From Lysinibacillus fusiformis (GTDB taxonomy: Bacteria > Bacillota > Bacilli > Bacillales_A > Planococcaceae): DNA of 64,000 nt. The notes under the pieces are model-generated. The model searched no databases and was not told where the DNA came from. It was given only the letters and a program-made list of their open reading frames with translations. Both the position numbers and the translations under genes were made by a program. Shown one piece after another: positions 1 through 64,000 of this stretch. Each line of letters opens with the position of its first letter. Position 1 is the first letter of the stretch. Where the stretch lies: assembly GCF_007362955.1 (NCBI RefSeq), contig NZ_CP041696.1, forward strand, positions 3,286,001 to 3,350,000. The letters are read 5' to 3'.

Positions 1-391
1 AGGAATTTTAGGCTTTTGAAAGATTTAATTGACTGGAAATGGAGAAATTAAATTTTAACTCAAAAATTTGGTTTTACAAATCTAAATAAGCACTTTACAC
101 TATATAAATCATCTTAATGGATGAAATTATTCTAAGAAATTTGAAGAGTGTAGCTTGGTACGGTAAATACAGCATTAGGTTGAAGTCCGGCTTAATATTA
201 AAAAATTGTGAATGCCTATGTAAATTATTAAAAAGTAGAGCTTGGTCATTCCTTAATTACCTTTTGGGGAATGTTTTTTTATTTGTTCATATTTCATTCA
301 GATGAAATAACACTTACATATATTGGTTTTTTAACAGTGTATAACTAGCAAGCCTATATAGAACTTCAATCAAAATAGAGAAACGAGGTTT
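1..391. other. Leading non-coding stretch
   Basis: No convincing gene is seen. A 62-codon open frame at 117-305 has no ribosome binding site and no recognisable content. A short hairpin with a T-run lies at 247-281 and may end transcription from a gene left of the window. Confidence 0.5.
247..281 (+). terminator. Possible weak Rho-independent terminator
   Basis: CATTCC at 247-252 pairs with GGAATG at 268-273 and is followed by a run of seven T. The stem is only 6 bp, so this is tentative. Confidence 0.35.
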
Positions 392-1756
392 TTGAAAAAA
401 TTGAAAAAATATCCTATTTCCACTTACTTTTACTTCATTATTCCATCTCTTATTGGTGTCCTATTATTCATGACACCAGTCTTAACAGATGCAGGATGGA
501 AAGTACCGATTGCTATTTTAGCAAATTTACTAGCGGGAATTGTATCACCTGTCATTAGCTATTTTACTGTATCGATGTTTGCTATTTCGGCTATTGGCTC
601 AGTCATTGCTAAATTTATTCCTCGAAAAAATACCAAGGAACCTAGTATTTTAGATTCATTATTTTATGTAAATTGGTTTTGGACAATAGTTCGTCTTATC
701 GGATTAGTCTTTGCATCAATGGTTGTATTTAATTTCGGCCCGGCTGCCATTATCAATGAAAATACTGGTGGATTATTAATGGATCCCAATGATGGCTTGG
801 TAACATTCTTATTTACAATTTTCTTATTTGCTGGACTGTTATTACCATTTTTAACAAACTTCGGATTGCTTGAGTTTTTCGGTACAATGATGGTGAAAAT
901 CATGCGTCCACTTTTTAAAAGCCCTGGACGCTCATCCGTTGACGCACTTACTTCATGGGTTGGTGATGGGACAATTGGTGTTTTAATGACGAGTAAACAA
1001 TATGAGATGGGGAACTACACGAAAAAAGAGTCTGCTATTATTGCAACCAGCTTCTCTGTTGTGTCTATTACTTTCTGTATCGTCGTGTTAGAGACAGTTC
1101 ATTTGGAGCACTATTTTATCCCATATTATTTAACGGTTGTCCTTTGTGGGATTGTGCTGGCTATCATAATGCCTCGCATTTATCCGCTTGCCAACAAGGA
1201 AGACACGTATATTGACGGTACACCAGTAGATTTATCACGTGAGCAATTACCAAAAGGCTATAATTCTGTGACACATGGCTTGGAAAATGCGTTAACAGTC
1301 GCACATGCAAATCGTGATCCGCGCCAATTTTTAAAAGATGGGTTTAGAAATGTCTTGGATTTATGGATTGGCGTAGCACCCATTGTTATGGCATTTGGTA
1401 CGACTGCTTTAATGCTTGCTGAATTTACCAGTATTTTTACAGTGTTAGGGATGCCATTCGAACCTATTTTAAAAGTGCTCGGCTTACCAGAAGCGGCTGA
1501 GGCAGCACAAACAATGGTTGTTGGCTTTGCGGATATGTTCCTGCCTTCAATTTTGGGTGCAGGTATTGAAGCTGAAACAACACGCTTTGTAATTGCTGTT
1601 GTTTCTGTTTCGCAGCTAATCTATATGTCTGAAGTAGGTGGTCTTATTTTAGGTACAAAAATTCCACTGAAATTTTTTGATTTAGTTGTCCTATTCCTAT
1701 TACGTACGATCATTTCACTACCAATTGCAGCATTAGTTGCACATATACTCTTCTAA
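392..1756 (+). CDS. YjiH family nucleoside-recognition (Gate) membrane protein
   Basis: A 454-residue polytopic membrane protein of the YjiH family, whose members carry nucleoside-recognition/Gate domains and are presumed transporters of unknown substrate. The sequence shows about ten hydrophobic segments, two Gate-like halves, and a conserved middle stretch beginning VDALTSWVGDGTIGV with a following SKQYEMGNYTKKES loop. The start is uncertain: TTG at 392 lies only about 3 nt after the AGG core, while TTG at 401 has a better spacing of about 12 nt. It stands alone and is followed by a strong terminator. Family assignment is good; the substrate cannot be read from the sequence. Confidence 0.75.
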   Translation: MKKLKKYPISTYFYFIIPSLIGVLLFMTPVLTDAGWKVPIAILANLLAGIVSPVISYFTVSMFAISAIGSVIAKFIPRKNTKEPSILDSLFYVNWFWTIVRLIGLVFASMVVFNFGPAAIINENTGGLLMDPNDGLVTFLFTIFLFAGLLLPFLTNFGLLEFFGTMMVKIMRPLFKSPGRSSVDALTSWVGDGTIGVLMTSKQYEMGNYTKKESAIIATSFSVVSITFCIVVLETVHLEHYFIPYYLTVVLCGIVLAIIMPRIYPLANKEDTYIDGTPVDLSREQLPKGYNSVTHGLENALTVAHANRDPRQFLKDGFRNVLDLWIGVAPIVMAFGTTALMLAEFTSIFTVLGMPFEPILKVLGLPEAAEAAQTMVVGFADMFLPSILGAGIEAETTRFVIAVVSVSQLIYMSEVGGLILGTKIPLKFFDLVVLFLLRTIISLPIAALVAHILF

Positions 1757-1760
1757 TCAA

Positions 1761-1806
1761 AAAAGCAATTGTTTGCATCTTATGCATGTAAACAATTGCT
1801 TTTTAG
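1761..1806 (+). terminator. Rho-independent terminator of the yjiH-type gene
   Basis: A 14-bp perfect stem (1761-1774 with 1790-1803) around an inner GCAT/ATGC pairing, ending in a T-run just after the stop codon. Confidence 0.85.
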
Positions 1807-1822
1807 TGGTTATACCAATAAA

Positions 1823-1858
1823 AACAGCCAAGTGCTAAATTTAGCTGACTTGGCTGTT
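1823..1858 (-). terminator. Terminator of the leftward ABC/CPBP operon
   Basis: AACAGCCAAGT at 1823-1833 pairs perfectly with 1848-1858; the loop carries a further GCTAAATTTAGC palindrome. It sits right after the leftward stop at 1868, and read leftward it is followed by TTTT. Confidence 0.7.
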
Positions 1859-1867
1859 GTCATTTCA

Positions 1868-2575
1868 TTAGTGTATAGGTGCTTTTTTCTTTACGCGCTT
1901 CCATAGGAATATCATATAGACAACTAGTACGGAAATAATGATATATGCCGTCAACATTGAACTTTCTTCATTGCCCATAAAGTTGAAGAAATTATTGAAG
2001 CCATGAAATAGAATCGTCAGTATAATAGATTGACCATCTAGTATGAGCAAAGCGAGAACAAGACCTACCAGTAGGGCATATATAATCTGTATGATAGTAT
2101 CTTCAACTGATTGACCGCCTATTAGCTGTAAGGCATGTGTTACAGCAAAAAGTATACTAGAAATCCATACTGCGGTAAAAGTACCCTTAGCTAACAATAT
2201 TCGAAGCATGATTCCTCTGAAAACTGTTTCTTCAATAAATGCAACGACGAACATTTGCATGATAAACATTAACAGTAAATCGCTAAAGGATTGGAAATTT
2301 AAGCCCTTCGTACCGATGAAAATAATACATAAAACGAGTAAAAGTGGACTACATATGAAAATATGATCTTTGTTGATAGGGGTAAAGAAATAATTACGCC
2401 ACGTTTTTTTCGAAGCAATATATAGTAGGAGTCCCAGTGCTAATGGCATCAACAGGGAAAATTTTAAAAAAGGGCTAGAAGGTTGCATAATGGATACATA
2501 AGCACCGTTGAAAACATAGAAAAATATTAACAGTAATTCCAAGCCTATAAGTTTAAAGGTAATCTTTTTGTTCAT
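1868..2575 (-). CDS. CPBP family intramembrane glutamic endopeptidase
   Basis: A 235-residue membrane protein of the CPBP/ABI (Rce1-like) protease family. Diagnostic motifs are EETVFRG in the middle, a following histidine in FAVTHALQ, and HGFNNFFNF near the C-terminus, matching the EExxxR / H / HxxxN signature. I chose ATG at 2575 because AAAGGAA lies about 8 nt upstream; the longer frame to 2674 would run into the upstream permease gene. It is the last gene of a leftward GntR-ABC-permease-CPBP block, where such proteases are often found with peptide or antibiotic-resistance ABC systems. Its substrate is unknown. Confidence 0.8.
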   Translation of the reverse strand: MNKKITFKLIGLELLLIFFYVFNGAYVSIMQPSSPFLKFSLLMPLALGLLLYIASKKTWRNYFFTPINKDHIFICSPLLLVLCIIFIGTKGLNFQSFSDLLLMFIMQMFVVAFIEETVFRGIMLRILLAKGTFTAVWISSILFAVTHALQLIGGQSVEDTIIQIIYALLVGLVLALLILDGQSIILTILFHGFNNFFNFMGNEESSMLTAYIIISVLVVYMIFLWKRVKKKAPIH

Positions 2576-2639
2576 TTCATGGATTCCTTTCGATGCTGAA
2601 TTTCTTATATCCGTACATCTTATGGTAATATGATTAGAT

Positions 2640-3335
2640 TTAGACTGGATTCGCTGATGCCTTATACATAGCACTTGTAATTACTGTATAGAGCAGAATA
2701 CTAATACCAAGTAAACTACTTAATAGGACATAAACAGAGGCCTCTGATAGCAGATTATACAGTGGGAGGTACCATTCGAAAATTACCATAACAATCGGAA
2801 TCAATGCAAGCAAGCCAATAAAACTATAGCCACCTAGTGTGCCTAAACGGTAAAAGACAACATTTAATAAAAGTCCAGAAAGGAGAAAAAATAATAGTAA
2901 CACTGTGTCTAAAGTAATCGTTAGTAAGAATGACTGGGCATTTTCAAAAAATTGAATAGGATGAATAATGATCGTATCTTTAATATGCAATAGGTCAGAA
3001 AAGTAGGTAATCATTGTATGGGTGCAAGTAATAATGAGAGCTCCTACAATGCTCCACACGATGAAAAAAAGTCCGACATTGTATAGATATTGCCAACGGC
3101 TTAAGCCAAGCTTTAAAAAATATGGCATGGTTCTATTTAATATTTTAGCGCCCATCGTACTATAAAAAATATAGACAGGTATAGAAATCGTGATCACAAA
3201 GGAAATATATTTGCCAAAAAAGGTGTCTAAGAAAAACGACAGTAAGACAATGGAAAATAAAATACTCCAGAATATAATATTTTTCTTTTTATAGCTTTGA
3301 AATAATACATAAAAGCTACCCTTTACTGTATTCAT
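2640..3335 (-). CDS. ABC transporter permease, ABC-2-like
   Basis: A 231-residue protein with about six hydrophobic segments and no soluble domain, as expected for the membrane subunit of a YtrB-type ABC transporter. Its start overlaps the stop of the ATPase gene by 4 nt, indicating translational coupling. The sequence is not distinctive; the role is inferred mainly from the GntR-ATPase-permease arrangement, which resembles the B. subtilis ytr/yhcIJ-type exporter operons responding to envelope stress. Substrate unknown. Confidence 0.65.
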   Translation of the reverse strand: MNTVKGSFYVLFQSYKKKNIIFWSILFSIVLLSFFLDTFFGKYISFVITISIPVYIFYSTMGAKILNRTMPYFLKLGLSRWQYLYNVGLFFIVWSIVGALIITCTHTMITYFSDLLHIKDTIIIHPIQFFENAQSFLLTITLDTVLLLFFLLSGLLLNVVFYRLGTLGGYSFIGLLALIPIVMVIFEWYLPLYNLLSEASVYVLLSSLLGISILLYTVITSAMYKASANPV

Positions 3336-4198
3336 ACAATTGCCCTCGCTTTCTGCTGTTTACTTAAATACACTAACATGTCTTGTAGAGAAACACTTTC
3401 ACGTGTAATATTGTTGCCTTCTATTGAGCGTCCATTGGCATAGACTACGGCGGTCATTTCATGCATGAACGAATGCTGGTAAATAACCTCCAAACCAGCA
3501 GTTGCCTGCTCGACATCAAGAGCGCCACCTTTCACAGCGACAATATGCTGCCGCCATTCATCCGCCGTTTTTTGAAGTAGTAATTGTCCTTCGTGAAGTA
3601 TAAGGATTTCCTCAAACAACTCACTTGCTTCATCAATTAAATGCGTTGACAAGATAAATAATCTTGGATTTTCAGACTGCTGTTCAATCAATAAATCATA
3701 AAATGTATTACGTCCGGCTACATCTAGCCCGATATAGGGTTCATCAAAAATCGTGATGCCTGCATTGCTAGCAAAGCCTGTAATAATACCCAGTGCCGAG
3801 ACCAATCCCTTCGACAGACTGCGCACTTTGTCTTTCGGATTAAGCGCAAATACCTGTAGCAGCTCTAAAGCAAGATGTTCATCCCATTTTGGATAAAAGA
3901 AGCTATTGGCTTTTAAGCTTTGAGCAATGGTCATTTCCTCTTGAAAATTACCACTCTCTGCAACAAAGCAAATGTCACGTAAAATAGCTGGGGCATTAAA
4001 GACATGTTCTCCATTCACACAAACACTCCCGTTAGATGGAGCAATCAGTCCTGCTAACAGATTTAAGAAGGTCGTTTTTCCAGCACCGTTATGACCTAAG
4101 AAACCAATGATTTTCGGACCTTCAATCGTAAACGAGACATTTTTTAGTGCCTGCTTGTGCTTATACGATTTACTTACATTACTTACTTTAATCATCAT
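3332..4198 (-). CDS. ABC transporter ATP-binding protein (YtrB/YhcH type)
   Basis: A 288-residue nucleotide-binding subunit. Walker A GHNGAGKTT is at residues 35-43, a shortened signature LSKGL lies in the middle, and Walker B with the D-loop reads TIFDEPYIGLD, followed by the H-loop STHLIDEA. A C-terminal extension of about 80 residues is typical of exporter ATPases paired with YtrA-type regulators. RBS GGGG precedes the double ATG start at 4198/4195. It lies directly after the GntR gene (3-nt gap) and overlaps the permease. It probably powers an ABC-2 type export system. Confidence 0.85.
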   Translation of the reverse strand: MMIKVSNVSKSYKHKQALKNVSFTIEGPKIIGFLGHNGAGKTTFLNLLAGLIAPSNGSVCVNGEHVFNAPAILRDICFVAESGNFQEEMTIAQSLKANSFFYPKWDEHLALELLQVFALNPKDKVRSLSKGLVSALGIITGFASNAGITIFDEPYIGLDVAGRNTFYDLLIEQQSENPRLFILSTHLIDEASELFEEILILHEGQLLLQKTADEWRQHIVAVKGGALDVEQATAGLEVIYQHSFMHEMTAVVYANGRSIEGNNITRESVSLQDMLVYLSKQQKARAIV

Positions 4199-4201
4199 AA
4201 G

Positions 4202-4561
4202 TTATCCCCTTTGTAACATATTTTGTAATTCTTCATGTGAGATGCCTAATCTTGTTGCTTCTTTTTTCAGTGGTTCAATATGCTGGGCAAAAAAACTTTC
4301 TTTCCGCTCACTAACTAATATCATTCGCGCATCAGTACTGACAAACATACCGACGCCACGTTTTTTATAAATCACACCCTTATCCACTAATTCGTTCACG
4401 CCCTTTCCTGCTGTAGCTGGGTTGATTTGATATTCCTTGGCAAATTCATTTGTTGATGGAATGCGATCTTCAGGTTGTAACAGTTCATCGAGAATAGCAT
4501 CCTCAATGCGTTCACGTATTTGTTGGAAAATAGGCTTTTCATTGCTTAACGAATAGCTCAC
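4202..4561 (-). CDS. GntR family transcriptional regulator, YtrA subfamily
   Basis: A 119-residue repressor-type protein: an N-terminal winged helix (QQIRERIEDAILD...EDRIPSTNEFA) followed by a short helical C-terminus, the size and layout of the YtrA subfamily, which lacks a large effector domain. The start is GTG at 4561, behind a perfect GGAGGTG. It is the first gene of the operon and probably autoregulates through the inverted repeat overlapping its own -10 (4581-4606). Members usually respond to cell-wall antibiotics, but the signal here cannot be inferred. Confidence 0.85.
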   Translation of the reverse strand: MSYSLSNEKPIFQQIRERIEDAILDELLQPEDRIPSTNEFAKEYQINPATAGKGVNELVDKGVIYKKRGVGMFVSTDARMILVSERKESFFAQHIEPLKKEATRLGISHEELQNMLQRG

Positions 4562-4580
4562 AATCCACCTCCTAGTTCAC

Positions 4581-4606
4581 TGGTTAGTTAGTTGTGTAAC
4601 TAACCA
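4581..4606 (-). promoter_or_regulatory. GntR operator: perfect 10-bp inverted repeat
   Basis: TGGTTAGTTA (4581-4590) and TAACTAACCA (4597-4606) form a perfect inverted repeat with a 6-nt spacer. It overlaps the -10 of the leftward promoter, the expected place for autorepression by the adjacent YtrA-type regulator. Confidence 0.75.
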
Positions 4607-4631
4607 TACAACGTGATTTGGAGATTGTCAA
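4603..4631 (-). promoter_or_regulatory. SigA-type promoter of the GntR-ABC-CPBP operon
   Basis: Read leftward, TTGACA (4631-4626), a 17-nt spacer and TATGGT (4608-4603) form a near-consensus promoter 42 nt ahead of the GTG start at 4561. Confidence 0.75.
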
Positions 4632-4662
4632 TCCATTTGATGGAAAAATTTTCACTTGATGT

Positions 4663-4756
4663 AACGCACAAATAAAGTTGGAATCTGTAATTAAGGAAGG
4701 GGAGCAGGGCGAAAAATATCGGCTAGAGGCAAAGGTGATTGTTGAAGTGGGGGAAT
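4663..4756 (+). pseudogene. Short C-terminal gene remnant, unidentified
   Basis: This stretch reads as a charged, protein-like tail (ESVIKEGEQGEKYRLEAKVI at its core) ending in TGA at 4754-4756, but has no start, RBS or upstream frame. It looks like the stub of a deleted gene. I cannot name the family; it could be chance. Confidence 0.25.
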
Positions 4757-4888
4757 GATAAACTGTCTAGATTGAGCAAATTTGGTCGTCATCAACGGTC
4801 AAAAATACTTGGCGAACGAGCAAACATGCGGCTATCCGGTCAAAACCAGCAAACCCAAGTAACCCATCGTATAAACCACAACAAAATT

Positions 4889-4918
4889 AAAAGGATGAGC
4901 AGATGTCTCATCCTTTCA
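4889..4918 (-). terminator. Terminator downstream of the cydDC region
   Basis: AAAGGATGAG pairs with CTCATCCTTT around a 7-nt loop. Read leftward, the stem is followed by TTTTAATTTTG. It lies just beyond the decayed remnant after cydC and would end the leftward transcript. Confidence 0.5.
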
Positions 4919-4963
4919 ATTCATCCTCGATTATATGAAGTGCTACGACTTACAAAAGCTGTT

Positions 4964-5283
4964 TTACTTTTTCACTACTACTTGCACAACGTAGCATTTG
5001 CCAGTATGCAGTTGACCTTCATGGACCGTCCTATCTTTCTGTCAGTAATGGTTCTTCAATTAAATCAACAAGCTTCGTTTGGACATGTACATTTTGTGCT
5101 TTTGCAAATGCCTTTGGTTTATCTAGCCCTGATTGTGCATAGTCATAAGCTGTAACAATGGCATTGGCAGCTACATATACTGCTTTCCTCCTTCTCCTTC
5201 CGCATATGCTGCGATAGTAGAGCTTGTTGGAAAACGGTCAGACTGTTCTCATATAAATTCATTTGCTTTTGTTCCGTATACAT
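4964..5283 (-). pseudogene. Frameshifted remnant of an unidentified gene after cydC
   Basis: Protein-like pieces appear in successive leftward frames: a start segment MYTEQKQMNLYENS from 5283, then AIVTAYDYAQSGLDKPKAFA and HVQTKLVDLIEEPLLTER in a second frame ending in TAG, then TVHEGQLHTGKCYVVQVVVK in a third frame ending at 4964. No single frame is open, so at least two frameshifts separate the pieces. It directly follows cydC and may once have been co-transcribed with it. I do not recognise the family. Confidence 0.5.
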
Positions 5284-5296
5284 ATTCTTAAAGCGT

Positions 5297-6985
5297 TCAT
5301 TTTTTATCCCCTCGTATTTGTTGCGTAAACATCGTATAAAAAAGGCCGCGCTGTGTAAGCAATTGTTCAAATGTGCCACTTTCTGCTAGTGTGCCATTAT
5401 TCATCACGAAGATGCGGTCCATTTTTGCTAAATCTATTAGCTTATGTGTAATCAGGACAATTGTTTTATCTTTTCCTTTTGTAAGTATAGTGTTAAATAA
5501 ATGTACCTCGGTTTGGGCATCTACACTCGTGAATGGTTCATCTAACAGCCATAGGTCACTATTTTTTAATAGTACACGTGCAAAGGCAAGGCGTTGTTTT
5601 TCGCCTCCCGATAAATTGCCGCCTTTTTCATAGACAATAGCAGTTAATGATTTCGTAATAAATACTTGGTCGAGCACTTGCTGTAGTTCTTCATCTGTCG
5701 CGGTTGGTTTTGCCAGTAGTAAATTTTCTCGAAGGGTTCCAGAGAAAAAGTGATTATGCTGTAATTGAATAGTCATTTGTGCCCAAAGTTCCTGCTCATC
5801 GATAGAGCGCATCGGCTGCTCATTTATAAAAATCTCGCCACTAATCGGCTTGAGCCCATGAATAAGCAGTTGAAATAATGTCGATTTGCCAGAGCCACTT
5901 GGACCGACAATCGCTACTTTTTCACCTGCGACGATTGTACAATTGACATGTAAAACAGCAGAATGCAATGTGTTTTGATACGAATAAGATACATTTTCAC
6001 ATGTAATGTGCAATGGCTTATTGCTTACTAATGGCATACGCTCAGTAGGAGAAGCGGGTGGTGCAATCGCATCTAATCGCGCGGTCGCTTCTTGAGCATT
6101 TTTATAATGACTAGGTAGCATCGCAAGTGGGATAGCCGATTCAAACACTGTTAATGCCACTAATACTAGCATCGCAAGGTATAAACCATCTAAAGTACCG
6201 ATTGAAACGAAATAGGCCCCTACACTGACGATGAAAAACGCCGTTAATAAAGAAATGAACTGATTCCAAAAATGCATGCTTTGTTCACGATTTAGCTCTT
6301 GTTTTTTTAGTCGTGAATAATCTGTACTTATGATTTGTAACGACTGTTCCTTCGTTGCTAATTGGTAATGTAGCTGTAAATCACGGTAACCGTATAAATA
6401 TTCCGCTGCTTCATTTGTAAATGCATTTTTGACCTGCACAGCTGTATTCGATTTTTGATAAATCAAAATTGCAGGGACGACTGTACTTGTGAACATAAAG
6501 CCAATCATCAAAATCAGTGCTAGCCACGGTGAAAACCACAGTGTAAAAAGAATCGTTGCGAAAAAAACAAATAGCGCAATAAACGGTGGATAGACGACCC
6601 TTAAGAAAAAATGTTGCAATAGATCCACATCACTCGTAATTCGATTTAATAAATCGCCACTTTTGTATGCCTGTAATAAGTTTGTTTGCGGTACTAACTT
6701 TTTAAAAAAGCGCATGCGTACAGCACTCATAAAGCGAAAGGTAACACGGTGTGAAATAAAGCGTTCGGCATATTTACTAACTGATTTGACAACACCGAAA
6801 AGCTTTAAAAATGCCGTTAAAATCAAAATAATATAAAAAGGAGGCATGAGAGCCGCTTTTGAAATGAGAAAGCCACTTTGTGCAAATAATGCTACTGCTG
6901 TAAGACCGCTAATTGTACCAGTGGTCATCGCAAGTAGCACATCTTTTTTATCATGTAAAATCATCTGAATAAGTGCTTTCATCAT
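5297..6985 (-). CDS. cydC: Thiol reductant ABC exporter subunit CydC
   Basis: A 562-residue half of the heterodimeric CydDC ABC exporter, which moves glutathione/cysteine-type thiols or handles haem so that bd oxidase can be assembled. The N-terminal ~310 residues are a six-helix membrane domain; the C-terminal NBD has Walker A GPSGSGKST, signature LSGGEKQRLA and Walker B LWLLDEPF. Its start overlaps the end of cydD by 35 nt, so the two are co-translated. The same chromosomal region carries cydABS rightward at 15.4-17.8 kb. The CydC/CydD split rests on order and on general similarity. Confidence 0.88.
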   Translation of the reverse strand: MMKALIQMILHDKKDVLLAMTTGTISGLTAVALFAQSGFLISKAALMPPFYIILILTAFLKLFGVVKSVSKYAERFISHRVTFRFMSAVRMRFFKKLVPQTNLLQAYKSGDLLNRITSDVDLLQHFFLRVVYPPFIALFVFFATILFTLWFSPWLALILMIGFMFTSTVVPAILIYQKSNTAVQVKNAFTNEAAEYLYGYRDLQLHYQLATKEQSLQIISTDYSRLKKQELNREQSMHFWNQFISLLTAFFIVSVGAYFVSIGTLDGLYLAMLVLVALTVFESAIPLAMLPSHYKNAQEATARLDAIAPPASPTERMPLVSNKPLHITCENVSYSYQNTLHSAVLHVNCTIVAGEKVAIVGPSGSGKSTLFQLLIHGLKPISGEIFINEQPMRSIDEQELWAQMTIQLQHNHFFSGTLRENLLLAKPTATDEELQQVLDQVFITKSLTAIVYEKGGNLSGGEKQRLAFARVLLKNSDLWLLDEPFTSVDAQTEVHLFNTILTKGKDKTIVLITHKLIDLAKMDRIFVMNNGTLAESGTFEQLLTQRGLFYTMFTQQIRGDKK

Positions 6986-8681
6986 ACGTACCTCTTTTCT
7001 TCATATATTCGTAAAACGGGTGAGATGCTAATTGTGCATGCGTGCCGCTCACGCTAACTTGACCATTTTCAATAATATATAATGTATCAGCATGCTGAAT
7101 GCTCTCGAATCGATGTGCGACCGTAATGACGGTTGCATGTTGACGGAATGAATACATCGCTTGTGTGAGCAGTTGCTCTGTTAACACATCCAGTCCTGCA
7201 GTTGGTTCATCGAAAAATAAAATTGCTGGGTTCTTTAAAAAAGCACGAGCAATAGCGACGCGTTGTTTTTCGCCACCAGATAATCCACGTCCACCTTCAC
7301 CGATGTTTGTGTCTAATTGTTCAGACAATTTGTCCAGCCAAGATGTGAGTTGTGCTTTATGCAATGCTTCATAAATCTCCTCATCAGTAGCTGAAAGCCC
7401 CATTCGAATATTATCTCGAAGCGTACCAGCAAATACATATGGATGTTGCGAAATATAGCTCATTTGACGATACCAATCTTGCTCAGACAGTTGTATGCGC
7501 GGTTTACCATCGATTAAAACCGCACCGTTAGATAATTCCACCATACTTGACAGCATATTTAAAATCGTTGTTTTACCGTGACCAGTTGGACCGATTAAAG
7601 CAACCATTTCCCCAGGTTTTACATCAAGAGAAATTGGTCCAATGAGCGGCCCATTTTCATATTGGTACGTTGCGTTTTGTAAGGAAAGCTGTGGTTTATC
7701 GTCAATCGGCTCTTTGCCCCAATGCACGGGTGTTGCGGTTGTTTGCATAGCCTCTTCAATAACGGAAACCGCACCTAAACTTCCTCGACCTGTATGAAAA
7801 GCAGCGCCGAGTTCTTTTAAGGAATTGTAGTACTCAGGCGCTAACGTTAAAACAAAAAATGCAGGAGCAAAAGTGAGCGACTGAAAGACAATCATTTGAA
7901 AGCCAATTTCGAGCGCGACCAATCCGACCCCTAATGTTGTAATTAGTTCAATAAATAATGTGGAAACAAAAGCAATTCTTAAAACGGACAATGTACGTTC
8001 CATAAATCCTTTATTGCTTTCTGCTAGCACTGCCTCTTGCTTATCGCTTTGTCCAAAAAGACGAATCGTTTGAAGCCCTTGCAGTAAATCAAGGAATTTC
8101 CCAGAAAATCGATTCATCGCCACTAATTGTTCTTCGGATTTTGCTTTTGTTTGCATGCCGACCATGATATACGTTAACGGAATAAACGGAGCTGTAATGA
8201 GCATAATCCAGCCACTTGCCACATGTGTCATAAATACAGCAATTATCACAATGAGGGGTACGACGGTTGTTTTGATGACCTGTGGTATATATTCCCGGTA
8301 GTAACTTTCTAATTGATCTACTGTATCAATTAACAATGTCACCTTTTCACCTGTTTGTGTGGTCATTTGCGTTTCCATTGCATTTTGTGTCCAATGCTGA
8401 AGCAATGTTTGGCGAATCGAATTTTTGATACGCTCAGCCAATGTCCCGCCTATTCTATTTAGCCAAAACTGTGTAAATAAGCGTAACAGGATAGCAAGAA
8501 ATAATAATAGTAAAAAACGAAGTGTAGATGAAAAAGGACTTTGTTCTATAAATACAAGGTTGACAATTTGCACAATGCTATAGCCTTGTAAAACGATACT
8601 GCAACCTAAAAATACAGATAAAACAAAGAGGACAAGCAGCTTCCCTTTATGTGCCGCTGCCCATGTTTGTAAAGAATGCAT
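6951..8681 (-). CDS. cydD: Thiol reductant ABC exporter subunit CydD
   Basis: A 576-residue membrane-NBD half-transporter pairing with CydC for cytochrome bd assembly. The membrane domain occupies about residues 1-320; the NBD contains GPTGHGKTT (Walker A with His in place of the usual Ser/Ala), GLSGGEKQRVAIARA and FFDEPTAGLD. AAAGGAG sits 8 nt before ATG 8681. It is the first gene of the leftward cyd unit and is divergent from the sulfide:quinone oxidoreductase gene. A TAGGGG-N4-CCACTA site at 8732-8747 is placed as an activator site for its promoter. Confidence 0.88.
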   Translation of the reverse strand: MHSLQTWAAAHKGKLLVLFVLSVFLGCSIVLQGYSIVQIVNLVFIEQSPFSSTLRFLLLLFLAILLRLFTQFWLNRIGGTLAERIKNSIRQTLLQHWTQNAMETQMTTQTGEKVTLLIDTVDQLESYYREYIPQVIKTTVVPLIVIIAVFMTHVASGWIMLITAPFIPLTYIMVGMQTKAKSEEQLVAMNRFSGKFLDLLQGLQTIRLFGQSDKQEAVLAESNKGFMERTLSVLRIAFVSTLFIELITTLGVGLVALEIGFQMIVFQSLTFAPAFFVLTLAPEYYNSLKELGAAFHTGRGSLGAVSVIEEAMQTTATPVHWGKEPIDDKPQLSLQNATYQYENGPLIGPISLDVKPGEMVALIGPTGHGKTTILNMLSSMVELSNGAVLIDGKPRIQLSEQDWYRQMSYISQHPYVFAGTLRDNIRMGLSATDEEIYEALHKAQLTSWLDKLSEQLDTNIGEGGRGLSGGEKQRVAIARAFLKNPAILFFDEPTAGLDVLTEQLLTQAMYSFRQHATVITVAHRFESIQHADTLYIIENGQVSVSGTHAQLASHPFYEYMKKRGTYDESTYSDDFT

Positions 8682-8702
8682 CGTATCAGCTCCTTTCTTC
8701 TT

Positions 8703-8708
8703 ATATTA
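8703..8708 (-). promoter_or_regulatory. Candidate -10 box of cydDC
   Basis: Read leftward this is TAATAT, lying 31.5 bp from the centre of the palindrome at 8732-8747, the same geometry as at the two other palindromes. An overlapping TATATT (8713-8708) is an alternative. The predicted leader would be only about 15 nt but would still contain AAAGGAG. Confidence 0.4.
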
Positions 8709-8731
8709 ATATAGATAAATACAAATAAAAT

Positions 8732-8747
8732 TAGGGGTTTTCCACTA
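8732..8747 (-). promoter_or_regulatory. NreC-like response-regulator site, cydDC side
   Basis: TAGGGG-TTTT-CCACTA, one mismatch from the 6-4-6 palindrome seen at 8765 and 14400. Its position relative to a leftward -10 suggests it serves cydDC. Confidence 0.55.
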
Positions 8748-8764
8748 AAAAAACAAGTCTTGTT

Positions 8765-8780
8765 TAGGGGGAAACCCCTA
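8765..8780 (+). promoter_or_regulatory. NreC-like response-regulator site, sqr side
   Basis: TAGGGG-GAAA-CCCCTA, a perfect 6-4-6 palindrome centred at 8772.5. A -10-like TATGAT begins at 8804, 31.5 bp away, and there is no good -35 between, as expected for an activator-dependent promoter. Confidence 0.7.
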
Positions 8781-8857
8781 TATTTTTGAAATATAGATTT
8801 TACTATGATTAGAGTGTAAAGTTTCACAACACAAAAATGCAGAAAGAAGGAAGAAGC

Positions 8858-10051
8858 GTGAAAAATTCTTTCAAAGTCGTCATTGTTGGTGGGGGAACAG
8901 CTGGTATTTCTGTTGCCGCTCGCTTATTGAGAAAATCGCAAAGCCTCAACCATGAAGTGGCGATTATAGATCCAGCATCAAAGCATTATTATCAGCCGTT
9001 ATGGACGCTTGTCGGTGGAGGAGCTGCTAAAAAAGAAGATTCGGAACGTTCAATGGACTCTATTATCCCAGAAGGTGCAGAATGGATTCAACAACCTGTG
9101 CTTGAATTTAAACCTGAACAAAACGAAGTCACCCTAGGCGATCAAACATCTGTTACGTACGATTACTTAGTTGTAGCAGGCGGTATTGAAATTAACTGGG
9201 GTGCCATTAAAGGGTTAAAAGAAGCGCTTGGTACAAAATCTGTTTGCAGTAACTATTCATTTGAACATGTAGATTATACATGGGAAACGATTCGTAATTT
9301 AAAATCAGGTACAGCCTTATTTACACACCCGAATTCACCAGTAAAATGCGGTGGTGCACCACAAAAAATTATGCATATAGCTGAAGATTACTTCCGTAAA
9401 GCGGGTGTTCGTCAAAATATGAAAGTTGTATTCGGTTCAGCAAATCCAGCCATTTTCGATGTACTCAAATACCGTGAGGCGTTAGAAAAAGTAGTGGAAC
9501 GAAAACAAATCGATACACGATTCCGCCGTAACTTAATCGAAATTAAAGCGGATGAAAAAATTGCAATCTTTGATAATCTAGATACCGGTGCGAAAGAGGA
9601 AGTGAAGTATGACATGATTCACGTCACACCTTATATGAATGCACCCAAATTTATCGCGAATAGCCCATTAGCTGATCAAAATGGTTGGGTAGATGTAGAT
9701 ATGTATACATTGCAACATAAAAAATATACGAACGTGTTTGGCATTGGCGACTGTGCAAATTTACCGACATCTAAGACCGGGGCAGCCATCCGTAAGCAAG
9801 CGCCTGTCGTAGCCGAAAATGTCCTCGCTTGTATGCGCAATCAAACAATGGATAAAACGTATAACGGTTATTCATCTTGCCCAATCGTCACAGGTTACAA
9901 CAAGCTAATTTTAGCAGAGTTTGACTATACAAAAGAGCCTGCTGAATCTATGCCATTTAACCAAGCCGTTGAACGTACGAGCATGTATATGCTGAAAAAA
10001 GATTTATTACCAATCATGTACTGGGATGGCATGCTAAAAGGAACGATGTAG
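8858..10051 (+). CDS. sqr: Sulfide:quinone oxidoreductase, FAD-dependent
   Basis: A ~397-residue pyridine-nucleotide-disulfide-type flavoprotein that oxidises sulfide to sulfane sulfur and passes electrons to the quinone pool at the membrane face. The N-terminus has the FAD motif VVIVGGGTAGIS; the conserved cysteines of SQRs appear in SVCSNYSF, VKCGGAPQKIM and SSCPIVTGYNK; the FAD-contact GIGDCANLPTSKTGAA lies near residue 290. The C-terminus is amphipathic and could seat it on the membrane. I prefer GTG 8858, 4-5 nt after AAGAAGGAAG; ATG 8837 is an alternative adding 7 residues. It heads an operon with DUF1641 and a CstB-like enzyme. Confidence 0.87.
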   Translation: MKNSFKVVIVGGGTAGISVAARLLRKSQSLNHEVAIIDPASKHYYQPLWTLVGGGAAKKEDSERSMDSIIPEGAEWIQQPVLEFKPEQNEVTLGDQTSVTYDYLVVAGGIEINWGAIKGLKEALGTKSVCSNYSFEHVDYTWETIRNLKSGTALFTHPNSPVKCGGAPQKIMHIAEDYFRKAGVRQNMKVVFGSANPAIFDVLKYREALEKVVERKQIDTRFRRNLIEIKADEKIAIFDNLDTGAKEEVKYDMIHVTPYMNAPKFIANSPLADQNGWVDVDMYTLQHKKYTNVFGIGDCANLPTSKTGAAIRKQAPVVAENVLACMRNQTMDKTYNGYSSCPIVTGYNKLILAEFDYTKEPAESMPFNQAVERTSMYMLKKDLLPIMYWDGMLKGTM

Positions 10052-10067
10052 AAAGGAGGCATATGTA

Positions 10068-10607
10068 ATGGAAACGAATCCGTTACTAGAGCAACTAAAG
10101 CAGCCGGATGTTCAAGCAGCTCTCGTATCATTATTACAGCAATTGCCGACCTATGAAAAAAACTTACAAGCAATCGGCAATATAGTAAGTTTTGGACAAG
10201 CGGTATTACAAGATCAGCAAGCCATTCAAAAATACGACGAACTTGTACGAAGCTATAACTTAAATCTTGAAACAGTGGAAGCATTAGTTGGCTTACTAGA
10301 AAAATTGCCGAAACTTTTACAAATGATCAATCAGTTAGAAAACGTGCTCGATTTTGCAACAGCTGTATTAGCGGATCAACAAACAATCGATTATGCAACA
10401 GCAAGTATCCAATCCTACGCAGAACCTGTTGTAGAAAAAGGAAAACAAGGCTTATCGCTAGTAAAAGAAATTCAACAACAAGCAGAAGCAACAACAGAAC
10501 CAGTAAAACTCTTTACCATTATGAAATGGTTAAAAGAACCGAGTGTTCAACAGTCACTGAAATATGTGCAAGCAACACTACAGGTTTTAAATAAACAATC
10601 AAATTAA
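10068..10607 (+). CDS. DUF1641 family protein
   Basis: A 179-residue, almost entirely helical protein with no membrane segments, rich in Gln and Leu. Its sequence fits the DUF1641 family (B. subtilis YrhD type), which occurs next to SQR or formate dehydrogenase genes. It lies 16 nt after sqr and 14 nt before the dioxygenase gene, each with an AGGAGG-type RBS (GAAAGGAGGC, AAAGGAGAG), so it is part of the same transcript. A partner or electron-transfer scaffold role with SQR is inferred from the neighbourhood only. Confidence 0.75.
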   Translation: METNPLLEQLKQPDVQAALVSLLQQLPTYEKNLQAIGNIVSFGQAVLQDQQAIQKYDELVRSYNLNLETVEALVGLLEKLPKLLQMINQLENVLDFATAVLADQQTIDYATASIQSYAEPVVEKGKQGLSLVKEIQQQAEATTEPVKLFTIMKWLKEPSVQQSLKYVQATLQVLNKQSN

Positions 10608-10621
10608 AAGGAGAGAATTTT

Positions 10622-12016
10622 ATGTTATTACGTTATTTCTATGATGAAAAATTAGCACACGCTTCTTACCTGGTAGGTTGTCAACGAAAAGGCGAGGCAG
10701 TGATTGTTGACCCAATGCGCAACATTGAGCCATACATCCAAGTAGCAGAAAAAGAAAATATGAAAATTGTTGGGGCATTAGAAACGCACATCCATGCCGA
10801 TTTTGTAGCAGGTTCTCGTGAATTAGCCGATCGTTTCGGTGCAACAATGTATATTTCAGATGAAGGCGATGAAAACTGGAAATATCAAAATTTAGAAGGC
10901 ATTAACCATGTGTTATTAAATGATGGTGACAAATTTGAACTTGGTAAGCTTACTTTTGAAGTAATGCATACACCAGGTCATACGCCAGAATCGATTTCAT
11001 TCCTGTTAACAGATGGAGCAGCGGCAGACAAACCAATGGGCTTCTTTACAGGTGACTTCGTGTTTGCTGGGGATATTGGTCGACCAGACTTACTTGAAAA
11101 AGCAGCAGGTATTCAAGGTACAGCTGATGCAGGAGCAAAAGTGATGTATACATCTGTGGAGCGCTTTAAGCAATTACCGGACTATTTACAAGTATGGCCA
11201 GCACATGGAGCAGGTAGTGCGTGTGGGAAAGCGCTTGGTGCAGTACCTTCTACAACAGTTGGCTATGAAAAACAATTCAACTGGGCAATGCAATTTGACA
11301 ACGAGCCAGACTTCGTGAAAGCATTATTAGATGGTCAACCAGAACCACCTTATTACTTTGCAGTGATGAAATCAGTCAATAAAATTGGTATTGAGTTAAT
11401 TAAAAATTTACCAGAGTCAAAAGTTATTACTTCTGTTGAAGAAATTGAAGGATTGATTGCAGCAGGGCGGCAAGTAGTAGATACACGTGATGCACAAAGC
11501 TTCTCACAAGGACATATTAAGGGAACGATGAACGTGCCATTTAATAACTCATTCACAAACTGGATGGGCTGGATTGTTAACTACAAGGAACCTTTATATT
11601 TACTAGTTGATCCTGCTCAGATGAATGACATGCTGATCGCACTTCGTTCAATCGGTATTGACCAAGTACTAGGTTATGCAGATGTAGAAGCGATGATTGA
11701 GCAAGCGAATGTACTAGATTCATATGAAAATGTTACACCTTCAGAGGCAAAAGCGATGATGGACGCAGAAGATGTAGCTGTATTAGATGTGCGTAATCTG
11801 ACAGAATATAATGAAGGGCATATTGAAGGTGCACAGCACATTATGGTTGGTACATTAAAAAATCGTTTAGATGAAGTGCCAAATAAAAAACTCATTGTTC
11901 AATGTCAAGCAGGTGGTCGTTCTGCTATTGCAGCCAGCATATTAAAAACAAATGGCTTCCACAATTTAGTCAATATGACTGGCGGCTACGGTCAATGGGT
12001 GATAGAAGTAAAATAG
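10622..12016 (+). CDS. CstB-like persulfide dioxygenase-rhodanese fusion
   Basis: A 464-residue, three-domain enzyme. Residues ~1-260 are an ETHE1-like metallo-beta-lactamase dioxygenase (THIHADF, MHTPGHTPES, TGDFVFAGDIGRPDL, WPAHGAGSACGK). Residues ~265-350 are a rhodanese fold with no active-site cysteine. Residues ~365-464 are a complete rhodanese with the active loop VQCQAGGRS. This order matches the CstB of the staphylococcal cst operon, which oxidises persulfides made by SQR and passes sulfur to thiosulfate. It follows sqr and DUF1641 and is followed by a strong hairpin. The persulfide source could also be a low-molecular-weight thiol such as bacillithiol. Confidence 0.85.
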   Translation: MLLRYFYDEKLAHASYLVGCQRKGEAVIVDPMRNIEPYIQVAEKENMKIVGALETHIHADFVAGSRELADRFGATMYISDEGDENWKYQNLEGINHVLLNDGDKFELGKLTFEVMHTPGHTPESISFLLTDGAAADKPMGFFTGDFVFAGDIGRPDLLEKAAGIQGTADAGAKVMYTSVERFKQLPDYLQVWPAHGAGSACGKALGAVPSTTVGYEKQFNWAMQFDNEPDFVKALLDGQPEPPYYFAVMKSVNKIGIELIKNLPESKVITSVEEIEGLIAAGRQVVDTRDAQSFSQGHIKGTMNVPFNNSFTNWMGWIVNYKEPLYLLVDPAQMNDMLIALRSIGIDQVLGYADVEAMIEQANVLDSYENVTPSEAKAMMDAEDVAVLDVRNLTEYNEGHIEGAQHIMVGTLKNRLDEVPNKKLIVQCQAGGRSAIAASILKTNGFHNLVNMTGGYGQWVIEVK

Positions 12017-12027
12017 TTAATCATTAT

Positions 12028-12060
12028 AAAGAGTGCCTTCTAATGTGAGGCACTCTTTTG
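12028..12060 (+). terminator. Hairpin/attenuator between the dioxygenase and the downstream rhodanese-sensor genes
   Basis: AAAGAGTGCCT (12028-12038) pairs perfectly with 12048-12058, followed by TTTTG and immediately by the GGAGG of the next gene. The short T-run suggests partial termination, lowering expression of the downstream two-component genes. Confidence 0.65.
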
Positions 12061-12068
12061 GAGGTTTT

Positions 12069-12434
12069 ATGAAAATTTTACTAATCGGTGTAGTGAGCAT
12101 TGTCTTAGCGCGTACTTTTTATATCCGTCTTGTCCCTGTCAAACAGGTGAAAGCCATTCCGTATCGCCAAGTAGATGAAGCATATCAAATACTTGATGTG
12201 CGTGATTACAATACAGCAGGCTGTTTAGTTTATAATAGTAAGCATATCCCGTACGGCTACTTGCCAAGTTTTTATATAGAAATCGAAAATCGCCCCATCC
12301 ATCTGCTTGTAGAAAGTCAAATAGATTTAAACATGGCTAGCCGTTTTTTACGGAAAAAAGGGTATAGTGTAAATAGTTATACGATGATGAAAAAAACGTG
12401 TAAAGTAAAAGGGTTGATTTATAAGGAGGCGTAA
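12069..12434 (+). CDS. Membrane-anchored rhodanese-like protein lacking the active cysteine
   Basis: A 121-residue protein with one N-terminal membrane segment (LLIGVVSIVLARTFYI) and a rhodanese-like domain: ILDVRDYN, HIPYGYLPSFY, then IHLLVESQIDLNMASRFLR where an active rhodanese would carry Cys in the loop. The catalytic Cys is replaced by Ser, so transfer of sulfur is unlikely; a binding or sensing role next to the kinase is possible. ATG 12069 follows TTTGGAGG; a longer frame from 12033 would run through the hairpin and is rejected. It is separated by 3 nt from the sensor kinase. Confidence 0.7.
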   Translation: MKILLIGVVSIVLARTFYIRLVPVKQVKAIPYRQVDEAYQILDVRDYNTAGCLVYNSKHIPYGYLPSFYIEIENRPIHLLVESQIDLNMASRFLRKKGYSVNSYTMMKKTCKVKGLIYKEA

Positions 12435-12437
12435 AGT

Positions 12438-13472
12438 ATGCAATCCCGCCTACAAAATGAATATTTTCAGCAAATTTATGAGCATATTCAAGATGGCATT
12501 ATCATTATGAAGGAAAGCAGGGAAATCATTATGATGAACCCTGCTGCACAACACTTGACGGATTGGGAGAATGGTGATTTTGTGCCGTACTGCTCCTATT
12601 GTATGACCCGAAAAAAGGAACAAGGCGAACCTACTTGTTATTTGATTGCGAACAACGAAGTGCCTTCATTTTTATCCGAAATGCCAACATATCATGGTAG
12701 AAAAATTGATGTCGAAATGAGCACAGCCGCTATTTATGCCAATGAAAATACAGGGGAAACAGAATATTTGCTTGTCTTACGTGATCAAGAAACTTTTAAA
12801 AAAGCACAAGAGGCGGCCATCAATAAAAAAATGATTCGAGCATTAATTGAGGCAAAAGAATCGGAACATAAACGGTTAGCGCAAGAACTACATGATGGTG
12901 TCGGACAATCATTATTTTCTGTATCTGTTGCGATGCAAGCGATTGAATCATTTGTTCAAGATAATGCGCAGTTGAATGAGTATATTTCTGAGGTACGTGT
13001 GGAACTGCAAAAGGTAATGAAAGACATTAACGCGTACTCTCATCAATTGCGACCGCACAGTTTAGACCAATTAGGATTAGAGCCAACAATTCAAGCGACA
13101 ATAGATGCGATTAAAAAAAATAGACCGGATTTGGATATTCAATTAACGACACGTGGTCTTGACCGATGTGACCCAGCAGTGGAGATTAACTTGTATCGTA
13201 TCACACAAGAAGCGTTGCATAATATTATTAAATATGCAAAAGCAACCCAAGTGCATATCCATATTAAAAAGGACAACACGCATATTTATATGACCATTCA
13301 AGATAACGGGGTTGGCTTTGAGCGAGAGAAGGTTCAAAATGCGGGGCTTGGTCTAAAGCATATGGAAGAACGGGTCGATCAGTTGGGCGGTACTTGTACA
13401 ATCATGTCAAAATTAGGACAAGGTACATGTATTGATATTGTCATTCCGAGATGGAGGCCGCAACATGATTAA
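12438..13472 (+). CDS. NreB-like sensor histidine kinase, three-cysteine variant
   Basis: A 344-residue soluble kinase. Residues ~8-120 look like a PAS domain; a HisKA_3 dimerisation domain carries the phospho-acceptor His152 in LAQELHDGVGQS; the HATPase domain has QEALHNIIKYAKA and DNGVGFEREK. In the PAS domain the cysteines are C52-X2-C55-X11-C67, the exact spacing of the first three ligands of the oxygen-labile Fe-S cluster of staphylococcal NreB, but the fourth position (residue 70) is Ile. There are no membrane segments. It overlaps its response regulator by 8 nt. It may sense O2, redox or sulfane sulfur; which one cannot be told. Confidence 0.82.
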   Translation: MQSRLQNEYFQQIYEHIQDGIIIMKESREIIMMNPAAQHLTDWENGDFVPYCSYCMTRKKEQGEPTCYLIANNEVPSFLSEMPTYHGRKIDVEMSTAAIYANENTGETEYLLVLRDQETFKKAQEAAINKKMIRALIEAKESEHKRLAQELHDGVGQSLFSVSVAMQAIESFVQDNAQLNEYISEVRVELQKVMKDINAYSHQLRPHSLDQLGLEPTIQATIDAIKKNRPDLDIQLTTRGLDRCDPAVEINLYRITQEALHNIIKYAKATQVHIHIKKDNTHIYMTIQDNGVGFEREKVQNAGLGLKHMEERVDQLGGTCTIMSKLGQGTCIDIVIPRWRPQHD

Positions 13473-14100
13473 AATATTGCTCGTCGATGACCATGTTTTA
13501 ATACGAAAGGGCATTGCGCTTCTTTTAGGGAATTATCCAGATATTACAGTTGTAGGAGAGGCAAGTGACGGGGAAGAGGCCATTCAGCTTGCCTACCAAA
13601 CAGCGCCGAATGTGATTTTAATGGATATTTCTATTCCAAATGGTTTAGATGGTTTTACTGCTACGAAGGAAATTAAAAAAAATTTACCTGAAATGAAAGT
13701 CATTATGCTGACGATGCATAACGAAATAGCCTATATTCAACAGGCAATGGAAGTTGGTGCGAATGGCTATATATTAAAAAATAGCCAAGGTGGCGAAATG
13801 TATGAAGCAATTCAAAGTGTGTATACAGGACGCCGTTACTATGAGGTCGGATTGCCACAAGAACAAATCGAAAAATTATTTAAGAAAAAAGGGAAAAACA
13901 ACCCGGATATATTATCAACACGTGAACAAGAAATTGTTCGATTAACGATTTTAGGGTTTACGAATATGCAAATTGCAGAAAAGCTATTTATTAGTGCTAA
14001 AACGGTAGAAAATCATAAAGCCAATATTATGCAAAAGCTACATTTAAAAAGCAAGGCAGAACTCATTCAATATGGCATTACGAATAAGTACATTACGTAG
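13465..14100 (+). CDS. NarL/NreC family response regulator
   Basis: A 211-residue regulator: receiver domain with acidic pocket D8/D9, phospho-acceptor Asp54 (ILMDISIP) and Lys in ILKNS, then a LuxR-type helix-turn-helix (LSTREQEIVRLTILGFTNMQ, IAEKLFISAKTVENH). ATG 13465 follows GATGGAGG and lies inside the kinase gene end. The best candidates for its binding sites are three TAGGGG-N4-CCCCTA palindromes at 8732, 8765 and 14400, which resemble the GC-rich palindrome reported for NreC. It probably activates cydDC, sqr and TSUP-cydABS. Confidence 0.85.
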   Translation: MIKILLVDDHVLIRKGIALLLGNYPDITVVGEASDGEEAIQLAYQTAPNVILMDISIPNGLDGFTATKEIKKNLPEMKVIMLTMHNEIAYIQQAMEVGANGYILKNSQGGEMYEAIQSVYTGRRYYEVGLPQEQIEKLFKKKGKNNPDILSTREQEIVRLTILGFTNMQIAEKLFISAKTVENHKANIMQKLHLKSKAELIQYGITNKYIT

Positions 14101-14120
14101 TATGCGAGGGCTGTCTAATA

Positions 14121-14157
14121 AAATCTGCTCATCCTTAAAATAGGTGGGCAGATTTTT
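14121..14157 (+). terminator. Terminator of the sqr/two-component operon
   Basis: AAATCTGCTC pairs with GGGCAGATTT (one G-U) and is followed by TTTTTT. Confidence 0.75.
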
Positions 14158-14254
14158 TGATATTTTTATATTGGTTAGTGGTTTTAAAAGAATTTTTCAG
14201 ACCGTCTTTTTGCATAGATTAGCCTCTTCACCATCCATTCTTACCCTTGTCTTG

Positions 14255-14285
14255 AGCGATAAAGCAATCGGCTTTATCGCTTTTT
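14255..14285 (+). terminator. Second Rho-independent terminator
   Basis: AGCGATAAAGC (14255-14265) pairs perfectly with 14271-14281 around a 5-nt loop, followed by TTTTT. It insulates the next operon from readthrough. Confidence 0.8.
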
Positions 14286-14394
14286 ACATACTAGATACTT
14301 AGGGAAAGAATAGAAACTTGTTCATCATCATCCTCCCAATAGTTTTCCTCATATCATTGATTTTCCGAACACACAAATCCGCCTTTTTCTCCGG

Positions 14395-14420
14395 AAGTAT
14401 AGGGGCTTACCCCTATACTT
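14395..14420 (+). promoter_or_regulatory. NreC-like palindrome upstream of the TSUP-cyd operon
   Basis: A perfect 11-bp inverted repeat (AAGTATAGGGG / CCCCTATACTT) with spacer CTTA, centred at 14407.5. The -10-like TATACT starts at 14439, again 31.5 bp away, and no -35 consensus is present. Confidence 0.75.
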
Positions 14421-14477
14421 TAGAAACAACGCACTCTCTATACTTAAAGTAAATAAGGTAGAAGGAAGGTGTGTACG

Positions 14478-15254
14478 ATGGATTTTACATTCATCGTCGT
14501 CATATTTTTAATTGGTTTTATTGGATCATTCGTATCAGGGATGGTAGGTGTTGGAGGATCCATCATTAAATACCCAATGCTCTTGTATATTCCTCCGTTA
14601 TTTGGGTTAGCAGCCTTCACCGCACATGAAGTATCTGGTATTAGTGCCGTTCAAGTATTTTTTGCATCGATTGCAGGTGTATGGGCATATCGAAAAAGCG
14701 GCTATTTAAACAAAACACTTATTCTTTATATGGGTACGGCTATTTTAGTAGGTAGCTTCATCGGTAGCTTTGGTTCCAGCATGTTATCAGAAGCGGCAGT
14801 GAATATTGTATACGGTGTTTTAGCCTTGATTGCAGCTGTGATGATGTTTATTCCTAAAAAGCAAATTGACGATAAGCCGTTAGATCAAATTACATTTAGT
14901 AAACCACTAGCAGCGAGCCTGGCGTTTATCGTTGGGATTGGTTCGGGGGTTGTTGGAGCAGCAGGTGGCTTTTTATTAGTACCAATTTTACTCGTTGTAT
15001 TGAAAATCCCAACACGTATGACGATTGCAACGAGCTTAGCAATTACGTTTATTTCATCGATTGGTGGAACAGTCGGCAAAATTATGACAGGGCAAATCGA
15101 CTATGGACCAGCAGCGGTAATGATTGTGGCAAGTATACTTGCGGCTCCACTTGGCGCAAAAATCGGCGGCAAGCTCAATACAAAAGCACTACAAACTATT
15201 TTAGCACTATTAATTTTAGGTACAGCCATTAAAACATGGTTAGATATTTTATAA
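14478..15254 (+). CDS. TSUP (TauE/SafE) family sulfite exporter
   Basis: A 258-residue membrane protein with about eight hydrophobic segments in two repeats, each with the TSUP glycine/proline-rich motif ([17 protein letters not shown] in the first, [16 protein letters not shown] in the second). TSUP proteins export sulfite, sulfonates or thiosulfate. Placed beside SQR and a persulfide dioxygenase, it most likely removes sulfite or thiosulfate made during sulfide oxidation. ATG 14478 sits 8 nt after GAAGGAAGG; GTG 14469 overlaps the RBS and is rejected. It is the first gene of the cydABS transcript. Confidence 0.82.
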
Positions 15255-15267
15255 GAGGTGATTGGTT

Positions 15268-15357
15268 ATGGAAAAATCGAAAGGATTTATGATTACGAGC
15301 TTCACCATTTCAGCTGTTTTTCTAGTAGCAGTGATTACAACAATATTTGGAGTTTAG
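15268..15357 (+). CDS. 29-residue single-pass membrane peptide ahead of cydA
   Basis: ATG GAA AAA TCG AAA begins a 29-residue peptide with an N-terminal charged MEKSKG followed by a hydrophobic helix (FTISAVFLVAVITTIFGV) and TAG at 15355. AGAGGTG lies about 8 nt upstream. It is tucked between TSUP (13 nt) and cydA (12 nt). Its length and layout match the 29-residue E. coli bd-I accessory subunit CydH/YnhF, but sequence identity at this size proves nothing. It may be an extra bd-oxidase subunit. Confidence 0.6.
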   Translation: MEKSKGFMITSFTISAVFLVAVITTIFGV

Positions 15358-15369
15358 GAGTGAGTCCAG

Positions 15370-16710
15370 ATGGAAGAGGCAACTGTCTTTTGGAGTAGGG
15401 CATTAACCGAATTAACGTTATCTTTCCATATTATTTTTGCAACACTCGGTGTGGGTGTGCCGTTAATGATTTTAATTGCTCAATATGTAGGCTATAAGAA
15501 AAATGATATGCACTACACGATGATGGCAAGACGTTGGGCGCGTGGCTTTACGATTACAGTCGCAGTCGGTGTCGTAACAGGTACAGTCATCGGCTTACAG
15601 CTATCGTTACTGTGGCCAGAGTTTATGGAATTAGCAGGGCAAGTTATTGCACTACCGCTATTCATGGAAACATTCGCATTCTTCTTTGAGGCGATTTTCT
15701 TAGGAATCTATTTATACACATGGGATCGATTTAAGAATCCAAAAAATCATATATTATTGCTCATTCCTGTAGCAATAGGGGCATCAATGTCAGCCGTTTT
15801 TATTACGATTGTCAATGCCTTTATGAATGCACCGCAAGGGTTTGATATCGTCGATGGCGAGCTCATCAATATTCAACCAATTTTAGCGATGTTTACACCG
15901 GCCATGCCGACAAAAATCGGGCATGTACTAGTAACAAGTTATATGACGGTCGCATTTATTTTAGCGGCGATTGCAGCGTATAAGCTATTGCGCGGCGAAA
16001 ACCATATGTATCACAAAAAAGCATTATTTATGATGATGAAATTAGGTGTTATTTTCTCTATTGCTTCTGCATTAGTTGGTGACTTTTCAGCAAAATACTT
16101 AGCTGAATATCAGCCTGACAAGCTAGCCGCAGCAGAGTGGCATTTTGAAACAGAAGAAGGGGCAGATTTAATCTTCTTTGGTGTACTAGATGAAGGGGAA
16201 ATCAAGTATGAAATCCGCATTCCTAAAATGTTAAGCTTTTTAGCTAGTAATGATTTCAATGCACAAGTGATTGGCTTAGATCAATATCCAGAAGACGAAC
16301 ATCCACCACTCATTATCCACTATTTCTTTGATATCATGGTAGCGATCGGTATGATGATGATTTTCCTTTCAGTTGCTTATATAGTAGGGAAATGGAGAAA
16401 GTGGCAGTGGGTTGAATCGAAATGGTTCCGAGTGCTGATTGTTTTAAGTGGTCCATTATCACTTGTAGCGATTGAAGCAGGTTGGTGGTTAGCGGAATTA
16501 GGACGACAACCATGGATATTATATGGCATTATGCGAACAGAAGACGGCGCGACAAGTGCTACCGGCGTAGAATATTTATTTATCGCCTTTGCGATTGTTT
16601 ACTTTGTGTTGGCAATCGGTAGTTTAGTCGTATTACATCGCATGTTTAAAAACAACCCGGTTGAAAAAGAATTAGCAGCACGACAAGGCGGTGATTCTGT
16701 ATGGCATTAG
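15370..16710 (+). CDS. cydA: Cytochrome bd-type quinol oxidase subunit I
   Basis: A 446-residue membrane subunit carrying the haems and the quinol site. The haem-ligand His20 is in LTLSFHIIFATLGVG; a second conserved His is in TKIGHVLVTSYM; the proton/haem Glu region is METFAFFFEAIFLGIYLY; the hallmark EAGWWLAELGRQPW is near residue 375. At 446 residues with a short Q-loop it belongs to the short-loop group common in Firmicutes. RBS GGAGTGAG precedes ATG 15370. bd oxidases resist sulfide poisoning, which fits the neighbouring sulfide-oxidation genes. Confidence 0.92.
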   Translation: MEEATVFWSRALTELTLSFHIIFATLGVGVPLMILIAQYVGYKKNDMHYTMMARRWARGFTITVAVGVVTGTVIGLQLSLLWPEFMELAGQVIALPLFMETFAFFFEAIFLGIYLYTWDRFKNPKNHILLLIPVAIGASMSAVFITIVNAFMNAPQGFDIVDGELINIQPILAMFTPAMPTKIGHVLVTSYMTVAFILAAIAAYKLLRGENHMYHKKALFMMMKLGVIFSIASALVGDFSAKYLAEYQPDKLAAAEWHFETEEGADLIFFGVLDEGEIKYEIRIPKMLSFLASNDFNAQVIGLDQYPEDEHPPLIIHYFFDIMVAIGMMMIFLSVAYIVGKWRKWQWVESKWFRVLIVLSGPLSLVAIEAGWWLAELGRQPWILYGIMRTEDGATSATGVEYLFIAFAIVYFVLAIGSLVVLHRMFKNNPVEKELAARQGGDSVWH

Positions 16711-17729
16711 AAATACTAGGTATTTCGGTACTTTGGCTCTTCTTATTTGGCTATGTGATTGTCGCATCGATTGATTTTGGCGCAGGATTTTTTAATGCCT
16801 ATAGTTTAATGCGCGGCAATGACCATATTGTGTCAAACATTATTAAGCGGTATTTATCTCCGGTATGGGAAATTACGAACGTCTTTTTAGTCTTTTTCTT
16901 TGTCGGGATTGTTGGATTCTTTCCGCAAACCGCATATTTCTACGGTACCATTTTATTAGTACCGGCTTCTGTTGCGCTTATTTTGCTAGCGATTCGCGGT
17001 AGTTACTATGCCTTTGAATCTTATAGCGGTATGAGCGGACATAAAGGCTATGCACTCGCTTATGGGGTGTCAGGTCTTTTTATCCCAGCTGCATTTTCGG
17101 TCATTCTAACAATTTCTGAAGGTGGCTTTGTTACGATGCAAGGCGATCATCCAGTTTTAGACTACAAAGCATTGCTGACAAGTCCATTATCATGGTCCAT
17201 CGTTGTATTAAGTATCATTGCAGTACTGTATATCTCAGCTGTCTTTTTAACATGGTACGCACAAAAAGCAGGAGATCATAAAGCAAGTGAATTGATGCGT
17301 AAATATGCGCTTACTTGGGCGATTCCCCTTATCGTTAGTGGTCTTGGCATCATCATCGAGTTAAAAGCGTTTGGGAATTGGCATTATGCCCAAATGGTTG
17401 ATTTATCTTGGTTATTTGCGCTAACCGGCATTGTCTTTTTAGCAACGGTTTGGCTATTATGGGCGAAAGTAAAATACGGGTTAGCGGTCATTTTATTAAT
17501 CGTCCAGTTTGCGATCGCCTTCTTTGCCTATGGGATTTCACACTATCCATATCTACTCTATCCGTATTTAACGATTCATGATAGTTTTACAAATGAAGCG
17601 ATGGCCATAGCACTCGTTGTGGCATTTGTCGCAGGCTTAGTGTTGCTTGTACCTTCTTTATATTTAGTATTTAAGCTATTTGTCTTTAACAAAGACTATG
17701 TATCTGGTAAAGAAGAAACACATGTATAA
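16701..17729 (+). CDS. cydB: Cytochrome bd-type quinol oxidase subunit II
   Basis: A 342-residue membrane subunit with about nine hydrophobic helices and the conserved start WLFLFGYVIVASIDFGAGFF, followed by the WEITNVFLVFFFVGIVGFFP region. It overlaps the end of cydA by 10 nt, so the two are translationally coupled. It partners CydA in a quinol:O2 oxidoreductase in the cytoplasmic membrane. The cydS-like reading frame follows 13 nt downstream. Confidence 0.9.
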   Translation: MALEILGISVLWLFLFGYVIVASIDFGAGFFNAYSLMRGNDHIVSNIIKRYLSPVWEITNVFLVFFFVGIVGFFPQTAYFYGTILLVPASVALILLAIRGSYYAFESYSGMSGHKGYALAYGVSGLFIPAAFSVILTISEGGFVTMQGDHPVLDYKALLTSPLSWSIVVLSIIAVLYISAVFLTWYAQKAGDHKASELMRKYALTWAIPLIVSGLGIIIELKAFGNWHYAQMVDLSWLFALTGIVFLATVWLLWAKVKYGLAVILLIVQFAIAFFAYGISHYPYLLYPYLTIHDSFTNEAMAIALVVAFVAGLVLLVPSLYLVFKLFVFNKDYVSGKEETHV

Positions 17730-17742
17730 GGAGTGTAAGATA

Positions 17743-17838
17743 ATGCATGATTTTTTAAATTTTTATGCACCGATTCTAGTAGTCATTGTATCGATTGGAG
17801 TAGCATTTATGGCTGCACTAAATACGAAGTTTTTGTAA
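17743..17838 (+). CDS. cydS: CydS-like small subunit of bd oxidase
   Basis: A 31-residue single-pass membrane peptide beginning MHDFLNFYAPILVVIVSIGV and ending in NTKFL. AAGGAGTG lies about 8 nt before ATG 17743. Length, position directly after cydB and the FxxxYAPxxVV pattern match the CydS subunit resolved in Geobacillus bd oxidase, which shields haem b. The family assignment rests on this short pattern and context. Confidence 0.75.
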   Translation: MHDFLNFYAPILVVIVSIGVAFMAALNTKFL

Positions 17839-17976
17839 TAAAGCTTTGATTCTCAAATTATATTTGACGTATTCCTTTGTTTTATGTATTTTATCAAACG
17901 AATAATACCGACATCTGAACGGGAGAGGTTCATAGCTGAAACCCTCTATAAAAAACTATGGAAGTATGCTTATTAC

Positions 17977-18005
17977 GCCATGTCTATATTGGACGTGGCT
18001 TTTTT
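17977..18005 (+). terminator. Terminator of the TSUP-cydABS operon
   Basis: GCCATGTC pairs with GACGTGGC (one G-U) around an 7-nt loop, followed by six T. Confidence 0.75.
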
Positions 18006-18274
18006 ATTTGTTAGCTTTAGTTTACATGGATCTCTACAATTTTTTGATTTGGAATGTACGAAATGTACAATGTCGCAAAGACAGGCTGACTTGTTATGAT
18101 AATAGGCACATAAATAAAAAAACATAAATAAGGAAATAAAGAAGAAGACCATCCATCACGGAGTGGTCTTCTAAAAGCTTATTCAACTAAAGCACTCCGT
18201 TAGCTTAATAAGGCTTCTCTTTATTTTTTAAATATCTTCGCTTCGACTTAATACAAAAACACCTCAGTTTACTA
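18006..18274. other. Junction between the cyd region and the accessory region
   Basis: No gene is seen. A hairpin (AGAAGACCA 18144-18152 with 18164-18172) lacks a rightward T-run and may act leftward. The first copy of the dispersed palindromic repeat is at 18181-18210. Confidence 0.5.
18181..18210 (-). repeat. Dispersed palindromic repeat, copy A
   Basis: Read leftward: GCTAACGGAG-TGCTTTAGTTGAAT. It lies 65 nt after the stop of the leftward DUF4085-like gene, in the same orientation as that gene. Confidence 0.6.
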
Positions 18275-19051
18275 TCAAAGATTATTTTTATTACTTATAA
18301 AGGAAATTTGTTCAGCTGATATAATAAAATCAATTAAATCCATCGTTTTATTTTGTAGCAAGACGTGAAATTCATATTTGTCATTCACTTTATATATTTC
18401 CTCATACAGCCACCATGAATCTTCTAACAAATCATCCTGTTTGATAATATTAAAATTTTCAAATATGACCTCATCTATATTTGTATAACTCCCTTTATTA
18501 TCAAGGAGTAATTTTAAGGATTTATCATTCTTAATTGATTTTATAATTTTGCAATCATGGAAGCTAAAATCCCCATCAATTTCTATATCCAGTAATGTTG
18601 AGTTTTCTTTTATATATCTTTTGTAATCTTCAATTACTGTGGTTACAATTCTTTCATTTTCCTCGCAAAATTGAGTTACAGCATTTATTACATTACGAGT
18701 TGCCTTATCTAAAGCAAACACCCTTATATCTGCAATCTGTTTTACTATTGTTTTTGGTAATTGCTTTTTTAAATACATATGATTATGTATGAAATTATCA
18801 TGAAATTGTTCTATTCCCTTTTCTTTATTAAAAGGTTCATAGTTATTATCATCATCTCTGTTTGCTGTTTCGTTAGATTTTAATATTAAATTAGCTTCTT
18901 CTTGTAAAGTAAGCCAACTATTTAATTCAATGTGGTAAAGCTGTTGAAAATATTCTTCTGAGAATGTTTCAGCTTGCTTTTCTTCCTCTAAATGCAGATG
19001 GATATTATTTTTTTGACACAATTCATGCCATTCTTTAGTAAAATATTTCAT
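18275..19051 (-). CDS. DUF4085 family protein
   Basis: A 258-residue soluble, acidic protein with no signal peptide or membrane segment. The start MKYFTKEWHELCQK and overall size fit the DUF4085 family of Bacillales proteins of unknown role; the C-terminal third contains a beta-rich stretch (EIDGDFSFHDCKI, YEFHVLLQNKTMDLIDFII). RBS quality is weak (GACGAGGG about 7 nt upstream of ATG 19051). It is bracketed by palindromic repeats A and B in its own orientation, which is why I treat it as a mobile-cassette-like gene. Confidence 0.6.
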   Translation of the reverse strand: MKYFTKEWHELCQKNNIHLHLEEEKQAETFSEEYFQQLYHIELNSWLTLQEEANLILKSNETANRDDDNNYEPFNKEKGIEQFHDNFIHNHMYLKKQLPKTIVKQIADIRVFALDKATRNVINAVTQFCEENERIVTTVIEDYKRYIKENSTLLDIEIDGDFSFHDCKIIKSIKNDKSLKLLLDNKGSYTNIDEVIFENFNIIKQDDLLEDSWWLYEEIYKVNDKYEFHVLLQNKTMDLIDFIISAEQISFISNKNNL

Positions 19052-19083
19052 TTTATTACCCTCGTCTCTCTAAGTAGATAATT

Positions 19084-19107
19084 TTTAGTTAACCTGCTCC
19101 GTTAGCC
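19084..19107 (-). repeat. Dispersed palindromic repeat, copy B
   Basis: Read leftward: GGCTAACGGA-GCAGGTTAACTA, 33 nt ahead of the DUF4085-like gene. It is continuous with the 78-bp inverted repeat at 19099-19176. Confidence 0.55.
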
Positions 19108-19176
19108 ATCCATGTCGCGTAAAATCAACGCTACACCACAGAAAATGAAAGATTATTACGTTCTTTCATGGGAGTT
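19099..19176 (-). repeat. Left arm of a 78-bp inverted repeat (partner 30868-30945)
   Basis: Reverse-complements to 30868-30945 with two mismatches in 78. It carries an 8-bp stem ATGAAAGA/TCTTTCAT and a GTAGCG stem-loop. Its outer edge coincides with the TAA stop of the gene stub at 19176. Confidence 0.85.
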
Positions 19177-19412
19177 TAATAATACCTCAAATTCATATTT
19201 GGATTTAATCCCCTATTATTATCTCTAATAAAATCAGTTGCACTATCAACCTGACTTGTCATCGGACCTACGTTTGTAAACTTTGGACAATTAAACTTCA
19301 CAAAATAATCTCGGTTTGAATGCAAATTATCAACTGCCTCATACTTATTGTCATAGGAAGTGTTCAGAAATTTATGAAAAAGGAAAAAGGATTTTGGAAG
19401 TATTCCCCCTGT
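19176..19412 (-). pseudogene. 3'-end stub of an unidentified gene
   Basis: A leftward open frame without start codon or RBS ends at TAA 19178-19176. It encodes a protein-like tail: [51 protein letters not shown] second, degenerate copy of the last ~35 bp occurs in the opposite direction at 20992-21027, so the gene end was duplicated or captured twice. Family not recognised. Confidence 0.5.
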
Positions 19413-19716
19413 CTATGTTTTAGGGATATTAGTGGAGTCTGATGAAAAACGCTTTAGTCAACAGGTGTATTTATCAATTGTAGTACATATTTAAGGATTT
19501 ACTCAATGAGTTTAATTTAGACAATAATTTGTTAGGGGCGATGTAAAAATGACACATTTTGAATACATGGAGCAAATGATATAAACCAATATCAGAAACG
19601 ATGCTGAAGGGTAAAAGGGGCAAGTAAAAGACGATATATTGTACGGAGATAAGAAAGGGGTTTATCCCTAAATCATTATTTAATGACTTTTGGAACAACC
19701 CCGAATTCTTTACTTA
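19413..19716. other. Decayed intergenic DNA
   Basis: Short protein-like runs on the + strand (for example [20 protein letters not shown], ending at a TAA near 19492) suggest more gene debris, but no intact frame with an RBS was found. A leftward 74-codon frame at 19474-19698 is hydrophobic at random and lacks an RBS. Confidence 0.35.
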
Positions 19717-20835
19717 TTAATGCTGTGGAAGATAGTCGTGGCCGTTTATTGTTAGTTTAGAAGCAAAGATGAGAATTTCTTTATTTGCTTCATAATATGG
19801 ATCTAAAATAGTGTGAAATGCTTCCCATTTTCCTTCAGCTTTTTCATCTTCACCATTACGATCCAGAACTATTGCCTCTTCGTAAATCTCTTTTAATTTT
19901 TCTTTATCTGATGTGCTGATTTCGAAATAAATATCAGACATATATTCATCAAATGAAAGAGAATTAATATACGGACGAATTAATTGATAGTATTCATCCC
20001 ATAATTTTTCATACAATTCATCATTGTCATCTTTAAGTGCTTTTTGTTGCTCTTCAAAGTTAGTTTTTAATTTTGTTAAGACATCTTCTGGAAGATCCTT
20101 CAATCCTGATTCAGCTATGAATTCTTCAAATGTTTGTGGTGGATATAATGCTTCTAGATAAGGGTCAAGAATCTTATAAAATTCATCTAATTTTTTCGAC
20201 GCTTCTTCCTCTTTACCGCCCTTTTCTAGCTTGATCCATTCTTCATAAATTACTTTAAGTTGATCATTATCTGATTCTTTTATAACTAAACTATTGCCAT
20301 TAAATTCATATGTAGCTATATACTCTTCAAAGGATTCAGGCATCCAATTAGCTAGCTCATAAGGTTTGATGATTTTGTGCATCTCTTGATACATTTCATC
20401 TGCTTCGTCATACTTCTTTTCTTGTTCTAACTTCTGCATTTCTTTATACATTATTTCTAATTTCTTTAGATCTTCTTTTGAGATTTCTTTAGGTAAGTTC
20501 TTTTTATATACTTCAAATGTGTAGAACTCTGAAGAATCTTTCAATACACTGCCTTCAACTGAAATTTGTTGTCCTTCTACTAAGTTCATTTGTTCGATTT
20601 GCTCATCTGCGAATTTTTGTAATCCTACATAGTAAAACTTGCCGTCATCCCCTTTAATAAAACATGAGTCTCCAAACATAAATTTAATAGTCCCTTTAAT
20701 TTGTTGTTCCTTTTGAACTGATGCTTCAATTGTTTTTTCTGCTGATGCAACGCCAACTTGAAATGGCGAGAAGACGGCCATTCCAATTGTTAATGCTGAA
20801 GCAATCATCAAAGTTTTTTTAAACGGTTTTTTCAT
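19717..20835 (-). CDS. Secreted protein with four ~55-residue helical repeats
   Basis: A 372-residue exported protein. Residues 1-32 form a signal peptide (MKKPFKKTLMIASALTIGMA ... ASAE). Residues ~40-110 look like a small beta barrel (IKGTIKFMFGDSCFIKGDDG, VEGQQISVEGSVLKDSSEF) of OB/BOF character. Four acidic repeats follow, each with the pattern LKxxYEExxKLEx-GxxxEAxxxxxEFYKILDPY then a PxxFEEYIA-like linker; they look like paired TPR-like helices. No enzyme motif or anchor is visible. RBS AAAGGAGAA lies about 8 nt before ATG 20835. It is on a repeat-rich accessory segment; function unknown. Confidence 0.7.
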   Translation of the reverse strand: MKKPFKKTLMIASALTIGMAVFSPFQVGVASAEKTIEASVQKEQQIKGTIKFMFGDSCFIKGDDGKFYYVGLQKFADEQIEQMNLVEGQQISVEGSVLKDSSEFYTFEVYKKNLPKEISKEDLKKLEIMYKEMQKLEQEKKYDEADEMYQEMHKIIKPYELANWMPESFEEYIATYEFNGNSLVIKESDNDQLKVIYEEWIKLEKGGKEEEASKKLDEFYKILDPYLEALYPPQTFEEFIAESGLKDLPEDVLTKLKTNFEEQQKALKDDNDELYEKLWDEYYQLIRPYINSLSFDEYMSDIYFEISTSDKEKLKEIYEEAIVLDRNGEDEKAEGKWEAFHTILDPYYEANKEILIFASKLTINGHDYLPQH

Positions 20836-21025
20836 ATTTATTTCTCCTTTTATTTTAATAATCAGTTGTTACCAATAATTAGACGATTTTCCATCTAAGA
20901 AAGTTCATTGTTTAAAAAATTTAAAACGGAAAATTGGTGTAAACATCACTCTGGATGCTTTTTTGCATATGTCACAACAATGAATGGAAAATTAAATCCA
21001 AATAAATTGAATCTGAGGTATTATT

Positions 21026-21055
21026 TAACTAACGAATCAGGTTAGTTGAAGAAGG
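21026..21055 (+). repeat. Dispersed palindromic repeat, copy C
   Basis: TTAACTAACG-AATCAGGTTAGTTGAAGAAGG: arms AACTAAC / GTTAGTT can fold back. It follows the degenerate gene end at 20992-21027. Confidence 0.65.
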
Positions 21056-21145
21056 AATTAAAAATTTATGTCTTCAAAGGAACATCTTTGACGCAACGAT
21101 TAAAGACAAATCCATAGACGGTTTTCTAAATAATTGTAAAATTTT

Positions 21146-21173
21146 TGAACGAAACGAAGCATCGCTCCGTCTA
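21146..21173 (+). promoter_or_regulatory. ECF-sigma-type promoter of the fusion gene
   Basis: TGAAC (21146-21150), a 17-nt spacer and CGTCTA (21168-21173) match the autoregulatory promoter pattern of Bacillus ECF sigma genes such as sigM/sigV. The TSS would fall only ~16 nt before ATG 21196, yet after the -10 the RBS AAGGAGG still fits. Confidence 0.5.
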
Positions 21174-21195
21174 ATGGAGGAAGGAGGCGAAAAGG

Positions 21196-23463
21196 ATGGA
21201 ATTTGAAATCGTGCAGCGTGCTATTCGTGGAGATCATCAAGCGATACTTTCACTTATTGAAATGGATGAAGATATTTTATATCGCATGGCTTTTACCTAT
21301 CTGAAAAATGAGCAAGACGCTCTAGACGTGATGCAGGACCTGGTTTATAAGGCACTGAAAAAAATGCATACCGTTAAACAGCACGAATATGCCAGAACAT
21401 GGCTCGTGCGCGTCTTAATCAATTGTTGTAAAGACCATTTGCGAAAACGCCAACCAACCGTTTCAATTAAGGAACATTACCAAGTTGACATTAACGATAT
21501 TGGTCAAATCCCTAACTTTGAGGAACAATATAATAAATACAAAGGATCTGGAAAAAATATAAGTTTTTCTACTGTAAATCATAATGTCGCTTTAGAACTT
21601 AAATTTGTTTACTACCACAAGTTATTTAACTATGAATTGAGTTTGGGCAGCCTTTTTGCTAGCTATAATACCAACTCAAACAAATTGGCCCTATTTCTTA
21701 ACGAAAAGCACCCTTACCTCCATTCTCTACTCGATTTAGATGTTGAGAAAACTGAAAAACAGTGGATTTGGTGGTTAAATAAAAAAGGTATAAGAACGAC
21801 TCAAACAACAACAGATTTCAGAAATGGTGAACTCAAAAATAAATCAGTAGTAGCAAACTTTTTTCGTTTAGTGTATGAAAAATTATTTAATCTCACAGAT
21901 ACTCGTGAAGAATGGGAAAAAGATAGATGGGATGTTAGGGTATTAAATGAAGACTATGGAATAAAATATAACCCCTCAACTACGGCATATCTCCTTGACT
22001 TCACAAAAATTGAAAATAGTGTTTTTAGACAGTGTTTAAAAAAATATATAAAAACTAGATTACTAGGTGGAGGAAAATTAACTTGGAGTTCAGCGAGACT
22101 ATATTTGGTTTTCGTCCGAAGATTCTTTAATTTTATTAGCCAGATAGAACCTGAATGGCATGATTTAAATGGTCTTACAAGAAAGCATATTGAGAACTAT
22201 TTAGAGTATCTTCGACACTATTCAAAAAATAATTTGAAACAAAGAAATGCTAATCCAAAACAACATATGATTGATAACATTACTCGGGTTTATACATTTT
22301 TAAGAGATACTCAAAGATTTGAATACAGCATTGCACCAGAGAAGTCAACATCCAAACTACTTTATTCTGAGGATTTTCCAAGTCTTGATAAGAAATCAGA
22401 TGACGATATTGATTATATTCCTGATTACGTATTAGAGCAACTTTTCGTGAACATAAACGACCTGCATCAAGATGTACAACCTGTCATATGGGTCGCTTTT
22501 AAAACTGGTTTACGTATTAGTGACGTATTAGGATTAACACAGGACTGTTTAGTTCGTTTAAATGGGAAATATTCTATTCAAACAGATATTGAAAAAACAT
22601 ATGTAAAAGGTCATAAAATACCGATTGATAACCAATTAGCGGATATGATTGCCATTTTAATACATAACTCCAAGGAGCGTAGTAATCAAGATAATAATCC
22701 TGATAAATATATCTTCGTCCGATATAATGGCTCCCGAAAAGGGAAACCATTTTCACAAGGTTGGGTACGAGAACAACTCAATAAACTGGCGTTCAAAAAG
22801 AACATTACAGATGAAATGGGAAATCTGTTTCATTTTAAGAGTCACCAATTTCGTCACACGTATGCCGTAAAAATGTTAAATGGCGGAGCTGATATTTTAA
22901 CGGTACAGGAATTACTGGCTCATGCGTCTCCTGAAATGACGATGCGATATGCTCGTTTACTGGATGATACAAAAAGAAAAGAATTCGAAAAGGTTGTTAA
23001 ACAAGGCGTATTTAGTTTTGATCTAAACGGAGAAGTTCATCAAGTATCAGAAGTAGAAGACATCCCTGAAGACATTTTGGATATAATGTGGAAAGACGAA
23101 AAGTTAAATGCATTGGACAACCCTTATGGGACTTGTCGAGCAAGAGTCAACGGAAATTGTCCATTAGCAGCAGAACCGCCTTGTCTCACAGCAAATGATG
23201 GAAAACCTTGTTTTGATCTAACTGTCGGTATGACAAGTTTTGATGTTAAAAAATATGAGCTCCTCATAGAGACTACTACAAAGTGGATTGAAGCATCAGA
23301 AGAATATGGTCGCGAAGATATGGTTACAGCAAATGAAAAGAACTTGGAGAGATACCAAAACATTTACGAAACAATCAAAAGTGGAAATGTCATTTTTGGA
23401 CGTTTTGATCGTATGAAGAGGCAATTAGAACGTAAGAAAAAGAAAGGAGTTAAGCATGGATAG
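21196..23463 (+). CDS. ECF sigma N-terminus fused to a Tn554 TnpB-type tyrosine recombinase
   Basis: A 755-residue open frame of two unrelated parts. Residues 1-~105 are region 2 of an ECF sigma factor (RMAFTYLKNEQDALDVMQDL, TWLVRVLINCCKDHLRKRQ) without region 4. From ~residue 115 the protein is a near full-length TnpB-type tyrosine recombinase: Arg in FKTGLRISDVLG, then SHQFRHTYAVKML, LLAHASPEMTMRYARL with the catalytic Tyr, and a Cys-rich tail (CRARVNGNCPLA, PPCLTANDGKPCFDL). The start with AAGGAGGCG belongs to the sigma gene. TnpC follows with an 8-nt overlap; no TnpA is present. This looks like an in-frame fusion left by transposon insertion plus deletion; whether it recombines is unknown. 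Confidence 0.8.
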   Translation: MEFEIVQRAIRGDHQAILSLIEMDEDILYRMAFTYLKNEQDALDVMQDLVYKALKKMHTVKQHEYARTWLVRVLINCCKDHLRKRQPTVSIKEHYQVDINDIGQIPNFEEQYNKYKGSGKNISFSTVNHNVALELKFVYYHKLFNYELSLGSLFASYNTNSNKLALFLNEKHPYLHSLLDLDVEKTEKQWIWWLNKKGIRTTQTTTDFRNGELKNKSVVANFFRLVYEKLFNLTDTREEWEKDRWDVRVLNEDYGIKYNPSTTAYLLDFTKIENSVFRQCLKKYIKTRLLGGGKLTWSSARLYLVFVRRFFNFISQIEPEWHDLNGLTRKHIENYLEYLRHYSKNNLKQRNANPKQHMIDNITRVYTFLRDTQRFEYSIAPEKSTSKLLYSEDFPSLDKKSDDDIDYIPDYVLEQLFVNINDLHQDVQPVIWVAFKTGLRISDVLGLTQDCLVRLNGKYSIQTDIEKTYVKGHKIPIDNQLADMIAILIHNSKERSNQDNNPDKYIFVRYNGSRKGKPFSQGWVREQLNKLAFKKNITDEMGNLFHFKSHQFRHTYAVKMLNGGADILTVQELLAHASPEMTMRYARLLDDTKRKEFEKVVKQGVFSFDLNGEVHQVSEVEDIPEDILDIMWKDEKLNALDNPYGTCRARVNGNCPLAAEPPCLTANDGKPCFDLTVGMTSFDVKKYELLIETTTKWIEASEEYGREDMVTANEKNLERYQNIYETIKSGNVIFGRFDRMKRQLERKKKKGVKHG

Positions 23464-23851
23464 TTTTGATCGTGGAGAACAATTAAGGCAGCTACATGAA
23501 CTAAGAAAACAGACAACCAAGAATAAGGTTGAAGAAGCTATTAAACGCCTTACAAAGAGTTCTAAGGCTATTAACTTTAATAGTGTGGCAAAAGAAGCCG
23601 GAGTGAGTAAAGCAACGCTTTACAACCATCCTGAGCTTAAAGAGCGTATCGATTTCTTACGAAATCAACAACAAAAAGCATTTGTGGACTCTAGGATTAA
23701 ACGGGACGAGAACAATCAAAACGCAGTAATCGCTTCTCTAAAGAGAAGGATTGAAAAGTTGGAAAAAAAGAATAAAAAACTTGAACAAGAAAATAAACGA
23801 TTACATGAAAAAGAGAATGAGAAACTTACTGACTACTTTATGAAGATATAA
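23456..23851 (+). CDS. TnpC / DUF6262 family transposition protein
   Basis: A 131-residue basic protein of the Tn554 TnpC type, an accessory of the tyrosine recombinases TnpA/TnpB. It has an N-terminal helix-turn-helix (INFNSVAKEAGVSKATLYNH) and a long C-terminal coiled coil (IASLKRRIEKLEKKNKKLEQ). ATG 23456 overlaps the recombinase gene by 8 nt with GAAAGGAG upstream. Downstream (23850-23971) a short protein-like run ending near 23971 may be the debris of the gene into which the element inserted. Confidence 0.8.
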   Translation: MDSFDRGEQLRQLHELRKQTTKNKVEEAIKRLTKSSKAINFNSVAKEAGVSKATLYNHPELKERIDFLRNQQQKAFVDSRIKRDENNQNAVIASLKRRIEKLEKKNKKLEQENKRLHEKENEKLTDYFMKI

Positions 23852-24009
23852 TCCTAATTCAAATAATGGGGAGTTTAGTGCAACAAGGAGTACCTTCAAA
23901 ATTATGGGGATTTACAACGCTAAGTTAAGAAATGTGACCAAACGACGCTTTGGGAACTATCCAACTCTGATATAATTAGTAAAGTTCACTAGAAATGGAG
24001 GGAACTTTA

Positions 24010-24510
24010 GTGATAACTCTAACTCAATTAGGTGTCGATTTTAACGATGAACAAACACCTTTTTTTCAAGTAAATTCAAACAATAGAATTCGCTTTGGAT
24101 TATCTGAAATTTCATACGTAGAATTAAAAAGTGTATTAGATTACATTTTCAAAGAAGTTGATACGGTTGATATGGTTTATTTAGTTGCCAATATAATATC
24201 TAATAAATATATCTATACTAAAACAGCCGTAAGAAAATCTATTTTTATTCGAAATTGGGAAGAAATAGTTGAAGAGAATGAAGAGGCTCGTCACGTCTAT
24301 GCAATCGTTAAAAATATAGATATAACTCAAGTTCAAAAATATGCTTTATCTATTTATAAAGGCGGACGTGCAGCATACTTGGCTTTCTATCTTAAAGACC
24401 GATTGGTGTATATTAGTAGTGATGTAGTTGATATTATATCTGATGATGTACAATTTATAAGCCATTTAAAAGAGAAATTCTCAAATCTTTATAATAAATT
24501 TTATGAATGA
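24010..24510 (+). CDS. Hypothetical protein
   Basis: A 166-residue soluble protein with no family I recognise. It alternates acidic helices (VLDYIFKEVDTVDMVYLVAN) and short strands, and has no Cys, signal or membrane segment. GTG 24010 sits 7 nt after ATGGAGG; ATG 23995 would overlap that RBS. A likely SigA promoter lies just ahead (TATAAT at 23970-23975 in CTGATATAATTAG). It stands alone on the + strand and is followed by a terminator at 24571. Confidence 0.55.
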   Translation: MITLTQLGVDFNDEQTPFFQVNSNNRIRFGLSEISYVELKSVLDYIFKEVDTVDMVYLVANIISNKYIYTKTAVRKSIFIRNWEEIVEENEEARHVYAIVKNIDITQVQKYALSIYKGGRAAYLAFYLKDRLVYISSDVVDIISDDVQFISHLKEKFSNLYNKFYE

Positions 24511-24570
24511 TTATTTTCATACATTTACATTCAAAATAACGTTCCCAAATGGAAGTTTAGAAGCACATCA

Positions 24571-24614
24571 AAAAGCCACAAATGTTGTTACATCAACGTT
24601 CGTGGCTTTTCTTA
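24571..24614 (+). terminator. Terminator of the hypothetical gene
   Basis: A 17-bp stem with one mismatch and one G-U (24571-24587 with 24594-24610) ends in CTTTTCT. A short frame at 24503-24712 running through it is rejected as a gene. Confidence 0.7.
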
Positions 24615-25002
24615 TGAACATTGTTTATGCGTTGTTTTATGCACTTTTGTTAAAAGTCAGTCATAGCAAAGGTTTTGAAGTATTTGAAGTAATGTTGCAC
24701 CATTGTCTTTGATGAATAAAATCGTGTATAAAAATTGAAGTCTTATCGTTGTAAATCCGCATAAATCTTACGAGTCCCCTTATTGTGCTAACGGGGTGCT
24801 TTCCTTAAGGCTGTTTTCTCAAAGATTGTTGCTTCTATAAGGAAAAGGATTCAACACAACAGAAAACCAGAGTTAATCTACAAATTAGGCACTTGTAAAG
24901 TAAACTCTGGCTTTTATTTTTTGTAAATCCTAGAAAGAATGTTTGTTTCGAATGTCGTTGCATCAAGTTCTAACTCCACTTAATATTGATATGCCATCTC
25001 AT
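24615..25002. other. Gene-free stretch with a weak repeat copy and a hairpin
   Basis: A degenerate repeat copy (D) lies at 24786-24812. CCAGAGTT near 24866 pairs with AACTCTGG near 24902 with an inner ACAA/TTGT stem, followed by CTTTTATTTTTTG, a plausible terminator. Nothing coding was recognised. Confidence 0.45.
24786..24812 (+). repeat. Dispersed repeat, degenerate copy D
   Basis: GTGCTAACGG-GGTGCTTTCCTTAAGG keeps the left half of the consensus but not the GTTAGTTGAAG right half. Confidence 0.4.
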
Positions 25003-25518
25003 TTAATCTTTAAAAAAAGTAGGAAGCCCAACTTCTCTTAATAGGTCATTAAAGTTATATTTATGTTCTTTAAGGCCTGAGTCAGTTAGCACCTGTCTAA
25101 GAACCAAGTACAATTGCATTTCAACAAAATTTAATTGTTCTGTATTATCTAACTGAATTAAATAACTTATTATTGCATTGTATAAAATTGGGAACTCTTG
25201 TTTAATTGCATCTCTATTATCGATAAACGCTCTAACATAATCTTCAAAATTATAAGTCCTGTCTTTAGATGAATTGTAGCTCTTTTCTTTTTTTTGATCT
25301 TTAATTGGGCGAAAGATAATACTTGACCCTATTACCCAATTACCCAGACCAGCTGCAAAAATTAGAAGCGAATACTTTCTGACTTCGATATCTGGATGTG
25401 AAAAGTATCTATAATATTCATCATAATTATCTTCATCCCAATATTTCGCAGTATCAAAAAATCCAATTTCAATTCCTTCTAAAATACTCTTTGCCTTGTC
25501 AACTAAAGTCCTTTTCAT
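25003..25518 (-). CDS. Hypothetical protein
   Basis: A 171-residue soluble protein, acidic at the start (YWDEDNYDEYYRYFSHPDI) and helical throughout, without recognisable domain, signal peptide or membrane span. GAGGAATTAT precedes ATG 25518 at usable distance. It is divergent from the secreted-protein gene at 25623. Such solitary acidic proteins in accessory regions are sometimes immunity or anti-phage factors, but nothing here supports a specific role. Confidence 0.5.
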   Translation of the reverse strand: MKRTLVDKAKSILEGIEIGFFDTAKYWDEDNYDEYYRYFSHPDIEVRKYSLLIFAAGLGNWVIGSSIIFRPIKDQKKEKSYNSSKDRTYNFEDYVRAFIDNRDAIKQEFPILYNAIISYLIQLDNTEQLNFVEMQLYLVLRQVLTDSGLKEHKYNFNDLLREVGLPTFFKD

Positions 25519-25622
25519 ATATAATTCCTCATTTCTATCGTCATTGCAAACCTCTAAATAATTAATAATCTATTCTGATATGTAAAGTATAAATGAGTCA
25601 CCATCATATGAGGTGTTTTCAT

Positions 25623-26327
25623 ATGAAAAAAGTTATTCTTATATTAATTATTGCCATTTCTTTTTTTGCTGTTTTAACAAAAACTAAGGCAATAATAAAT
25701 GAATATGATGAAATTGCAAAGTCTGATAATGCGGATGTTACACTTTATGCTAAAAAGATAAATGGAGTATATATAGATTTTAAAATTGATTTTCAAGGTG
25801 GTGTGCTTACAAGACCTTATTGGATAAATACAACAAGTCCTACTTGGTCCCCTCAAATTATCTATGAGGACATCAATAAAGATGGAAAAAATGAGTTAAT
25901 CATAATTTTGACCAAGGGTACTGGTACTGGAATATTAGAACAAGAAGTTCACGTTTTCCAAATCCAAAATCAAAGAATAAATAATGAGCTTGTTGAAGTA
26001 CCAGTTGAAGTGATTGTTGATGACCCAATTGCAATAGTGTTAAAAAATGTAAAGACCGAGTTATTACCTAACGAAGCAAATATTAGTATTGGCGAAAAGA
26101 AATATGCAATTGATACCAATCCTTTAAAAAATAAGCCTGAACATTTATTTCCTGATATATACTTTGGCAATCTTATCAACTTTGAAATAAACGACAATCA
26201 ACTTATTGCAAAAATCGGAGGTCAAATTTCTCCAGCAGGTGGAAGTATAGGTGATATTCAAATTACGTATATGTTTAAGGATAAAATGTATCAAGCAAAA
26301 TCAATTGAATTTAAACCAAATGAATAA
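25623..26327 (+). CDS. Exported protein with an FG-GAP/VCBS-like motif
   Basis: A 234-residue protein with an uncleaved or cleaved N-terminal signal (MKKVILILIIAISFFAVLTK). Around residue 80 the run YEDINKDGKNELIIILTKG is a calcium-binding-loop-like DxNxDGxxE motif as in FG-GAP/VCBS beta-propeller units. The rest is beta-rich with no enzyme motif. ATG 25623 follows GAGGTG by 7 nt; a longer frame from 25593 has no RBS. The gene is followed by a terminator and then by palindromic repeat E in the same direction. Confidence 0.6.
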   Translation: MKKVILILIIAISFFAVLTKTKAIINEYDEIAKSDNADVTLYAKKINGVYIDFKIDFQGGVLTRPYWINTTSPTWSPQIIYEDINKDGKNELIIILTKGTGTGILEQEVHVFQIQNQRINNELVEVPVEVIVDDPIAIVLKNVKTELLPNEANISIGEKKYAIDTNPLKNKPEHLFPDIYFGNLINFEINDNQLIAKIGGQISPAGGSIGDIQITYMFKDKMYQAKSIEFKPNE

Positions 26328-26346
26328 TGTATTGTTATACTAAACG

Positions 26347-26381
26347 AAAGCGATTGTTTTCTATAGAACAGTCGCTTTTTT
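26347..26381 (+). terminator. Terminator of the exported-protein gene
   Basis: AAAGCGATTGTTT pairs with GAACAGTCGCTTT (one G-U) around CTATA, followed by TTTT. Confidence 0.8.
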
Positions 26382-26410
26382 ACTAACGGAGTAGGTTACT
26401 TGAAGAAGGA
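26382..26410 (+). repeat. Dispersed palindromic repeat, copy E
   Basis: ACTAACGGAG-TAGGTTACTTGAAGAAGGA, directly after the terminator of the preceding gene and about 50 nt before the next start. Confidence 0.65.
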
Positions 26411-26460
26411 TGGATAACACTTTTCTAATTCGCAAAAATTAAAAAAGAGGTGAATTTATC

Positions 26461-26895
26461 TTGAAAAAACTTTATGCACTGATTTTAATCATATATTTAT
26501 TTACTTTTGTGTCATTTGAATCTTATGCACAGCCTAAAAACTGTCCTGTATTAAGTGATTTAGAGAAAACATCGCTTAAGGATAAAAAAAATGTAATAGA
26601 AGCTTTAAATACTTTAATACCAGAAACTTATGGGATTGGAATAGATGACTTTCCTGATATGTATACTAAGTGGCATGTAGTAACTGCCAAACCTTTTCTC
26701 AATACAGTTGGTAATAAAGAAGAAGAAGCGTATTTTGGAATGGCAAAAACCTTTTGTGGCAAAGAAATTGCTGAAAAGTCTTGGCTTGTACGTTTAGATT
26801 TCCCAAAAGCACCCGGAGCCGACTTAGCCCAGGGTCAAATATTTTTAGCTAAAAGTAAGGAAAAAGGATGGTTTGTTTGGTTTCAATACCATTAA
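26461..26895 (+). CDS. Small secreted protein, unknown function
   Basis: A 144-residue protein with a signal peptide (MKKLYALILIIYLFTFVSFE, cleavage likely after SYA-QP). The mature part has two Cys (CPVLSD, TFCGKE), several Trp, and a C-terminal KGWFVWFQYH; the two Cys could form a disulfide. TTG 26461 follows AAAGAGGTG by about 9 nt. It lies between repeats E and F, each in the same orientation. No family recognised. Confidence 0.55.
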   Translation: MKKLYALILIIYLFTFVSFESYAQPKNCPVLSDLEKTSLKDKKNVIEALNTLIPETYGIGIDDFPDMYTKWHVVTAKPFLNTVGNKEEEAYFGMAKTFCGKEIAEKSWLVRLDFPKAPGADLAQGQIFLAKSKEKGWFVWFQYH

Positions 26896-26908
26896 ACTGC
26901 TATTCCTT

Positions 26909-26940
26909 ATTGAACTAACAGGGGCGTTTATCCAACAAGG
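26909..26940 (+). repeat. Dispersed palindromic repeat, copy F
   Basis: ATTGAACTAACA-GGGGCGTTTATCCAACAAGG, 14 nt after the stop of the preceding gene; the right half has drifted. Confidence 0.5.
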
Positions 26941-27047
26941 ATTTACGCTTGTTTGTTGAATTTTATTTACTAAAGAGGCGGTTTAGTTGAACTAGAATAT
27001 TGTTTTACCTAAAGCAAATACTACCTTTTAAAAAGGTAGGTGATTAG

Positions 27048-27428
27048 ATGAAAAAGATATCAGTAATATTTTTATTGTTATTAATTAGTTTAACCACTGT
27101 TTCATTTGTAACTTGGAAAAAACCACAGATAGCAGAGAATGTCAGTGCCAAAGAAATACATTCCGATTTTTTTGATGTATTATTGGTGTTATTAGACCCA
27201 TATGCAAGGAAAGTGATTAATAAGGAATATCCTAGTCGTAGTTATGCACTTTGGGATGCAGAAATATTAGAAATTAAACGACTAACTGGTGGATATTCCC
27301 AGTATGATTTTACTGTGAAAGGAAAATATGATACGTATACAGGTCCTTTTAATCCACCTGAAGGTCCTATTACATTAACCTTTCATGTAACAACAGAAGG
27401 GGTTTCAGTAGAAAAAATTCAAAAGTAA
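27048..27428 (+). CDS. DUF3888-like secreted protein
   Basis: A 126-residue exported protein: signal segment (MKKISVIFLLLLISLTTVSF), then a compact domain with FFDVLLVLLDPYARKVINKE and a C-terminal TGPFNPPEGPITLTFHV. The L-L-x-P-Y start and the NPP-G-ITxTF end are features of the DUF3888 family, secreted Bacillales proteins of unknown role. ATG 27048 follows AAAAAGGTAGGTG. Repeat G and a perfect hairpin follow. Confidence 0.6.
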   Translation: MKKISVIFLLLLISLTTVSFVTWKKPQIAENVSAKEIHSDFFDVLLVLLDPYARKVINKEYPSRSYALWDAEILEIKRLTGGYSQYDFTVKGKYDTYTGPFNPPEGPITLTFHVTTEGVSVEKIQK

Positions 27429-27451
27429 GTCCTTATAAAGCTTTCTACTTT

Positions 27452-27480
27452 ATTCAACGGGTGCGTTAGTTGAAGAAGAA
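27452..27480 (+). repeat. Dispersed palindromic repeat, copy G
   Basis: ATTCAACGGG-TGCGTTAGTTGAAGAAGAA, 24 nt after the preceding stop; TTCAAC and GTTAGTTGAA can pair. Confidence 0.65.
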
Positions 27481-27487
27481 ACTAAAT

Positions 27488-27533
27488 AAAGGACCACACA
27501 TATTAGATATATCTAATATGTGTGGTCCTTTTA
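27488..27533 (+). terminator. 44-bp perfect palindrome acting as terminator
   Basis: 27488-27531 is a perfect inverted repeat with 22-bp arms and no unpaired spacer (core TAGATATATCTA), bounded by AAAGGACC / GGTCCTTT and followed by T-rich DNA. It would terminate in both directions. Confidence 0.75.
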
Positions 27534-27900
27534 TTTTCAACTCTTTTGTCCATCTAACCTAAATATAATACCGTTGAACATCTTTTTAATTTTTCCATAT
27601 TTGTGATAATATTCTTGTATTGGCTCTGGGTAAAGCCTACCGAATAACATGCTACCAGGTTATCTTGATTACAGTATGTGCTGAAGCTATCGCGATTGGA
27701 AATGCAATTTCAAACGGAGAAAGATACTTTGAGGGGGCTAATTGTGACCAAAAAATAAAATTGGAAGATTTTTACAAACGGGCGCTATTAAGGAACAACG
27801 GTTGCACCCGTCCTGTATACAAGAGCCATAGTATTTCGATTGTTAATGGTACTTAATAATTCAAGTTTCTAAAATTACGTGGTAAAGGATTAGGTGCATA
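27534..27900. other. Gene-poor stretch before the lipoprotein gene
   Basis: A 78-codon frame at 27620-27856 has no RBS and no recognisable content. ACGGGCGC near 27779 pairs with GCACCCGT near 27806, a hairpin whose arms echo the core of the dispersed repeat. No supported gene. Confidence 0.4.
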
Positions 27901-28980
27901 ATGTATAAATTTGTTTTTAATTGCAAAAAAACAACATGTTTTACTGCTATAATTTTTTTATCTGTATCAGTTATTCTATTTGGATGTCAAAAAGAAGAAG
28001 ATAAAAACACACGTATTAACAATAATGAAGAACTCATTATTTCTCTATATGATAACGAAGGTAAAAGTAGCATAGTAGGATTAGATGTTGAAGAAAATGT
28101 AGAAAAAGAGTTAGTTAATAATGAAGAGGTTTGGTTGCATGGGGCACTTTCAGGTAATAAGCAGTATCTTGCCTATACTAGTGCTAAAGGGGATGGACCA
28201 TGGGATATTTATTTATTGGATATACACAATAAAAAATCTTATCAAGTTACGAATGATACTTTAGGACAACTGCACCCTCGATTCAGCGATAGGGAAGGGA
28301 AAATAATCTATAGTGAAATAATAGGGCCATCATTTCCTGTTTCAAAGATTGCCAAAGTAGATGTGCAAAAAAAAGACTCCATTGTATTAGATACGGAACA
28401 AGCTGATCGTGCCGTAGAGCTATACGACATTTCTGGAAATAAAATCATTGGCGCATTTGTTTCTGAGGAAGAGAACACGGCGAGGTGGGTAGCTGCAAAT
28501 GAAGATGGAGGAACTTTAGAACAAATCTTATATTCAATATATGAAATGAATTTAGATGGCTCAGACATGCATTTGATAACTAGTGTAAAAGCAATCAATA
28601 TGGATTCTATTGCTTATGGACCTGACGGCAATTCTATCATTCTTGGAGGAGAGAATGTAGGTGAGGATGAAGGAAGTGGTATTTATCAGTTATCACTTAC
28701 AGACCAAACATTAACAACCATATTAACAGATCAAATGATTAAAGAAAATCGAAACCCTATACTGTCGGAAATTGGTCAAAGAAGATCAGCTGTACTATCT
28801 AAAAATCAACGGTTCATTTATTTTACAGGTATACCTAAAAATGTAGATGAAGTTAATTTTGCAGGTATAATTTCTAATATACGTTGTATTTATAGGTATG
28901 ACTTAGGTAATCATGAGATTAAAAAAGTATATGAGTATAAAAGACCAGCTATTATTACAGATTTGACAGTTACATATTAA
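27901..28980 (+). CDS. TolB-like beta-propeller lipoprotein
   Basis: A 359-residue lipoprotein. The N-terminus has a hydrophobic segment ending in the lipobox ILFGC (Cys29). The rest is beta-rich with WD40/TolB-type blades: YLAYTSAKGDGPWDIYLLDI, HPRFSDREGKIIYSEI, IYEMNLDGSDMHLITS and YGPDGNSIILGGENV. It is probably anchored on the outer face of the membrane as a binding protein. The RBS is weak (AAAGGATTAGGTG). Neither substrate nor partner is evident. Confidence 0.65.
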   Translation: MYKFVFNCKKTTCFTAIIFLSVSVILFGCQKEEDKNTRINNNEELIISLYDNEGKSSIVGLDVEENVEKELVNNEEVWLHGALSGNKQYLAYTSAKGDGPWDIYLLDIHNKKSYQVTNDTLGQLHPRFSDREGKIIYSEIIGPSFPVSKIAKVDVQKKDSIVLDTEQADRAVELYDISGNKIIGAFVSEEENTARWVAANEDGGTLEQILYSIYEMNLDGSDMHLITSVKAINMDSIAYGPDGNSIILGGENVGEDEGSGIYQLSLTDQTLTTILTDQMIKENRNPILSEIGQRRSAVLSKNQRFIYFTGIPKNVDEVNFAGIISNIRCIYRYDLGNHEIKKVYEYKRPAIITDLTVTY

Positions 28981-29100
28981 AATATGTTTGTTAATTATCT
29001 TATTTCTCCTTATCAAAATGGAAATGTGTCACTCAAGTTCTTTTCAACACAGAGATTCAAGAAAAAATAATCAAACTTTTATGTTTGTTGCTCTATTTAG

Positions 29101-29237
29101 GCATTAAAAATAGAACTGGTACAACACGACTTTACTAAAGAATGGAATGTCTCGTTAGAAGAAGTCATCATTGAAAGTAAAAAAAGATGGGGTATTCTCA
29201 GAGATTATGAATTATCGGCATTAGTGAATGCTTCTTT
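29101..29237 (+). pseudogene. 5'-truncated gene fragment
   Basis: An open frame begins right after TAG at 29098 and encodes protein-like sequence (LVQHDFTKEWNVSLEEVIIE, SKKRWGILRDYELSALVNAS) without start codon or RBS. It runs into repeat copy H at about 29236; the later codons come from the repeat and the terminator. Probably the remnant of a cassette whose front was lost. Family not recognised. Confidence 0.4.
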
Positions 29238-29263
29238 AGCAACGGGCGCGATTGTTGAAGAAG
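29236..29263 (+). repeat. Dispersed palindromic repeat, copy H
   Basis: TTAGCAACGGG-CGCGATTGTTGAAGAAGC: AAC/GTT arms kept, with the TTGAAGAAG right end. Confidence 0.5.
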
Positions 29264-29301
29264 CATCGCTGTTCTTAGTTTTTAATAAAGTTGCATCGTT
29301 T

Positions 29302-29337
29302 CATCCCTTTGGATATGATTATCCAAAGGGGTGTTTT
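29302..29337 (+). terminator. Rho-independent terminator
   Basis: CATCCCTTTGGAT (29302-29314) pairs with ATCCAAAGGGGTG (29321-29333, one G-U), followed by TTTT. Confidence 0.75.
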
Positions 29338-29508
29338 AATTGAAAAATAAATCTATTTCATTAAGAAATAAAACTCAAACTCATGCAAAGCCTTTAATTA
29401 GAAAAGCGATACTTTGCATGGGGATAAATATTTAATCGCTAGATAATATTTCTAATATTTTGGCTTTGCACCTTATTTATGTTAAATCGAAATAAGGAGC
29501 GAGCAAAT

Positions 29509-29784
29509 TTGAATTATATAAATGCTACAAAAGTATTACCAAAAGAGCTATTGGCAGAAGTTCAAAAATATATACAAGGGGAAACTTTATATATTCCAAT
29601 ACAACAAACCACTCGAAAAAAATGGGGTTCTGTTAGTGGTATACAAAAGCAACTGAATCATCGAAATCAAAACATTCGAGAAAACTTTGAGAATGGAATG
29701 AACATCCAAGAAATATCTGAAAAGTATTTTTTATCAGTTGAAACAATCAAAAAAATTGTTTATGCAAAAAAAGAAATAAAATAA
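29509..29784 (+). CDS. CD3324 family (Mor-like) putative DNA-binding protein
   Basis: A 91-residue protein with the features of the CD3324 family: an N-terminal NYINATKVLPKELLAEVQKY, the turn GETLYIPIQQTTRKKWGSVS, and a C-terminal helix-turn-helix (GMNIQEISEKYFLSVETIKK). It is presumably a small transcription factor. TTG 29509 lies 9 nt after AAGGAG; the ATG at 29479 would place the RBS inside the gene. Target genes are unknown; it is followed by its own terminator. Confidence 0.7.
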   Translation: MNYINATKVLPKELLAEVQKYIQGETLYIPIQQTTRKKWGSVSGIQKQLNHRNQNIRENFENGMNIQEISEKYFLSVETIKKIVYAKKEIK

Positions 29785-29791
29785 ATGATAG

Positions 29792-29837
29792 GGCTAGTCT
29801 GGGGAATTATTAAAATAATACACCAGACAGCCTTTTT
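29792..29837 (+). terminator. Terminator of the CD3324-type gene
   Basis: GGCTAGTCTGG pairs with CCAGACAGCC (one bulge) over a 20-nt AT loop, followed by TTTTT. Confidence 0.7.
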
Positions 29838-30016
29838 GTTTTTTAAAAATCTAAAATATGATGTCTAATTACAAATCAGTATGGGTAAAAAGTATTGTTA
29901 GGTATTAAATGTTTCATTACTATTCTTTATCTATCTTTACTAATAATTATGATGTAATCTTCAAAACAAGTAATGCTTGTTCAGTGTTTGAACAAATAAT
30001 TTATGGAGGAAGAAGC

Positions 30017-30703
30017 ATGAAGATATTAGAACTACCGATTGAATTTGATTTTAATGGACAAAAAAATACCATTTATCCTAGTTTAATTATATTGAATAAT
30101 GAATTAACCTTGGTCGATACAGGGTATGCAAATTTTTTAACTTTAATTGAAAATGAAATTTTAAAAAGTGGATATGAAATGAAGAATTTAAAGAATATTA
30201 TCATTACTCACTATGATGATGATCATATAGGTTCCTTATATGATTTCAAAGAAAAGTATCCTTGGATTAACATTATAGCTAGTGAAATTGAATCAAAATA
30301 CATCAGTGGTGAAATGAAGTCAGAGAGATTGATTCAAGCTGAAGAAATGCTAGAAAATATGCCGAATGAAGAAATCGAATTTGGTAAATGGTTTATGCAG
30401 CAATTAAAGAATTTGAAGCATGCTTCAATTGATGAAAAGGTACATGATGGTGATATGATTCTAGATAACAAATGTAGAGTACTAGCAACACCAGGGCATA
30501 CTTCGGGGCATATTTCATTATATTTTCCAAGTTTAAAAAGTATAATTACAGGTGATGCAGCTGTTCTTGAGAATCATGAATTGATCATTGCTAATCCACA
30601 CTTTTGTTTAAATGTTGAGAAAGCAGAACAGTCTTTGAGAAAGATTAAAGATCTTAAAGCTGAAACTTACTATTGTTATCATGGTGGGAAATTTACTTTG
30701 TAA
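30017..30703 (+). CDS. MBL-fold metallo-hydrolase
   Basis: A 228-residue metallo-beta-lactamase-fold protein. The metal site reads ITHYDDDHIGS (a HxDDDH variant where most members have HxHxDH), then ATPGHTSGHISLYFP, TGDAA and a final CYHGG. Members hydrolyse lactones, thioesters or similar; the substrate is not predictable. ATG 30017 follows ATGGAGGAAG by 5 nt; the longer frame from 29909 has no RBS. The terminator at 30721 and repeat I follow. Confidence 0.8.
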   Translation: MKILELPIEFDFNGQKNTIYPSLIILNNELTLVDTGYANFLTLIENEILKSGYEMKNLKNIIITHYDDDHIGSLYDFKEKYPWINIIASEIESKYISGEMKSERLIQAEEMLENMPNEEIEFGKWFMQQLKNLKHASIDEKVHDGDMILDNKCRVLATPGHTSGHISLYFPSLKSIITGDAAVLENHELIIANPHFCLNVEKAEQSLRKIKDLKAETYYCYHGGKFTL

Positions 30704-30720
30704 TTGAGGACAAAAACTTT

Positions 30721-30763
30721 AATACCCTTCCAATCAATTCATCGTTGGAAGGGTATTGGCTTT
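30721..30763 (+). terminator. Terminator of the MBL-fold gene
   Basis: AATACCCTTCCAA pairs perfectly with 30745-30757, followed by GGCTTTATTCTT. Confidence 0.7.
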
Positions 30764-30867
30764 ATTCTTGAATTAGAAATCAGTGTCACATCTGGGAATG
30801 TTATTTTTCATACTATCTAACTATAGGAGTCTTTTTTATGAGGGGTTTCCTCAAAATGATGCTATTC

Positions 30868-30945
30868 AACTCCCATGAAAGAACGTAATAATCTTTCATT
30901 TTCTGTGGTGTAGCGATGATTTTACGCTACATGGATGGCTAACGG
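30868..30945 (+). repeat. Right arm of the 78-bp inverted repeat (partner 19099-19176)
   Basis: 76 of 78 bases match the reverse complement of 19099-19176. It contains the stems ATGAAAGA/TCTTTCAT and GTAGCG/CGCTAC (perfect here). Confidence 0.85.
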
Positions 30946-30966
30946 GTAGCTTTACTTGAAGATCAT
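30939..30966 (+). repeat. Dispersed palindromic repeat, copy I
   Basis: CTAACGGG-TAGCTTTACTTGAAGATC, overlapping the end of the 78-bp arm, as copy B does on the left. Confidence 0.6.
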
Positions 30967-31093
30967 TGAGTTGCATATGCAGCTCTTTTCTTTCTTGAAC
31001 TAATCGGGCAAGTTCGTTTAGAAACTTCCTTCCATTGATAGCGTCAAATTTATAAATTTTATGCAGTTATTAACTATTAATAAAAGAGGTGGC

Positions 31094-31324
31094 ATGATAA
31101 AAAAATTATTTATTCTATTTACCATAATTAGTGTTCTGTTAGTTGGCTGTGCGCAAGAAAAAAGCTATAACGTATGGGTTGATTCATCAACACAAACTCA
31201 AGAAAGTATTGATTCAGCAATAAAAAGGCTTACAGATGCTGAGGTTGATTTCATTGTTGATGATAATGGTAGTGTTTTAGTAAATGAAAAAGATATGGAT
31301 AAGGCTGTGATGTGCTGTTCCTAA
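31094..31324 (+). CDS. Small lipoprotein, unknown function
   Basis: A 76-residue precursor: MIKKLFILFTIISVLLVGC gives a signal with lipobox LVGC (Cys19), leaving a ~58-residue acidic mature domain (NVWVDSSTQTQESIDSAIKR, TDAEVDFIVDDNGSVLVNEK) ending in MCCS. The mature part looks like one small alpha/beta unit. ATG 31094 follows AAAGAGGTGG; an earlier ATG at 31061 lacks an RBS. Repeat J follows 32 nt after the stop. Confidence 0.6.
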   Translation: MIKKLFILFTIISVLLVGCAQEKSYNVWVDSSTQTQESIDSAIKRLTDAEVDFIVDDNGSVLVNEKDMDKAVMCCS

Positions 31325-31356
31325 GCTAAAGGGGTGCGAGATCAATCGCTTCTTGT

Positions 31357-31384
31357 GCTAACGTCGCAGGATAGTTGAATAAGG
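31357..31384 (+). repeat. Dispersed palindromic repeat, copy J
   Basis: GCTAACGTCG-CAGGATAGTTGAATAAGG, between the small lipoprotein gene and cwlJ; the last copy noticed. Confidence 0.6.
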
Positions 31385-31440
31385 TTAAATAACGACATCA
31401 ATGTAGGCTTTTTTTCATACTATATATTTGGGGTGAAAAA

Positions 31441-31881
31441 ATGCCAAGAGTTAAATACCGAGAAGCAGACATTGATTTAATGGCAAGGATGATGAGAGCG
31501 GAAGCCGAGGGTGAAGGAAAACAAGGGATGTTATATGTTGGCAATGTAATTGTTAATCGTGCTGTCGCAAATTGTTTAGACTTTCAAGATGTAAGAACAA
31601 TTGAAGATGTCATTTATCAGGTACAAGGAGGAAATTATTCTTTTGAAGCTGTTCAAAAAGGGAATTTATTTTATCAAAGAGCGAGGTCTACTGAAAAAAG
31701 ATTAGCAAAACAGAATTTGGATTATTGGAGACAACATCCGGCGAAATTTGCCCTTTGGTATTTTAATCCATATGCTCCTTGTCCTCCTACATGGTACGGT
31801 CAACCTTTTACGGGTCAATTTAAAAATCATTGTTTTTATGAACCAGCAGCTGAAACATGTGAAAGTGTTTATTACGGTTAG
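31441..31881 (+). CDS. cwlJ: Spore germination cell-wall hydrolase CwlJ
   Basis: A 146-residue SleB/CwlJ-type cortex-lytic hydrolase acting in the spore coat during germination, particularly in Ca-dipicolinate-triggered germination. Family features run end to end: DLMARMMRAEAEGEGKQGML with the catalytic Glu, VGNVIVNR, FYQRAR, AKFALWYFNPYAPCPPTWYG and the C-terminal HCFYEPAAETCE. There is no signal peptide, as is usual for CwlJ, and the length matches the B. subtilis protein (142). GGGGTG precedes ATG 31441. The partner gerQ is not in the window. Confidence 0.92.
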   Translation: MPRVKYREADIDLMARMMRAEAEGEGKQGMLYVGNVIVNRAVANCLDFQDVRTIEDVIYQVQGGNYSFEAVQKGNLFYQRARSTEKRLAKQNLDYWRQHPAKFALWYFNPYAPCPPTWYGQPFTGQFKNHCFYEPAAETCESVYYG

Positions 31882-31943
31882 ATTGTCTGAGGGATATTAA
31901 TAATTTTGGAGTTTTATTTTGGTGTACTTTTATCTCAAGAAAT

Positions 31944-32253
31944 AAAAGAGCCTGGGACATAACTTTAAATTTTAAGAAAGAGGAGCAAAAGGCGTTATTA
32001 AATTTTTGCTATCTAAAAATGAAGGGAAATTTAGACGTTCTTCCTTTTGGAATCAATAAAATTCAGAAGTGAGTACTAGTTGATGGTAGCGAAGGCGGCG
32101 ACTCCTGGGGATTAGCGTGACGCCTGAGACTACAGGCTCAGGCCACGCCCCCGAAAAATGTCCGCCGTGTCGGACATCAACGCTTACAGCAAAAAAGTGT
32201 TAGATCGACAGCAGTCAATCTAACACTTTTTCTCTTTTGTCCCAGCTTCTTTT
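31944..32253. mobile_element. MITE-like 310-bp element with terminal inverted repeats
   Basis: Ends AAAAGAGCCTGGGACA (31944-31959) and TGTCCCAGCTTCTTTT (32238-32253) are inverted repeats, 14 of 16 matching. No coding capacity. Inside are three hairpins: GCGTG..GCCTGAG/CTCAGGCCACGC (32115-32149), ATGTCCG/CGGACAT (32158-32177) and AAAAAGTGTTAGAT/ATCTAACACTTTTT (32192-32231), the last resembling a terminator. The interior is GC-rich against an AT-rich background. It resembles non-autonomous intergenic elements of Bacillaceae. Confidence 0.65.
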
Positions 32254-32365
32254 ATATATCAAACTTTTAGTTTTACAGTTACAATGCAGTCGTTAAAAAA
32301 CAAATAAAGATGTTTGAAAAGGTAGACTGAAATTGGTTATTATTCCATCTTTTATTGTTTCTTCA

Positions 32366-32490
32366 TAAACGCTGATAGAATGGTTGTAATCGCTGATAGA
32401 GAGTGATAAACGCCGCTAGAATGATGAGAATCGCCGGAAGGAGTACGATAAACGCCGCTAGAAGCATGATAAACGCTGATAGAATATCAA
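32366..32490. repeat. Six imperfect 21-bp tandem repeats
   Basis: Units starting at 32366, 32387, 32407, 32428, 32449 and 32470 share TAAACGCYGMTAGAA followed by a variable TGATGA-like end. The period is 21 bp except one unit of 20. The leftward frame across it (32363-32626) gives a periodic hydrophobic peptide, judged an artefact. Confidence 0.8.
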
Positions 32491-32628
32491 TGTTGTAAGA
32501 CTTACTGCCACACTCGAAACTGCGCCAAATGAAAGTCTTCAAAATCACTGTTAAAAGCTCCATGTTAGCATATGTAGCATGTAACCCTGAGCATATACTG
32601 TGGTGAGGGAGGGGGGAGGTGAGCATTT

Positions 32629-32880
32629 ATGAGAGTTAACTGGAGAATACGGTTAATGCATAAACCATTTTTATTGGCGCTGTTTTCCTTACTGTTATTA
32701 CTCGCACAGCAAGTGGCAGCATTTTTTGGCTATGATTTAACAGGTGTGATGAGCGAACAGCTAACGTCCATCATTAATACAGGATTATCGATTCTCGTTT
32801 TAATGGGTGTTATTGTTGACCCTACTACACGAGGCACCCGTGATAGTGAACGTGCACTCATGTATCGAAAACCAAGATAA
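32629..32880 (+). CDS. Phage holin-like protein (phi LC3 type)
   Basis: An 83-residue membrane protein with the layout of phiLC3-family holins: INWRIRxxxK-like N-terminus (MRVNWRIRLMHKPFLLALFS), two hydrophobic helices, a GYDLTGV loop, and a C-terminal VDPTTRGTRDSERALMYRKP tail. Such proteins permeabilise the membrane to release lysins. Here no phage genes are adjacent; the nearest hydrolase is cwlJ, 750 bp upstream. GGGAGGTGAG precedes ATG 32629. It is probably a prophage relic or a domesticated holin. Confidence 0.72.
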   Translation: MRVNWRIRLMHKPFLLALFSLLLLLAQQVAAFFGYDLTGVMSEQLTSIINTGLSILVLMGVIVDPTTRGTRDSERALMYRKPR

Positions 32881-32985
32881 TAAGTTCTAGATGAAAATAA
32901 TTAAATTACATCTAAAGTGTAATTTTACATTATAAGTGAATATGTTATAATGTTAGAAAATTGAAATAGCAAGGAGGATGATTGA

Positions 32986-35052
32986 ATGTCGCTAGAAGTG
33001 GAGCAGCGGATCGCCAAACTAGAAAAAGAGGTCGTGGATTTGCGACAAGAAGTGGATGTATTGAAGCGGTTACAGTCTATTGCACAGACAAGTACGCTGA
33101 GTGCCAGAAAATCCATCGAGCAAACTTCACCAACACAAAAACCTAGACCACTGCCAGTTCAAGAAAAAAAAGTGCAACCACAGCGTTCGTTAGAGGAGCA
33201 TATTATGTGGGCGCTCCCAAAAGTATTTATGGTTATTTTAGTGCTCGGGGTACTGTGGGGGTTAAAACTTGTAAGTGATTACGGCTACTTGTCGAACGAG
33301 GTAAAAATCATCCTCGCCTATATTTTATCCATTAGCTTAGCAGTTATAGCTTATGTGATGGAGGTTAAAAAGCTTGGGTCATCAGCCATCATGATTTCCT
33401 TATATGGTGGAGCGTTTATCATCGGAATTTTAACCACAGCAGCTGGTGCTATTTTATACGATGTACTTGGTTTAACAATGGCACTGATCATTGCCGTTAT
33501 CTATATCGGCTACGGCATTGCCATCAGTTATTTAAAGAAAAATGAGGTGCTCACATTATTTGTGGCCTTTACCTCATTATTACTACCTTATTTATTAGAA
33601 TATATGGATTTTAGCCCTGTCATAATATTAAGCTTTGTGATCGTGCTATTTACAGCGTTACAATTTGTTATTCTTCAACACAAACAAAGAATTGCTTTGT
33701 ATGTAGCGACCTTTTTCTCTGTGCTTGCTGTTAGCATTTTAGCGTTTATGAACAGTGACAATCAAGTTGTTTTTGGGGTAGGTATGCTCATTGTACTCGC
33801 GATTTATTTCTTGAGTTGGTGCCGTCTATACAATCCTGAATCTACATGGAAACATCTACATGTAGGATTACAATTTAGCATCGGGACTTTTAGTTTATTA
33901 CTCATGAATTTAATCATTAGATCCATCGACTATAATGAGTTATTACTGCTCGTGTTACTCAGCTTATTTGTAGCTGTAGCGAGTTATGGCTATAAGCAAA
34001 AATGGCAGGAGGCATTTGATAGTGCCGTAACACTCGCTTTTATCACTTTATGTAATACGCTACTTGTCATGAATATGCCGGAAAAAGTTGATGAATTACT
34101 GCTTCCGTTCATGACATTTGCAGGTGTCATGATCAGCTTACGACTCCGTGCAAGTATGATGAAGGTCGTTAGTTCGTTATTATTTACATTCGCATTATTT
34201 GTAAGTTATACGGTCCATGAGCCGACTCCATTTTTTAGCATAGCGCATGTTAGCTTGTTGTTGCCAGGAATCTATCTCATGATCATTTACCTATATGCGT
34301 TGCGACCAAAGAAGACACTTAGAGCATTTGAAAAGCTGATGAAGGATATGTATATACTCGACTTTTTAGCTGTTATCACGGTGGGCTATTTCCTAGCATA
34401 TTTCGGAAAAATCGATACGGTCTATTTTGCTGGCGTTAGCGATATTCCACATAGCATGTCTATACTGCTGGCTGTAATATTTGCGGTATCACTTTTAGTG
34501 CCAGTGAAGTTGAAGGGACGCGCATTAACACCAGTACTCGGGGCGTTTTTCCTGTTCTTTACACTAATGCTTATGATACTTCCGTACAATATGCAAGGTG
34601 TTGAATGGTTAAACCTAGCGACAAGGCTCATTTATATGGCTGTTATTGTGGCAATTGTTGTGGATTTGCTGAAGAGGGGACGCATCTATCAAATATATGA
34701 AGATCACATGGCCAAATTTTTGGATCCCACTGTCAGTGCGGGGGTTGTGCTCGTCATGATAGCGATTTGGGGCTTTGTGTTCCAGCTTGCCTATAATAAT
34801 CTACTCGATTGGAAGCTAAGTATTGCTTTATCGACGATTACACTGTTCCTGACAGCAAGTACTTCACTTTGGCTTAGCTCTATCCATCTTTTACGAATAC
34901 TACGACTTACTGGCTTTGCGATATTAGCCATCGCTTTTGTAAAACTCATATTCTTCGATTTATCAGCATTAGATTTACTGATAAGAGCCATATTGTTTAT
35001 CACGATTGGTGGAATTGGGATGCTATTGTCGGGGCGATTGTTGCGGAAATAA
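32986..35052 (+). CDS. DUF2339 family polytopic membrane protein
   Basis: A 688-residue protein: residues 1-~70 form a cytosolic coiled coil (MSLEVEQRIAKLEKEVVDLR) and a Pro/Gln linker, then about 18-20 hydrophobic segments to the end. Size and layout fit the DUF2339 family of predicted membrane proteins of unknown role. The start ATG 32986 follows AAGGAGGATG. It stands as a single gene, ending with a terminator at 35116. Confidence 0.75.
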   Translation: MSLEVEQRIAKLEKEVVDLRQEVDVLKRLQSIAQTSTLSARKSIEQTSPTQKPRPLPVQEKKVQPQRSLEEHIMWALPKVFMVILVLGVLWGLKLVSDYGYLSNEVKIILAYILSISLAVIAYVMEVKKLGSSAIMISLYGGAFIIGILTTAAGAILYDVLGLTMALIIAVIYIGYGIAISYLKKNEVLTLFVAFTSLLLPYLLEYMDFSPVIILSFVIVLFTALQFVILQHKQRIALYVATFFSVLAVSILAFMNSDNQVVFGVGMLIVLAIYFLSWCRLYNPESTWKHLHVGLQFSIGTFSLLLMNLIIRSIDYNELLLLVLLSLFVAVASYGYKQKWQEAFDSAVTLAFITLCNTLLVMNMPEKVDELLLPFMTFAGVMISLRLRASMMKVVSSLLFTFALFVSYTVHEPTPFFSIAHVSLLLPGIYLMIIYLYALRPKKTLRAFEKLMKDMYILDFLAVITVGYFLAYFGKIDTVYFAGVSDIPHSMSILLAVIFAVSLLVPVKLKGRALTPVLGAFFLFFTLMLMILPYNMQGVEWLNLATRLIYMAVIVAIVVDLLKRGRIYQIYEDHMAKFLDPTVSAGVVLVMIAIWGFVFQLAYNNLLDWKLSIALSTITLFLTASTSLWLSSIHLLRILRLTGFAILAIAFVKLIFFDLSALDLLIRAILFITIGGIGMLLSGRLLRK

Positions 35053-35115
35053 TGGGTATTTTGCGGAGAAGATGAATTATAAATAATAAAAGTAGTTTGA
35101 GAAACATTGAAATGC

Positions 35116-35160
35116 CCCGTAAATGTAAGAAAGAAATACAACATTTACGGGATATTTTTT
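35116..35160 (+). terminator. Terminator of the DUF2339 gene
   Basis: CCCGTAAATGT (35116-35126) pairs perfectly with 35141-35151, followed by ATATTTTTTG. Confidence 0.8.
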
Positions 35161-35234
35161 GTGGCTAAATTTAATATCGAAGAGAAATAATCGAGTGTTT
35201 TACGTTATCTAATTATGTACTTAATCATATGTAC

Positions 35235-35480
35235 GAAACAGGGTTATTCTCTATGAATGTCGGAACTAACGCAGTCATGGAGATTTTCTTGGGCTAATTA
35301 AAGTCTGAACTGCACTATCTACAAGCGTTTGAAAGTATCGAGCATTTTGAAAGAGAACTAGCAGAATTTGTTTACTATTACAATCACAAACGAATAAAGG
35401 CAAAATTAAAAGACCTAAGTCCAGTCGAATACCGAACTCAGGTCTTGGAGGTAATATTTAGCGATAGCGCCTATATTTGA
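35235..35480 (+). pseudogene. IS3-family transposase remnant (orfB C-terminus)
   Basis: The frame from about 35256 to TGA 35480 encodes the end of an IS3/IS150-type DDE transposase: [40 protein letters not shown], then EYRTQVLEV. Upstream, NAVMEIFLG precedes a frame break and a stop where intact elements read NAVMENFFGLLKSEL. Only the last third survives and no terminal repeats were identified. It sits between DUF2339 and the pilus locus, marking an old insertion. Confidence 0.75.
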
Positions 35481-35493
35481 AGTGGGCTAAGTG

Positions 35494-37461
35494 TTAGATC
35501 TCTTTTTGTGAATCAGGAGCTATAAAGCCACCCTCTGTTGTATATTTAGATTTTTGTGATTCTGAGAATAAATCTAAATTTAATTTTGTATTATCAAATT
35601 TATGAGTAGTATTTGAACCAACTGCATCAACTTTATTACCCACTATAGTCCCGAAAATTTGAGAGCTTCCCTGGAAGTTTAGTGATGAATTAGGAACGAG
35701 GATAACAACGTGTTCGTTATTATTCCCAAAAGTAGTATTGCCTGTGACATTTAATTTATGGCTGCCACCTACAATAATATTACCTTGCATGCCACCGCCT
35801 CCAGCATTGTGTATAGAAACATTACTATTTTTAGTATATAAATTACTCTGAATAGTTTTTGTGATGTTCAGATCATTAGAGCCTTCATAATAAATCGTAG
35901 TATCGAAGGGGCTTCTTTCGTTACTTGAGAGAAATTCAAGGATTTTTAAGTTATTTCTGACAAGAATATTTAATTTTCCTGTACCTTTGACTTCGATATG
36001 TCCACCATCTCCATTTAAATTATCTATAACAAGTGTCCTATCTTCATCACCTACATCAATTGTAAGAGTACGATTCCCTACAAGCGAAACGTTTTTAATA
36101 TAGCTATTATCTGTTAGTGAAATTGTGTTAGGTGTATTCCAGCTAAGCGCTATATCAGGTATCTCCAACAAACTAGAACTTGCAACGTTCATAAATGGAG
36201 GAGCCTGTGGAATTTGGGCATTTGCCAGCGATTGACTTCCACATTCGCCATTGGATGTTCCTTGTGCATTTTTTAAATTATTAATTTGATTATAATAGTA
36301 GTTTAAATTTATATTTTCATTGACTATGAATTGATTGAATTCGTCCTCATTTTTTGCGCGAATATTATTGGTACTATTGCCTTGTTTATATATAATTTCA
36401 CCCATTGAATATCTTTTAGCACCAAGAGCGAAATTACCATCTTTTGAGGATTTGATACTTTCTTTACCAAATACAACTCCAGGTATTGTAGGCCAAGCAT
36501 CATTAATAATATGTTGATTGGCGTATACAAAACCAATTGAACTAGTTTGGATGTTTTTTTGAATATTAATATTCTTCATAGAAAAGAGATTACCTGAAGT
36601 GTTGAAATGACCATTATTACTAATGAAATTTATATTTCCATTTGCAATAATATCTTTTCCATGGGTTCCTGCGCTTTCAAAATTGATGTCAGCTAAAGAA
36701 ACCATACTCCCTTTAACAGTGGGGGTATTTTTAATAGTAATAGATCCCTTTGCATAAATGTTCTCAAAAGTACCTGTATTATCAATTGTTAAATCGTTTA
36801 ATGAAACAATATCAGCATCAGTATCGAGCGTATTCTTTGTTGTAAATGAGTTTGTTAATACGCCAAAGCAGAAATTATAGTTAGTGGGAGGAGGAGTTTC
36901 TTCATCTCCCGGCTTTATCTCAATGAAATCTGGCATTTTAATCGTAAATGTTTGTGAGATGGTTCTTGAAATTCCATCAATTTCGGCTACTGACGTTAGC
37001 GTATAAGTATACAGTTGCGATTCTTTAATTAGGGTTACAATTGAGGATGGTTGCAGCCCATTTTGTTTTTCATAGGATGTCACTTCCGAATATTTTTTTT
37101 GTAATTTCCCATCCTCCGATATTAGTTGTTGAGTTAAATAGTTATCTGCTGCATCAAAATATTCTTCTTCAATTTTATCTCTATCTTTCACCATATCAAA
37201 CTTATCGTCATTGTTATATTTGTCTAAAATAGGGTTTAAAATAAGCTCTAGTGAACTATTAATTTCTGCTCTTTTTACATTTAAATCAGCTTCTGCAATG
37301 TAAAATACTGACTGGTCTAATCGTTCATGTTTCGTAACTTTTAATGTATTTGTAGAGATGGTTATTAGGGCAAAACCAAGGACTGAAATAAGAACAATGA
37401 GTAAGAGGGCGATGATGAATGTGTAACCACGTTCATTATGAAACATAAATTTCGTTTTCAA
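35494..37461 (-). CDS. PilX-like pilin stalk fused to a large repeat-rich surface domain
   Basis: A 655-residue protein. Residues 1-~40 form a pilin-like N-terminus (NERGYTFIIALLLIVLISVL), a basic leader with GY in place of the usual G(F/M)xxxE, as in PilX-type proteins. Residues ~45-190 are helical; after a PGDEETPPPT linker, residues ~200-640 are polar, Asn/Thr/Ser-rich strand repeats (for example DIVSLNDLTIDNTGTFENIY, INFESAGTHGKDIIANGNIN) likely to form a beta solenoid. TTG 37461 follows AAAGGAG by 8 nt and overlaps the preceding prepilin gene by 4 nt. It may sit at the pilus tip as an adhesin. Confidence 0.65.
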   Translation of the reverse strand: MKTKFMFHNERGYTFIIALLLIVLISVLGFALITISTNTLKVTKHERLDQSVFYIAEADLNVKRAEINSSLELILNPILDKYNNDDKFDMVKDRDKIEEEYFDAADNYLTQQLISEDGKLQKKYSEVTSYEKQNGLQPSSIVTLIKESQLYTYTLTSVAEIDGISRTISQTFTIKMPDFIEIKPGDEETPPPTNYNFCFGVLTNSFTTKNTLDTDADIVSLNDLTIDNTGTFENIYAKGSITIKNTPTVKGSMVSLADINFESAGTHGKDIIANGNINFISNNGHFNTSGNLFSMKNINIQKNIQTSSIGFVYANQHIINDAWPTIPGVVFGKESIKSSKDGNFALGAKRYSMGEIIYKQGNSTNNIRAKNEDEFNQFIVNENINLNYYYNQINNLKNAQGTSNGECGSQSLANAQIPQAPPFMNVASSSLLEIPDIALSWNTPNTISLTDNSYIKNVSLVGNRTLTIDVGDEDRTLVIDNLNGDGGHIEVKGTGKLNILVRNNLKILEFLSSNERSPFDTTIYYEGSNDLNITKTIQSNLYTKNSNVSIHNAGGGGMQGNIIVGGSHKLNVTGNTTFGNNNEHVVILVPNSSLNFQGSSQIFGTIVGNKVDAVGSNTTHKFDNTKLNLDLFSESQKSKYTTEGGFIAPDSQKEI

Positions 37462-37922
37462 TACTCTTTCTCCTTTCGTAAATATAATTCAGTAGAAAAT
37501 GTTTTACCCTGCGTGCTTGTAATCAATATAGAAATAATATTAGGATTATTGTTATTTTGCGGAGAATTTGAATCCTTTAACTTTCTATGCTGAACTTGAA
37601 AATTTTCAATATCTACAGCCAAAGTGTCGTTATCTTGTTTTACTACATTATGTTCTTTATCAAAAGTAAAGCTTTCGCCATTAATTTGCAGTTCTGTTGA
37701 AGAAATTATGGATACATTTTTTGGATATTTGCGTATTTCTTTAGTGATGACCTTTAATGCATAAGCAGCATCATTAATTTCTTTATTTGTATTGGTTTGT
37801 TTTTGAAAGGTATTTGAACTTTGACTAATAATGGAGTATATAGCTAGCAAAATAAGGCTTGCAATGATTGTAACTGCTAGTGTTTCTATAAGTGTTAAAC
37901 CAGATTCTTTCTGTTGTTTCAT
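37458..37922 (-). CDS. Prepilin-like minor pilin (PulJ/GspJ type)
   Basis: A 154-residue protein with a class III prepilin signal: short basic leader MKQQKESG, cleavage before L in GLTLIETLAVTIIASLILLA, with Glu at mature position 5. The rest is a small pilin head (KEIRKYPKNVSIISSTELQI, TEDISIL-like strands). ATG 37922 follows GGAGGGCAAGG; it abuts the preceding gene's stop. It is the middle gene of three leftward minor-pilin genes divergent from the pil assembly operon and should be processed by PilD at 47.3 kb. Confidence 0.78.
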   Translation of the reverse strand: MKQQKESGLTLIETLAVTIIASLILLAIYSIISQSSNTFQKQTNTNKEINDAAYALKVITKEIRKYPKNVSIISSTELQINGESFTFDKEHNVVKQDNDTLAVDIENFQVQHRKLKDSNSPQNNNNPNIISILITSTQGKTFSTELYLRKEKEY

Positions 37923-38404
37923 TACCTTGCCCTCCATTCATATATACTTTCTATTTGAGCTTTTATAGCTGATTTCTCACATACGGTCTCTTTCTCACAC
38001 ACGAAGATGGTAAAGCGTGTTAAATTTTTGTCTAAATCATAATAATCAAGTTTAAGTTTATAATTAAACACATTATTTTTGTCTGTTGTGATATCTCCTT
38101 CCTTATTAAAGTAACCACTTCTATTTTCATCAGGTTCATAATCATTGTTAATAATTGCTTGAATGATAGGTTGTTCTTTATTGTCATTTTTAAGAACTAC
38201 TGTCGTTTGAGTCAGGTTATAGAGCTCCTCCATCTCTTTTTGAGCATAATAAGTGGCATCAAAAATATTATTAGAAGTTTTTGTTGTTTTGGCAGTGTTA
38301 ATAAAAAATGAGAAAAAGCTCACTAGAATTATGGTAATGATGACGAGCGAGGCAATCACTTCAACTAGTGTAATGCCAGATTCATTGTTTTTTACAAACA
38401 TCAT
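37922..38404 (-). CDS. Prepilin-like minor pilin (PilV/GspI type)
   Basis: A 160-residue protein with prepilin motif SGITLVEVIASLVIITIILV (cleavage after G, Glu at +5 of the mature form) and a pilin-like head containing a Cys pair (VCEKETVCEK) that may form a disulfide. AAAGGAAG lies about 7 nt before ATG 38404; GTG 38410 and ATG 38401 are alternatives. It is the first gene of the leftward minor-pilin operon. Confidence 0.78.
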   Translation of the reverse strand: MMFVKNNESGITLVEVIASLVIITIILVSFFSFFINTAKTTKTSNNIFDATYYAQKEMEELYNLTQTTVVLKNDNKEQPIIQAIINNDYEPDENRSGYFNKEGDITTDKNNVFNYKLKLDYYDLDKNLTRFTIFVCEKETVCEKSAIKAQIESIYEWRAR

Positions 38405-38773
38405 GTTCACTTCCTTTAAACTATGAGGATATATGTATTTTCTTGTAAATTTACATAGAACAACAGAGTTTCTTAGATTTTAACTGCTCAATAGCAGATT
38501 TTCATTGGTATTTCATCTAAACGTAGTGAAAATAGTGCAATCCCTATTACCTAGTAAAAAAGGAATGTATATCGATAATATATCACTTATTCCATGGCGA
38601 AGTAGTCTATTTTGCGAAGTTTTTATGAATAATAGGATAAAAATTAGAAAAAATTAGGTTGATAGTAGTGTCATAAGTATTTTTTTGTAGTATCCTAGAG
38701 ATTGTGGTGAGTAAATAGTATTGAAATGACTAAAACATCATATGAAAATTGGTAGTAGGTTAGGGGGCAGACG
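38405..38773. other. Divergent promoter region of the pilus locus
   Basis: AT-rich DNA separating the leftward minor-pilin operon from the rightward assembly operon. No gene, terminator or clear operator was identified; both promoters should lie here. Confidence 0.5.
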
Positions 38774-40108
38774 ATGAAACGATACATACAAATAGCAATG
38801 ATGTTGATAGGTGCGGTGCTTATAGTAGCAGTCTGTCTACCGAATATTGTGTTAAATGGTACAGTTTTTGCGAAGGAGGATACCAAAGGATCTACGATTG
38901 GTGGTATTGAAATCGAAGGAATAAAAGCTTCAACGTTAGAATCAACCTTACAGACAGCGATAACAGAATGGCAAACAACAGCTGTCGTCATTAGTGGCGG
39001 AAATGCTTCCGCAACAATTGACGCCAATCAACTTTCTTTTGATATTTCAGCAGCAATCTCACAGTATGAATCGCTGACAAACAAGCCATGGTATGTGTTT
39101 TGGCAAAAGGATAAAGTTGTGCATGTGCCTATTCCGGTCACTATAAATGAAACAATTATACATAAAATTGAGGCAGTAGACATTTGGGAATCAGAAAAAA
39201 CACTTCTTAATATTACTTCGCAGGCAAGTTTTTTACGCAATCATGAAATTCAAGCGGTAGTAAATAATGCTTTTATGCAAACCGAGGAAAGAATCGGCTT
39301 CCAAGTAGTTGATATACCTGCCGAGACCCTTGGGATTCCTAATATAATTGCCTCTATAGAAGAATTGATTTTAGTACCAGATAAACCAGTATCATTCCTG
39401 TCATTGTTAGGTGAACAAACAGGCACAGTAAATGAAGTAGGCCTAAATTTCCTAGCGTCGACGCTCTATAGTGCTGTGCTACAAACTGACTATGAAATAA
39501 TTGAACGTCATTCACAACAGGTATTGCCAGGTTATTTGCAAAAGGGCATTGAGGCAAATGTAAATGTTGCTTTAAATAAGGACTTACAATTTGTCAACCG
39601 CTCTAAATTCACAGGTAAATTGAAAACAACAGTTGAGGGCAATACCTTAAAAATAGAAATCTTTGCACCGACAAAAGACAAGGAAATTACCGTTCGTGTT
39701 AGCAAAGATAAAATTGTTAAACCGCGTATTATTTATCGTTACTCGGATGAATTAAAAGTAGGGCAAGAGCGAGTGGAGCAAGAAGGTCAAGAGGGATTTC
39801 GTGTTGAGGTTTATCGTTCAGTTGTAGAGAATGGTACAACGGATGAACAGCTTGTAAGCAAAGATTATTACGCACCTCAAAATCGGATCGTTACTCGATC
39901 TTCGAGAGAGCCAGTTACTGTGACTACACCAACACAAAATGCTAGTGCAGGCACAGTAGACCCAGATTTACAAATCGATATAGACGGTAATGGCTTATCT
40001 GATACAGAAAGTTCGGCAAAGACAAATAACGATATACAAGTAGACGGTCCAGAAATTGTTTATGGTTATTACGATAAGGGTGGCAATTTCGTGCAAACGA
40101 GTCCGTGA
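38774..40108 (+). CDS. VanW/G5-domain surface protein
   Basis: A 444-residue protein with one N-terminal membrane segment or signal (IAMMLIGAVLIVAVCLPNIV). Residues ~40-300 contain the VanW-associated and VanW-like region (FLSLLGEQTGTVNEVGLNFL, YEIIERHSQQVLPGYLQKGI), and residues ~330-385 a G5 domain (VGQERVEQEGQEGFRVEVYR). G5 domains bind polysaccharide or peptidoglycan amino sugars. A disordered tail follows. TAGGGGG lies about 9 nt before ATG 38774. It precedes pilB by 18 nt and so belongs to the pilus operon, perhaps helping pili cross or hold the wall. Confidence 0.75.
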   Translation: MKRYIQIAMMLIGAVLIVAVCLPNIVLNGTVFAKEDTKGSTIGGIEIEGIKASTLESTLQTAITEWQTTAVVISGGNASATIDANQLSFDISAAISQYESLTNKPWYVFWQKDKVVHVPIPVTINETIIHKIEAVDIWESEKTLLNITSQASFLRNHEIQAVVNNAFMQTEERIGFQVVDIPAETLGIPNIIASIEELILVPDKPVSFLSLLGEQTGTVNEVGLNFLASTLYSAVLQTDYEIIERHSQQVLPGYLQKGIEANVNVALNKDLQFVNRSKFTGKLKTTVEGNTLKIEIFAPTKDKEITVRVSKDKIVKPRIIYRYSDELKVGQERVEQEGQEGFRVEVYRSVVENGTTDEQLVSKDYYAPQNRIVTRSSREPVTVTTPTQNASAGTVDPDLQIDIDGNGLSDTESSAKTNNDIQVDGPEIVYGYYDKGGNFVQTSP

Positions 40109-40126
40109 TAAAAGGGAGGTAGGCAA

Positions 40127-41797
40127 ATGGCTGGAAAGGCGGGACGTAAACGTTTAGGGGATTTACTTGTAGAATCAGGTGTCATAACAGCAGAACAGCT
40201 AGACTATGCGTTAACGACGAAAACCAAAGAGGAAAAGCTAGGGGATTTTCTTATTAAAGAAAATTTCTTAACGGAACAGCAACTCATTGAAGTACTGGAA
40301 TTTCAACTTGGCATTCCGCATATTAGCTTAAACCAATTTTCGATAAGTCCAGAGCTACTACAGTTAATTCCAGCTGAACTAGCGAAGCGAACGAATATTA
40401 TGCCCATTCGTAAGGAGAAAAATAAATTATTTATCGCAATGGCAGACCCGATGGATTACTTTGCTATTGAAGAAGTGCGTATGACGACAGGCTGTCAAAT
40501 AGAGACAAGTATTGCGGCAAAAGATGATTTATACCGAACGATTACAAAATACTATGATTTACAGGAATCCATGGAAGCAGCGTTACAGGATTTAGGGGCG
40601 TCAGGAACAGAAACGCAAGAAGAAATCGAGAATGAAGATTCGCCCATCGTGCGTTTAGTAAACCAAATTATTGCGAACGGCGTAGCGCAGCGTGCAAGTG
40701 ATATCCATTTTGACCCACAGGAAACGGAACTGCGTGTACGCTATCGGGTAGATGGGGTTTTACGTACGGAGCGTTCATTACCAAAGCACATGCAAAATGT
40801 TGTACTAGCACGTATAAAGATTATGGGTAATTTAAATATTACTGAAAATCGAATTCCGCAGGACGGACGCATTAAAACCAATGTCAATTTCAGACCAGTT
40901 GATATACGACTATCAACTTTACCCACTGTTTTCGGTGAAAAAGTTGTCATGCGTATTTTAGATTTAACAAATGCGACAAATGACATAGACAAATTAGGTT
41001 TTAGTGAAAGTAATGAAGAACTTTTCCGAAAAATGATTGCTCATCCAAACGGCATTATGCTGATTACAGGTCCAACAGGGTCAGGGAAATCCTCAAGTTT
41101 ATATGCAGCACTTAGTTATTTAAATCAAGAGGGCGTCAATATTATTACGGTAGAGGATCCAGTTGAGTATCAGTTAGATGGCGTCAATCAGATACAAGTT
41201 AAGGAAGAGGTTGGTTTGACATTTGCTGCTGGTTTACGCTCCATTTTACGTCAGGATCCAGATATTGTAATGGTCGGGGAAATTCGTGATCTTGAAACAG
41301 CACAGATCTCTATTCGTGCTTCACTGACAGGCCATTTAGTGTTAAGCACATTGCATACAAATAGCGCAGTGGAATCCATTTCACGATTACATGATATGGG
41401 GATTGAACCATTTCTTCTGTCCTCTTCTCTAGTAGGGATTATGGCGCAACGTTTAGTGCGAAAAGTTTGTCGAGATTGCACGGAAACGTATGCATTTACT
41501 TCACGTGAACTTGAAATACTTGAGGAAAACGGTATAGAAGGTGTGACACATGGCAGGAAAGGCCGTGGCTGTCCAGCTTGCAATCAGACTGGTTTCCGTG
41601 GACGTATGGCAATCCATGAGATTTTACCAGTTGACCGTACAGTAAAAGACATGATTTTAAGCCGCATGGGAGATAGCGTTATACGGGATTTTATGAAGCA
41701 AAAAGGTTATCATACGCTATTAGTGGACGGGCTATTAAAGGTCGTAGCTGGCCAAACAACTACATCAGAAATATTACGCGTAGCAAGCGCAGACTAG
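40127..41797 (+). CDS. pilB: Type IV pilus extension ATPase PilB (GspE family)
   Basis: A 556-residue cytosolic secretion ATPase that drives pilus polymerisation. Residues ~1-150 form an MshEN (c-di-GMP-binding type) domain with RLGDLLVESGVITAEQLDYA and a second LGDFLIKENFLTEQQL repeat. The core has Walker A GPTGSGKSS, the Asp box, Walker B LRQDPDIVMVGEIRD and His box TGHLVLSTLHTN. The tetra-cysteine zinc motif C-X2-C...C-X2-C (CRDC, CPAC) identifies PilB/GspE. AAAGGGAGG precedes ATG 40127. Confidence 0.92.
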   Translation: MAGKAGRKRLGDLLVESGVITAEQLDYALTTKTKEEKLGDFLIKENFLTEQQLIEVLEFQLGIPHISLNQFSISPELLQLIPAELAKRTNIMPIRKEKNKLFIAMADPMDYFAIEEVRMTTGCQIETSIAAKDDLYRTITKYYDLQESMEAALQDLGASGTETQEEIENEDSPIVRLVNQIIANGVAQRASDIHFDPQETELRVRYRVDGVLRTERSLPKHMQNVVLARIKIMGNLNITENRIPQDGRIKTNVNFRPVDIRLSTLPTVFGEKVVMRILDLTNATNDIDKLGFSESNEELFRKMIAHPNGIMLITGPTGSGKSSSLYAALSYLNQEGVNIITVEDPVEYQLDGVNQIQVKEEVGLTFAAGLRSILRQDPDIVMVGEIRDLETAQISIRASLTGHLVLSTLHTNSAVESISRLHDMGIEPFLLSSSLVGIMAQRLVRKVCRDCTETYAFTSRELEILEENGIEGVTHGRKGRGCPACNQTGFRGRMAIHEILPVDRTVKDMILSRMGDSVIRDFMKQKGYHTLLVDGLLKVVAGQTTTSEILRVASAD

Positions 41798-41805
41798 GAT
41801 GTGAC

Positions 41806-42855
41806 ATGATGACAGCATATTCAATTGTAGAGCTATTAACTCGCTCATTTGAGGAAAAGGCATCAGATTTACATTTAACAAAAGGCATCCCCCCTGTTTA
41901 TCGTATGCATGGCAAGTTAGAGCATTATGGCACTACACCACTTGAAACAGAAGATTTACAGGAAATGGTGAAGGTTATTTTACCAGCACATAAACAACAG
42001 GAATTTGAGGATAAAGGCGAGACGGACTTTAACTTTTCATTGCCTGGAAAATGCCGGTTCCGTGTCAATGCCTACCATCAACGCAATGAAGTAACGATTG
42101 CGGCACGTTTAATTGAAGCAAAAATACCGTCCATTGAAACACTCAATATGCCGGAAGTACTGTATCGACTCGCAGAAAAACCGCAGGGACTTATTTTAGT
42201 GACAGGACCAACAGGTTCAGGGAAATCCACGACCTTAGCGGCAATGATTGATTACATAAATGAAACGCGTTCCAAGCATATTATTACGCTAGAGGATCCG
42301 ATTGAGTATTTGCATTCGCATAAAAAATCAGTCATCAATCAGCGTGAGGTCGGTGTAGATACGATGAGCTTTGCCAATGGCTTACGTGCTTCGTTACGTC
42401 AGGACCCGGATATTATTTTAGTCGGTGAGATGCGCGACTATGAAACGATTTCAACAGCTATTACCGCAGCTGAGACAGGGCACTTGGTAATGGCAACGTT
42501 ACATACTAGTAGTGCGCCAACAACAATAGACCGTATTATTGACGTGTTTCCGCCACATCAACAAAGTCAAATCCGTGTGCAACTTGCGAATGTACTGCAA
42601 GGGATCATTTCACAGCGTCTCTTTGTACGCAAAGATGTAAAGGGGCGTATAGCGGCAACTGAAATTTTAGTACAGGCTCCGTCCATTTCAAACTTAATCC
42701 GCAATGAGAAAATTCACCAAATTCCAAGTGTGATGCAGACAAGTAGGGCACTGGGCATGCACACATTGGAATCATCCATGCAGCACTTAATCGCTACAGG
42801 GAAAATTTCATTAGAAGATGCCAGACCATATATGAATGCTGGTGATTATAGTTGA
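41806..42855 (+). CDS. pilT: Type IV pilus retraction ATPase PilT
   Basis: A 349-residue hexameric ATPase that depolymerises pili for twitching. Features: N-terminal KASDLHLTKGIPPVYRMHGK, Walker A GPTGSGKST, Asp box ITLEDPIEYLH, Walker B LRQDPDIILVGEMRDYET, and C-terminal AIRNLIRE-like (SNLIRNEKIHQIPSVMQTS). Presence of PilT indicates retractable pili. ATG 41806 lies 8 nt after pilB; the stop overlaps pilC. Confidence 0.92.
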   Translation: MMTAYSIVELLTRSFEEKASDLHLTKGIPPVYRMHGKLEHYGTTPLETEDLQEMVKVILPAHKQQEFEDKGETDFNFSLPGKCRFRVNAYHQRNEVTIAARLIEAKIPSIETLNMPEVLYRLAEKPQGLILVTGPTGSGKSTTLAAMIDYINETRSKHIITLEDPIEYLHSHKKSVINQREVGVDTMSFANGLRASLRQDPDIILVGEMRDYETISTAITAAETGHLVMATLHTSSAPTTIDRIIDVFPPHQQSQIRVQLANVLQGIISQRLFVRKDVKGRIAATEILVQAPSISNLIRNEKIHQIPSVMQTSRALGMHTLESSMQHLIATGKISLEDARPYMNAGDYS

Positions 42856-44057
42856 CGGTATTTCGTTATAATGGGCGAACAAGAACAGGCGCACAAAAAA
42901 AAGGCACAATTGAAGCGCCCAACAAGAAAATAGCGATCGAAAAACTACGTGCACAGGGCATCAATGCACGTGATATCCAAGAGTCCAACAGTATTTTACA
43001 CAAGGATATCGCCTTTGGTACAAAGGTCAAACATCAGGATTTCGTTATTTACTGCCGGCAATACGCTACCTTAATTCGTGCGGGTGTGTCCGTAGTTGAA
43101 GCCACTCATATTTTAGGCGAGCAAACAAGGAGTAAGCCGTTAAAACGAGCACTGATGCAAGTAGAGGAGGACATTCGAAGCGGTACGTCGTTTTCAGATG
43201 CCTCTGCCAAACATCCAAAAGTATTTCCTGTATTATTCATCAACATGATGCGTGCAGGCGAAGCGACTGGAAACATCGATGATACGCTAGATCGTTTAGC
43301 AGGCACACTAGAAAAACAGTATAACATTAAAAAGAAAATACAATCCGCTATGACTTATCCGGCAGTATTATCAGTCCTGACGTTAGTTGTTGGTATGTTT
43401 TTAATGGTCTTTATCGTGCCGACCTTTATGGATGCCTTTAAAGATATGGATTTAGAGATGCCCCTGATTACGATTATTGTCGTGGGCATCAGTGACTGGC
43501 TTATTGAATTTTGGTATATCGTTATTTTGGCGTTACTTGTGTTGGTGCTTGGCTTTAACTTTTTATATAAAAATAATAAAGAATTTCATTATACGGTCAA
43601 TGTGATGATGTTGCGAATGCCGGTGTTTGGACAGCTCTTGCAAAAAGATGTGATTGCACGTATGACAAGAACACTAGCCACTTTATTTAGTAGCTCTGTG
43701 CCGATTTTACAGGCACTGACAATCGTCGAAAAAGTAGCGGGTAACCCCGTTATCGGCAAGGTGATGCTAGAGGCCCGCGATAATTTAGAAAAGGGTGGCA
43801 CTTTATCAGAACCACTAGAGAAAAGTTGGCTATTTCCGCCACTCGTCACTCAAATGACGTCAATTGGCGAACGAACAGGATCGCTGGATTACATGCTTGA
43901 AAAAATTGCTGATTTTTATGAGGACGAGGTTGACCGTGCTGTTGATACACTGAAATCACTGGTTGAACCATTGATGATTGTTGTGCTCGCATTAGTAGTT
44001 GGTGTCATTGTAGCAGCTATTTTCTTACCAATGTTCGAGCTATATGAGAATATGTAG
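42852..44057 (+). CDS. pilC: Type IV pilus inner-membrane platform protein PilC
   Basis: A 401-residue GspF-family protein with two T2SSF domains. Three membrane helices are visible (AVLSVLTLVVGMFLMVFIVP, WYIVILALLVLVLGFNFLY, IVVLALVVGVIVAAIFLPMF). The conserved CRQYATLIRAGVSVVEA and ARTLATLFSSSVPILQAL-like repeats flank them. It links the PilB/PilT motors to the pilin. The start is TTG 42852 in a TTGA overlap with pilT. Confidence 0.9.
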   Translation: MTVFRYNGRTRTGAQKKGTIEAPNKKIAIEKLRAQGINARDIQESNSILHKDIAFGTKVKHQDFVIYCRQYATLIRAGVSVVEATHILGEQTRSKPLKRALMQVEEDIRSGTSFSDASAKHPKVFPVLFINMMRAGEATGNIDDTLDRLAGTLEKQYNIKKKIQSAMTYPAVLSVLTLVVGMFLMVFIVPTFMDAFKDMDLEMPLITIIVVGISDWLIEFWYIVILALLVLVLGFNFLYKNNKEFHYTVNVMMLRMPVFGQLLQKDVIARMTRTLATLFSSSVPILQALTIVEKVAGNPVIGKVMLEARDNLEKGGTLSEPLEKSWLFPPLVTQMTSIGERTGSLDYMLEKIADFYEDEVDRAVDTLKSLVEPLMIVVLALVVGVIVAAIFLPMFELYENM

Positions 44058-44313
44058 GATTAGAAAAACTATCTGAAATATTTTTGGTTATGAACAATAT
44101 CAATCAATTTGTTACAGCTTAAATCTACTATTATCAATGACTGCTTATTCCGAAAACACATCAAGGGATTTCCCATCTCGTGAATGAGTAGCGAAAGGGT
44201 AGTAGTGAAGATGAAAAATATATAGGAAAACATGGTATTGATAGTACAAATTAATAAAAGGGAAGTTCGTGTGTACACACTTCATATAATTAAATCATAA
44301 GGAGGAACCTAAC
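44058..44313. other. Spacer between pilC and the major pilin gene
   Basis: No gene is seen. The AGGAGG RBS of the pilin lies at its right end. This gap probably carries a separate pilin promoter, though I could not fix a convincing pair of hexamers. Confidence 0.4.
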
Positions 44314-44805
44314 ATGTTCAAAAAATTATTAAACAAGAAACTAGTAAAAAATGAAAAGGGTTTAACATTAATTGAGTTATTAGCAGTTATTGTCATCCTA
44401 GCGATTATCGCAGCAATTGCAATCCCAGCTATTGGAAATATCATTGAAAACTCACGCTATAATGCGGTGAAAGCAGATGCGATTAATGTCTTAAACGCGG
44501 GTCAACTTTATTACACAGAGAATCCAACGGGTGATGAAAAGGCTACAGGAGGTTCAACAGTAACATCAATTACAGTGGCTCAATTAAAAACCGCTAAGTA
44601 CTTGGATACTGCGGGTACAATTCCTCCAACTGCTACGGTGGCAAATGCTAATCCTAAAACATTAAGTAATGCGGAAGTAACTTATAGTGGTTCTAAAAAA
44701 GTAACTTTTGATGGCGCAACAATTGAAGGTATTAATGAAGATGATAAAAAAGGGAGCGGTGAAGGTGGACATACTATAGAAGGTGCAAAGGAATCAACAC
44801 AGTAA
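44314..44805 (+). CDS. pilA: Major type IV pilin (prepilin)
   Basis: A 163-residue prepilin. The leader ends in NEKG and the mature helix reads LTLIELLAVIVILAIIAAIA with Glu5; IPAIGNIIENSRYNAVKADA continues the amphipathic helix. The head is small and Thr-rich, lacks cysteine, and ends in an acidic, Gly-rich low-complexity tail (INEDDKKGSGEGGHTIEGAK). RBS AAGGAGG lies 7-8 nt before ATG 44314. It is processed by PilD and is the likely shaft subunit. A hairpin follows before pilM. Confidence 0.88.
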   Translation: MFKKLLNKKLVKNEKGLTLIELLAVIVILAIIAAIAIPAIGNIIENSRYNAVKADAINVLNAGQLYYTENPTGDEKATGGSTVTSITVAQLKTAKYLDTAGTIPPTATVANANPKTLSNAEVTYSGSKKVTFDGATIEGINEDDKKGSGEGGHTIEGAKESTQ

Positions 44806-44847
44806 CCTCCAACTGGAAGCTGATATAGCTTCAAAATGATCAGTCCT

Positions 44848-44893
44848 CCCAACTCAGCCAGAAATGAAGAATTCCTAGCGTTTCTGGCTGGGA
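44848..44893 (+). other. Intra-operon hairpin after the pilin gene
   Basis: CAGCCAGAAA (44855-44864) pairs perfectly with TTTCTGGCTG (44881-44890), extended by CCC/GGG pairing, but no T-run follows. It is better explained as an mRNA-stabilising or processing element than as a terminator. Confidence 0.6.
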
Positions 44894-44951
44894 AATGGAT
44901 GACTAATTGAGGAAGTCGTTTATATTGAATAGGAATAGGAGGTCTTTTCAC

Positions 44952-45926
44952 ATGTTTAAGAGAAAAAGAAAATCGCATGTTTCGATAGAGTTGAAGGATT
45001 ATGTGCTGCGTGCGATTGTGGCGAAAGGACCGGAGCCTAGTCAGTGGCAGGGCTATGAGTATCCTTTAGCACCTGGCATTGTTGAAAATGCGACCATTAT
45101 GGAAGAGGTAGAACTATTTGAAATTATTAAAGAGCAGGTTGTCAAATGGACTGGGAAAAAACAACCTGTGCGTATGTTCGTGCCTGATACTACGGTACTT
45201 TTAAAGAGTTTCGATCATGCTAAGGATGTTAAGCTTCATGAACTGAGGGGCTATGCGGAAATGGAGCTTGGGCATTCCATTCATTTACCATTCCAAGACC
45301 CGTTGATTGATGTGTATGATCCTGATCCTGACGATGGGAAGGCTATGTTATTTGCGGCTCCATCAGAGGAGATAAATAAAATGGTTGGTATGTTTCTTGA
45401 TGTTTCATTAGAACCTGAAGCTGCCGATATTCGTGCGTTATGCAATGTTCGATTGCTAGAAAATATGCATGTTTTAGCTAGTGATAAAACATATCTAATT
45501 GCTGATTGGTCTATAAATGAACTGTCTATTAGTATTTTTTCGCAAGGTCAGATAGAATTTTTGCGCTATCAATCAATCGAAACAGATTTAACACAATGGC
45601 AAGGTAAAAAAGAGGATGATTTTAGCTATCAATTTAGCTATAGCGGCGAAATCGATGATTACCGCATGGTCGTGATGGATCAGGTGCTTGAAATTGATCG
45701 TATGATGAATTTCTTTAAGTTTTCTTTACATAAGGGTGAAAAATCTGTCGATGAAATTATCGTACTCGGCGATAACCCACTACTAAAAACAATTGGTCAT
45801 TTATTGGAGTCTAATTTAGGCGTACCATTAACAGTAGTAAATGAAGAAATGGTGGAGCAATATTTCCCAGGCTTTAAAAGAGAGTTTTCAACGTTACTCG
45901 GCTTGGCTTTAAAGGAGGTTAAGTAA
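44952..45926 (+). CDS. pilM: Type IV pilus assembly protein PilM
   Basis: A 324-residue actin-like ATPase-fold protein that anchors the PilN/PilO complex on the cytoplasmic side. The start HVSIELKDYVLRAIVAK and the phosphate loop-like LIADWSINELSISIF fit PilM, and IIVLGDNPLLKTIGHLLES is the C-terminal phosphate-2 segment. ATG 44952 follows AGGAGG by 9 nt; a longer frame from 44907 is rejected. It overlaps pilN by one base. Confidence 0.82.
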   Translation: MFKRKRKSHVSIELKDYVLRAIVAKGPEPSQWQGYEYPLAPGIVENATIMEEVELFEIIKEQVVKWTGKKQPVRMFVPDTTVLLKSFDHAKDVKLHELRGYAEMELGHSIHLPFQDPLIDVYDPDPDDGKAMLFAAPSEEINKMVGMFLDVSLEPEAADIRALCNVRLLENMHVLASDKTYLIADWSINELSISIFSQGQIEFLRYQSIETDLTQWQGKKEDDFSYQFSYSGEIDDYRMVVMDQVLEIDRMMNFFKFSLHKGEKSVDEIIVLGDNPLLKTIGHLLESNLGVPLTVVNEEMVEQYFPGFKREFSTLLGLALKEVK

Positions 45927-46519
45927 TGGTTCCTGATATTAACCTCTTACCTCAGCTCGAGAAAAAGGCGGCGTCTCCAAAGGTACTCTACGGAGTGCTC
46001 ATTGTAGCCGTGTTAATCATCGTTGCGTATTTATTATTTATGTTTTTCTCAGTCAAAAGTGATTTACAAGTATTGACAGCTGAAGAACAGACACTCACGG
46101 AAAAGCACGAGCAATTAAAGCTGGAATTAGATGTACGACAAAGTGTCAACCAAGGCTCTTTAGAACGCTCGGTCCAATTTGTGCAAAGTGTTTCGTACCC
46201 GGTTACACCACTGATTGATGAAACACGCAAACTATTACCAGCACATTCTTATTTACGTAGCTATTCATTTGGTGAAGATACTATTAATATTTCCGTAGAT
46301 TTTGAATCAATGAAGGATATTTCCTCTTATATAGAGCATTTGTTGGCAAGTGATTATTTTAAAGATACACAAATCAGTTCTATTTCAAACTTTAACGTTG
46401 AGCTTGACGAGCACAAAGAGCAAACGCCAGAGCAAAAGTTTAAAGAAGTTCCTCGTTACGCGGTGATGATTACAGCGACAATCGATTATATGTATTTAGC
46501 TGGAGGTCGACGCTCATGA
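45926..46519 (+). CDS. pilN: Type IV pilus assembly protein PilN
   Basis: A 197-residue bitopic protein: the N-terminus MVPDINLLPQLEKKAAS is the conserved INLLP motif that binds PilM, followed by one membrane helix (VLIVAVLIIVAYLLFMFFSV), a coiled coil (LTAEEQTLTEKHEQLKLELD) and a small extracytoplasmic domain. AAGGAGG lies 6-7 nt before the ATG within the pilM end. It overlaps pilO by 4 nt. Confidence 0.85.
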   Translation: MVPDINLLPQLEKKAASPKVLYGVLIVAVLIIVAYLLFMFFSVKSDLQVLTAEEQTLTEKHEQLKLELDVRQSVNQGSLERSVQFVQSVSYPVTPLIDETRKLLPAHSYLRSYSFGEDTINISVDFESMKDISSYIEHLLASDYFKDTQISSISNFNVELDEHKEQTPEQKFKEVPRYAVMITATIDYMYLAGGRRS

Positions 46520-47202
46520 ATAAGTTAACAAGTAGTAAAAATTCATCCATCTTATTGTTAACTGCCCTAGTCGCGGCACTGTTATTTGCACTCTATTACT
46601 ATTTACTTATGCCAAAACTCAATGAGGTCGAAGCGAAAGCCAGCAATATCAATCAGCTTCAGCAAGAAATTGCAAGTATAGAGGGGCAGCTTTCTACTTT
46701 AGATGAAGAGCAAAGTGAACTGGTGACAAATATTTTAACGATGCGTAAAAAAGTGCCTGAAACAAGGGCCATTGAAAAAATTATTTTAGCTATGGCTGAA
46801 ATGGAAGAAGTGACAGGCACGCGTGTTGAGTCATTGAATTTTAATAATTATGATACGACCGTGGCACAGTCAGAGGTCACGGAGCCTAATATGCTTGAAA
46901 AGGCAGAGACAGAGGTGAGTGGGGAGCAGATAGCGGATGAAAATTTACCAATTTCATCAATAGCAAAGGAAAATCTGCCTAACGAGCTGAAACTAGTTAC
47001 ATTTAGTTTAGAAGTCACTGCTTTAGATTTTAAGGCACTTGAAAGCTTTTTGAAGGAAATTGAAAAACTGGAACGTGTCATGAAAACAGATACGATTAAC
47101 TTTAGCTTACCCGGGGAACAGGACCAGCTGGATAAGGATGCAGATTTAACCCTTAAGGCAACTGTTCAGGTAACAACGTTTTATTATGAAGGACAACAAT
47201 AA
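46516..47202 (+). CDS. pilO: Type IV pilus assembly protein PilO
   Basis: A 228-residue bitopic membrane protein with one N-terminal helix (ILLLTALVAALLFALYYYLL), a long coiled coil (EVEAKASNINQLQQEIASIE) and a ferredoxin-like extracytoplasmic domain ending in QVTTFYYEGQQ. It pairs with PilN to align the platform. ATGA overlap with pilN. The PilO name is based on order and layout, as the family is sequence-divergent. Confidence 0.78.
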   Translation: MNKLTSSKNSSILLLTALVAALLFALYYYLLMPKLNEVEAKASNINQLQQEIASIEGQLSTLDEEQSELVTNILTMRKKVPETRAIEKIILAMAEMEEVTGTRVESLNFNNYDTTVAQSEVTEPNMLEKAETEVSGEQIADENLPISSIAKENLPNELKLVTFSLEVTALDFKALESFLKEIEKLERVMKTDTINFSLPGEQDQLDKDADLTLKATVQVTTFYYEGQQ

Positions 47203-47206
47203 TTTG

Positions 47207-47239
47207 TAGGCGCGCATACTTCAAAAGTGTGGGCGCCTA
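47207..47239 (+). other. GC-rich intra-operon hairpin ahead of pilD
   Basis: TAGGCGC pairs with GCGCCTA, with further pairs inside (CATACT/AGTGTG), and no T-run. It directly precedes the pilD RBS and may limit or time its translation. Confidence 0.5.
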
Positions 47240-47260
47240 TCGGTTTAGGAGGCAATGAAA

Positions 47261-48013
47261 ATGGATATGGTTTATACAGTGACAGTTTTTATCTTTGGGC
47301 TCGTTCTGGGATCATTTTTTAATGTTGTGGGACTACGTGTTCCTGTGAAAGAGTCGATTGTCAGTCCACCGTCGCGTTGTACGAATTGCAACAGGCAACT
47401 AACTGCACTGGATTTAGTGCCGGTGCTGTCCTATGTCTGTTTAGGTGGCAAATGTCGTAGTTGTGGGCAAAAAATCTCATGGATTTACCCGCTCATGGAG
47501 CTTATTACGGGCCTATTATTTGCATTTGCGTATTGGCGATTAGGTTTTAGCGTAGAATTTGTTGTAGCGATTTTATTTATGTCACTATTTGTGATAGTTG
47601 TCGTTTCTGACCTGGCGTATATGCTTATACCTGATAAAGTCCTGATTTTCTTTTTGCCATTGTTGATTATTGGACGTGTGGTGTCACCATTGACACCGTG
47701 GTGGGATAGTCTTGTGGGTGCTGTAGTTGGTTTTGGCATATTATATCTTATCGCTGTACTGTCACGTGGTGGCATGGGCGGTGGGGATATAAAATTATTT
47801 TTTTTGATTGGTCTTGTACTTGGAGCATTGGAGACACTGCTCACATTATTTTTAGCTGCGACAATTGGTATGATAGTTGGCATCGTGGTACTCCGACTGC
47901 GTCAGCAGGGTAGGAAAACACCTATACCGTTTGGCCCGTCGATTGCGCTTGCTGCCGTAGTTGTTTATTTTTTTGGAGATGCCATGATAAATTGGTATGT
48001 TGGATTTTGGTAG
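47261..48013 (+). CDS. pilD: Prepilin peptidase PilD (A24 family)
   Basis: A 250-residue membrane aspartic protease and N-methyltransferase that cleaves and methylates prepilins. The N-terminal half has LGSFFNVVGLRVP and the Cys quartet CTNC...CRSCG of the methyltransferase domain; the catalytic Asps are in VVVSDLAYMLIPD and GGMGGGDIKLFF (GxGD). Eight membrane helices are visible. I use ATG 47261, about 8 nt after AGGAGGC; ATG 47255 is too close to it. It closes the pilus operon and should process all four prepilins here. Confidence 0.9.
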   Translation: MDMVYTVTVFIFGLVLGSFFNVVGLRVPVKESIVSPPSRCTNCNRQLTALDLVPVLSYVCLGGKCRSCGQKISWIYPLMELITGLLFAFAYWRLGFSVEFVVAILFMSLFVIVVVSDLAYMLIPDKVLIFFLPLLIIGRVVSPLTPWWDSLVGAVVGFGILYLIAVLSRGGMGGGDIKLFFLIGLVLGALETLLTLFLAATIGMIVGIVVLRLRQQGRKTPIPFGPSIALAAVVVYFFGDAMINWYVGFW

Positions 48014-48046
48014 ACGAAACACCTTTTAGATAGGGGAGACGATCGT

Positions 48047-48769
48047 GTGAAACCTATTATTGGGATAACGGCATTTGGGGAAGATGATTTATCATCAAGA
48101 GTAAATGTAGCGTATTGCAAAAGTATTATCGAAGCAGGCGGTATTCCGCTTATTATCCCACTGGGGGTAGAGGAAGATGTGGCGCAGATTTTATCGTTGA
48201 CAGATGGATTATTACTGTCTGGTGGTTATGACGTGCATCCATTTCACTTTGGTGCAGAGCCGTCTCCAGGATTAGGACAGCTTCAACCAGAAAGGGATAC
48301 ACTAGAACTCGCTTTGATTAATGCAGCTTTAATAAGACAAATGCCGATATTTGGTATTTGTCGGGGTATTCAAATGTTGAATATTGCTCTTGGTGGCACG
48401 CTCTATCAGGACATAGATAGTGAATATCATAGTAGTAAGCTGTTAAAGCATATGCAGCAAGCAGCCCGAGGTGTTGCCACACACTATGTCAATATCGTTC
48501 CGGATAATTTATTAAAAACCATTGTGGAAGATGATCAGATTGCGGTAAATTCAATGCATCACCAAGCGATTAATGTGTTAGCGGAAAAATTAAATGTCGT
48601 AGCAAAATCGAGTGACGGTATTGTCGAAGCGGTAGAACATGAAACTTTGCCGTTTTGTCTCGCAGTGCAGTGGCATCCTGAAGAACAGGCAATCGTAGGG
48701 GATGAGACAGCGAAGAAGCTGTTCACAGCTTTTATCAAAGCGAGTTTGAAATACAAAAGAGAAGCATAG
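48047..48769 (+). CDS. Gamma-glutamyl-gamma-aminobutyrate hydrolase family peptidase (C26)
   Basis: A 240-residue class-I glutamine amidotransferase-like hydrolase of the PuuD type, cleaving gamma-glutamyl bonds. The start KPIIGITAFGED, the nucleophile Cys in PIFGICRGIQMLNIALGG and the His-Glu in AVQWHPEEQ are all present. GTG 48047 follows AGGGGAGAC. It stands between pilD and lexA with its own terminator; substrate unproven. Confidence 0.83.
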   Translation: MKPIIGITAFGEDDLSSRVNVAYCKSIIEAGGIPLIIPLGVEEDVAQILSLTDGLLLSGGYDVHPFHFGAEPSPGLGQLQPERDTLELALINAALIRQMPIFGICRGIQMLNIALGGTLYQDIDSEYHSSKLLKHMQQAARGVATHYVNIVPDNLLKTIVEDDQIAVNSMHHQAINVLAEKLNVVAKSSDGIVEAVEHETLPFCLAVQWHPEEQAIVGDETAKKLFTAFIKASLKYKREA

Positions 48770-48787
48770 TAGCATGCTTCTCTTTTT
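48755..48787 (+). terminator. Convergent terminator between the C26 peptidase and lexA
   Basis: AAAAGAGAAGCAT pairs perfectly with ATGCTTCTCTTTT around 5 nt, with T-runs on both sides, so it can serve both genes. Confidence 0.85.
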
Positions 48788-48811
48788 TGATGAATCACTA
48801 TTGTGAAACTA

Positions 48812-49429
48812 TTAATGAACTCGGCGGTATAAGCCTACAACTTGTCCTAAAATCGTTACTTGGTCAACGATAATTGGCTCCATTGTCGCATTTTCTGGTT
48901 GTAATCGGAAATGTGTTTTTTCCTTGAAGAAACGTTTAACTGTTGCTTCGTCCTCTTCTGTCATGGCAACGACAATATCACCATTATCGGCAGTAGATTT
49001 TTGTTTGACGATTACTAAATCTCCGTCAAAAATGCCTGCTTCAATCATCGATTCCCCCATGATTTCTAACATAAATAGCTGATCTTCGCTTGTACCATAA
49101 GTATCTGGTAAAGGGAAATATTCATCGATATTTTCAATTGCCGTAATAGGTGATCCAGCTGTTACTTTCCCTACTAGTGGTACATGAATGACGCTTTGTT
49201 TTTGAATGGAATCCTCGGGCTCTAAAATTTCAATGGCACGAGGTTTTGTTGGATCTCGACGGATGAAGCCTTTTTGCTCTAAACGAGCTAAATGTCCATG
49301 AACTGTTGAGCTAGAAGCAAGTCCAACCGCTTCACCGATTTCTCGTACAGATGGTGGATAACCTTTTGCGCGCACTTCTTCTTTAATAAATGCTAATATG
49401 TCCTCTTGTCTTTTAGAAACTTTTTTCAT
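48812..49429 (-). CDS. lexA: SOS repressor LexA
   Basis: A 205-residue repressor-protease. N-terminal winged helix ([20 protein letters not shown], then [13 protein letters not shown]); cleavage site Ala-Gly in GKVTAGSPI; catalytic Ser in MGESMIEAG and Lys in DLVIVKQ. RecA-stimulated self-cleavage derepresses SOS genes. GAGGTGAGC precedes ATG 49429. A promoter-like TATACT with a CGAACACTTATGC LexA-box-like site lies upstream, so autoregulation is expected. Divergent from yneA as in Bacillus. Confidence 0.95.
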
Positions 49430-49518
49430 GATTGCTCACCTCTTTTTATCTTTTGTTCTTCTTACTAGATAGTATAGCAGAATGCGAACACTTATGCAAA
49501 CATAGGTTCGAAAAGTGT

Positions 49519-49547
49519 TTGACAAAAACGTTTGTTCGTTTTAAAAT
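49519..49547 (+). promoter_or_regulatory. SigA promoter of yneA
   Basis: TTGACA (49519-49524), 17-nt spacer, TAAAAT (49542-49547). The spacer contains LexA box 1. Confidence 0.8.
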
Positions 49548-49575
49548 CAGAACATACATTCCGAACAAACATTCT
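49525..49575 (+). promoter_or_regulatory. Three LexA boxes in the lexA-yneA interval
   Basis: Against CGAACRNRYGTTYC: box 1 at 49525-49538 (read leftward CGAACAAACGTTTT, 13/14), box 2 at 49549-49562 (AGAACATACATTCC, 12/14) and box 3 at 49562-49575 (CGAACAAACATTCT, 12/14). Boxes 2 and 3 adjoin, so repression of yneA should be tight. Confidence 0.8.
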
Positions 49576-49592
49576 AAAAAGGGGTTATATTC

Positions 49593-50587
<995 letters not shown>

Positions 50588-50604
50588 TTTGTTTTTACAA
50601 GGTA

Positions 50605-51114
50605 TTATGTCCACTCTTCCGCTAAAACAGCGTAATAATATTCATCCCACCACTCATCTCCGTGCGGTATACATTTCTGGAAATAGCCTTCTCTTCTCAT
50701 GCCGATTTTCTCCATTACTTTGTATGATGGGATATTCTGTGGCTGGCAGGTAGCTATAATTCTATGTAGCTGCATATCCTTAAATCCATAGTTCAATATT
50801 GCTTGTGCTGCTTCAGAGGCATAGCCCTTATTATAATATTTAGGATTGAACACCCAACCAATCTCATACGTATGTTCACCAAAATATTGATGAAAAACGA
50901 TATGCCCAATCAGGAAATTTTCATCTATTAAAACTACTGGAAAGTTTTTCGCTTCATCCATGTTCGTACTGACAAATGTTTTTGCATCTTCCTCACTGAA
51001 AACACCTTCAGGTATGTATTTCATAACATTCATATTGGAAGTGTACTCATAGACAGCTTGCCAATCATGAAGTTCAAATTCCCGTATCGCTAATCTTTGT
51101 GATTTTACAAACAT
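50605..51114 (-). CDS. GNAT family N-acetyltransferase, RimJ/RimL type
   Basis: A 169-residue acetyltransferase with the RimJ-like layout: RLAIREFELHDWQAVYEYTS at the start, the acetyl-CoA loop in FNPKYYNKGYASEAAQAILN (Q/RxxGxG/A variant), and LHRIIATCQPQNIPSYKVME, GMRREGYF at the end. RBS ATGGAGGTAAG lies before ATG 51114. It interrupts the usual yneB-ynzC adjacency together with the next gene. Substrate unknown. Confidence 0.82.
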   Translation of the reverse strand: MFVKSQRLAIREFELHDWQAVYEYTSNMNVMKYIPEGVFSEEDAKTFVSTNMDEAKNFPVVLIDENFLIGHIVFHQYFGEHTYEIGWVFNPKYYNKGYASEAAQAILNYGFKDMQLHRIIATCQPQNIPSYKVMEKIGMRREGYFQKCIPHGDEWWDEYYYAVLAEEWT

Positions 51115-51345
51115 TTATCTTACCTCCATTAAGTAATTTTAAAACGAGCATGATTGTTTGCTATAGTGATGATTATATTATTTGAAATATATATTTACAT
51201 TTTATTGGTAAGTGCTGTGAAAGTACAGAATATTGTTATGATTACTTGTACATTCCAAAATCAACAGATAAAATAAGAACGAATGTTCTTTGTGCATTCA
51301 GTATAAGTAGAGTTGCTAGTATTGACGGAACTTGGGGGAGAAAAA

Positions 51346-52215
51346 ATGGCTATATACAATAAGAATAAGTTAGCGCTAGTAGAATTTGGTGAAAATGATA
51401 TTTCGGAGTTAATTGAATTATCGGCATCAGTTGAGTGGGATTATGATGAATTTGAAATTGCCACGGTATTGTCTTCTGGCAAAATATTTGGCCACAAAGA
51501 TGCAAATGGCAAAATCGTTTCAAGTGCGGCAATCATCAAATATGATACAAATTTAGCTTCCATTGGCATGGTGATTGTCCATCAAAATTTCCGAGGATTG
51601 GGATTAGGAAAAGATGCTACACAAAAATGTTTAGACAGTGTGGATGGAGATACCGTTACAATGCTTATTGCGACAAAAGAAGGCGCACCCTTATATGAAA
51701 AAATGGGTTTTAAAACTGTTGATTATGTACAAAAATATCTTGCTGATAACTATATAGAGAGTAATAGGTTTTCGACCGATGATATGACGATTGTAAATTA
51801 TAATGAGAAAGATTTTAATCAAATATTAAAATTAGATGAGGCTGCTTTTGGGGATATAAGAAGTAATTTTCTTCAAAATAGAATTAAGCAAGCCAAACAA
51901 TGTATAGTCGTTAAAGATCATAATGGAAATATTATGGGATTCGGTATATCCATTTTAGGGCCAATCAATTTAATGCTAGGACCAATTGTGGCACCTGATT
52001 CTCAAACAGCATCCTTACTACTACATAATCTTGCTTTGAACCATCAAGGGAAATTACGAATTGATGTGCCAGCAGATAACGATGACTTTATCTTGTTTTT
52101 ACAGCAAAGTGGATTTAAAGAAGCCAGTAACCCGCCAGTTATGATTATTAATTCTGTAGAAATGCCAGCTAGAAACAATACATTATTTGCTATTGCCGCT
52201 CAAATTTTTGGGTGA
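51346..52215 (+). CDS. GNAT family N-acetyltransferase, two-domain
   Basis: A 289-residue protein with an N-terminal GNAT domain (VIVHQNFRGLGLGKDATQKC as the acetyl-CoA motif; PLYEKMGFKTVDYVQKY) and a C-terminal half resembling the second GNAT-like domain of YitH-type enzymes (FNQILKLDEAAFGDIRSNFL; FLQQSGFKEASNPPVMI). ATG 51346 is about 7 nt after GGGGGAG; the earlier frame from 51313 is unsupported. Probably acetylates a small molecule; specificity unknown. Confidence 0.78.
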   Translation: MAIYNKNKLALVEFGENDISELIELSASVEWDYDEFEIATVLSSGKIFGHKDANGKIVSSAAIIKYDTNLASIGMVIVHQNFRGLGLGKDATQKCLDSVDGDTVTMLIATKEGAPLYEKMGFKTVDYVQKYLADNYIESNRFSTDDMTIVNYNEKDFNQILKLDEAAFGDIRSNFLQNRIKQAKQCIVVKDHNGNIMGFGISILGPINLMLGPIVAPDSQTASLLLHNLALNHQGKLRIDVPADNDDFILFLQQSGFKEASNPPVMIINSVEMPARNNTLFAIAAQIFG

Positions 52216-52424
52216 AAAAATGCAGACACCCTTTATACCAGAAAACAGAAATTATACACATACTTAAAGTATCGAGCGGCGTACTTTTTTTCTGCTTCAC
52301 TTTTTGCTTTACTTTACAAAACCATTAAATCGCGTAAAAGGTTGATATAACTGCATTTTGAAGCAAATCATGCTATACTTTCCGTACCGTATTCATTAAG
52401 ATAGGTACTGAAAGGTGTGGAATT

Positions 52425-52658
52425 ATGTTATCAAAAGAAAAAATTAATCGAATTAATGAATTATCAGCAAAAGCTAAAACAGGTAATCTTACTGAAGAGG
52501 AAGCAAAAGAACGTACAGCTCTGCGTAAAGAGTACCTGGATACGTTTCGAGCATCGATGCGCGATACAATTGAAAACGTGAAAATTGTAGATGCAGAGGG
52601 CAACGATGTAACGCCAGAGAAGGTAAAACAAGCGCAAAAAAATAAATTTTTAAATTAA
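52425..52658 (+). CDS. ynzC: YnzC, DUF896 family
   Basis: A 77-residue helical hairpin protein. The start [20 protein letters not shown] and the segment [20 protein letters not shown] are typical of YnzC/UPF0291, a Firmicutes family found next to yneAB and tkt. GAAAGGTG precedes ATG 52425. Biochemical role unknown. Confidence 0.9.
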
Positions 52659-52784
52659 CGTGACACAATTCTATTAAGTATGTCATAAATCTCAAATAGT
52701 ATAACAAAACCATTGTTTTCTTAGGCAATGTTGACTAAACTGTAGAAGAACAATATATAGGACGAGAAAGGATGTCACAACATA

Positions 52785-54779
52785 ATGACTCAACATGCGG
52801 ATCAACTAGCGATTAATGCTATCCGAACATTGTCAATCGATGCGATTGAAAAAGCAAATTCAGGTCACCCAGGATTACCAATGGGGGCAGCGCCAATGGC
52901 TTATACGCTTTGGACAAAACAACTTCGCCACAATCCGGCAAATCCAAAATGGTATAACCGCGATCGTTTCGTACTTTCTGCAGGTCATGGCTCAATGCTT
53001 TTATACAGCCTACTTCACCTTGGTGGTTACGGCTTACCAATGGAAGAAATTCAAAACTTCCGTCAATGGGATTCATTAACACCAGGACATCCAGAATATG
53101 GTCATACAGTTGGGGTAGAGGCAACAACAGGTCCTCTAGGCCAAGGTATTGCCATGACAGTTGGTATGGCAATGGCTGAGCGCCATTTAGCAGCTACTTA
53201 CAATAAGCCAGGTCATGATATCGTCGATCACTACACATTTGCACTTTGCGGCGACGGCGACTTAATGGAAGGTGTTGCAGCTGAAGCTATTTCTTTAGCT
53301 GGTCACTTACAGCTTGAAAAATTAATAGTGCTGTACGATTCAAATGATATTTCATTAGATGGTGATTTAGAAAAATCATTCTCAGAAAACGTGCAAAAAC
53401 GCTTTGAATCATATGGCTGGAACTACTTAAAAGTAGCAGATGGTACAGATGTATCAGAGATTAACACCGCTATTGAAGAAGCAAAAAAATCAACAGGCAA
53501 GCCAACACTTATTGAAGTAAAAACAGTTATCGGTTTTGGCTCACCAAATAAATCAGGTAAATCAGATTCACATGGTGCGCCACTTGGAACTGATGAAGTA
53601 GTCTTAACGAAGGCGGCATATGAATGGGCACATGAGCCATTCCAAATTCCTGCTGAAGTGTATGACACATTTAACGCAGCAACAGTAGAGCAAGGAGCTC
53701 AACCAGAAGCTGCTTGGAACGAAAAATTCGAAGCGTATAAAACTGAGTTCCCAGAATTAGCGGCACAATTCGAGAATGCCATGAACGGTAATTTACCAGA
53801 AGATTTTGCATCAGAATTACCAGTATATGAAGTTGGTAAATCTGTCGCAACTCGTTCTTCTTCAGGTGATGCAATCAATGCTATCGCTAAGAAAACACCT
53901 TCATTCTTCGGTGGTTCAGCTGACCTTGCTGGCTCAAATAAAACGACTATGAAGGGCGCTGGCGACTTCTCAGCCGAAAACTACGCTGGCCGTAATATTT
54001 GGTTTGGTGTACGTGAATTCGCAATGGGCGCAGCTATGAACGGTATGGCACTACATGGTGGTGTGAATGTCTTTGGCGGTACGTTCTTCGTATTCTCTGA
54101 TTATGTTCGTCCTGCAATACGACTTTCTGCGTTAATGGGTCTACCTGTGACATATGTATTCACACATGATTCTATTGCTGTGGGTGAAGATGGTCCAACA
54201 CATGAACCAATCGAGCACTTAGCATCATTACGCGCAATGCCAAACCTATCTGTAGTTCGCCCAGCAGATGCTAACGAGTCTGCGGTTGCTTGGGAGCTTG
54301 CAGTAGCATCTGAAAAAACACCTACTGTTTTAGTGTTATCTCGTCAAAACTTACCAGTGCTTAACGCATCGATTGATACAGTACGCGAGGGTGTGGCAAA
54401 AGGTGCATACACAGTATCTCCAGCTTCTAAAGAAGTCGCTGATGCACTTCTAATTGCAACTGGTTCAGAAGTTTCTCTTGCAATTGACGCACAAAAAGCG
54501 TTAAAAGCTGAAGGCGTAGATGTAGCAGTTGTGTCGATGCCATCAATGGATCGCTTCGAAAAACAAGATGCAGCATACAAAGAATCTGTTCTGCCAAAAG
54601 CAGTGACAAAACGTCTTGCTATCGAAATGGGTTCTTCATTTGGCTGGCACAAATACACAGGCTTCGAGGGTGATGTACTTGCAATCGACAAGTTCGGCGC
54701 ATCTGCACCTGGTGAGTTAGTGATGGAGAAATACGGATTTACAGTCGAAAATGTTGTAGCTAAAGTTAAAGCGCTATAA
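52785..54779 (+). CDS. tkt: Transketolase
   Basis: A 664-residue TPP enzyme of the pentose phosphate pathway, moving two-carbon units between sugar phosphates. Features: [34 protein letters not shown], the TPP motif [20 protein letters not shown] followed by [31 protein letters not shown], and the donor-substrate histidine in [20 protein letters not shown]. Length is standard. AAAGGATG lies 11 nt before ATG 52785. Codon use is more GC-rich at third positions than neighbours, as expected for a highly expressed gene. Confidence 0.96.
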
Positions 54780-54796
54780 TTTCTAGTATAAATTTA

Positions 54797-54850
54797 AAAT
54801 ACCGCAGTGCTCAGGGGTTAAATCCCAAACGAGCGTTGCGGTATTTTTTC
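54797..54850 (+). terminator. Terminator of tkt
   Basis: AATACCGCA pairs with TGCGGTATT over a long loop and is followed by TTTTC and TTTTTTT. The convergent gene's last codons lie inside it. Confidence 0.8.
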
Positions 54851-55234
54851 TTTTTTTGAAGATTTAGATAAGCTCATCAAGACCGCTGCACATTGTAAAA
54901 TGACCGTTACAACAAAGCAGTAGAAGTCCTTTGGATTCCCACCAAGATTCAGTTCATCGACAATAATGCCACTAAACCAAAGTAGCTGTCCTGAGACAAT
55001 CACCGTTAGGCTAGCGAAGAGTATAGAAAACCAAATCGGCATTTTTTTTATCATGACAATGATGAACATTAAAACCGAGTATAGGACAATGACTTCAAAA
55101 ATTGGTTCAAGCAAAGTAAATGATTGATCACTGACGAAGTTATCGTACGTAAAACGAGTGTCTAAGTAATCGCCTCCTGTTAACAAATAACAACGATTAT
55201 GGAAATGAAAGGTTTCAAAATTTATTTTATTCAC
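54818..55234 (-). CDS. Hypothetical membrane protein
   Basis: A 138-residue protein with three hydrophobic segments (PIFEVIVLYSVLMFIIVMIK; WFSILFASLTVIVSGQLLWF; FYCFVVTVILQCAAVLMSL) after a soluble N-terminus. No family recognised. The RBS is poor (AGAGATG before ATG 55234). It converges on tkt and shares its terminator. A short start at MFIIV is possible but less likely. Confidence 0.5.
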   Translation of the reverse strand: MNKINFETFHFHNRCYLLTGGDYLDTRFTYDNFVSDQSFTLLEPIFEVIVLYSVLMFIIVMIKKMPIWFSILFASLTVIVSGQLLWFSGIIVDELNLGGNPKDFYCFVVTVILQCAAVLMSLSKSSKKEKIPQRSFGI

Positions 55235-55410
55235 ATCTCTGCATGATAAAATTTTATCTAGTATTATTTTCTAAACTATGTACAATGATCGTATAGAGTG
55301 TTTGACTACTTCCAAGATATTCACGAGTTTGGCTCAAAAGTATAGCAATCAATTCGATAAGACAAGTATAGAAAATCATAACACTAGTAAGCGCAAAAGG
55401 ATGAGTGAAA

Positions 55411-56061
55411 ATGAAAAAGTATAGCGTTGTTTTATTTGATTTAGATGGAACGTTATCGGATCCTAAAATAGGCATAACGAAGTCTGTTCAATATGCGTTG
55501 GAGAAGATTGATATTGTTGAAAGGGATTTAGATAAGCTTGAAACTTTTATTGGTCCTCCATTGCAAGTATCATTTAAGGAGATTTATGGTTTGGATGATG
55601 ATTTAATAAATCAAGCAATTACATATTATCGTGAACGTTTTACAGACAAAGGGATGTTTGAGAATCAACTTTATCAACATATAACGACGTTACTCGAACA
55701 TTTAAAGAAGCGGGGGTATAGATTAGCAGTAGCTACTTCTAAGCCAACTGTATTTGCCGAACAAATATTAAATCACTTTAACCTTGCGCAATTCTTTGAA
55801 TTAATCGTTGGCAGTAATTTAGATGGTACGCGATCAGCAAAAGGAGACATCATTGCTGATGTACTAGCGTATTTTAGTGAATTTAATGAAGACCAATTTA
55901 TTATGGTTGGAGACCGTAAATACGATTTGATTGGGGCGAATGAAAACCATATCGATTCTATTGGTGTTACTTATGGTTATGGCTGTCACGCAGAATTGGT
56001 GGATGCAAAAGCAACTTATATTGTTCATAGTGTGAATGAGTTAAAAGAAATCCTCACTTAA
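55411..56061 (+). CDS. HAD-family hydrolase, phosphoglycolate phosphatase-like
   Basis: A 216-residue HAD phosphatase: motif I LFDLDGTLSDP with the nucleophile Asp, motif II in VATSKPTVFAE, motif III Lys in SAKGDII and motif IV MVGDRKYDLIGANEN. A helical cap (C1 type) lies between motifs I and II. AAAGGATGAG precedes ATG 55411; GTG 55405 overlaps it. Substrate unknown; members act on phosphoglycolate, pyrophosphate or nucleotides. Confidence 0.85.
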   Translation: MKKYSVVLFDLDGTLSDPKIGITKSVQYALEKIDIVERDLDKLETFIGPPLQVSFKEIYGLDDDLINQAITYYRERFTDKGMFENQLYQHITTLLEHLKKRGYRLAVATSKPTVFAEQILNHFNLAQFFELIVGSNLDGTRSAKGDIIADVLAYFSEFNEDQFIMVGDRKYDLIGANENHIDSIGVTYGYGCHAELVDAKATYIVHSVNELKEILT

Positions 56062-56075
56062 TTTTAGATAGTGTG

Positions 56076-56106
56076 AAAAGATCCATGCCATTCATGGATC
56101 TTTTTT
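56076..56106 (+). terminator. Terminator of the HAD gene
   Basis: AAAAGATCCATG pairs perfectly with 56093-56104 around 5 nt, followed by TT. Confidence 0.85.
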
Positions 56107-56181
56107 AGTGCAGCTCTTTAAATTGTAAAATCGCTGATAGCATCACATACTACGCTGAAAACTTTGTGAAACCGAAAAAAT

Positions 56182-56814
56182 TTACTTAGCTAAACCATTT
56201 TGGAATGCATAGACAACAGCTTGTGTGCGATCCTGTACATCCAGCTTAGCTAAGATATTGCTGACATGTGTTTTGACAGTTTTTAAAGCAATGTATAAGT
56301 CATCAGCAATCTCCTGGTTTGCTTTGCCTTTCGCCATCAGCAATAATACTTCCATTTCACGGTCGGTTAGCTGCTCATAGAGTGGTGTGTTTGTACCGTG
56401 ACGCATACGATGCATCATTTTAGAAGTTACTTCTGGCTCCAATACCGTTTCACCGCCAATTGTTTTACGGATAGCGTCGGCAATTTGTTTGGCGTTCGAT
56501 GTTTTTAAAATATAGCTAACAGCACCAGCCTCTAGTGCAGGATAGACTTTGTCATCATCTAAAAAGCTTGTGACCATCATAATTTTCGCCTCTGGCCATG
56601 CTTCTAAAATTTTAACAGTCGCCTCAGCGCCAGTCATAACAGGCATGACATTGTCCATTAGAATAATGTCCGGACGCAGGGCGAGGGCTCGTTCTACAGC
56701 CTCCGCACCATTTTCGGCTTCACCAACAACAGTAATGTCGGGCTGTGCAGACAGGTAGGCAGACACGCCTATGCGTACCATCTCGTGGTCATCCACTATT
56801 AATACTTGAATCAA
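56182..56814 (-). CDS. liaR: Response regulator LiaR/VraR
   Basis: A ~210-residue NarL-type regulator of cell-envelope stress. Receiver: [14 protein letters not shown], phospho-acceptor Asp54 in ILMDNVMP, Lys in YILKTSN. LuxR-type [23 protein letters not shown] and [21 protein letters not shown] prefer TTG 56814 (9 nt after AAGGAGG); TTG 56823 would leave no spacing. It overlaps liaS, the expected kinase. Assigned by similarity and by the liaF-liaS-liaR order. Confidence 0.9.
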
Positions 56815-57826
56815 CTTCAACAACCTCCTTGTGCAGTGGGACTTTTACCTCCACAATCGTACCTTCTCCAGGTACAGAAACAATTTTGAACGTACAACCA
56901 ATCTCAACAGCACGTTCCGCAATATTTTGTAGGCCGTAGGAAGTAGACTTATCAGTTTCAACATCAAAGCCGAGCCCATTATCTTGAATACGTAAAATGG
57001 CTAAATCGTCTCGAGCTACGAGTAATAATTCAACCTCAGTGGCCTTTGAATGGCGCAATGTATTCGATAGAGCTTCCTGAGCAATGCGGAATAAATGATC
57101 TTCTTCTGCTTTAGTTAAAGCCATTTCCTCTAGATCGTACTCAATATGGAAATATACCTTTTGCTGTAACTCGATAATTAGTTCCTCTAAGCCTTGTGCA
57201 AGGGTTTTATTATGCAGCGCAACAGGCCGTAAGTGTAGCAGTAAGGCGCGCATTTCAAGCTGGGCTTGCTGCACGACTTTTTCAACCTGCTTTAGACTTT
57301 TTGCGTTTTCATCACTTTCCGTTAAAGCCGAGAGCAACATCGAAGCAGCGAATAATTGTTGGGAAACTGAATCATGGAGCTCGCGCGCAAGACGTTGACG
57401 CTCGGCAATAATGCGTTCTTGTATAATTTTATCATTGGCTTCAGCTCGTTCATTGGAAAGACGCTGTAAGCTTTTTCGCTGTGTATCGATTAGCTCGCTT
57501 GTTTGTACGAGTGCCTTTTTCAGAGGCTTCGGGAGTGCCTGTTTTTTCGGTAGCATAAAATCCGGCTCGACTAATTCCTTTACAAAACGGGTTGCTTGCG
57601 CCTCTCGTGCCCTAGCCGTCATACTAATCCAGCTAGCAAACAGTAGACTAAGTGCAAATAGACTAAGTACAATAACGCCACCTAACGGAATATTATCATA
57701 ATTTTGTTGCCAGAGAGGTTGCCAAACTTTCTCGTTTGGTTCGCCCCACAAAGCAAAAAGGAGGCCGAATGCAGCACCAATCAAAATGAAGAACAAGGTA
57801 AATACTCTTGAAAGAAAGGCAATCAT
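56789..57826 (-). CDS. liaS: Sensor histidine kinase LiaS/VraS
   Basis: A 345-residue HisKA_3-type kinase with two N-terminal membrane helices ([40 protein letters not shown]) separated by a very short extracytoplasmic loop, the intramembrane-sensing layout. The phospho-acceptor His is in [16 protein letters not shown]; the HATPase has [12 protein letters not shown] and [14 protein letters not shown] 57826 follows TGGAGGTG and shares ATGA with liaF; a frame extending to 57856 lies inside liaF. Confidence 0.9.
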
Positions 57827-58512
57827 TTTCGCAACACCTCCAAATCCCCTAGCCATGTAGCAACATGAATAGTGAGTGTACGCTTCGCATCCTCTGGGTT
57901 TCCATCTGAGAAAACAACACTTTCATTTAGGAGCCGCTGGGGACCAGTATGCAAGCATGTTAACTCACCAAACAACGTCGTATAATGTAAACGAAATGGA
58001 ATTTCATAAGGGATATAAACTTGTACTTTGCCGATGCCTTGTCGAATAGTAATCAGACTGCTGCCAGCTGGTAAAATTGTTTGGGTCGTATCAATTGTAA
58101 TGTCACCTGCAAGTCGTTGGATTTGTACATCCTGCCATTTATAGGCTTCTACAGGTGCAGGCATTGTGCCAAATAGGTCATTTTTGTTTACTGGAAGTTT
58201 TTCAAATTCTAATGTTACGACTTTCGGTTCGTTTTCTTTTTGCAAATAATGATACAGCATGTATAAGAGCAGTAAGACGATAAAAAGGCGCAAACTCCAC
58301 ATTGTAAAGAGTGCAATTGCAATAAAGAAAATTCCTGTCCATTTGAAAAATCGTACATTTTTTGAAAAGCTTAAATAAAGTAGTACAGCCCCAATCAATA
58401 AACAAAAAGCACCACCATTATTAAAGATCGTGAGCTCCACAAAAACGAGTAAAAAGAAGCATAGTACCCAAAATGTGAGTTTATTTGTTGTGAAATTTTG
58501 CAAGAGGGTCAC
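57823..58512 (-). CDS. liaF: LiaF, inhibitor of LiaRS signalling
   Basis: A 229-residue membrane protein with three to four N-terminal helices and a C-terminal soluble beta domain (LAGDITIDTTQTILPAGSSL, QGIGKVQVYIPYEIPFRLHY, FGELTCLHTG), the cell-wall-active-antibiotic response domain. LiaF keeps LiaS off without envelope stress. The GTG at 58512 abuts AGAAAGAAGG with no spacing; TTG 58503, 9 nt away, may be the real start. It overlaps liaS by 4 nt. Confidence 0.87.
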   Translation of the reverse strand: MTLLQNFTTNKLTFWVLCFFLLVFVELTIFNNGGAFCLLIGAVLLYLSFSKNVRFFKWTGIFFIAIALFTMWSLRLFIVLLLLYMLYHYLQKENEPKVVTLEFEKLPVNKNDLFGTMPAPVEAYKWQDVQIQRLAGDITIDTTQTILPAGSSLITIRQGIGKVQVYIPYEIPFRLHYTTLFGELTCLHTGPQRLLNESVVFSDGNPEDAKRTLTIHVATWLGDLEVLRK

Positions 58513-58590
58513 CCTTCTTTCTACTGAAATTGATACGAGAAGGCAAGCTTCCCACGTAAAAACAACCTCATTTTAATTTTCTTCAATCTT

Positions 58591-59061
58591 TTAGTGCTCT
58601 CTTATATAATCTACTATAATATTAGCGTCTTCGGTGAATTGAGGAAGGTTCATTGTTTTTATATCTAACTCTTTGTTAAAACTTTTACCAGAGCCTCTTT
58701 GATCATAATAGACTGCTATGCAATTCTCGGTAATTTCAGGATACAGTGACCGAGCGCTTACACCATAAGGGAAAGGGGAGCCTGGTCCACCATGAAGAAA
58801 TAAACAATATGGTTTTTCTTTATCTTTTTCCTCAACTAGAATATAGTGCTTATCTCCATCGACATTAATTTCTTTTAATTCGCTAATACCGCCATTTTGA
58901 ATTAACTCAGCACTTTCTTTTTTTATTTGTTGCTGTACGTAAAAACGGTAGCTCAACAAAACAATAATAAATAATAACATAAGGCTAAAAAAAGAAACAA
59001 GCCTTATTATAAGTATTTTACAAAACCACCTTTGATTTGTAATTGCGCGGCTTATCACCAA
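58591..59061 (-). pseudogene. Truncated alpha/beta hydrolase (proline iminopeptidase-like)
   Basis: A 156-residue frame with one N-terminal membrane helix (LVSFFSLMLLFIIVLLSYRF) and the front third of an alpha/beta hydrolase: the oxyanion loop LFLHGGPGSPFPYG and VYYDQRGSGKSFN, ending at a stop after DYIREH. The nucleophile elbow (GxSxG) and the acid/His part are missing; complete relatives are two to three times longer. It lies where liaG would be, between the liaIH-like genes and liaF. Probably inactive. Confidence 0.7.
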
Positions 59062-59111
59062 AAGTTGGGGATGACTTTTACAGTTCCTTTGTTATTTTTC
59101 TTCAAAGAAAC

Positions 59112-59141
59112 GGGATGCCTCAAATTTATTTGAAGCACCCC
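59112..59141 (-). terminator. Terminator of the liaIH-like operon
   Basis: GGGATGCCTCAAAT pairs with ATTTGAAGCACCCC (one mismatch, one bulge-free G-U). Leftward it is followed by GTTTCTTTG. Confidence 0.6.
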
Positions 59142-59164
59142 TTATTTCTTTCCATTATAACATG

Positions 59165-59803
59165 TTATTTGCTTTCAATTAGAAGTGGTGAGTTAGCATC
59201 TGTTGCATTTTTTTCGAGTGCTGCAAGGCGTGCCTCAAAAGTAGTGACTTCATGATCTTTATCAATTTGGAATGCCAGCTTATCGATGTACGATTCTAAA
59301 TCTTCGAAATTCGCCTTATTGTTTTTGGCAAGCATGCCGTCCATTTGATGATGCGCTCTTGTCACATTTTCTTTGCCCATTAGCTGTAATTGACGAACTT
59401 TCATATCCTTAATTTTGTGCTTCATTGTTTCGAATTTACGTTCAAGCTCAAAGTACTCGCGTGTGCTTGCCTCAATGCTTGTTTGTAATGTATTTTTACG
59501 TGCTGTGTAAGCTACTACTTCATCTGTAGCGAAGTCGATTAAATCTTGCTCGCCGCTTGTGTTTGCTAATTGTAGCTGCGTCTCACGTTTTGTTAGTAAT
59601 TCTGCGTTTTCCTTGAATTCCACTTCTAGCTTTTCTTTTAGCTGACCCTGACGTTCTAATAATTTGCCAGTTTGTTCTGTTTGTTTCTCAGCTTCACGAA
59701 TGTATTGATTTAACATCGCGATTGGATTTTTTTGTTCCTTCTTATCAAATGCTTGATGTAAATCTGCCTCAATTGTATATCTAAAACGTTGGAATAAGTT
59801 CAT
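59165..59803 (-). CDS. liaH: PspA/IM30 family protein LiaH
   Basis: A 212-residue coiled-coil protein of the PspA/IM30 family that assembles into large rings and protects the membrane under antibiotic stress. Nearly the whole protein is amphipathic helix (NPIAMLNQYIREAEKQTEQT; ARKNTLQTSIEASTREYFEL), with a short C-terminal segment. GGAGCG precedes ATG 59803. It lies 15 nt after the liaI-like gene. The LiaH name follows from the neighbouring liaFSR set. Confidence 0.87.
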   Translation of the reverse strand: MNLFQRFRYTIEADLHQAFDKKEQKNPIAMLNQYIREAEKQTEQTGKLLERQGQLKEKLEVEFKENAELLTKRETQLQLANTSGEQDLIDFATDEVVAYTARKNTLQTSIEASTREYFELERKFETMKHKIKDMKVRQLQLMGKENVTRAHHQMDGMLAKNNKANFEDLESYIDKLAFQIDKDHEVTTFEARLAALEKNATDANSPLLIESK

Positions 59804-59818
59804 TGTGATTCGCTCCTT

Positions 59819-60172
59819 TTATTTTGTTAAATTTGACCATTCTTTTTCAAAGTTAGTAAATGGATCTTCTTCTTTGGCTTCAATAGTTGGGATTTTTACA
59901 TCTTCGCCATTCCATTTTTTATAGATGACATAGATAGTGGCAATAGCTGCTAGACCTATCATTGCTGGGATGTTGGATACTGCTGATAGGACACCAATCA
60001 GACCTACTGTGAACCAAATTATTTTGCCGAATGTCGATTTGCTTCCGATGTAGAAGTGCATGCCAAGTGCTACCAATAAACCTGAGAATAGTAAACCTGC
60101 CAATGGTCCAATTAAGGCAAGTGCGACACATGCTGCGATAATGCCACCTGTTAGTAAAAGAAATTTTTTCAT
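59819..60172 (-). CDS. liaI: LiaI-like membrane protein
   Basis: A 117-residue protein with four hydrophobic segments (FLLLTGGIIAACVALALIGP; LAGLLFSGLLVALGMHFYI; IIWFTVGLIGVLSAVSNIPA; MIGLAAIATIYVIYKKW) and a polar tail. It precedes the PspA-family gene, as liaI precedes liaH in B. subtilis, where LiaI anchors LiaH to the membrane. The similarity is mainly in topology and context. AAAGGAG lies 7 nt before ATG 60172. The promoter should be just upstream; no certain LiaR box was identified. Confidence 0.7.
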   Translation of the reverse strand: MKKFLLLTGGIIAACVALALIGPLAGLLFSGLLVALGMHFYIGSKSTFGKIIWFTVGLIGVLSAVSNIPAMIGLAAIATIYVIYKKWNGEDVKIPTIEAKEEDPFTNFEKEWSNLTK

Positions 60173-60401
60173 ATGGGTTAGCTCCTTTCGTTTGTACCTT
60201 TATAGTACCTGTTTAAATGCTCTGCTAAAACGGACTGGAAATGGATTTTCTTCTAGGTCTTGAGGCTGAGAGAATTTTAAGAAGCCGAAACTAGAAGCTT
60301 TTCGACAAAAATAGAAGATGTATGCCTCCTTCTTTTGACAAATTAACGAGTTTGTTTAGGCTATACTTACGTTAAAGAAACTGAGCGAAGGGGGATTTCT
60401 G

Positions 60402-60827
60402 GTGAGAACCTATTCCATCTATAAAATAAAAGAAGAGCATTTAACGTTTATTTTCGGCAGAGAGCGTAAGTTGTTAGAAATGATGCAGGGCTGTGAAGAT
60501 GCCAATGAGAAATCCTTAAAGGAACTCGCATATATATGTGAAACAATTCGCTTCGATGAAATTGCTGCGATGTTAGAAGCGCAGCTAGATTCAAAGTATG
60601 CGCATTTAGAAAAAGCTCGCAATGCTCTATTTTTAGAACATCCGATAAAAGGGAAAATGGCTATTTATTTGGTGGAACGTAAAATTTGTGTCTATTGTGA
60701 GGGATCACGCATGTTAGATTTGGATCTATTTCAAATGCTGGCAAAAATGAGTGAACGCTTTATTGCTTTTAATAAACAAGAGAATGAGTGCGGTTGGCTA
60801 AAGCCGATGAAGTATACAATGCACTAG
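60402..60827 (+). CDS. sirA: Sporulation inhibitor of replication SirA
   Basis: A 141-residue protein of the SirA/YneE family, made at the onset of sporulation to bind DnaA domain I and block new rounds of replication. The start YSIYKIKEEHLTFIFGRERK, the middle DEIAAMLEAQLDSKYAHLEK and the C-terminal ECGWLKPMKYTMH correspond to conserved parts of the family. GTG 60402 follows AGGGGG. It normally lies directly after tkt; here 5.6 kb with the lia locus separates them. Confidence 0.85.
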   Translation: MRTYSIYKIKEEHLTFIFGRERKLLEMMQGCEDANEKSLKELAYICETIRFDEIAAMLEAQLDSKYAHLEKARNALFLEHPIKGKMAIYLVERKICVYCEGSRMLDLDLFQMLAKMSERFIAFNKQENECGWLKPMKYTMH

Positions 60828-60927
60828 TAATTTTCACGACAATATATAGTAACACGCTACTATTTCGTGTATAATGGAGCGTGGAGAGTTTTTTCTCGGT
60901 ATATTGTTAGTGGAGGAGGTTGGCAAG

Positions 60928-61146
60928 ATGGCAACTTGGATTTGGATTATTATCGTAATTATTGCTTTAGCAGCAGGGGCAGCACTTGGTTTCTATTTCG
61001 CTCGTCAAGCTATGATGAAATATTTAAAAGAAAACCCACCAATTAACGAACAAATGATTCGTATGATGATGGCGCAAATGGGTCGTACTCCGTCTGAAAA
61101 GCAAGTACGTCAAATGATGGCACAAATGAATAAAGTCCAAAAATAA
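60928..61146 (+). CDS. yneF: YneF family protein (UPF0154)
   Basis: A 72-residue membrane protein with one N-terminal helix (IIIVIIALAAGAALGFYFAR) and the conserved tail YLKENPPINEQMIRMMMAQM then GRTPSEKQVRQMM of UPF0154. ATG 60928 follows GGAGGAGG; the longer frame from 60874 is unsupported. It follows sirA as in Bacillus. Function unknown. Confidence 0.92.
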   Translation: MATWIWIIIVIIALAAGAALGFYFARQAMMKYLKENPPINEQMIRMMMAQMGRTPSEKQVRQMMAQMNKVQK

Positions 61147-61163
61147 TAGGATTTTTTTAAGGA

Positions 61164-61196
61164 GCAACTAGTCTAAGACAGACTAATTGCTTTTTT
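61164..61196 (+). terminator. Terminator of yneF
   Basis: GCAACTAGTCT pairs with AGACTAATTGC (one mismatch), followed by TTTTTT. Confidence 0.8.
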
Positions 61197-61310
61197 GTTT
61201 GCATCGAACTGGGATAGAAGTAATGCTTTTTACAAAATTCTTAAAAATCATACAATTCTATCGGAAAACTCGTTATAATAGAAATAATATACAAAAAGGA
61301 GTTGTTCGTT

Positions 61311-61781
61311 TTGCAAAAAGAAAAAACAAATGTAGAAAGTTTTGATCTTGATCATACGAAAGTAATAGCACCGTATGTCCGATTAGCGGGTGTAAAAACA
61401 GGGAAAAATGGCGATGAAGTGTACAAATACGATATTCGCTTTAAACAACCCAACAAGGAACATATGGACATGCCAGCTTTACATTCCTTAGAGCATTTAT
61501 CAGCAGATCGTATCCGAAACTATTCAGATAATATCGTTGATTTCAGTCCAATGGGATGTCAAACAGGTTTCTATGTGTCATTAATAAATCATAATGATTA
61601 TGAGGATTTATTAAATATTTTAGAACAAACATTTATAGATGTTACAAAAGCAACAGCAGTACCTGCGTGCAATGAAGTACAATGTGGCTGGGCAGCAAGC
61701 CATAGCCTTGAAGGTGCACAAGCTTTAGCACAAGATTTTTTAGCAAAACGAGATGAATGGCATATCGTTTTCGCCGAATAA
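61311..61781 (+). CDS. luxS: S-ribosylhomocysteine lyase LuxS
   Basis: A 156-residue metal enzyme that splits S-ribosylhomocysteine into homocysteine and the AI-2 precursor DPD. Metal ligands His58 and His62 sit in [15 protein letters not shown], the catalytic Cys in PMGCQTGFY and the third ligand Cys in [19 protein letters not shown] 61311 is 9 nt after AAAGGAG; TTG 61302 would touch the RBS. It is monocistronic, with its own terminator. Confidence 0.95.
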
Positions 61782-61788
61782 AAACAAC

Positions 61789-61830
61789 AAAGGGAGCTGT
61801 CTCATAAAAAATTTTGAGACAGCTCCTTTG
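61789..61830 (+). terminator. Terminator of luxS
   Basis: GGAGCTGTCTCA pairs perfectly with TGAGACAGCTCC around AAAAAATTTT-like loop sequence, followed by TTTG. Confidence 0.85.
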
Positions 61831-61870
61831 TGCATGAAAGGCCAATTTTTCTCGGAAAAATCAACACCCT

Positions 61871-62842
61871 TTAAAAGTGAAATGGAATGACATTAGACGA
61901 TGAAGAATCATGTTTGATTTTTTGATAGATAAAACTTTCTAAAAATTCATGTATCAGTTCCTCATATTCTGCCATATTTTCATTAAAGGACTGCGCGTGA
62001 GCCCCCAAATCAAAAAGTTTTAATTTTTTTGAACCCATCTTTTTATGATATAAATCCAATGACATTGAAGCCGGAATAAACGTATCAGGAATACTATGGA
62101 TAAAGAGTACAGGCTTCTCAATATGTGTAACGGCTTCTGCAGGAGTAACGCTTTTAAACGAATAGCCATCACGAAGGCGTACAAAAAAATCTGCAAAGCC
62201 AATTGGAATGATTGAACCATACTTAAATTCCGTTTTGGCAATTTGTTTAAGCAACATCGAAAAATCTGAAAATGCACAGTCGGAAATGTAAAAATCAGCA
62301 CCATCCTCTACAGTTCCTGCATATAGCAACATGGTTGCGGCACCCATTGATTCACCATGAATACCTAGAATGGCATTTTCCCCGATCATTGCTTTAACGG
62401 TTTTGACAACCGCATCAAGGTCGTTTTTTTCATAGTAGCCGTAGCTCGTAGTTTTACCACCTGAGTCCCCATGTCTACGGTGGTCGAAAATAACGGAATT
62501 GTAGCCAAGTCGTTCAAAAAGCCGTGCATATTTGACGGAGTTAATTTTATTTTCCGTAACACCATGGCAGATGATGATGGTATTATTCGTTTGCAGCGGC
62601 TGAAACATAATGCCTCGAATGGAATAGCCATTGGGTGAATCGATATTTAATTCGCATTTAAAATTTTGATTGTACCAGACTTCGTCGAAACGTTTGGCAG
62701 ATGTTTCACGTTCACGAATAAATTCTGGATCTTTTTGCTGAATGTACATTAATTTATTGGAAAGCGCAAAGCCGAACAGACCTGTTGCTGCAGCGGCAAG
62801 CGTCGTTGTAATACCTGAAAATAAAAGCATTTTCTTTTTCAT
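61871..62842 (-). CDS. Alpha/beta hydrolase, YqkD-like
   Basis: A 323-residue hydrolase with an N-terminal membrane helix (LLFSGITTTLAAAATGLFGF). Core motifs: ICHGVTENK as oxyanion loop, FDHRRHGDSGG, nucleophile Ser in GIHGESMGAAT, the Asp in LFIHSIPDTFIPAS and a late His in LGAHAQSFNEN. It resembles B. subtilis YqkD-type membrane-anchored hydrolases. ATG 62842 follows GGAGGTG; frames extending to 62884 or 62926 are less well supported. It is divergent from the thiolase gene. Substrate unknown. Confidence 0.8.
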   Translation of the reverse strand: MKKKMLLFSGITTTLAAAATGLFGFALSNKLMYIQQKDPEFIRERETSAKRFDEVWYNQNFKCELNIDSPNGYSIRGIMFQPLQTNNTIIICHGVTENKINSVKYARLFERLGYNSVIFDHRRHGDSGGKTTSYGYYEKNDLDAVVKTVKAMIGENAILGIHGESMGAATMLLYAGTVEDGADFYISDCAFSDFSMLLKQIAKTEFKYGSIIPIGFADFFVRLRDGYSFKSVTPAEAVTHIEKPVLFIHSIPDTFIPASMSLDLYHKKMGSKKLKLFDLGAHAQSFNENMAEYEELIHEFLESFIYQKIKHDSSSSNVIPFHF

Positions 62843-62955
62843 CTTAAACACCTCCACATCCTGTTTCTTTTGTTGTCTAGACATTGGCGCCCCGCGTTTA
62901 AGATTTGCCCTAAACCGCGAAAGCACTTTCTTACTTGTAATGTTCCCAACTAAGA

Positions 62956-62984
62956 TTGTTTAAAACACGACAACATTTTACAAT
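62956..62984 (+). promoter_or_regulatory. Candidate promoter of the thiolase gene
   Basis: TTGTTT (62956-62961), 17-nt spacer and TACAAT (62979-62984). The -35 has three mismatch-prone positions, so this is tentative. Confidence 0.35.
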
Positions 62985-63111
62985 AACTTTTAAAAAAGTG
63001 CGACTATTTCTGTTATCGAAAATCGTCATAACATTTGTTAAAATATACATATCTGCTAGTAGCATATGCATGCAGTGTTGATTTTTGAACGGGGAAAAGG
63101 GGAGAATGGTT

Positions 63112-64000
63112 ATGACAAACGAGGTAGTAATTGTAAGTGCCGTGCGCACTGCGATCGGTTCATTCCAGGGAACATTAAAGGATGTACCGGCAACAACTCT
63201 TGGTAGCATCGTTATTAAAGAGGCATTAGCACGTGCTGGCGTAGCAGGTGAGCAAGTCGATGAAGTTATTATGGGGAATGTTTTATCGGCGGGGCTTGGA
63301 CAAAATCCAGCACGGCAAGCAGCTATTGCAGCGGGCTTACCACATCAAGTGCCTGCATTAACAATCAATAAAGTGTGTGGCTCGGGATTAAAGGCAGTCC
63401 ATTTAGCTGCACAGGCAATTTTAGCTGGAGATGCGGATATCATCGTTGCAGGTGGCTTTGAAAACATGAGCCAAGCACCATATGTCCTAAAAAATGCACG
63501 TGAAGGCTTCCGTATGGGCGACCAGAAGGTGGTTGATACGATGATTCATGATGGCTTATGGTGTGCCTTCAATGACTATCATATGGGCATCACAGCAGAA
63601 AATTTATGTGACGCTTATGAGATTTCACGAGAGGAGCAGGATGCTTTTGCAGCACGTTCACAGCAACGCGCAGAAGCGGCGATTGTAGCAGGGAAATTTA
63701 GTGATGAAATCGTAGCCGTTGAAATTCCTCAACGCAAGGGTGAACCTATTATTTTTGACAAAGATGAATTCCCACGCGCAGGTGTTACAGCCGAGGCATT
63801 ATCAAAACTACGTCCAGCTTTTAAAAAGGACGGTTCGGTGACAGCAGCAAATGCTTCTGGCATAAATGATGGCGCTGCAGCAGTTGTTGTTATGTCGAAA
63901 GACAAGGCAGCGGCGCTTGGTATTGAACCACTAGCACAAATTTCAGCGAATGCGAGTTCAGGTGTTGACCCTTCAATTATGGGAACAGGTCCTGTAACTG
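63112..64000 (+). CDS. Acetyl-CoA C-acetyltransferase (thiolase), 3'-truncated by window end
   Basis: The first 296 residues of a thiolase that condenses or cleaves acetoacetyl-CoA. The start is [20 protein letters not shown]; the acyl-accepting Cys89 is in [42 protein letters not shown] and [16 protein letters not shown] follow in family order. The C-terminal catalytic His and second Cys lie beyond base 64000. ATG 63112 is 7 nt after AGGGGAG; ATG 63106 touches the RBS. The frame is open to the edge. Degradative or biosynthetic role cannot be separated without downstream genes. Confidence 0.93.

Follow-up and report, generated by a model that had tools for sequence, protein, structure and literature searches.

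Three similar palindromes in the genome of Lysinibacillus fusiformis precede genes for sulfide oxidation and for cytochrome bd, and a two-component pair is encoded between them, raising the question of whether a single regulator unites these genes and what signal it would respond to. We analysed a 64-kb stretch of this Planococcaceae genome of 4.97 Mb (assembly GCF_007362955.1, contig NZ_CP041696.1, positions 3,286,001-3,350,000), referred to here as the window. A sequence-only reading of the window had proposed that one regulator, encoded between the palindromes, serves all three promoters. Comparison of sequences leads us to conclude that the palindromes are very probably the operators of a sulfide-activated NreBC-type pair driving the sqr operon, cydDC and TSUP-cydABS.

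The gene assignments downstream of the sites hold in profile searches (CydD by NCBIfam; CydA, CydB and TSUP by Pfam), as does that of the NarL/NreC-type regulator between them, in which Pfam finds a receiver and a GerE helix-turn-helix domain (Table 1). Reading the listed ORFs of the locus by eye revealed no nar gene, and neither NreA nor a GAF protein was found there in the ORF list or by Pfam searches of the main proteins. The hairpin between the PDO and regulator genes, which is missing from the list of the terminator scan, has similar folding stems at two other loci (L016 and L017).

Table 1. Features of the window locus, with positions counted from the first base of the window.
Feature	Position	Strand	Sequence or basis
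CydC	5297..6985	-	Pfam ABC transporter; name CydC from position beside CydD
CydD	6951..8681	-	NCBIfam TIGR02857, 494 bits, above cut-off
-10-like TAATAT for cydDC	8703..8708	-	31.5 bp from operator centre, read leftward from 8708
Candidate cydDC operator, 1 mismatch	8732-8747	-	TAGGGGTTTTCCACTA; direct reading and motif scan
Candidate sqr-operon operator, exact palindrome, 0 mismatches	8765-8780	+	TAGGGGGAAACCCCTA; direct reading and motif scan
-10-like TATGAT for sqr	8804..8809	+	31.5 bp from operator centre
SQR, sulfide:quinone oxidoreductase	8837..10051	+	Pfam Pyr_redox_2; NCBIfam type III SQR E 1e-73, below cut-off
DUF1641-like protein	10068..10607	+	Pfam E 0.0013, below cut-off
Persulfide dioxygenase-type protein (PDO): metallo-beta-lactamase fold and two rhodanese stretches	10622..12016	+	Pfam; PDO name by analogy
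Terminator-like hairpin between PDO and regulator genes	12028..12058	+	Fold -17 kcal/mol, z -4.8
Small protein, rhodanese-like by eye	12069..12434	+	No match in Pfam (E up to 0.01)
NreB-like cytoplasmic histidine kinase	12438..13472	+	Pfam PAS, HisKA_3, HATPase_c; PAS C52-x2-C55-x11-C67
NarL/NreC-type response regulator	13465..14100	+	Pfam Response_reg 99.9 bits, GerE 71.2 bits; tree
Candidate TSUP-cydABS operator, exact palindrome, 0 mismatches	14400-14415	+	TAGGGGCTTACCCCTA; direct reading and motif scan
-10-like TATACT for TSUP-cydABS	14439..14444	+	31.5 bp from operator centre
TSUP (TauE/SafE) transporter	14481..15254	+	Pfam PF01925, 166 bits
CydA	15370..16710	+	Pfam PF01654, 446 bits
CydB	16701..17729	+	Pfam PF02322, 152 bits
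CydS-like small membrane protein, 31 aa	17743..17838	+	Sequence reading; name by position

Direct re-reading confirmed the three 6-4-6 palindromes. On its own strand the cydDC candidate reads TAGTGG-AAAA-CCCCTA, with TAGTGG as the distal and CCCCTA as the proximal half, and this form is the closest site at all eight cydD promoters inspected, some of which come from close relatives. The position of the sqr operator is also kept in relatives. The exact palindrome occurs only twice in the whole genome, before sqr and before TSUP, and the window contains four matches with up to two mismatches, a number reached by none of 100 shuffles. The fourth match (19655-19670, two mismatches) was rejected as a regulon site; it lies just beyond the 3' end of an ORF at 19717-20835, with the nearest ORF start about 600 bp away. 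One-mismatch sites elsewhere in the genome lie between ORFs at genome position 641522 (L003), where no regulon gene adjoins, and within a long ORF at 966151 (L004).

The distance from palindrome centre to -10-like hexamer is exactly the same at all three window sites, as the sequence-only reading had it, and the spacing recurs in relatives. At 44 of 55 dereplicated sites a TAnnnT hexamer stands exactly 31.5 bp from the centre, compared with three sites at 30.5, six at 32.5 and a background of 0.034 per offset; this set was made by removing duplicates (L101, L108, L110, L113, L116 and L118) and the four four-cysteine loci described below. At six Bacillus loci the hexamer at 31.5 bp is weak (TAACTT in three of the six). 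The lack of a good -35 proposed for the window is borne out across relatives, where it is mostly poor: only about 7% of dereplicated sites have at least four of the six TTGACA bases at a spacing of 16-18. These features would suit class II-type promoters (site near -41 to -44), and the comparative evidence supports the proposed activator-type geometry, with a site predicted near -43.

In a family sample of 151 Planococcaceae genomes, the kinase is present in all 16 that carry SQR and in seven further genomes without it (Fisher p 1.6e-16, uncorrected for relatedness). The 23 kinase-bearing genomes contain 40 sites versus one for a reversed control pattern, and 34 of the 40 precede SQR, PDO, TSUP, cydA or cydD, while in 23 kinase-free genomes there are 10 sites versus 11 for the control, with none near cydA or cydD matches. 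The remaining six sites in kinase genomes lie away from regulon genes and include exact palindromes in G120 and G126, which adjoin the end of a TrpA-like gene (named by eye) and were set aside. In G109, whose TSUP is 96.9% identical, the site lies about 73 bp upstream of the TSUP start. A site with up to two mismatches is missing from the 450 bp upstream of 14/62 SQR, 24/41 TSUP and 8/19 cydA genes, counts that include operon-internal genes, and four kinase and SQR loci from two genera (L102-L105) have either no site or one with two mismatches only.

The cyd genes occur in copies with and without a site. We compared 30 cydA loci, scoring about 1.5 kb upstream of each. All 18 kinase-free loci lack a site, with best matches of 3-5 mismatches, while 10 of the 12 loci from kinase genomes have one with 0 or 1 mismatch, the other two being second copies. 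The second cydAB of the window genome has no site (best match 4 mismatches); a Rex-like match with 2 mismatches was observed there. Rex-like control of the window promoters is unsupported, their best matches having 3 to 4 mismatches. In G063 a distance of 1.6 Mb separates cydAB from the regulator genes, yet cydAB bears TAGTGGAAAACCCCTA; in its close relative G115 cydAB and the regulator genes are on different contigs. The kinase is also kept with cyd genes in genomes that lack SQR. The conservation check called for by the sequence-only reading consists of these results: sites follow the kinase and are missing at kinase-free cydA loci. Because of their relatedness the genomes do not count as independent cases, and most of the cyd evidence is from a single family. 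The proposal of one regulator for three promoters, encoded between them, is supported by this co-occurrence and kinase-free absence; its cydDC and TSUP-cydABS part has its support in sequence conservation only, from which we infer that the regulator would activate these promoters. This extension of the regulon, apparently retained even without SQR, would be new here.

Among known systems the closest is found in Bacillus licheniformis MW3, whose sulfide-responsive NreBC has been characterised by binding experiments and mutants (Tang et al. 2023, PMC9918477), rather than in the oxygen/nitrate NreBC of staphylococci, whose NreC the sequence-only reading had named for its similar palindromes. In that system phosphorylation favours binding of the regulator at the sqr promoter, and binding is lost when the predicted site is mutated. 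Without yrkD, sqr transcription responds to 5-20 uM sulfide and not to elemental sulfur after 5 min, while in the wild type induction by sulfide alone is slight, since nreBC is repressed by YrkD (PMC9918477). Its kinase and regulator are about 50% identical to those of the window, and by analogy sulfide is presumably the signal here too. Both have sqr/pdo linkage, three PAS cysteines and an exact palindrome before sqr; the three-cysteine trait was recognised here, from the sequences. Locus L165 has the 11-gene order of that study, a three-cysteine kinase and an exact palindrome in the nreC-sqr gap, presumably the site mutated there, and this kinase and palindrome recur at all six Bacillus loci compared. 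A regulator tree, which included 14 of 39 other regulators and excluded loci without kinase and regulator within 300 bp (e.g. L040, L140 and L147), places the window and L165 in one 65-row clade (support 99/97). In B. licheniformis the CstR-like yrkD comes first and nreBC precedes sqr, whereas in the window nreBC follows pdo within the sqr operon, and the YrkD-like protein of L165 as a tblastn query found nothing in the window. The sulfide-oxidation part of the regulon was thus already known from the 2023 publication, whereas its main text has no word starting with "cyd" or "oxidase", and cydDC and TSUP-cydABS of the window bear sites.

Staphylococcal NreABC and the window pair are alike in having a NarL-family regulator, a soluble kinase and a GC-rich palindrome (PMC8139620, PMC5694512), and four PAS-domain cysteines of NreB bind a [4Fe-4S] cluster (PMC4601167). 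While NreB works with NreA on nar/nir genes, the window kinase has three cysteines, sulfide and bd-oxidase genes, and no NreA was seen. A TAGGG-N4-CCCTA operator is known for staphylococcal NreC, and the window palindromes may be of this kind. CstR, SqrR and FisR likewise control sulfide-oxidation genes and are not known as two-component systems. The former two are repressors and FisR an activator, and all sense sulfane sulfur (PMC9918477). Regulators of the MarR and GbsR types, which are different families, tie cytochrome bd to sulfide resistance in Chromobacterium and Alishewanella (PMC11837568, PMC6096048).

In the window kinase the position of the fourth NreB ligand is I70 rather than cysteine, and the L165 stretch CSYCQTRKLEAGEERC has the same C-x2-C-x11-C spacing. 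The NreB spacing, C-x2-C-x11-C-x2-C, is found in L152-L155. The fourth cysteine is missing at 25/25 kinase-ORF loci among L016-L041 and, in further locus sets, at 20/20, 36/40 and 6/6 Bacillus loci, some loci being counted twice. The four exceptions among the 40 are lower-scoring relatives with four cysteines at loci without SQR or PDO; NarH adjoins the kinase at L153 and L155, and a GAF protein does so at L154 and L155. The three- versus four-cysteine patterns may be a new discriminator between sulfide- and nitrate-type kinases. An 80-row kinase alignment, from which the same six duplicates were dropped, cannot test this pattern because its rows were selected by it, while the per-locus counts can. 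No PAS histidine is strongly conserved, none of the columns having one in more than 40 of the 80 rows.

Several other explanations of the palindromes and the pair were weighed. Reading the palindromes as intrinsic terminators, or as GC-rich repeats that arose by chance, is barely credible: a scan lists the sqr site as terminator-like because of a T-rich stretch downstream, but the T run is unconserved while the -10 distance is conserved, and the hairpin stability is ordinary (z -1.2), so the terminator reading was rejected. The co-occurrence of sites with the kinase and regulator and their absence at cydA of kinase-free genomes also speak against it, and against chance so do the shuffles and the genome-wide rarity. 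Binding by another regulator seems very unlikely given the same co-occurrence in the family sample and the binding of the related B. licheniformis regulator at the sqr promoter region, lost on mutation of the predicted site (PMC9918477). The pair could instead be NreBC proper, a four-cysteine [4Fe-4S] oxygen/nitrate sensor inducing the bd oxidase at low oxygen with the sulfide genes as passengers. It shares its regulator family, a similar recognition helix and a GC-rich palindrome with NreC, and bd oxidases are classically low-oxygen enzymes. However, the missing fourth cysteine, the placing of four-cysteine kinases away from SQR and PDO and in some cases beside NarH or GAF, the kinase in all 16 SQR genomes and the lack of a nar gene in the ORF list of the window locus, as read by eye, make this improbable.

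We favour the sulfide-activated pair, in which sulfide would activate a soluble NreB relative with three rather than four PAS cysteines. The phosphorylated regulator, presumably as a dimer, would bind at about -43 relative to the transcription start and recruit RNA polymerase to promoters with a -10 and no usable -35, switching on sqr-DUF1641-pdo-nreBC (self-amplifying), cydDC and TSUP-cydABS. SQR would then pass sulfide electrons to quinone, the dioxygenase would produce sulfite and TSUP export it, while the bd oxidase, assembled by CydDC, would sustain respiration where sulfide would poison haem-copper oxidases; these enzyme roles are established.

How the kinase senses sulfide is left open in PMC9918477, which suggests haem, and a cysteine could also bind haem. 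A tentative reading is that the kinase is an NreB-type oxygen sensor that came to sense sulfide directly once one Fe-S ligand was lost. Three cysteines would hold a PAS [4Fe-4S] cluster whose fourth iron is open, and hydrosulfide bound at this iron, in the manner of TudS and other [4Fe-5S] enzymes, would switch the kinase on. Comparably tentative is indirect sensing, through a respiratory block (quinone redox state) or SQR-made polysulfide, without sulfide binding. The regulon is respiratory, the kinase is kept with cyd genes in SQR-less genomes, and cysteine-based persulfide sensing is common (PMC9918477). However, yrkD-less B. licheniformis responds to low sulfide and not to elemental sulfur (PMC9918477), and kinases in SQR-less genomes cannot depend on SQR-made polysulfide. 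A direct sensor, if true, would couple sulfide straight to a terminal-oxidase switch, and this coupling would account for lineages without SQR in which the sensor is retained solely for cytochrome bd.

A strict pattern of three cysteines, located where NreB has its Fe-S ligands and accompanied by no strongly conserved PAS histidine, offers a concrete alternative to haem for sulfide sensing. For the Bacilli it suggests a rule, by which three versus four cysteines, together with a palindrome 31.5 bp from the -10, may distinguish sulfide- from nitrate-type NreBC. The extended regulon would tie sulfide detection to a switch to cytochrome bd, an oxidase reported to be sulfide-resistant in other bacteria.

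We read the window sequence directly and found the three TAGGGG-N4-CCCCTA palindromes at exactly the coordinates that the sequence-only reading had claimed for them. With up to two mismatches the window holds four matches, a number that none of 100 shuffles reaches; the three palindromes are not chance occurrences. Only two exact copies exist in the 4.97-Mb genome, both in the window set, while a tolerance of two mismatches raises the count to 54 places, against 37 for a reversed control, so that meaning is limited to near-exact sites. Leftward lies cydDC and rightward sqr, a DUF1641-like gene, the persulfide dioxygenase (PDO)-type gene, a small ORF and the NreB-like kinase and NreC-like regulator genes; TSUP, cydA, cydB and a CydS-like ORF follow in order 3' of the regulator gene. 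The nearest named relative among the matches listed is Lysinibacillus parviboronicapiens (regulator 97%). The hairpin preceding the regulator genes may limit nreBC self-amplification. The short ORF before cydA, which has a similar counterpart 5' of the genome's second cydA (L158), possibly encodes a CydX-like subunit.

Positions of features in the window and in loci of relatives
Locus	Feature	Position	Remarks
Window	Palindrome, cydDC	8732-8747	
Window	Palindrome, sqr	8765-8780	
Window	Strong terminator-like hairpin, gap between PDO and regulator genes	12028-12058	-17 kcal/mol, z -4.8; similar stem in L016, L017
Window	NreB-like kinase	12438..13472	
Window	NarL/NreC-type regulator	13465..14100	
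Window	Palindrome, TSUP-cydABS	14400-14415	
Window	Membrane-type ORF immediately 5' of cydA	15268-15357	29 aa
L227 (Planococcus-type)	Palindrome between regulator gene and next gene	1501-1516	Next gene: 1-Cys peroxiredoxin (Pfam)
L027 (Planococcus-type)	Palindrome between regulator gene and next gene	10655-10670	Next gene equal in length to that of L227
L044-L046 (Neobacillus-type)	Related palindrome 5' of gene for 360-aa membrane-type protein	near 3822-4000	TACAAT at 32.5 bp

A scan of 130 upstream regions of 450 bp each, with a threshold of two mismatches, gave 84 sites (SQR 48/62, TSUP 17/41, cydA 11/19 and cydD 8/8), which dereplication reduced to 55. In 44 of these 55 the distance between the centre and a TAnnnT is exactly 31.5 bp (background 0.034), the adjoining offsets accounting for 3 and 6 sites; an earlier pass on 59 sites gave 76%. 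The -35 element is mostly missing, with four or more TTGACA matches at a spacing of 16-18 in 7% of sites, and at spacing 19 the matches average 2.1, a little above the overall 1.6. The 31.5-bp distance from operator to -10 without a good -35, as first proposed from the window, is thus conserved, and a start about 7 nt after the -10 would put the operator centre near -43. With close relatives included, the promoter-proximal CCCCTA is conserved in 74/84 sites; the distal half is TAGGGG in 36/48 SQR promoters and TAGTGG in 0/48, and TAGTGG occurs in 8/8 cydD, 5/11 cydA and 6/17 TSUP sites. Our guess is that the cyd promoters have lower affinity and hence respond later. A sequence like CGCTTTCA stands in the spacer directly 5' of the -10 in the SQR upstream regions of L128, L129 and L131-L134; we take it to resemble part of a CcpA cre site, and it may reflect catabolite control.

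From 80 retained relatives of the regulator, the closest 26 (L016-L041, 52-97%) were looked at first. Upstream of SQR the palindrome is exact in 15/26 loci and present with up to two mismatches in 20/26. Exact sites precede the sulfur gene cluster of L025 and L031 and a one-mismatch site the PDO gene of L027, while L023 (Caryophanon latum) lacks SQR yet has sites at cydD and cydA; among these loci, no site was found in L026 and L040. It is possible that the gene 3' of the regulator in Planococcus-type loci is a further regulon member. L044-L046 encode regulator paralogues (43-44%) and perhaps represent a sister regulon responding to another signal. Loci L136-L151 encode more distant three-cysteine kinases, several of them close to PDO-like or cyd genes. 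Most of L136-L151 have no palindrome within one mismatch, so the operator there may differ; L148 has a one-mismatch palindrome 3' of its regulator gene.

Of 151 Planococcaceae genomes, 23 encode the kinase (E <=1e-50) and 16 encode SQR (E <=1e-80), the 16 all being among the 23. The exact palindrome occurs in 16 genomes, 12/23 with the kinase and 4/128 without it; in two of the 12 (G120, G126) the exact copy lies away from regulon genes. The degenerate motif TAGKGG-N4-CCMCTA matches at 40 places across the 23 genomes with the kinase (none in five of them) against 1 for the reversed control, and 10 against 11 in 23 kinase-free genomes of three genera. Of the 40 places, 34 precede SQR, PDO, TSUP, cydA or cydD by no more than 520 bp; one of the remaining six, in G136, falls between the regulator and peroxiredoxin genes. 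None of the 10 kinase-free places is near a cydA or cydD match, the two genes compared. Seven genomes have the kinase without SQR (G034, G051, G114, G120, G126, G139, G150), six with cydAB near the kinase and G051 with a PDO-like gene.

The cytochrome bd link was examined in about 1.5 kb upstream of 30 listed cydA loci. All 18 from kinase-free genomes (71-84% identity to the window CydA) have best matches of 3 to 5 mismatches. A site within one mismatch is present at 10 of the 12 loci belonging to genomes with the kinase; the two that lack one, in G139 and G133, are second copies. The window genome's own second cydAB has no site, its best match carrying four mismatches. The regulator genes and the site-bearing cydAB are separated by 1.6 Mb in G063 and are on different contigs in the closely related G115; the two genomes represent a single lineage, in which an unlinked target has retained the operator.

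The kinases at 25/26 loci of L016-L041 carry C-x2-C-x11-C without a fourth cysteine, L040 having no kinase ORF. The pattern recurs in three other sets of loci, which overlap in part, at 20/20 (where L106 has an additional distant paralogue without it), 36/40 and 6/6 (Bacillus), the set of 40 coming from 38 of 101 matching genomes with lower-scoring matches mostly left out. The remaining four of the 40, the L152-L155 kinases, have C-x2-C-x11-C-x2-C, and their loci contain no SQR or PDO; NarH adjoins at L153 and L155 and a GAF protein at L154 and L155, with neither seen at L152. According to a review, four cysteines of the NreB PAS domain bind [4Fe-4S] (PMC4601167), and a [4Fe-5S] precedent is indicated in the abstract of PMC10611767. 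At no PAS position is histidine present in over 40 of the 80 kinase rows. In the regulator tree, the window and L165 regulators share a 65-row clade (support 99/97) and the four-cysteine partners form their own (99/96); seven partners of three-cysteine kinases fall elsewhere, so that the tree is compatible with one origin or with several. The DNA-recognition helices are alike in both types.

Tang et al. 2023 (PMC9918477) describe NreBC of B. licheniformis as sulfide-responsive: phosphorylation improves the binding of NreC to the nreC-sqr intergenic region, and mutating a site predicted from S. carnosus NreC abolishes binding. Sulfide alone induces little in the wild type because YrkD represses nreBC, and haem is suggested for sensing, with further work called for. 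We found six Bacillus loci, 6/6 with an exact TAGGGGAGTTCCCCTA 5' of sqr and a three-cysteine kinase. By Pfam, L165 encodes a CsoR-type repressor, DsrE, TusA-rhodanese, lactamase-fold/rhodanese, TusA, TauE, thioredoxin, kinase, regulator, SQR-type and PDO-type proteins, the same 11-gene order as that reported for B. licheniformis (PMC9918477). In the open-access literature, no paper among the matches listed links NreBC to cytochrome bd or names the three-cysteine rule. That one regulator serves sulfide oxidation, sulfite export and bd oxidase synthesis is supported by the conservation and co-occurrence of the sites, while for L. fusiformis we infer regulator binding, activation and the signal. 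Judged from sequence, the conserved regulon is that of the known sulfide-responsive two-component system, here extended to a predicted control of cytochrome bd, the CydDC exporter and a sulfite exporter.
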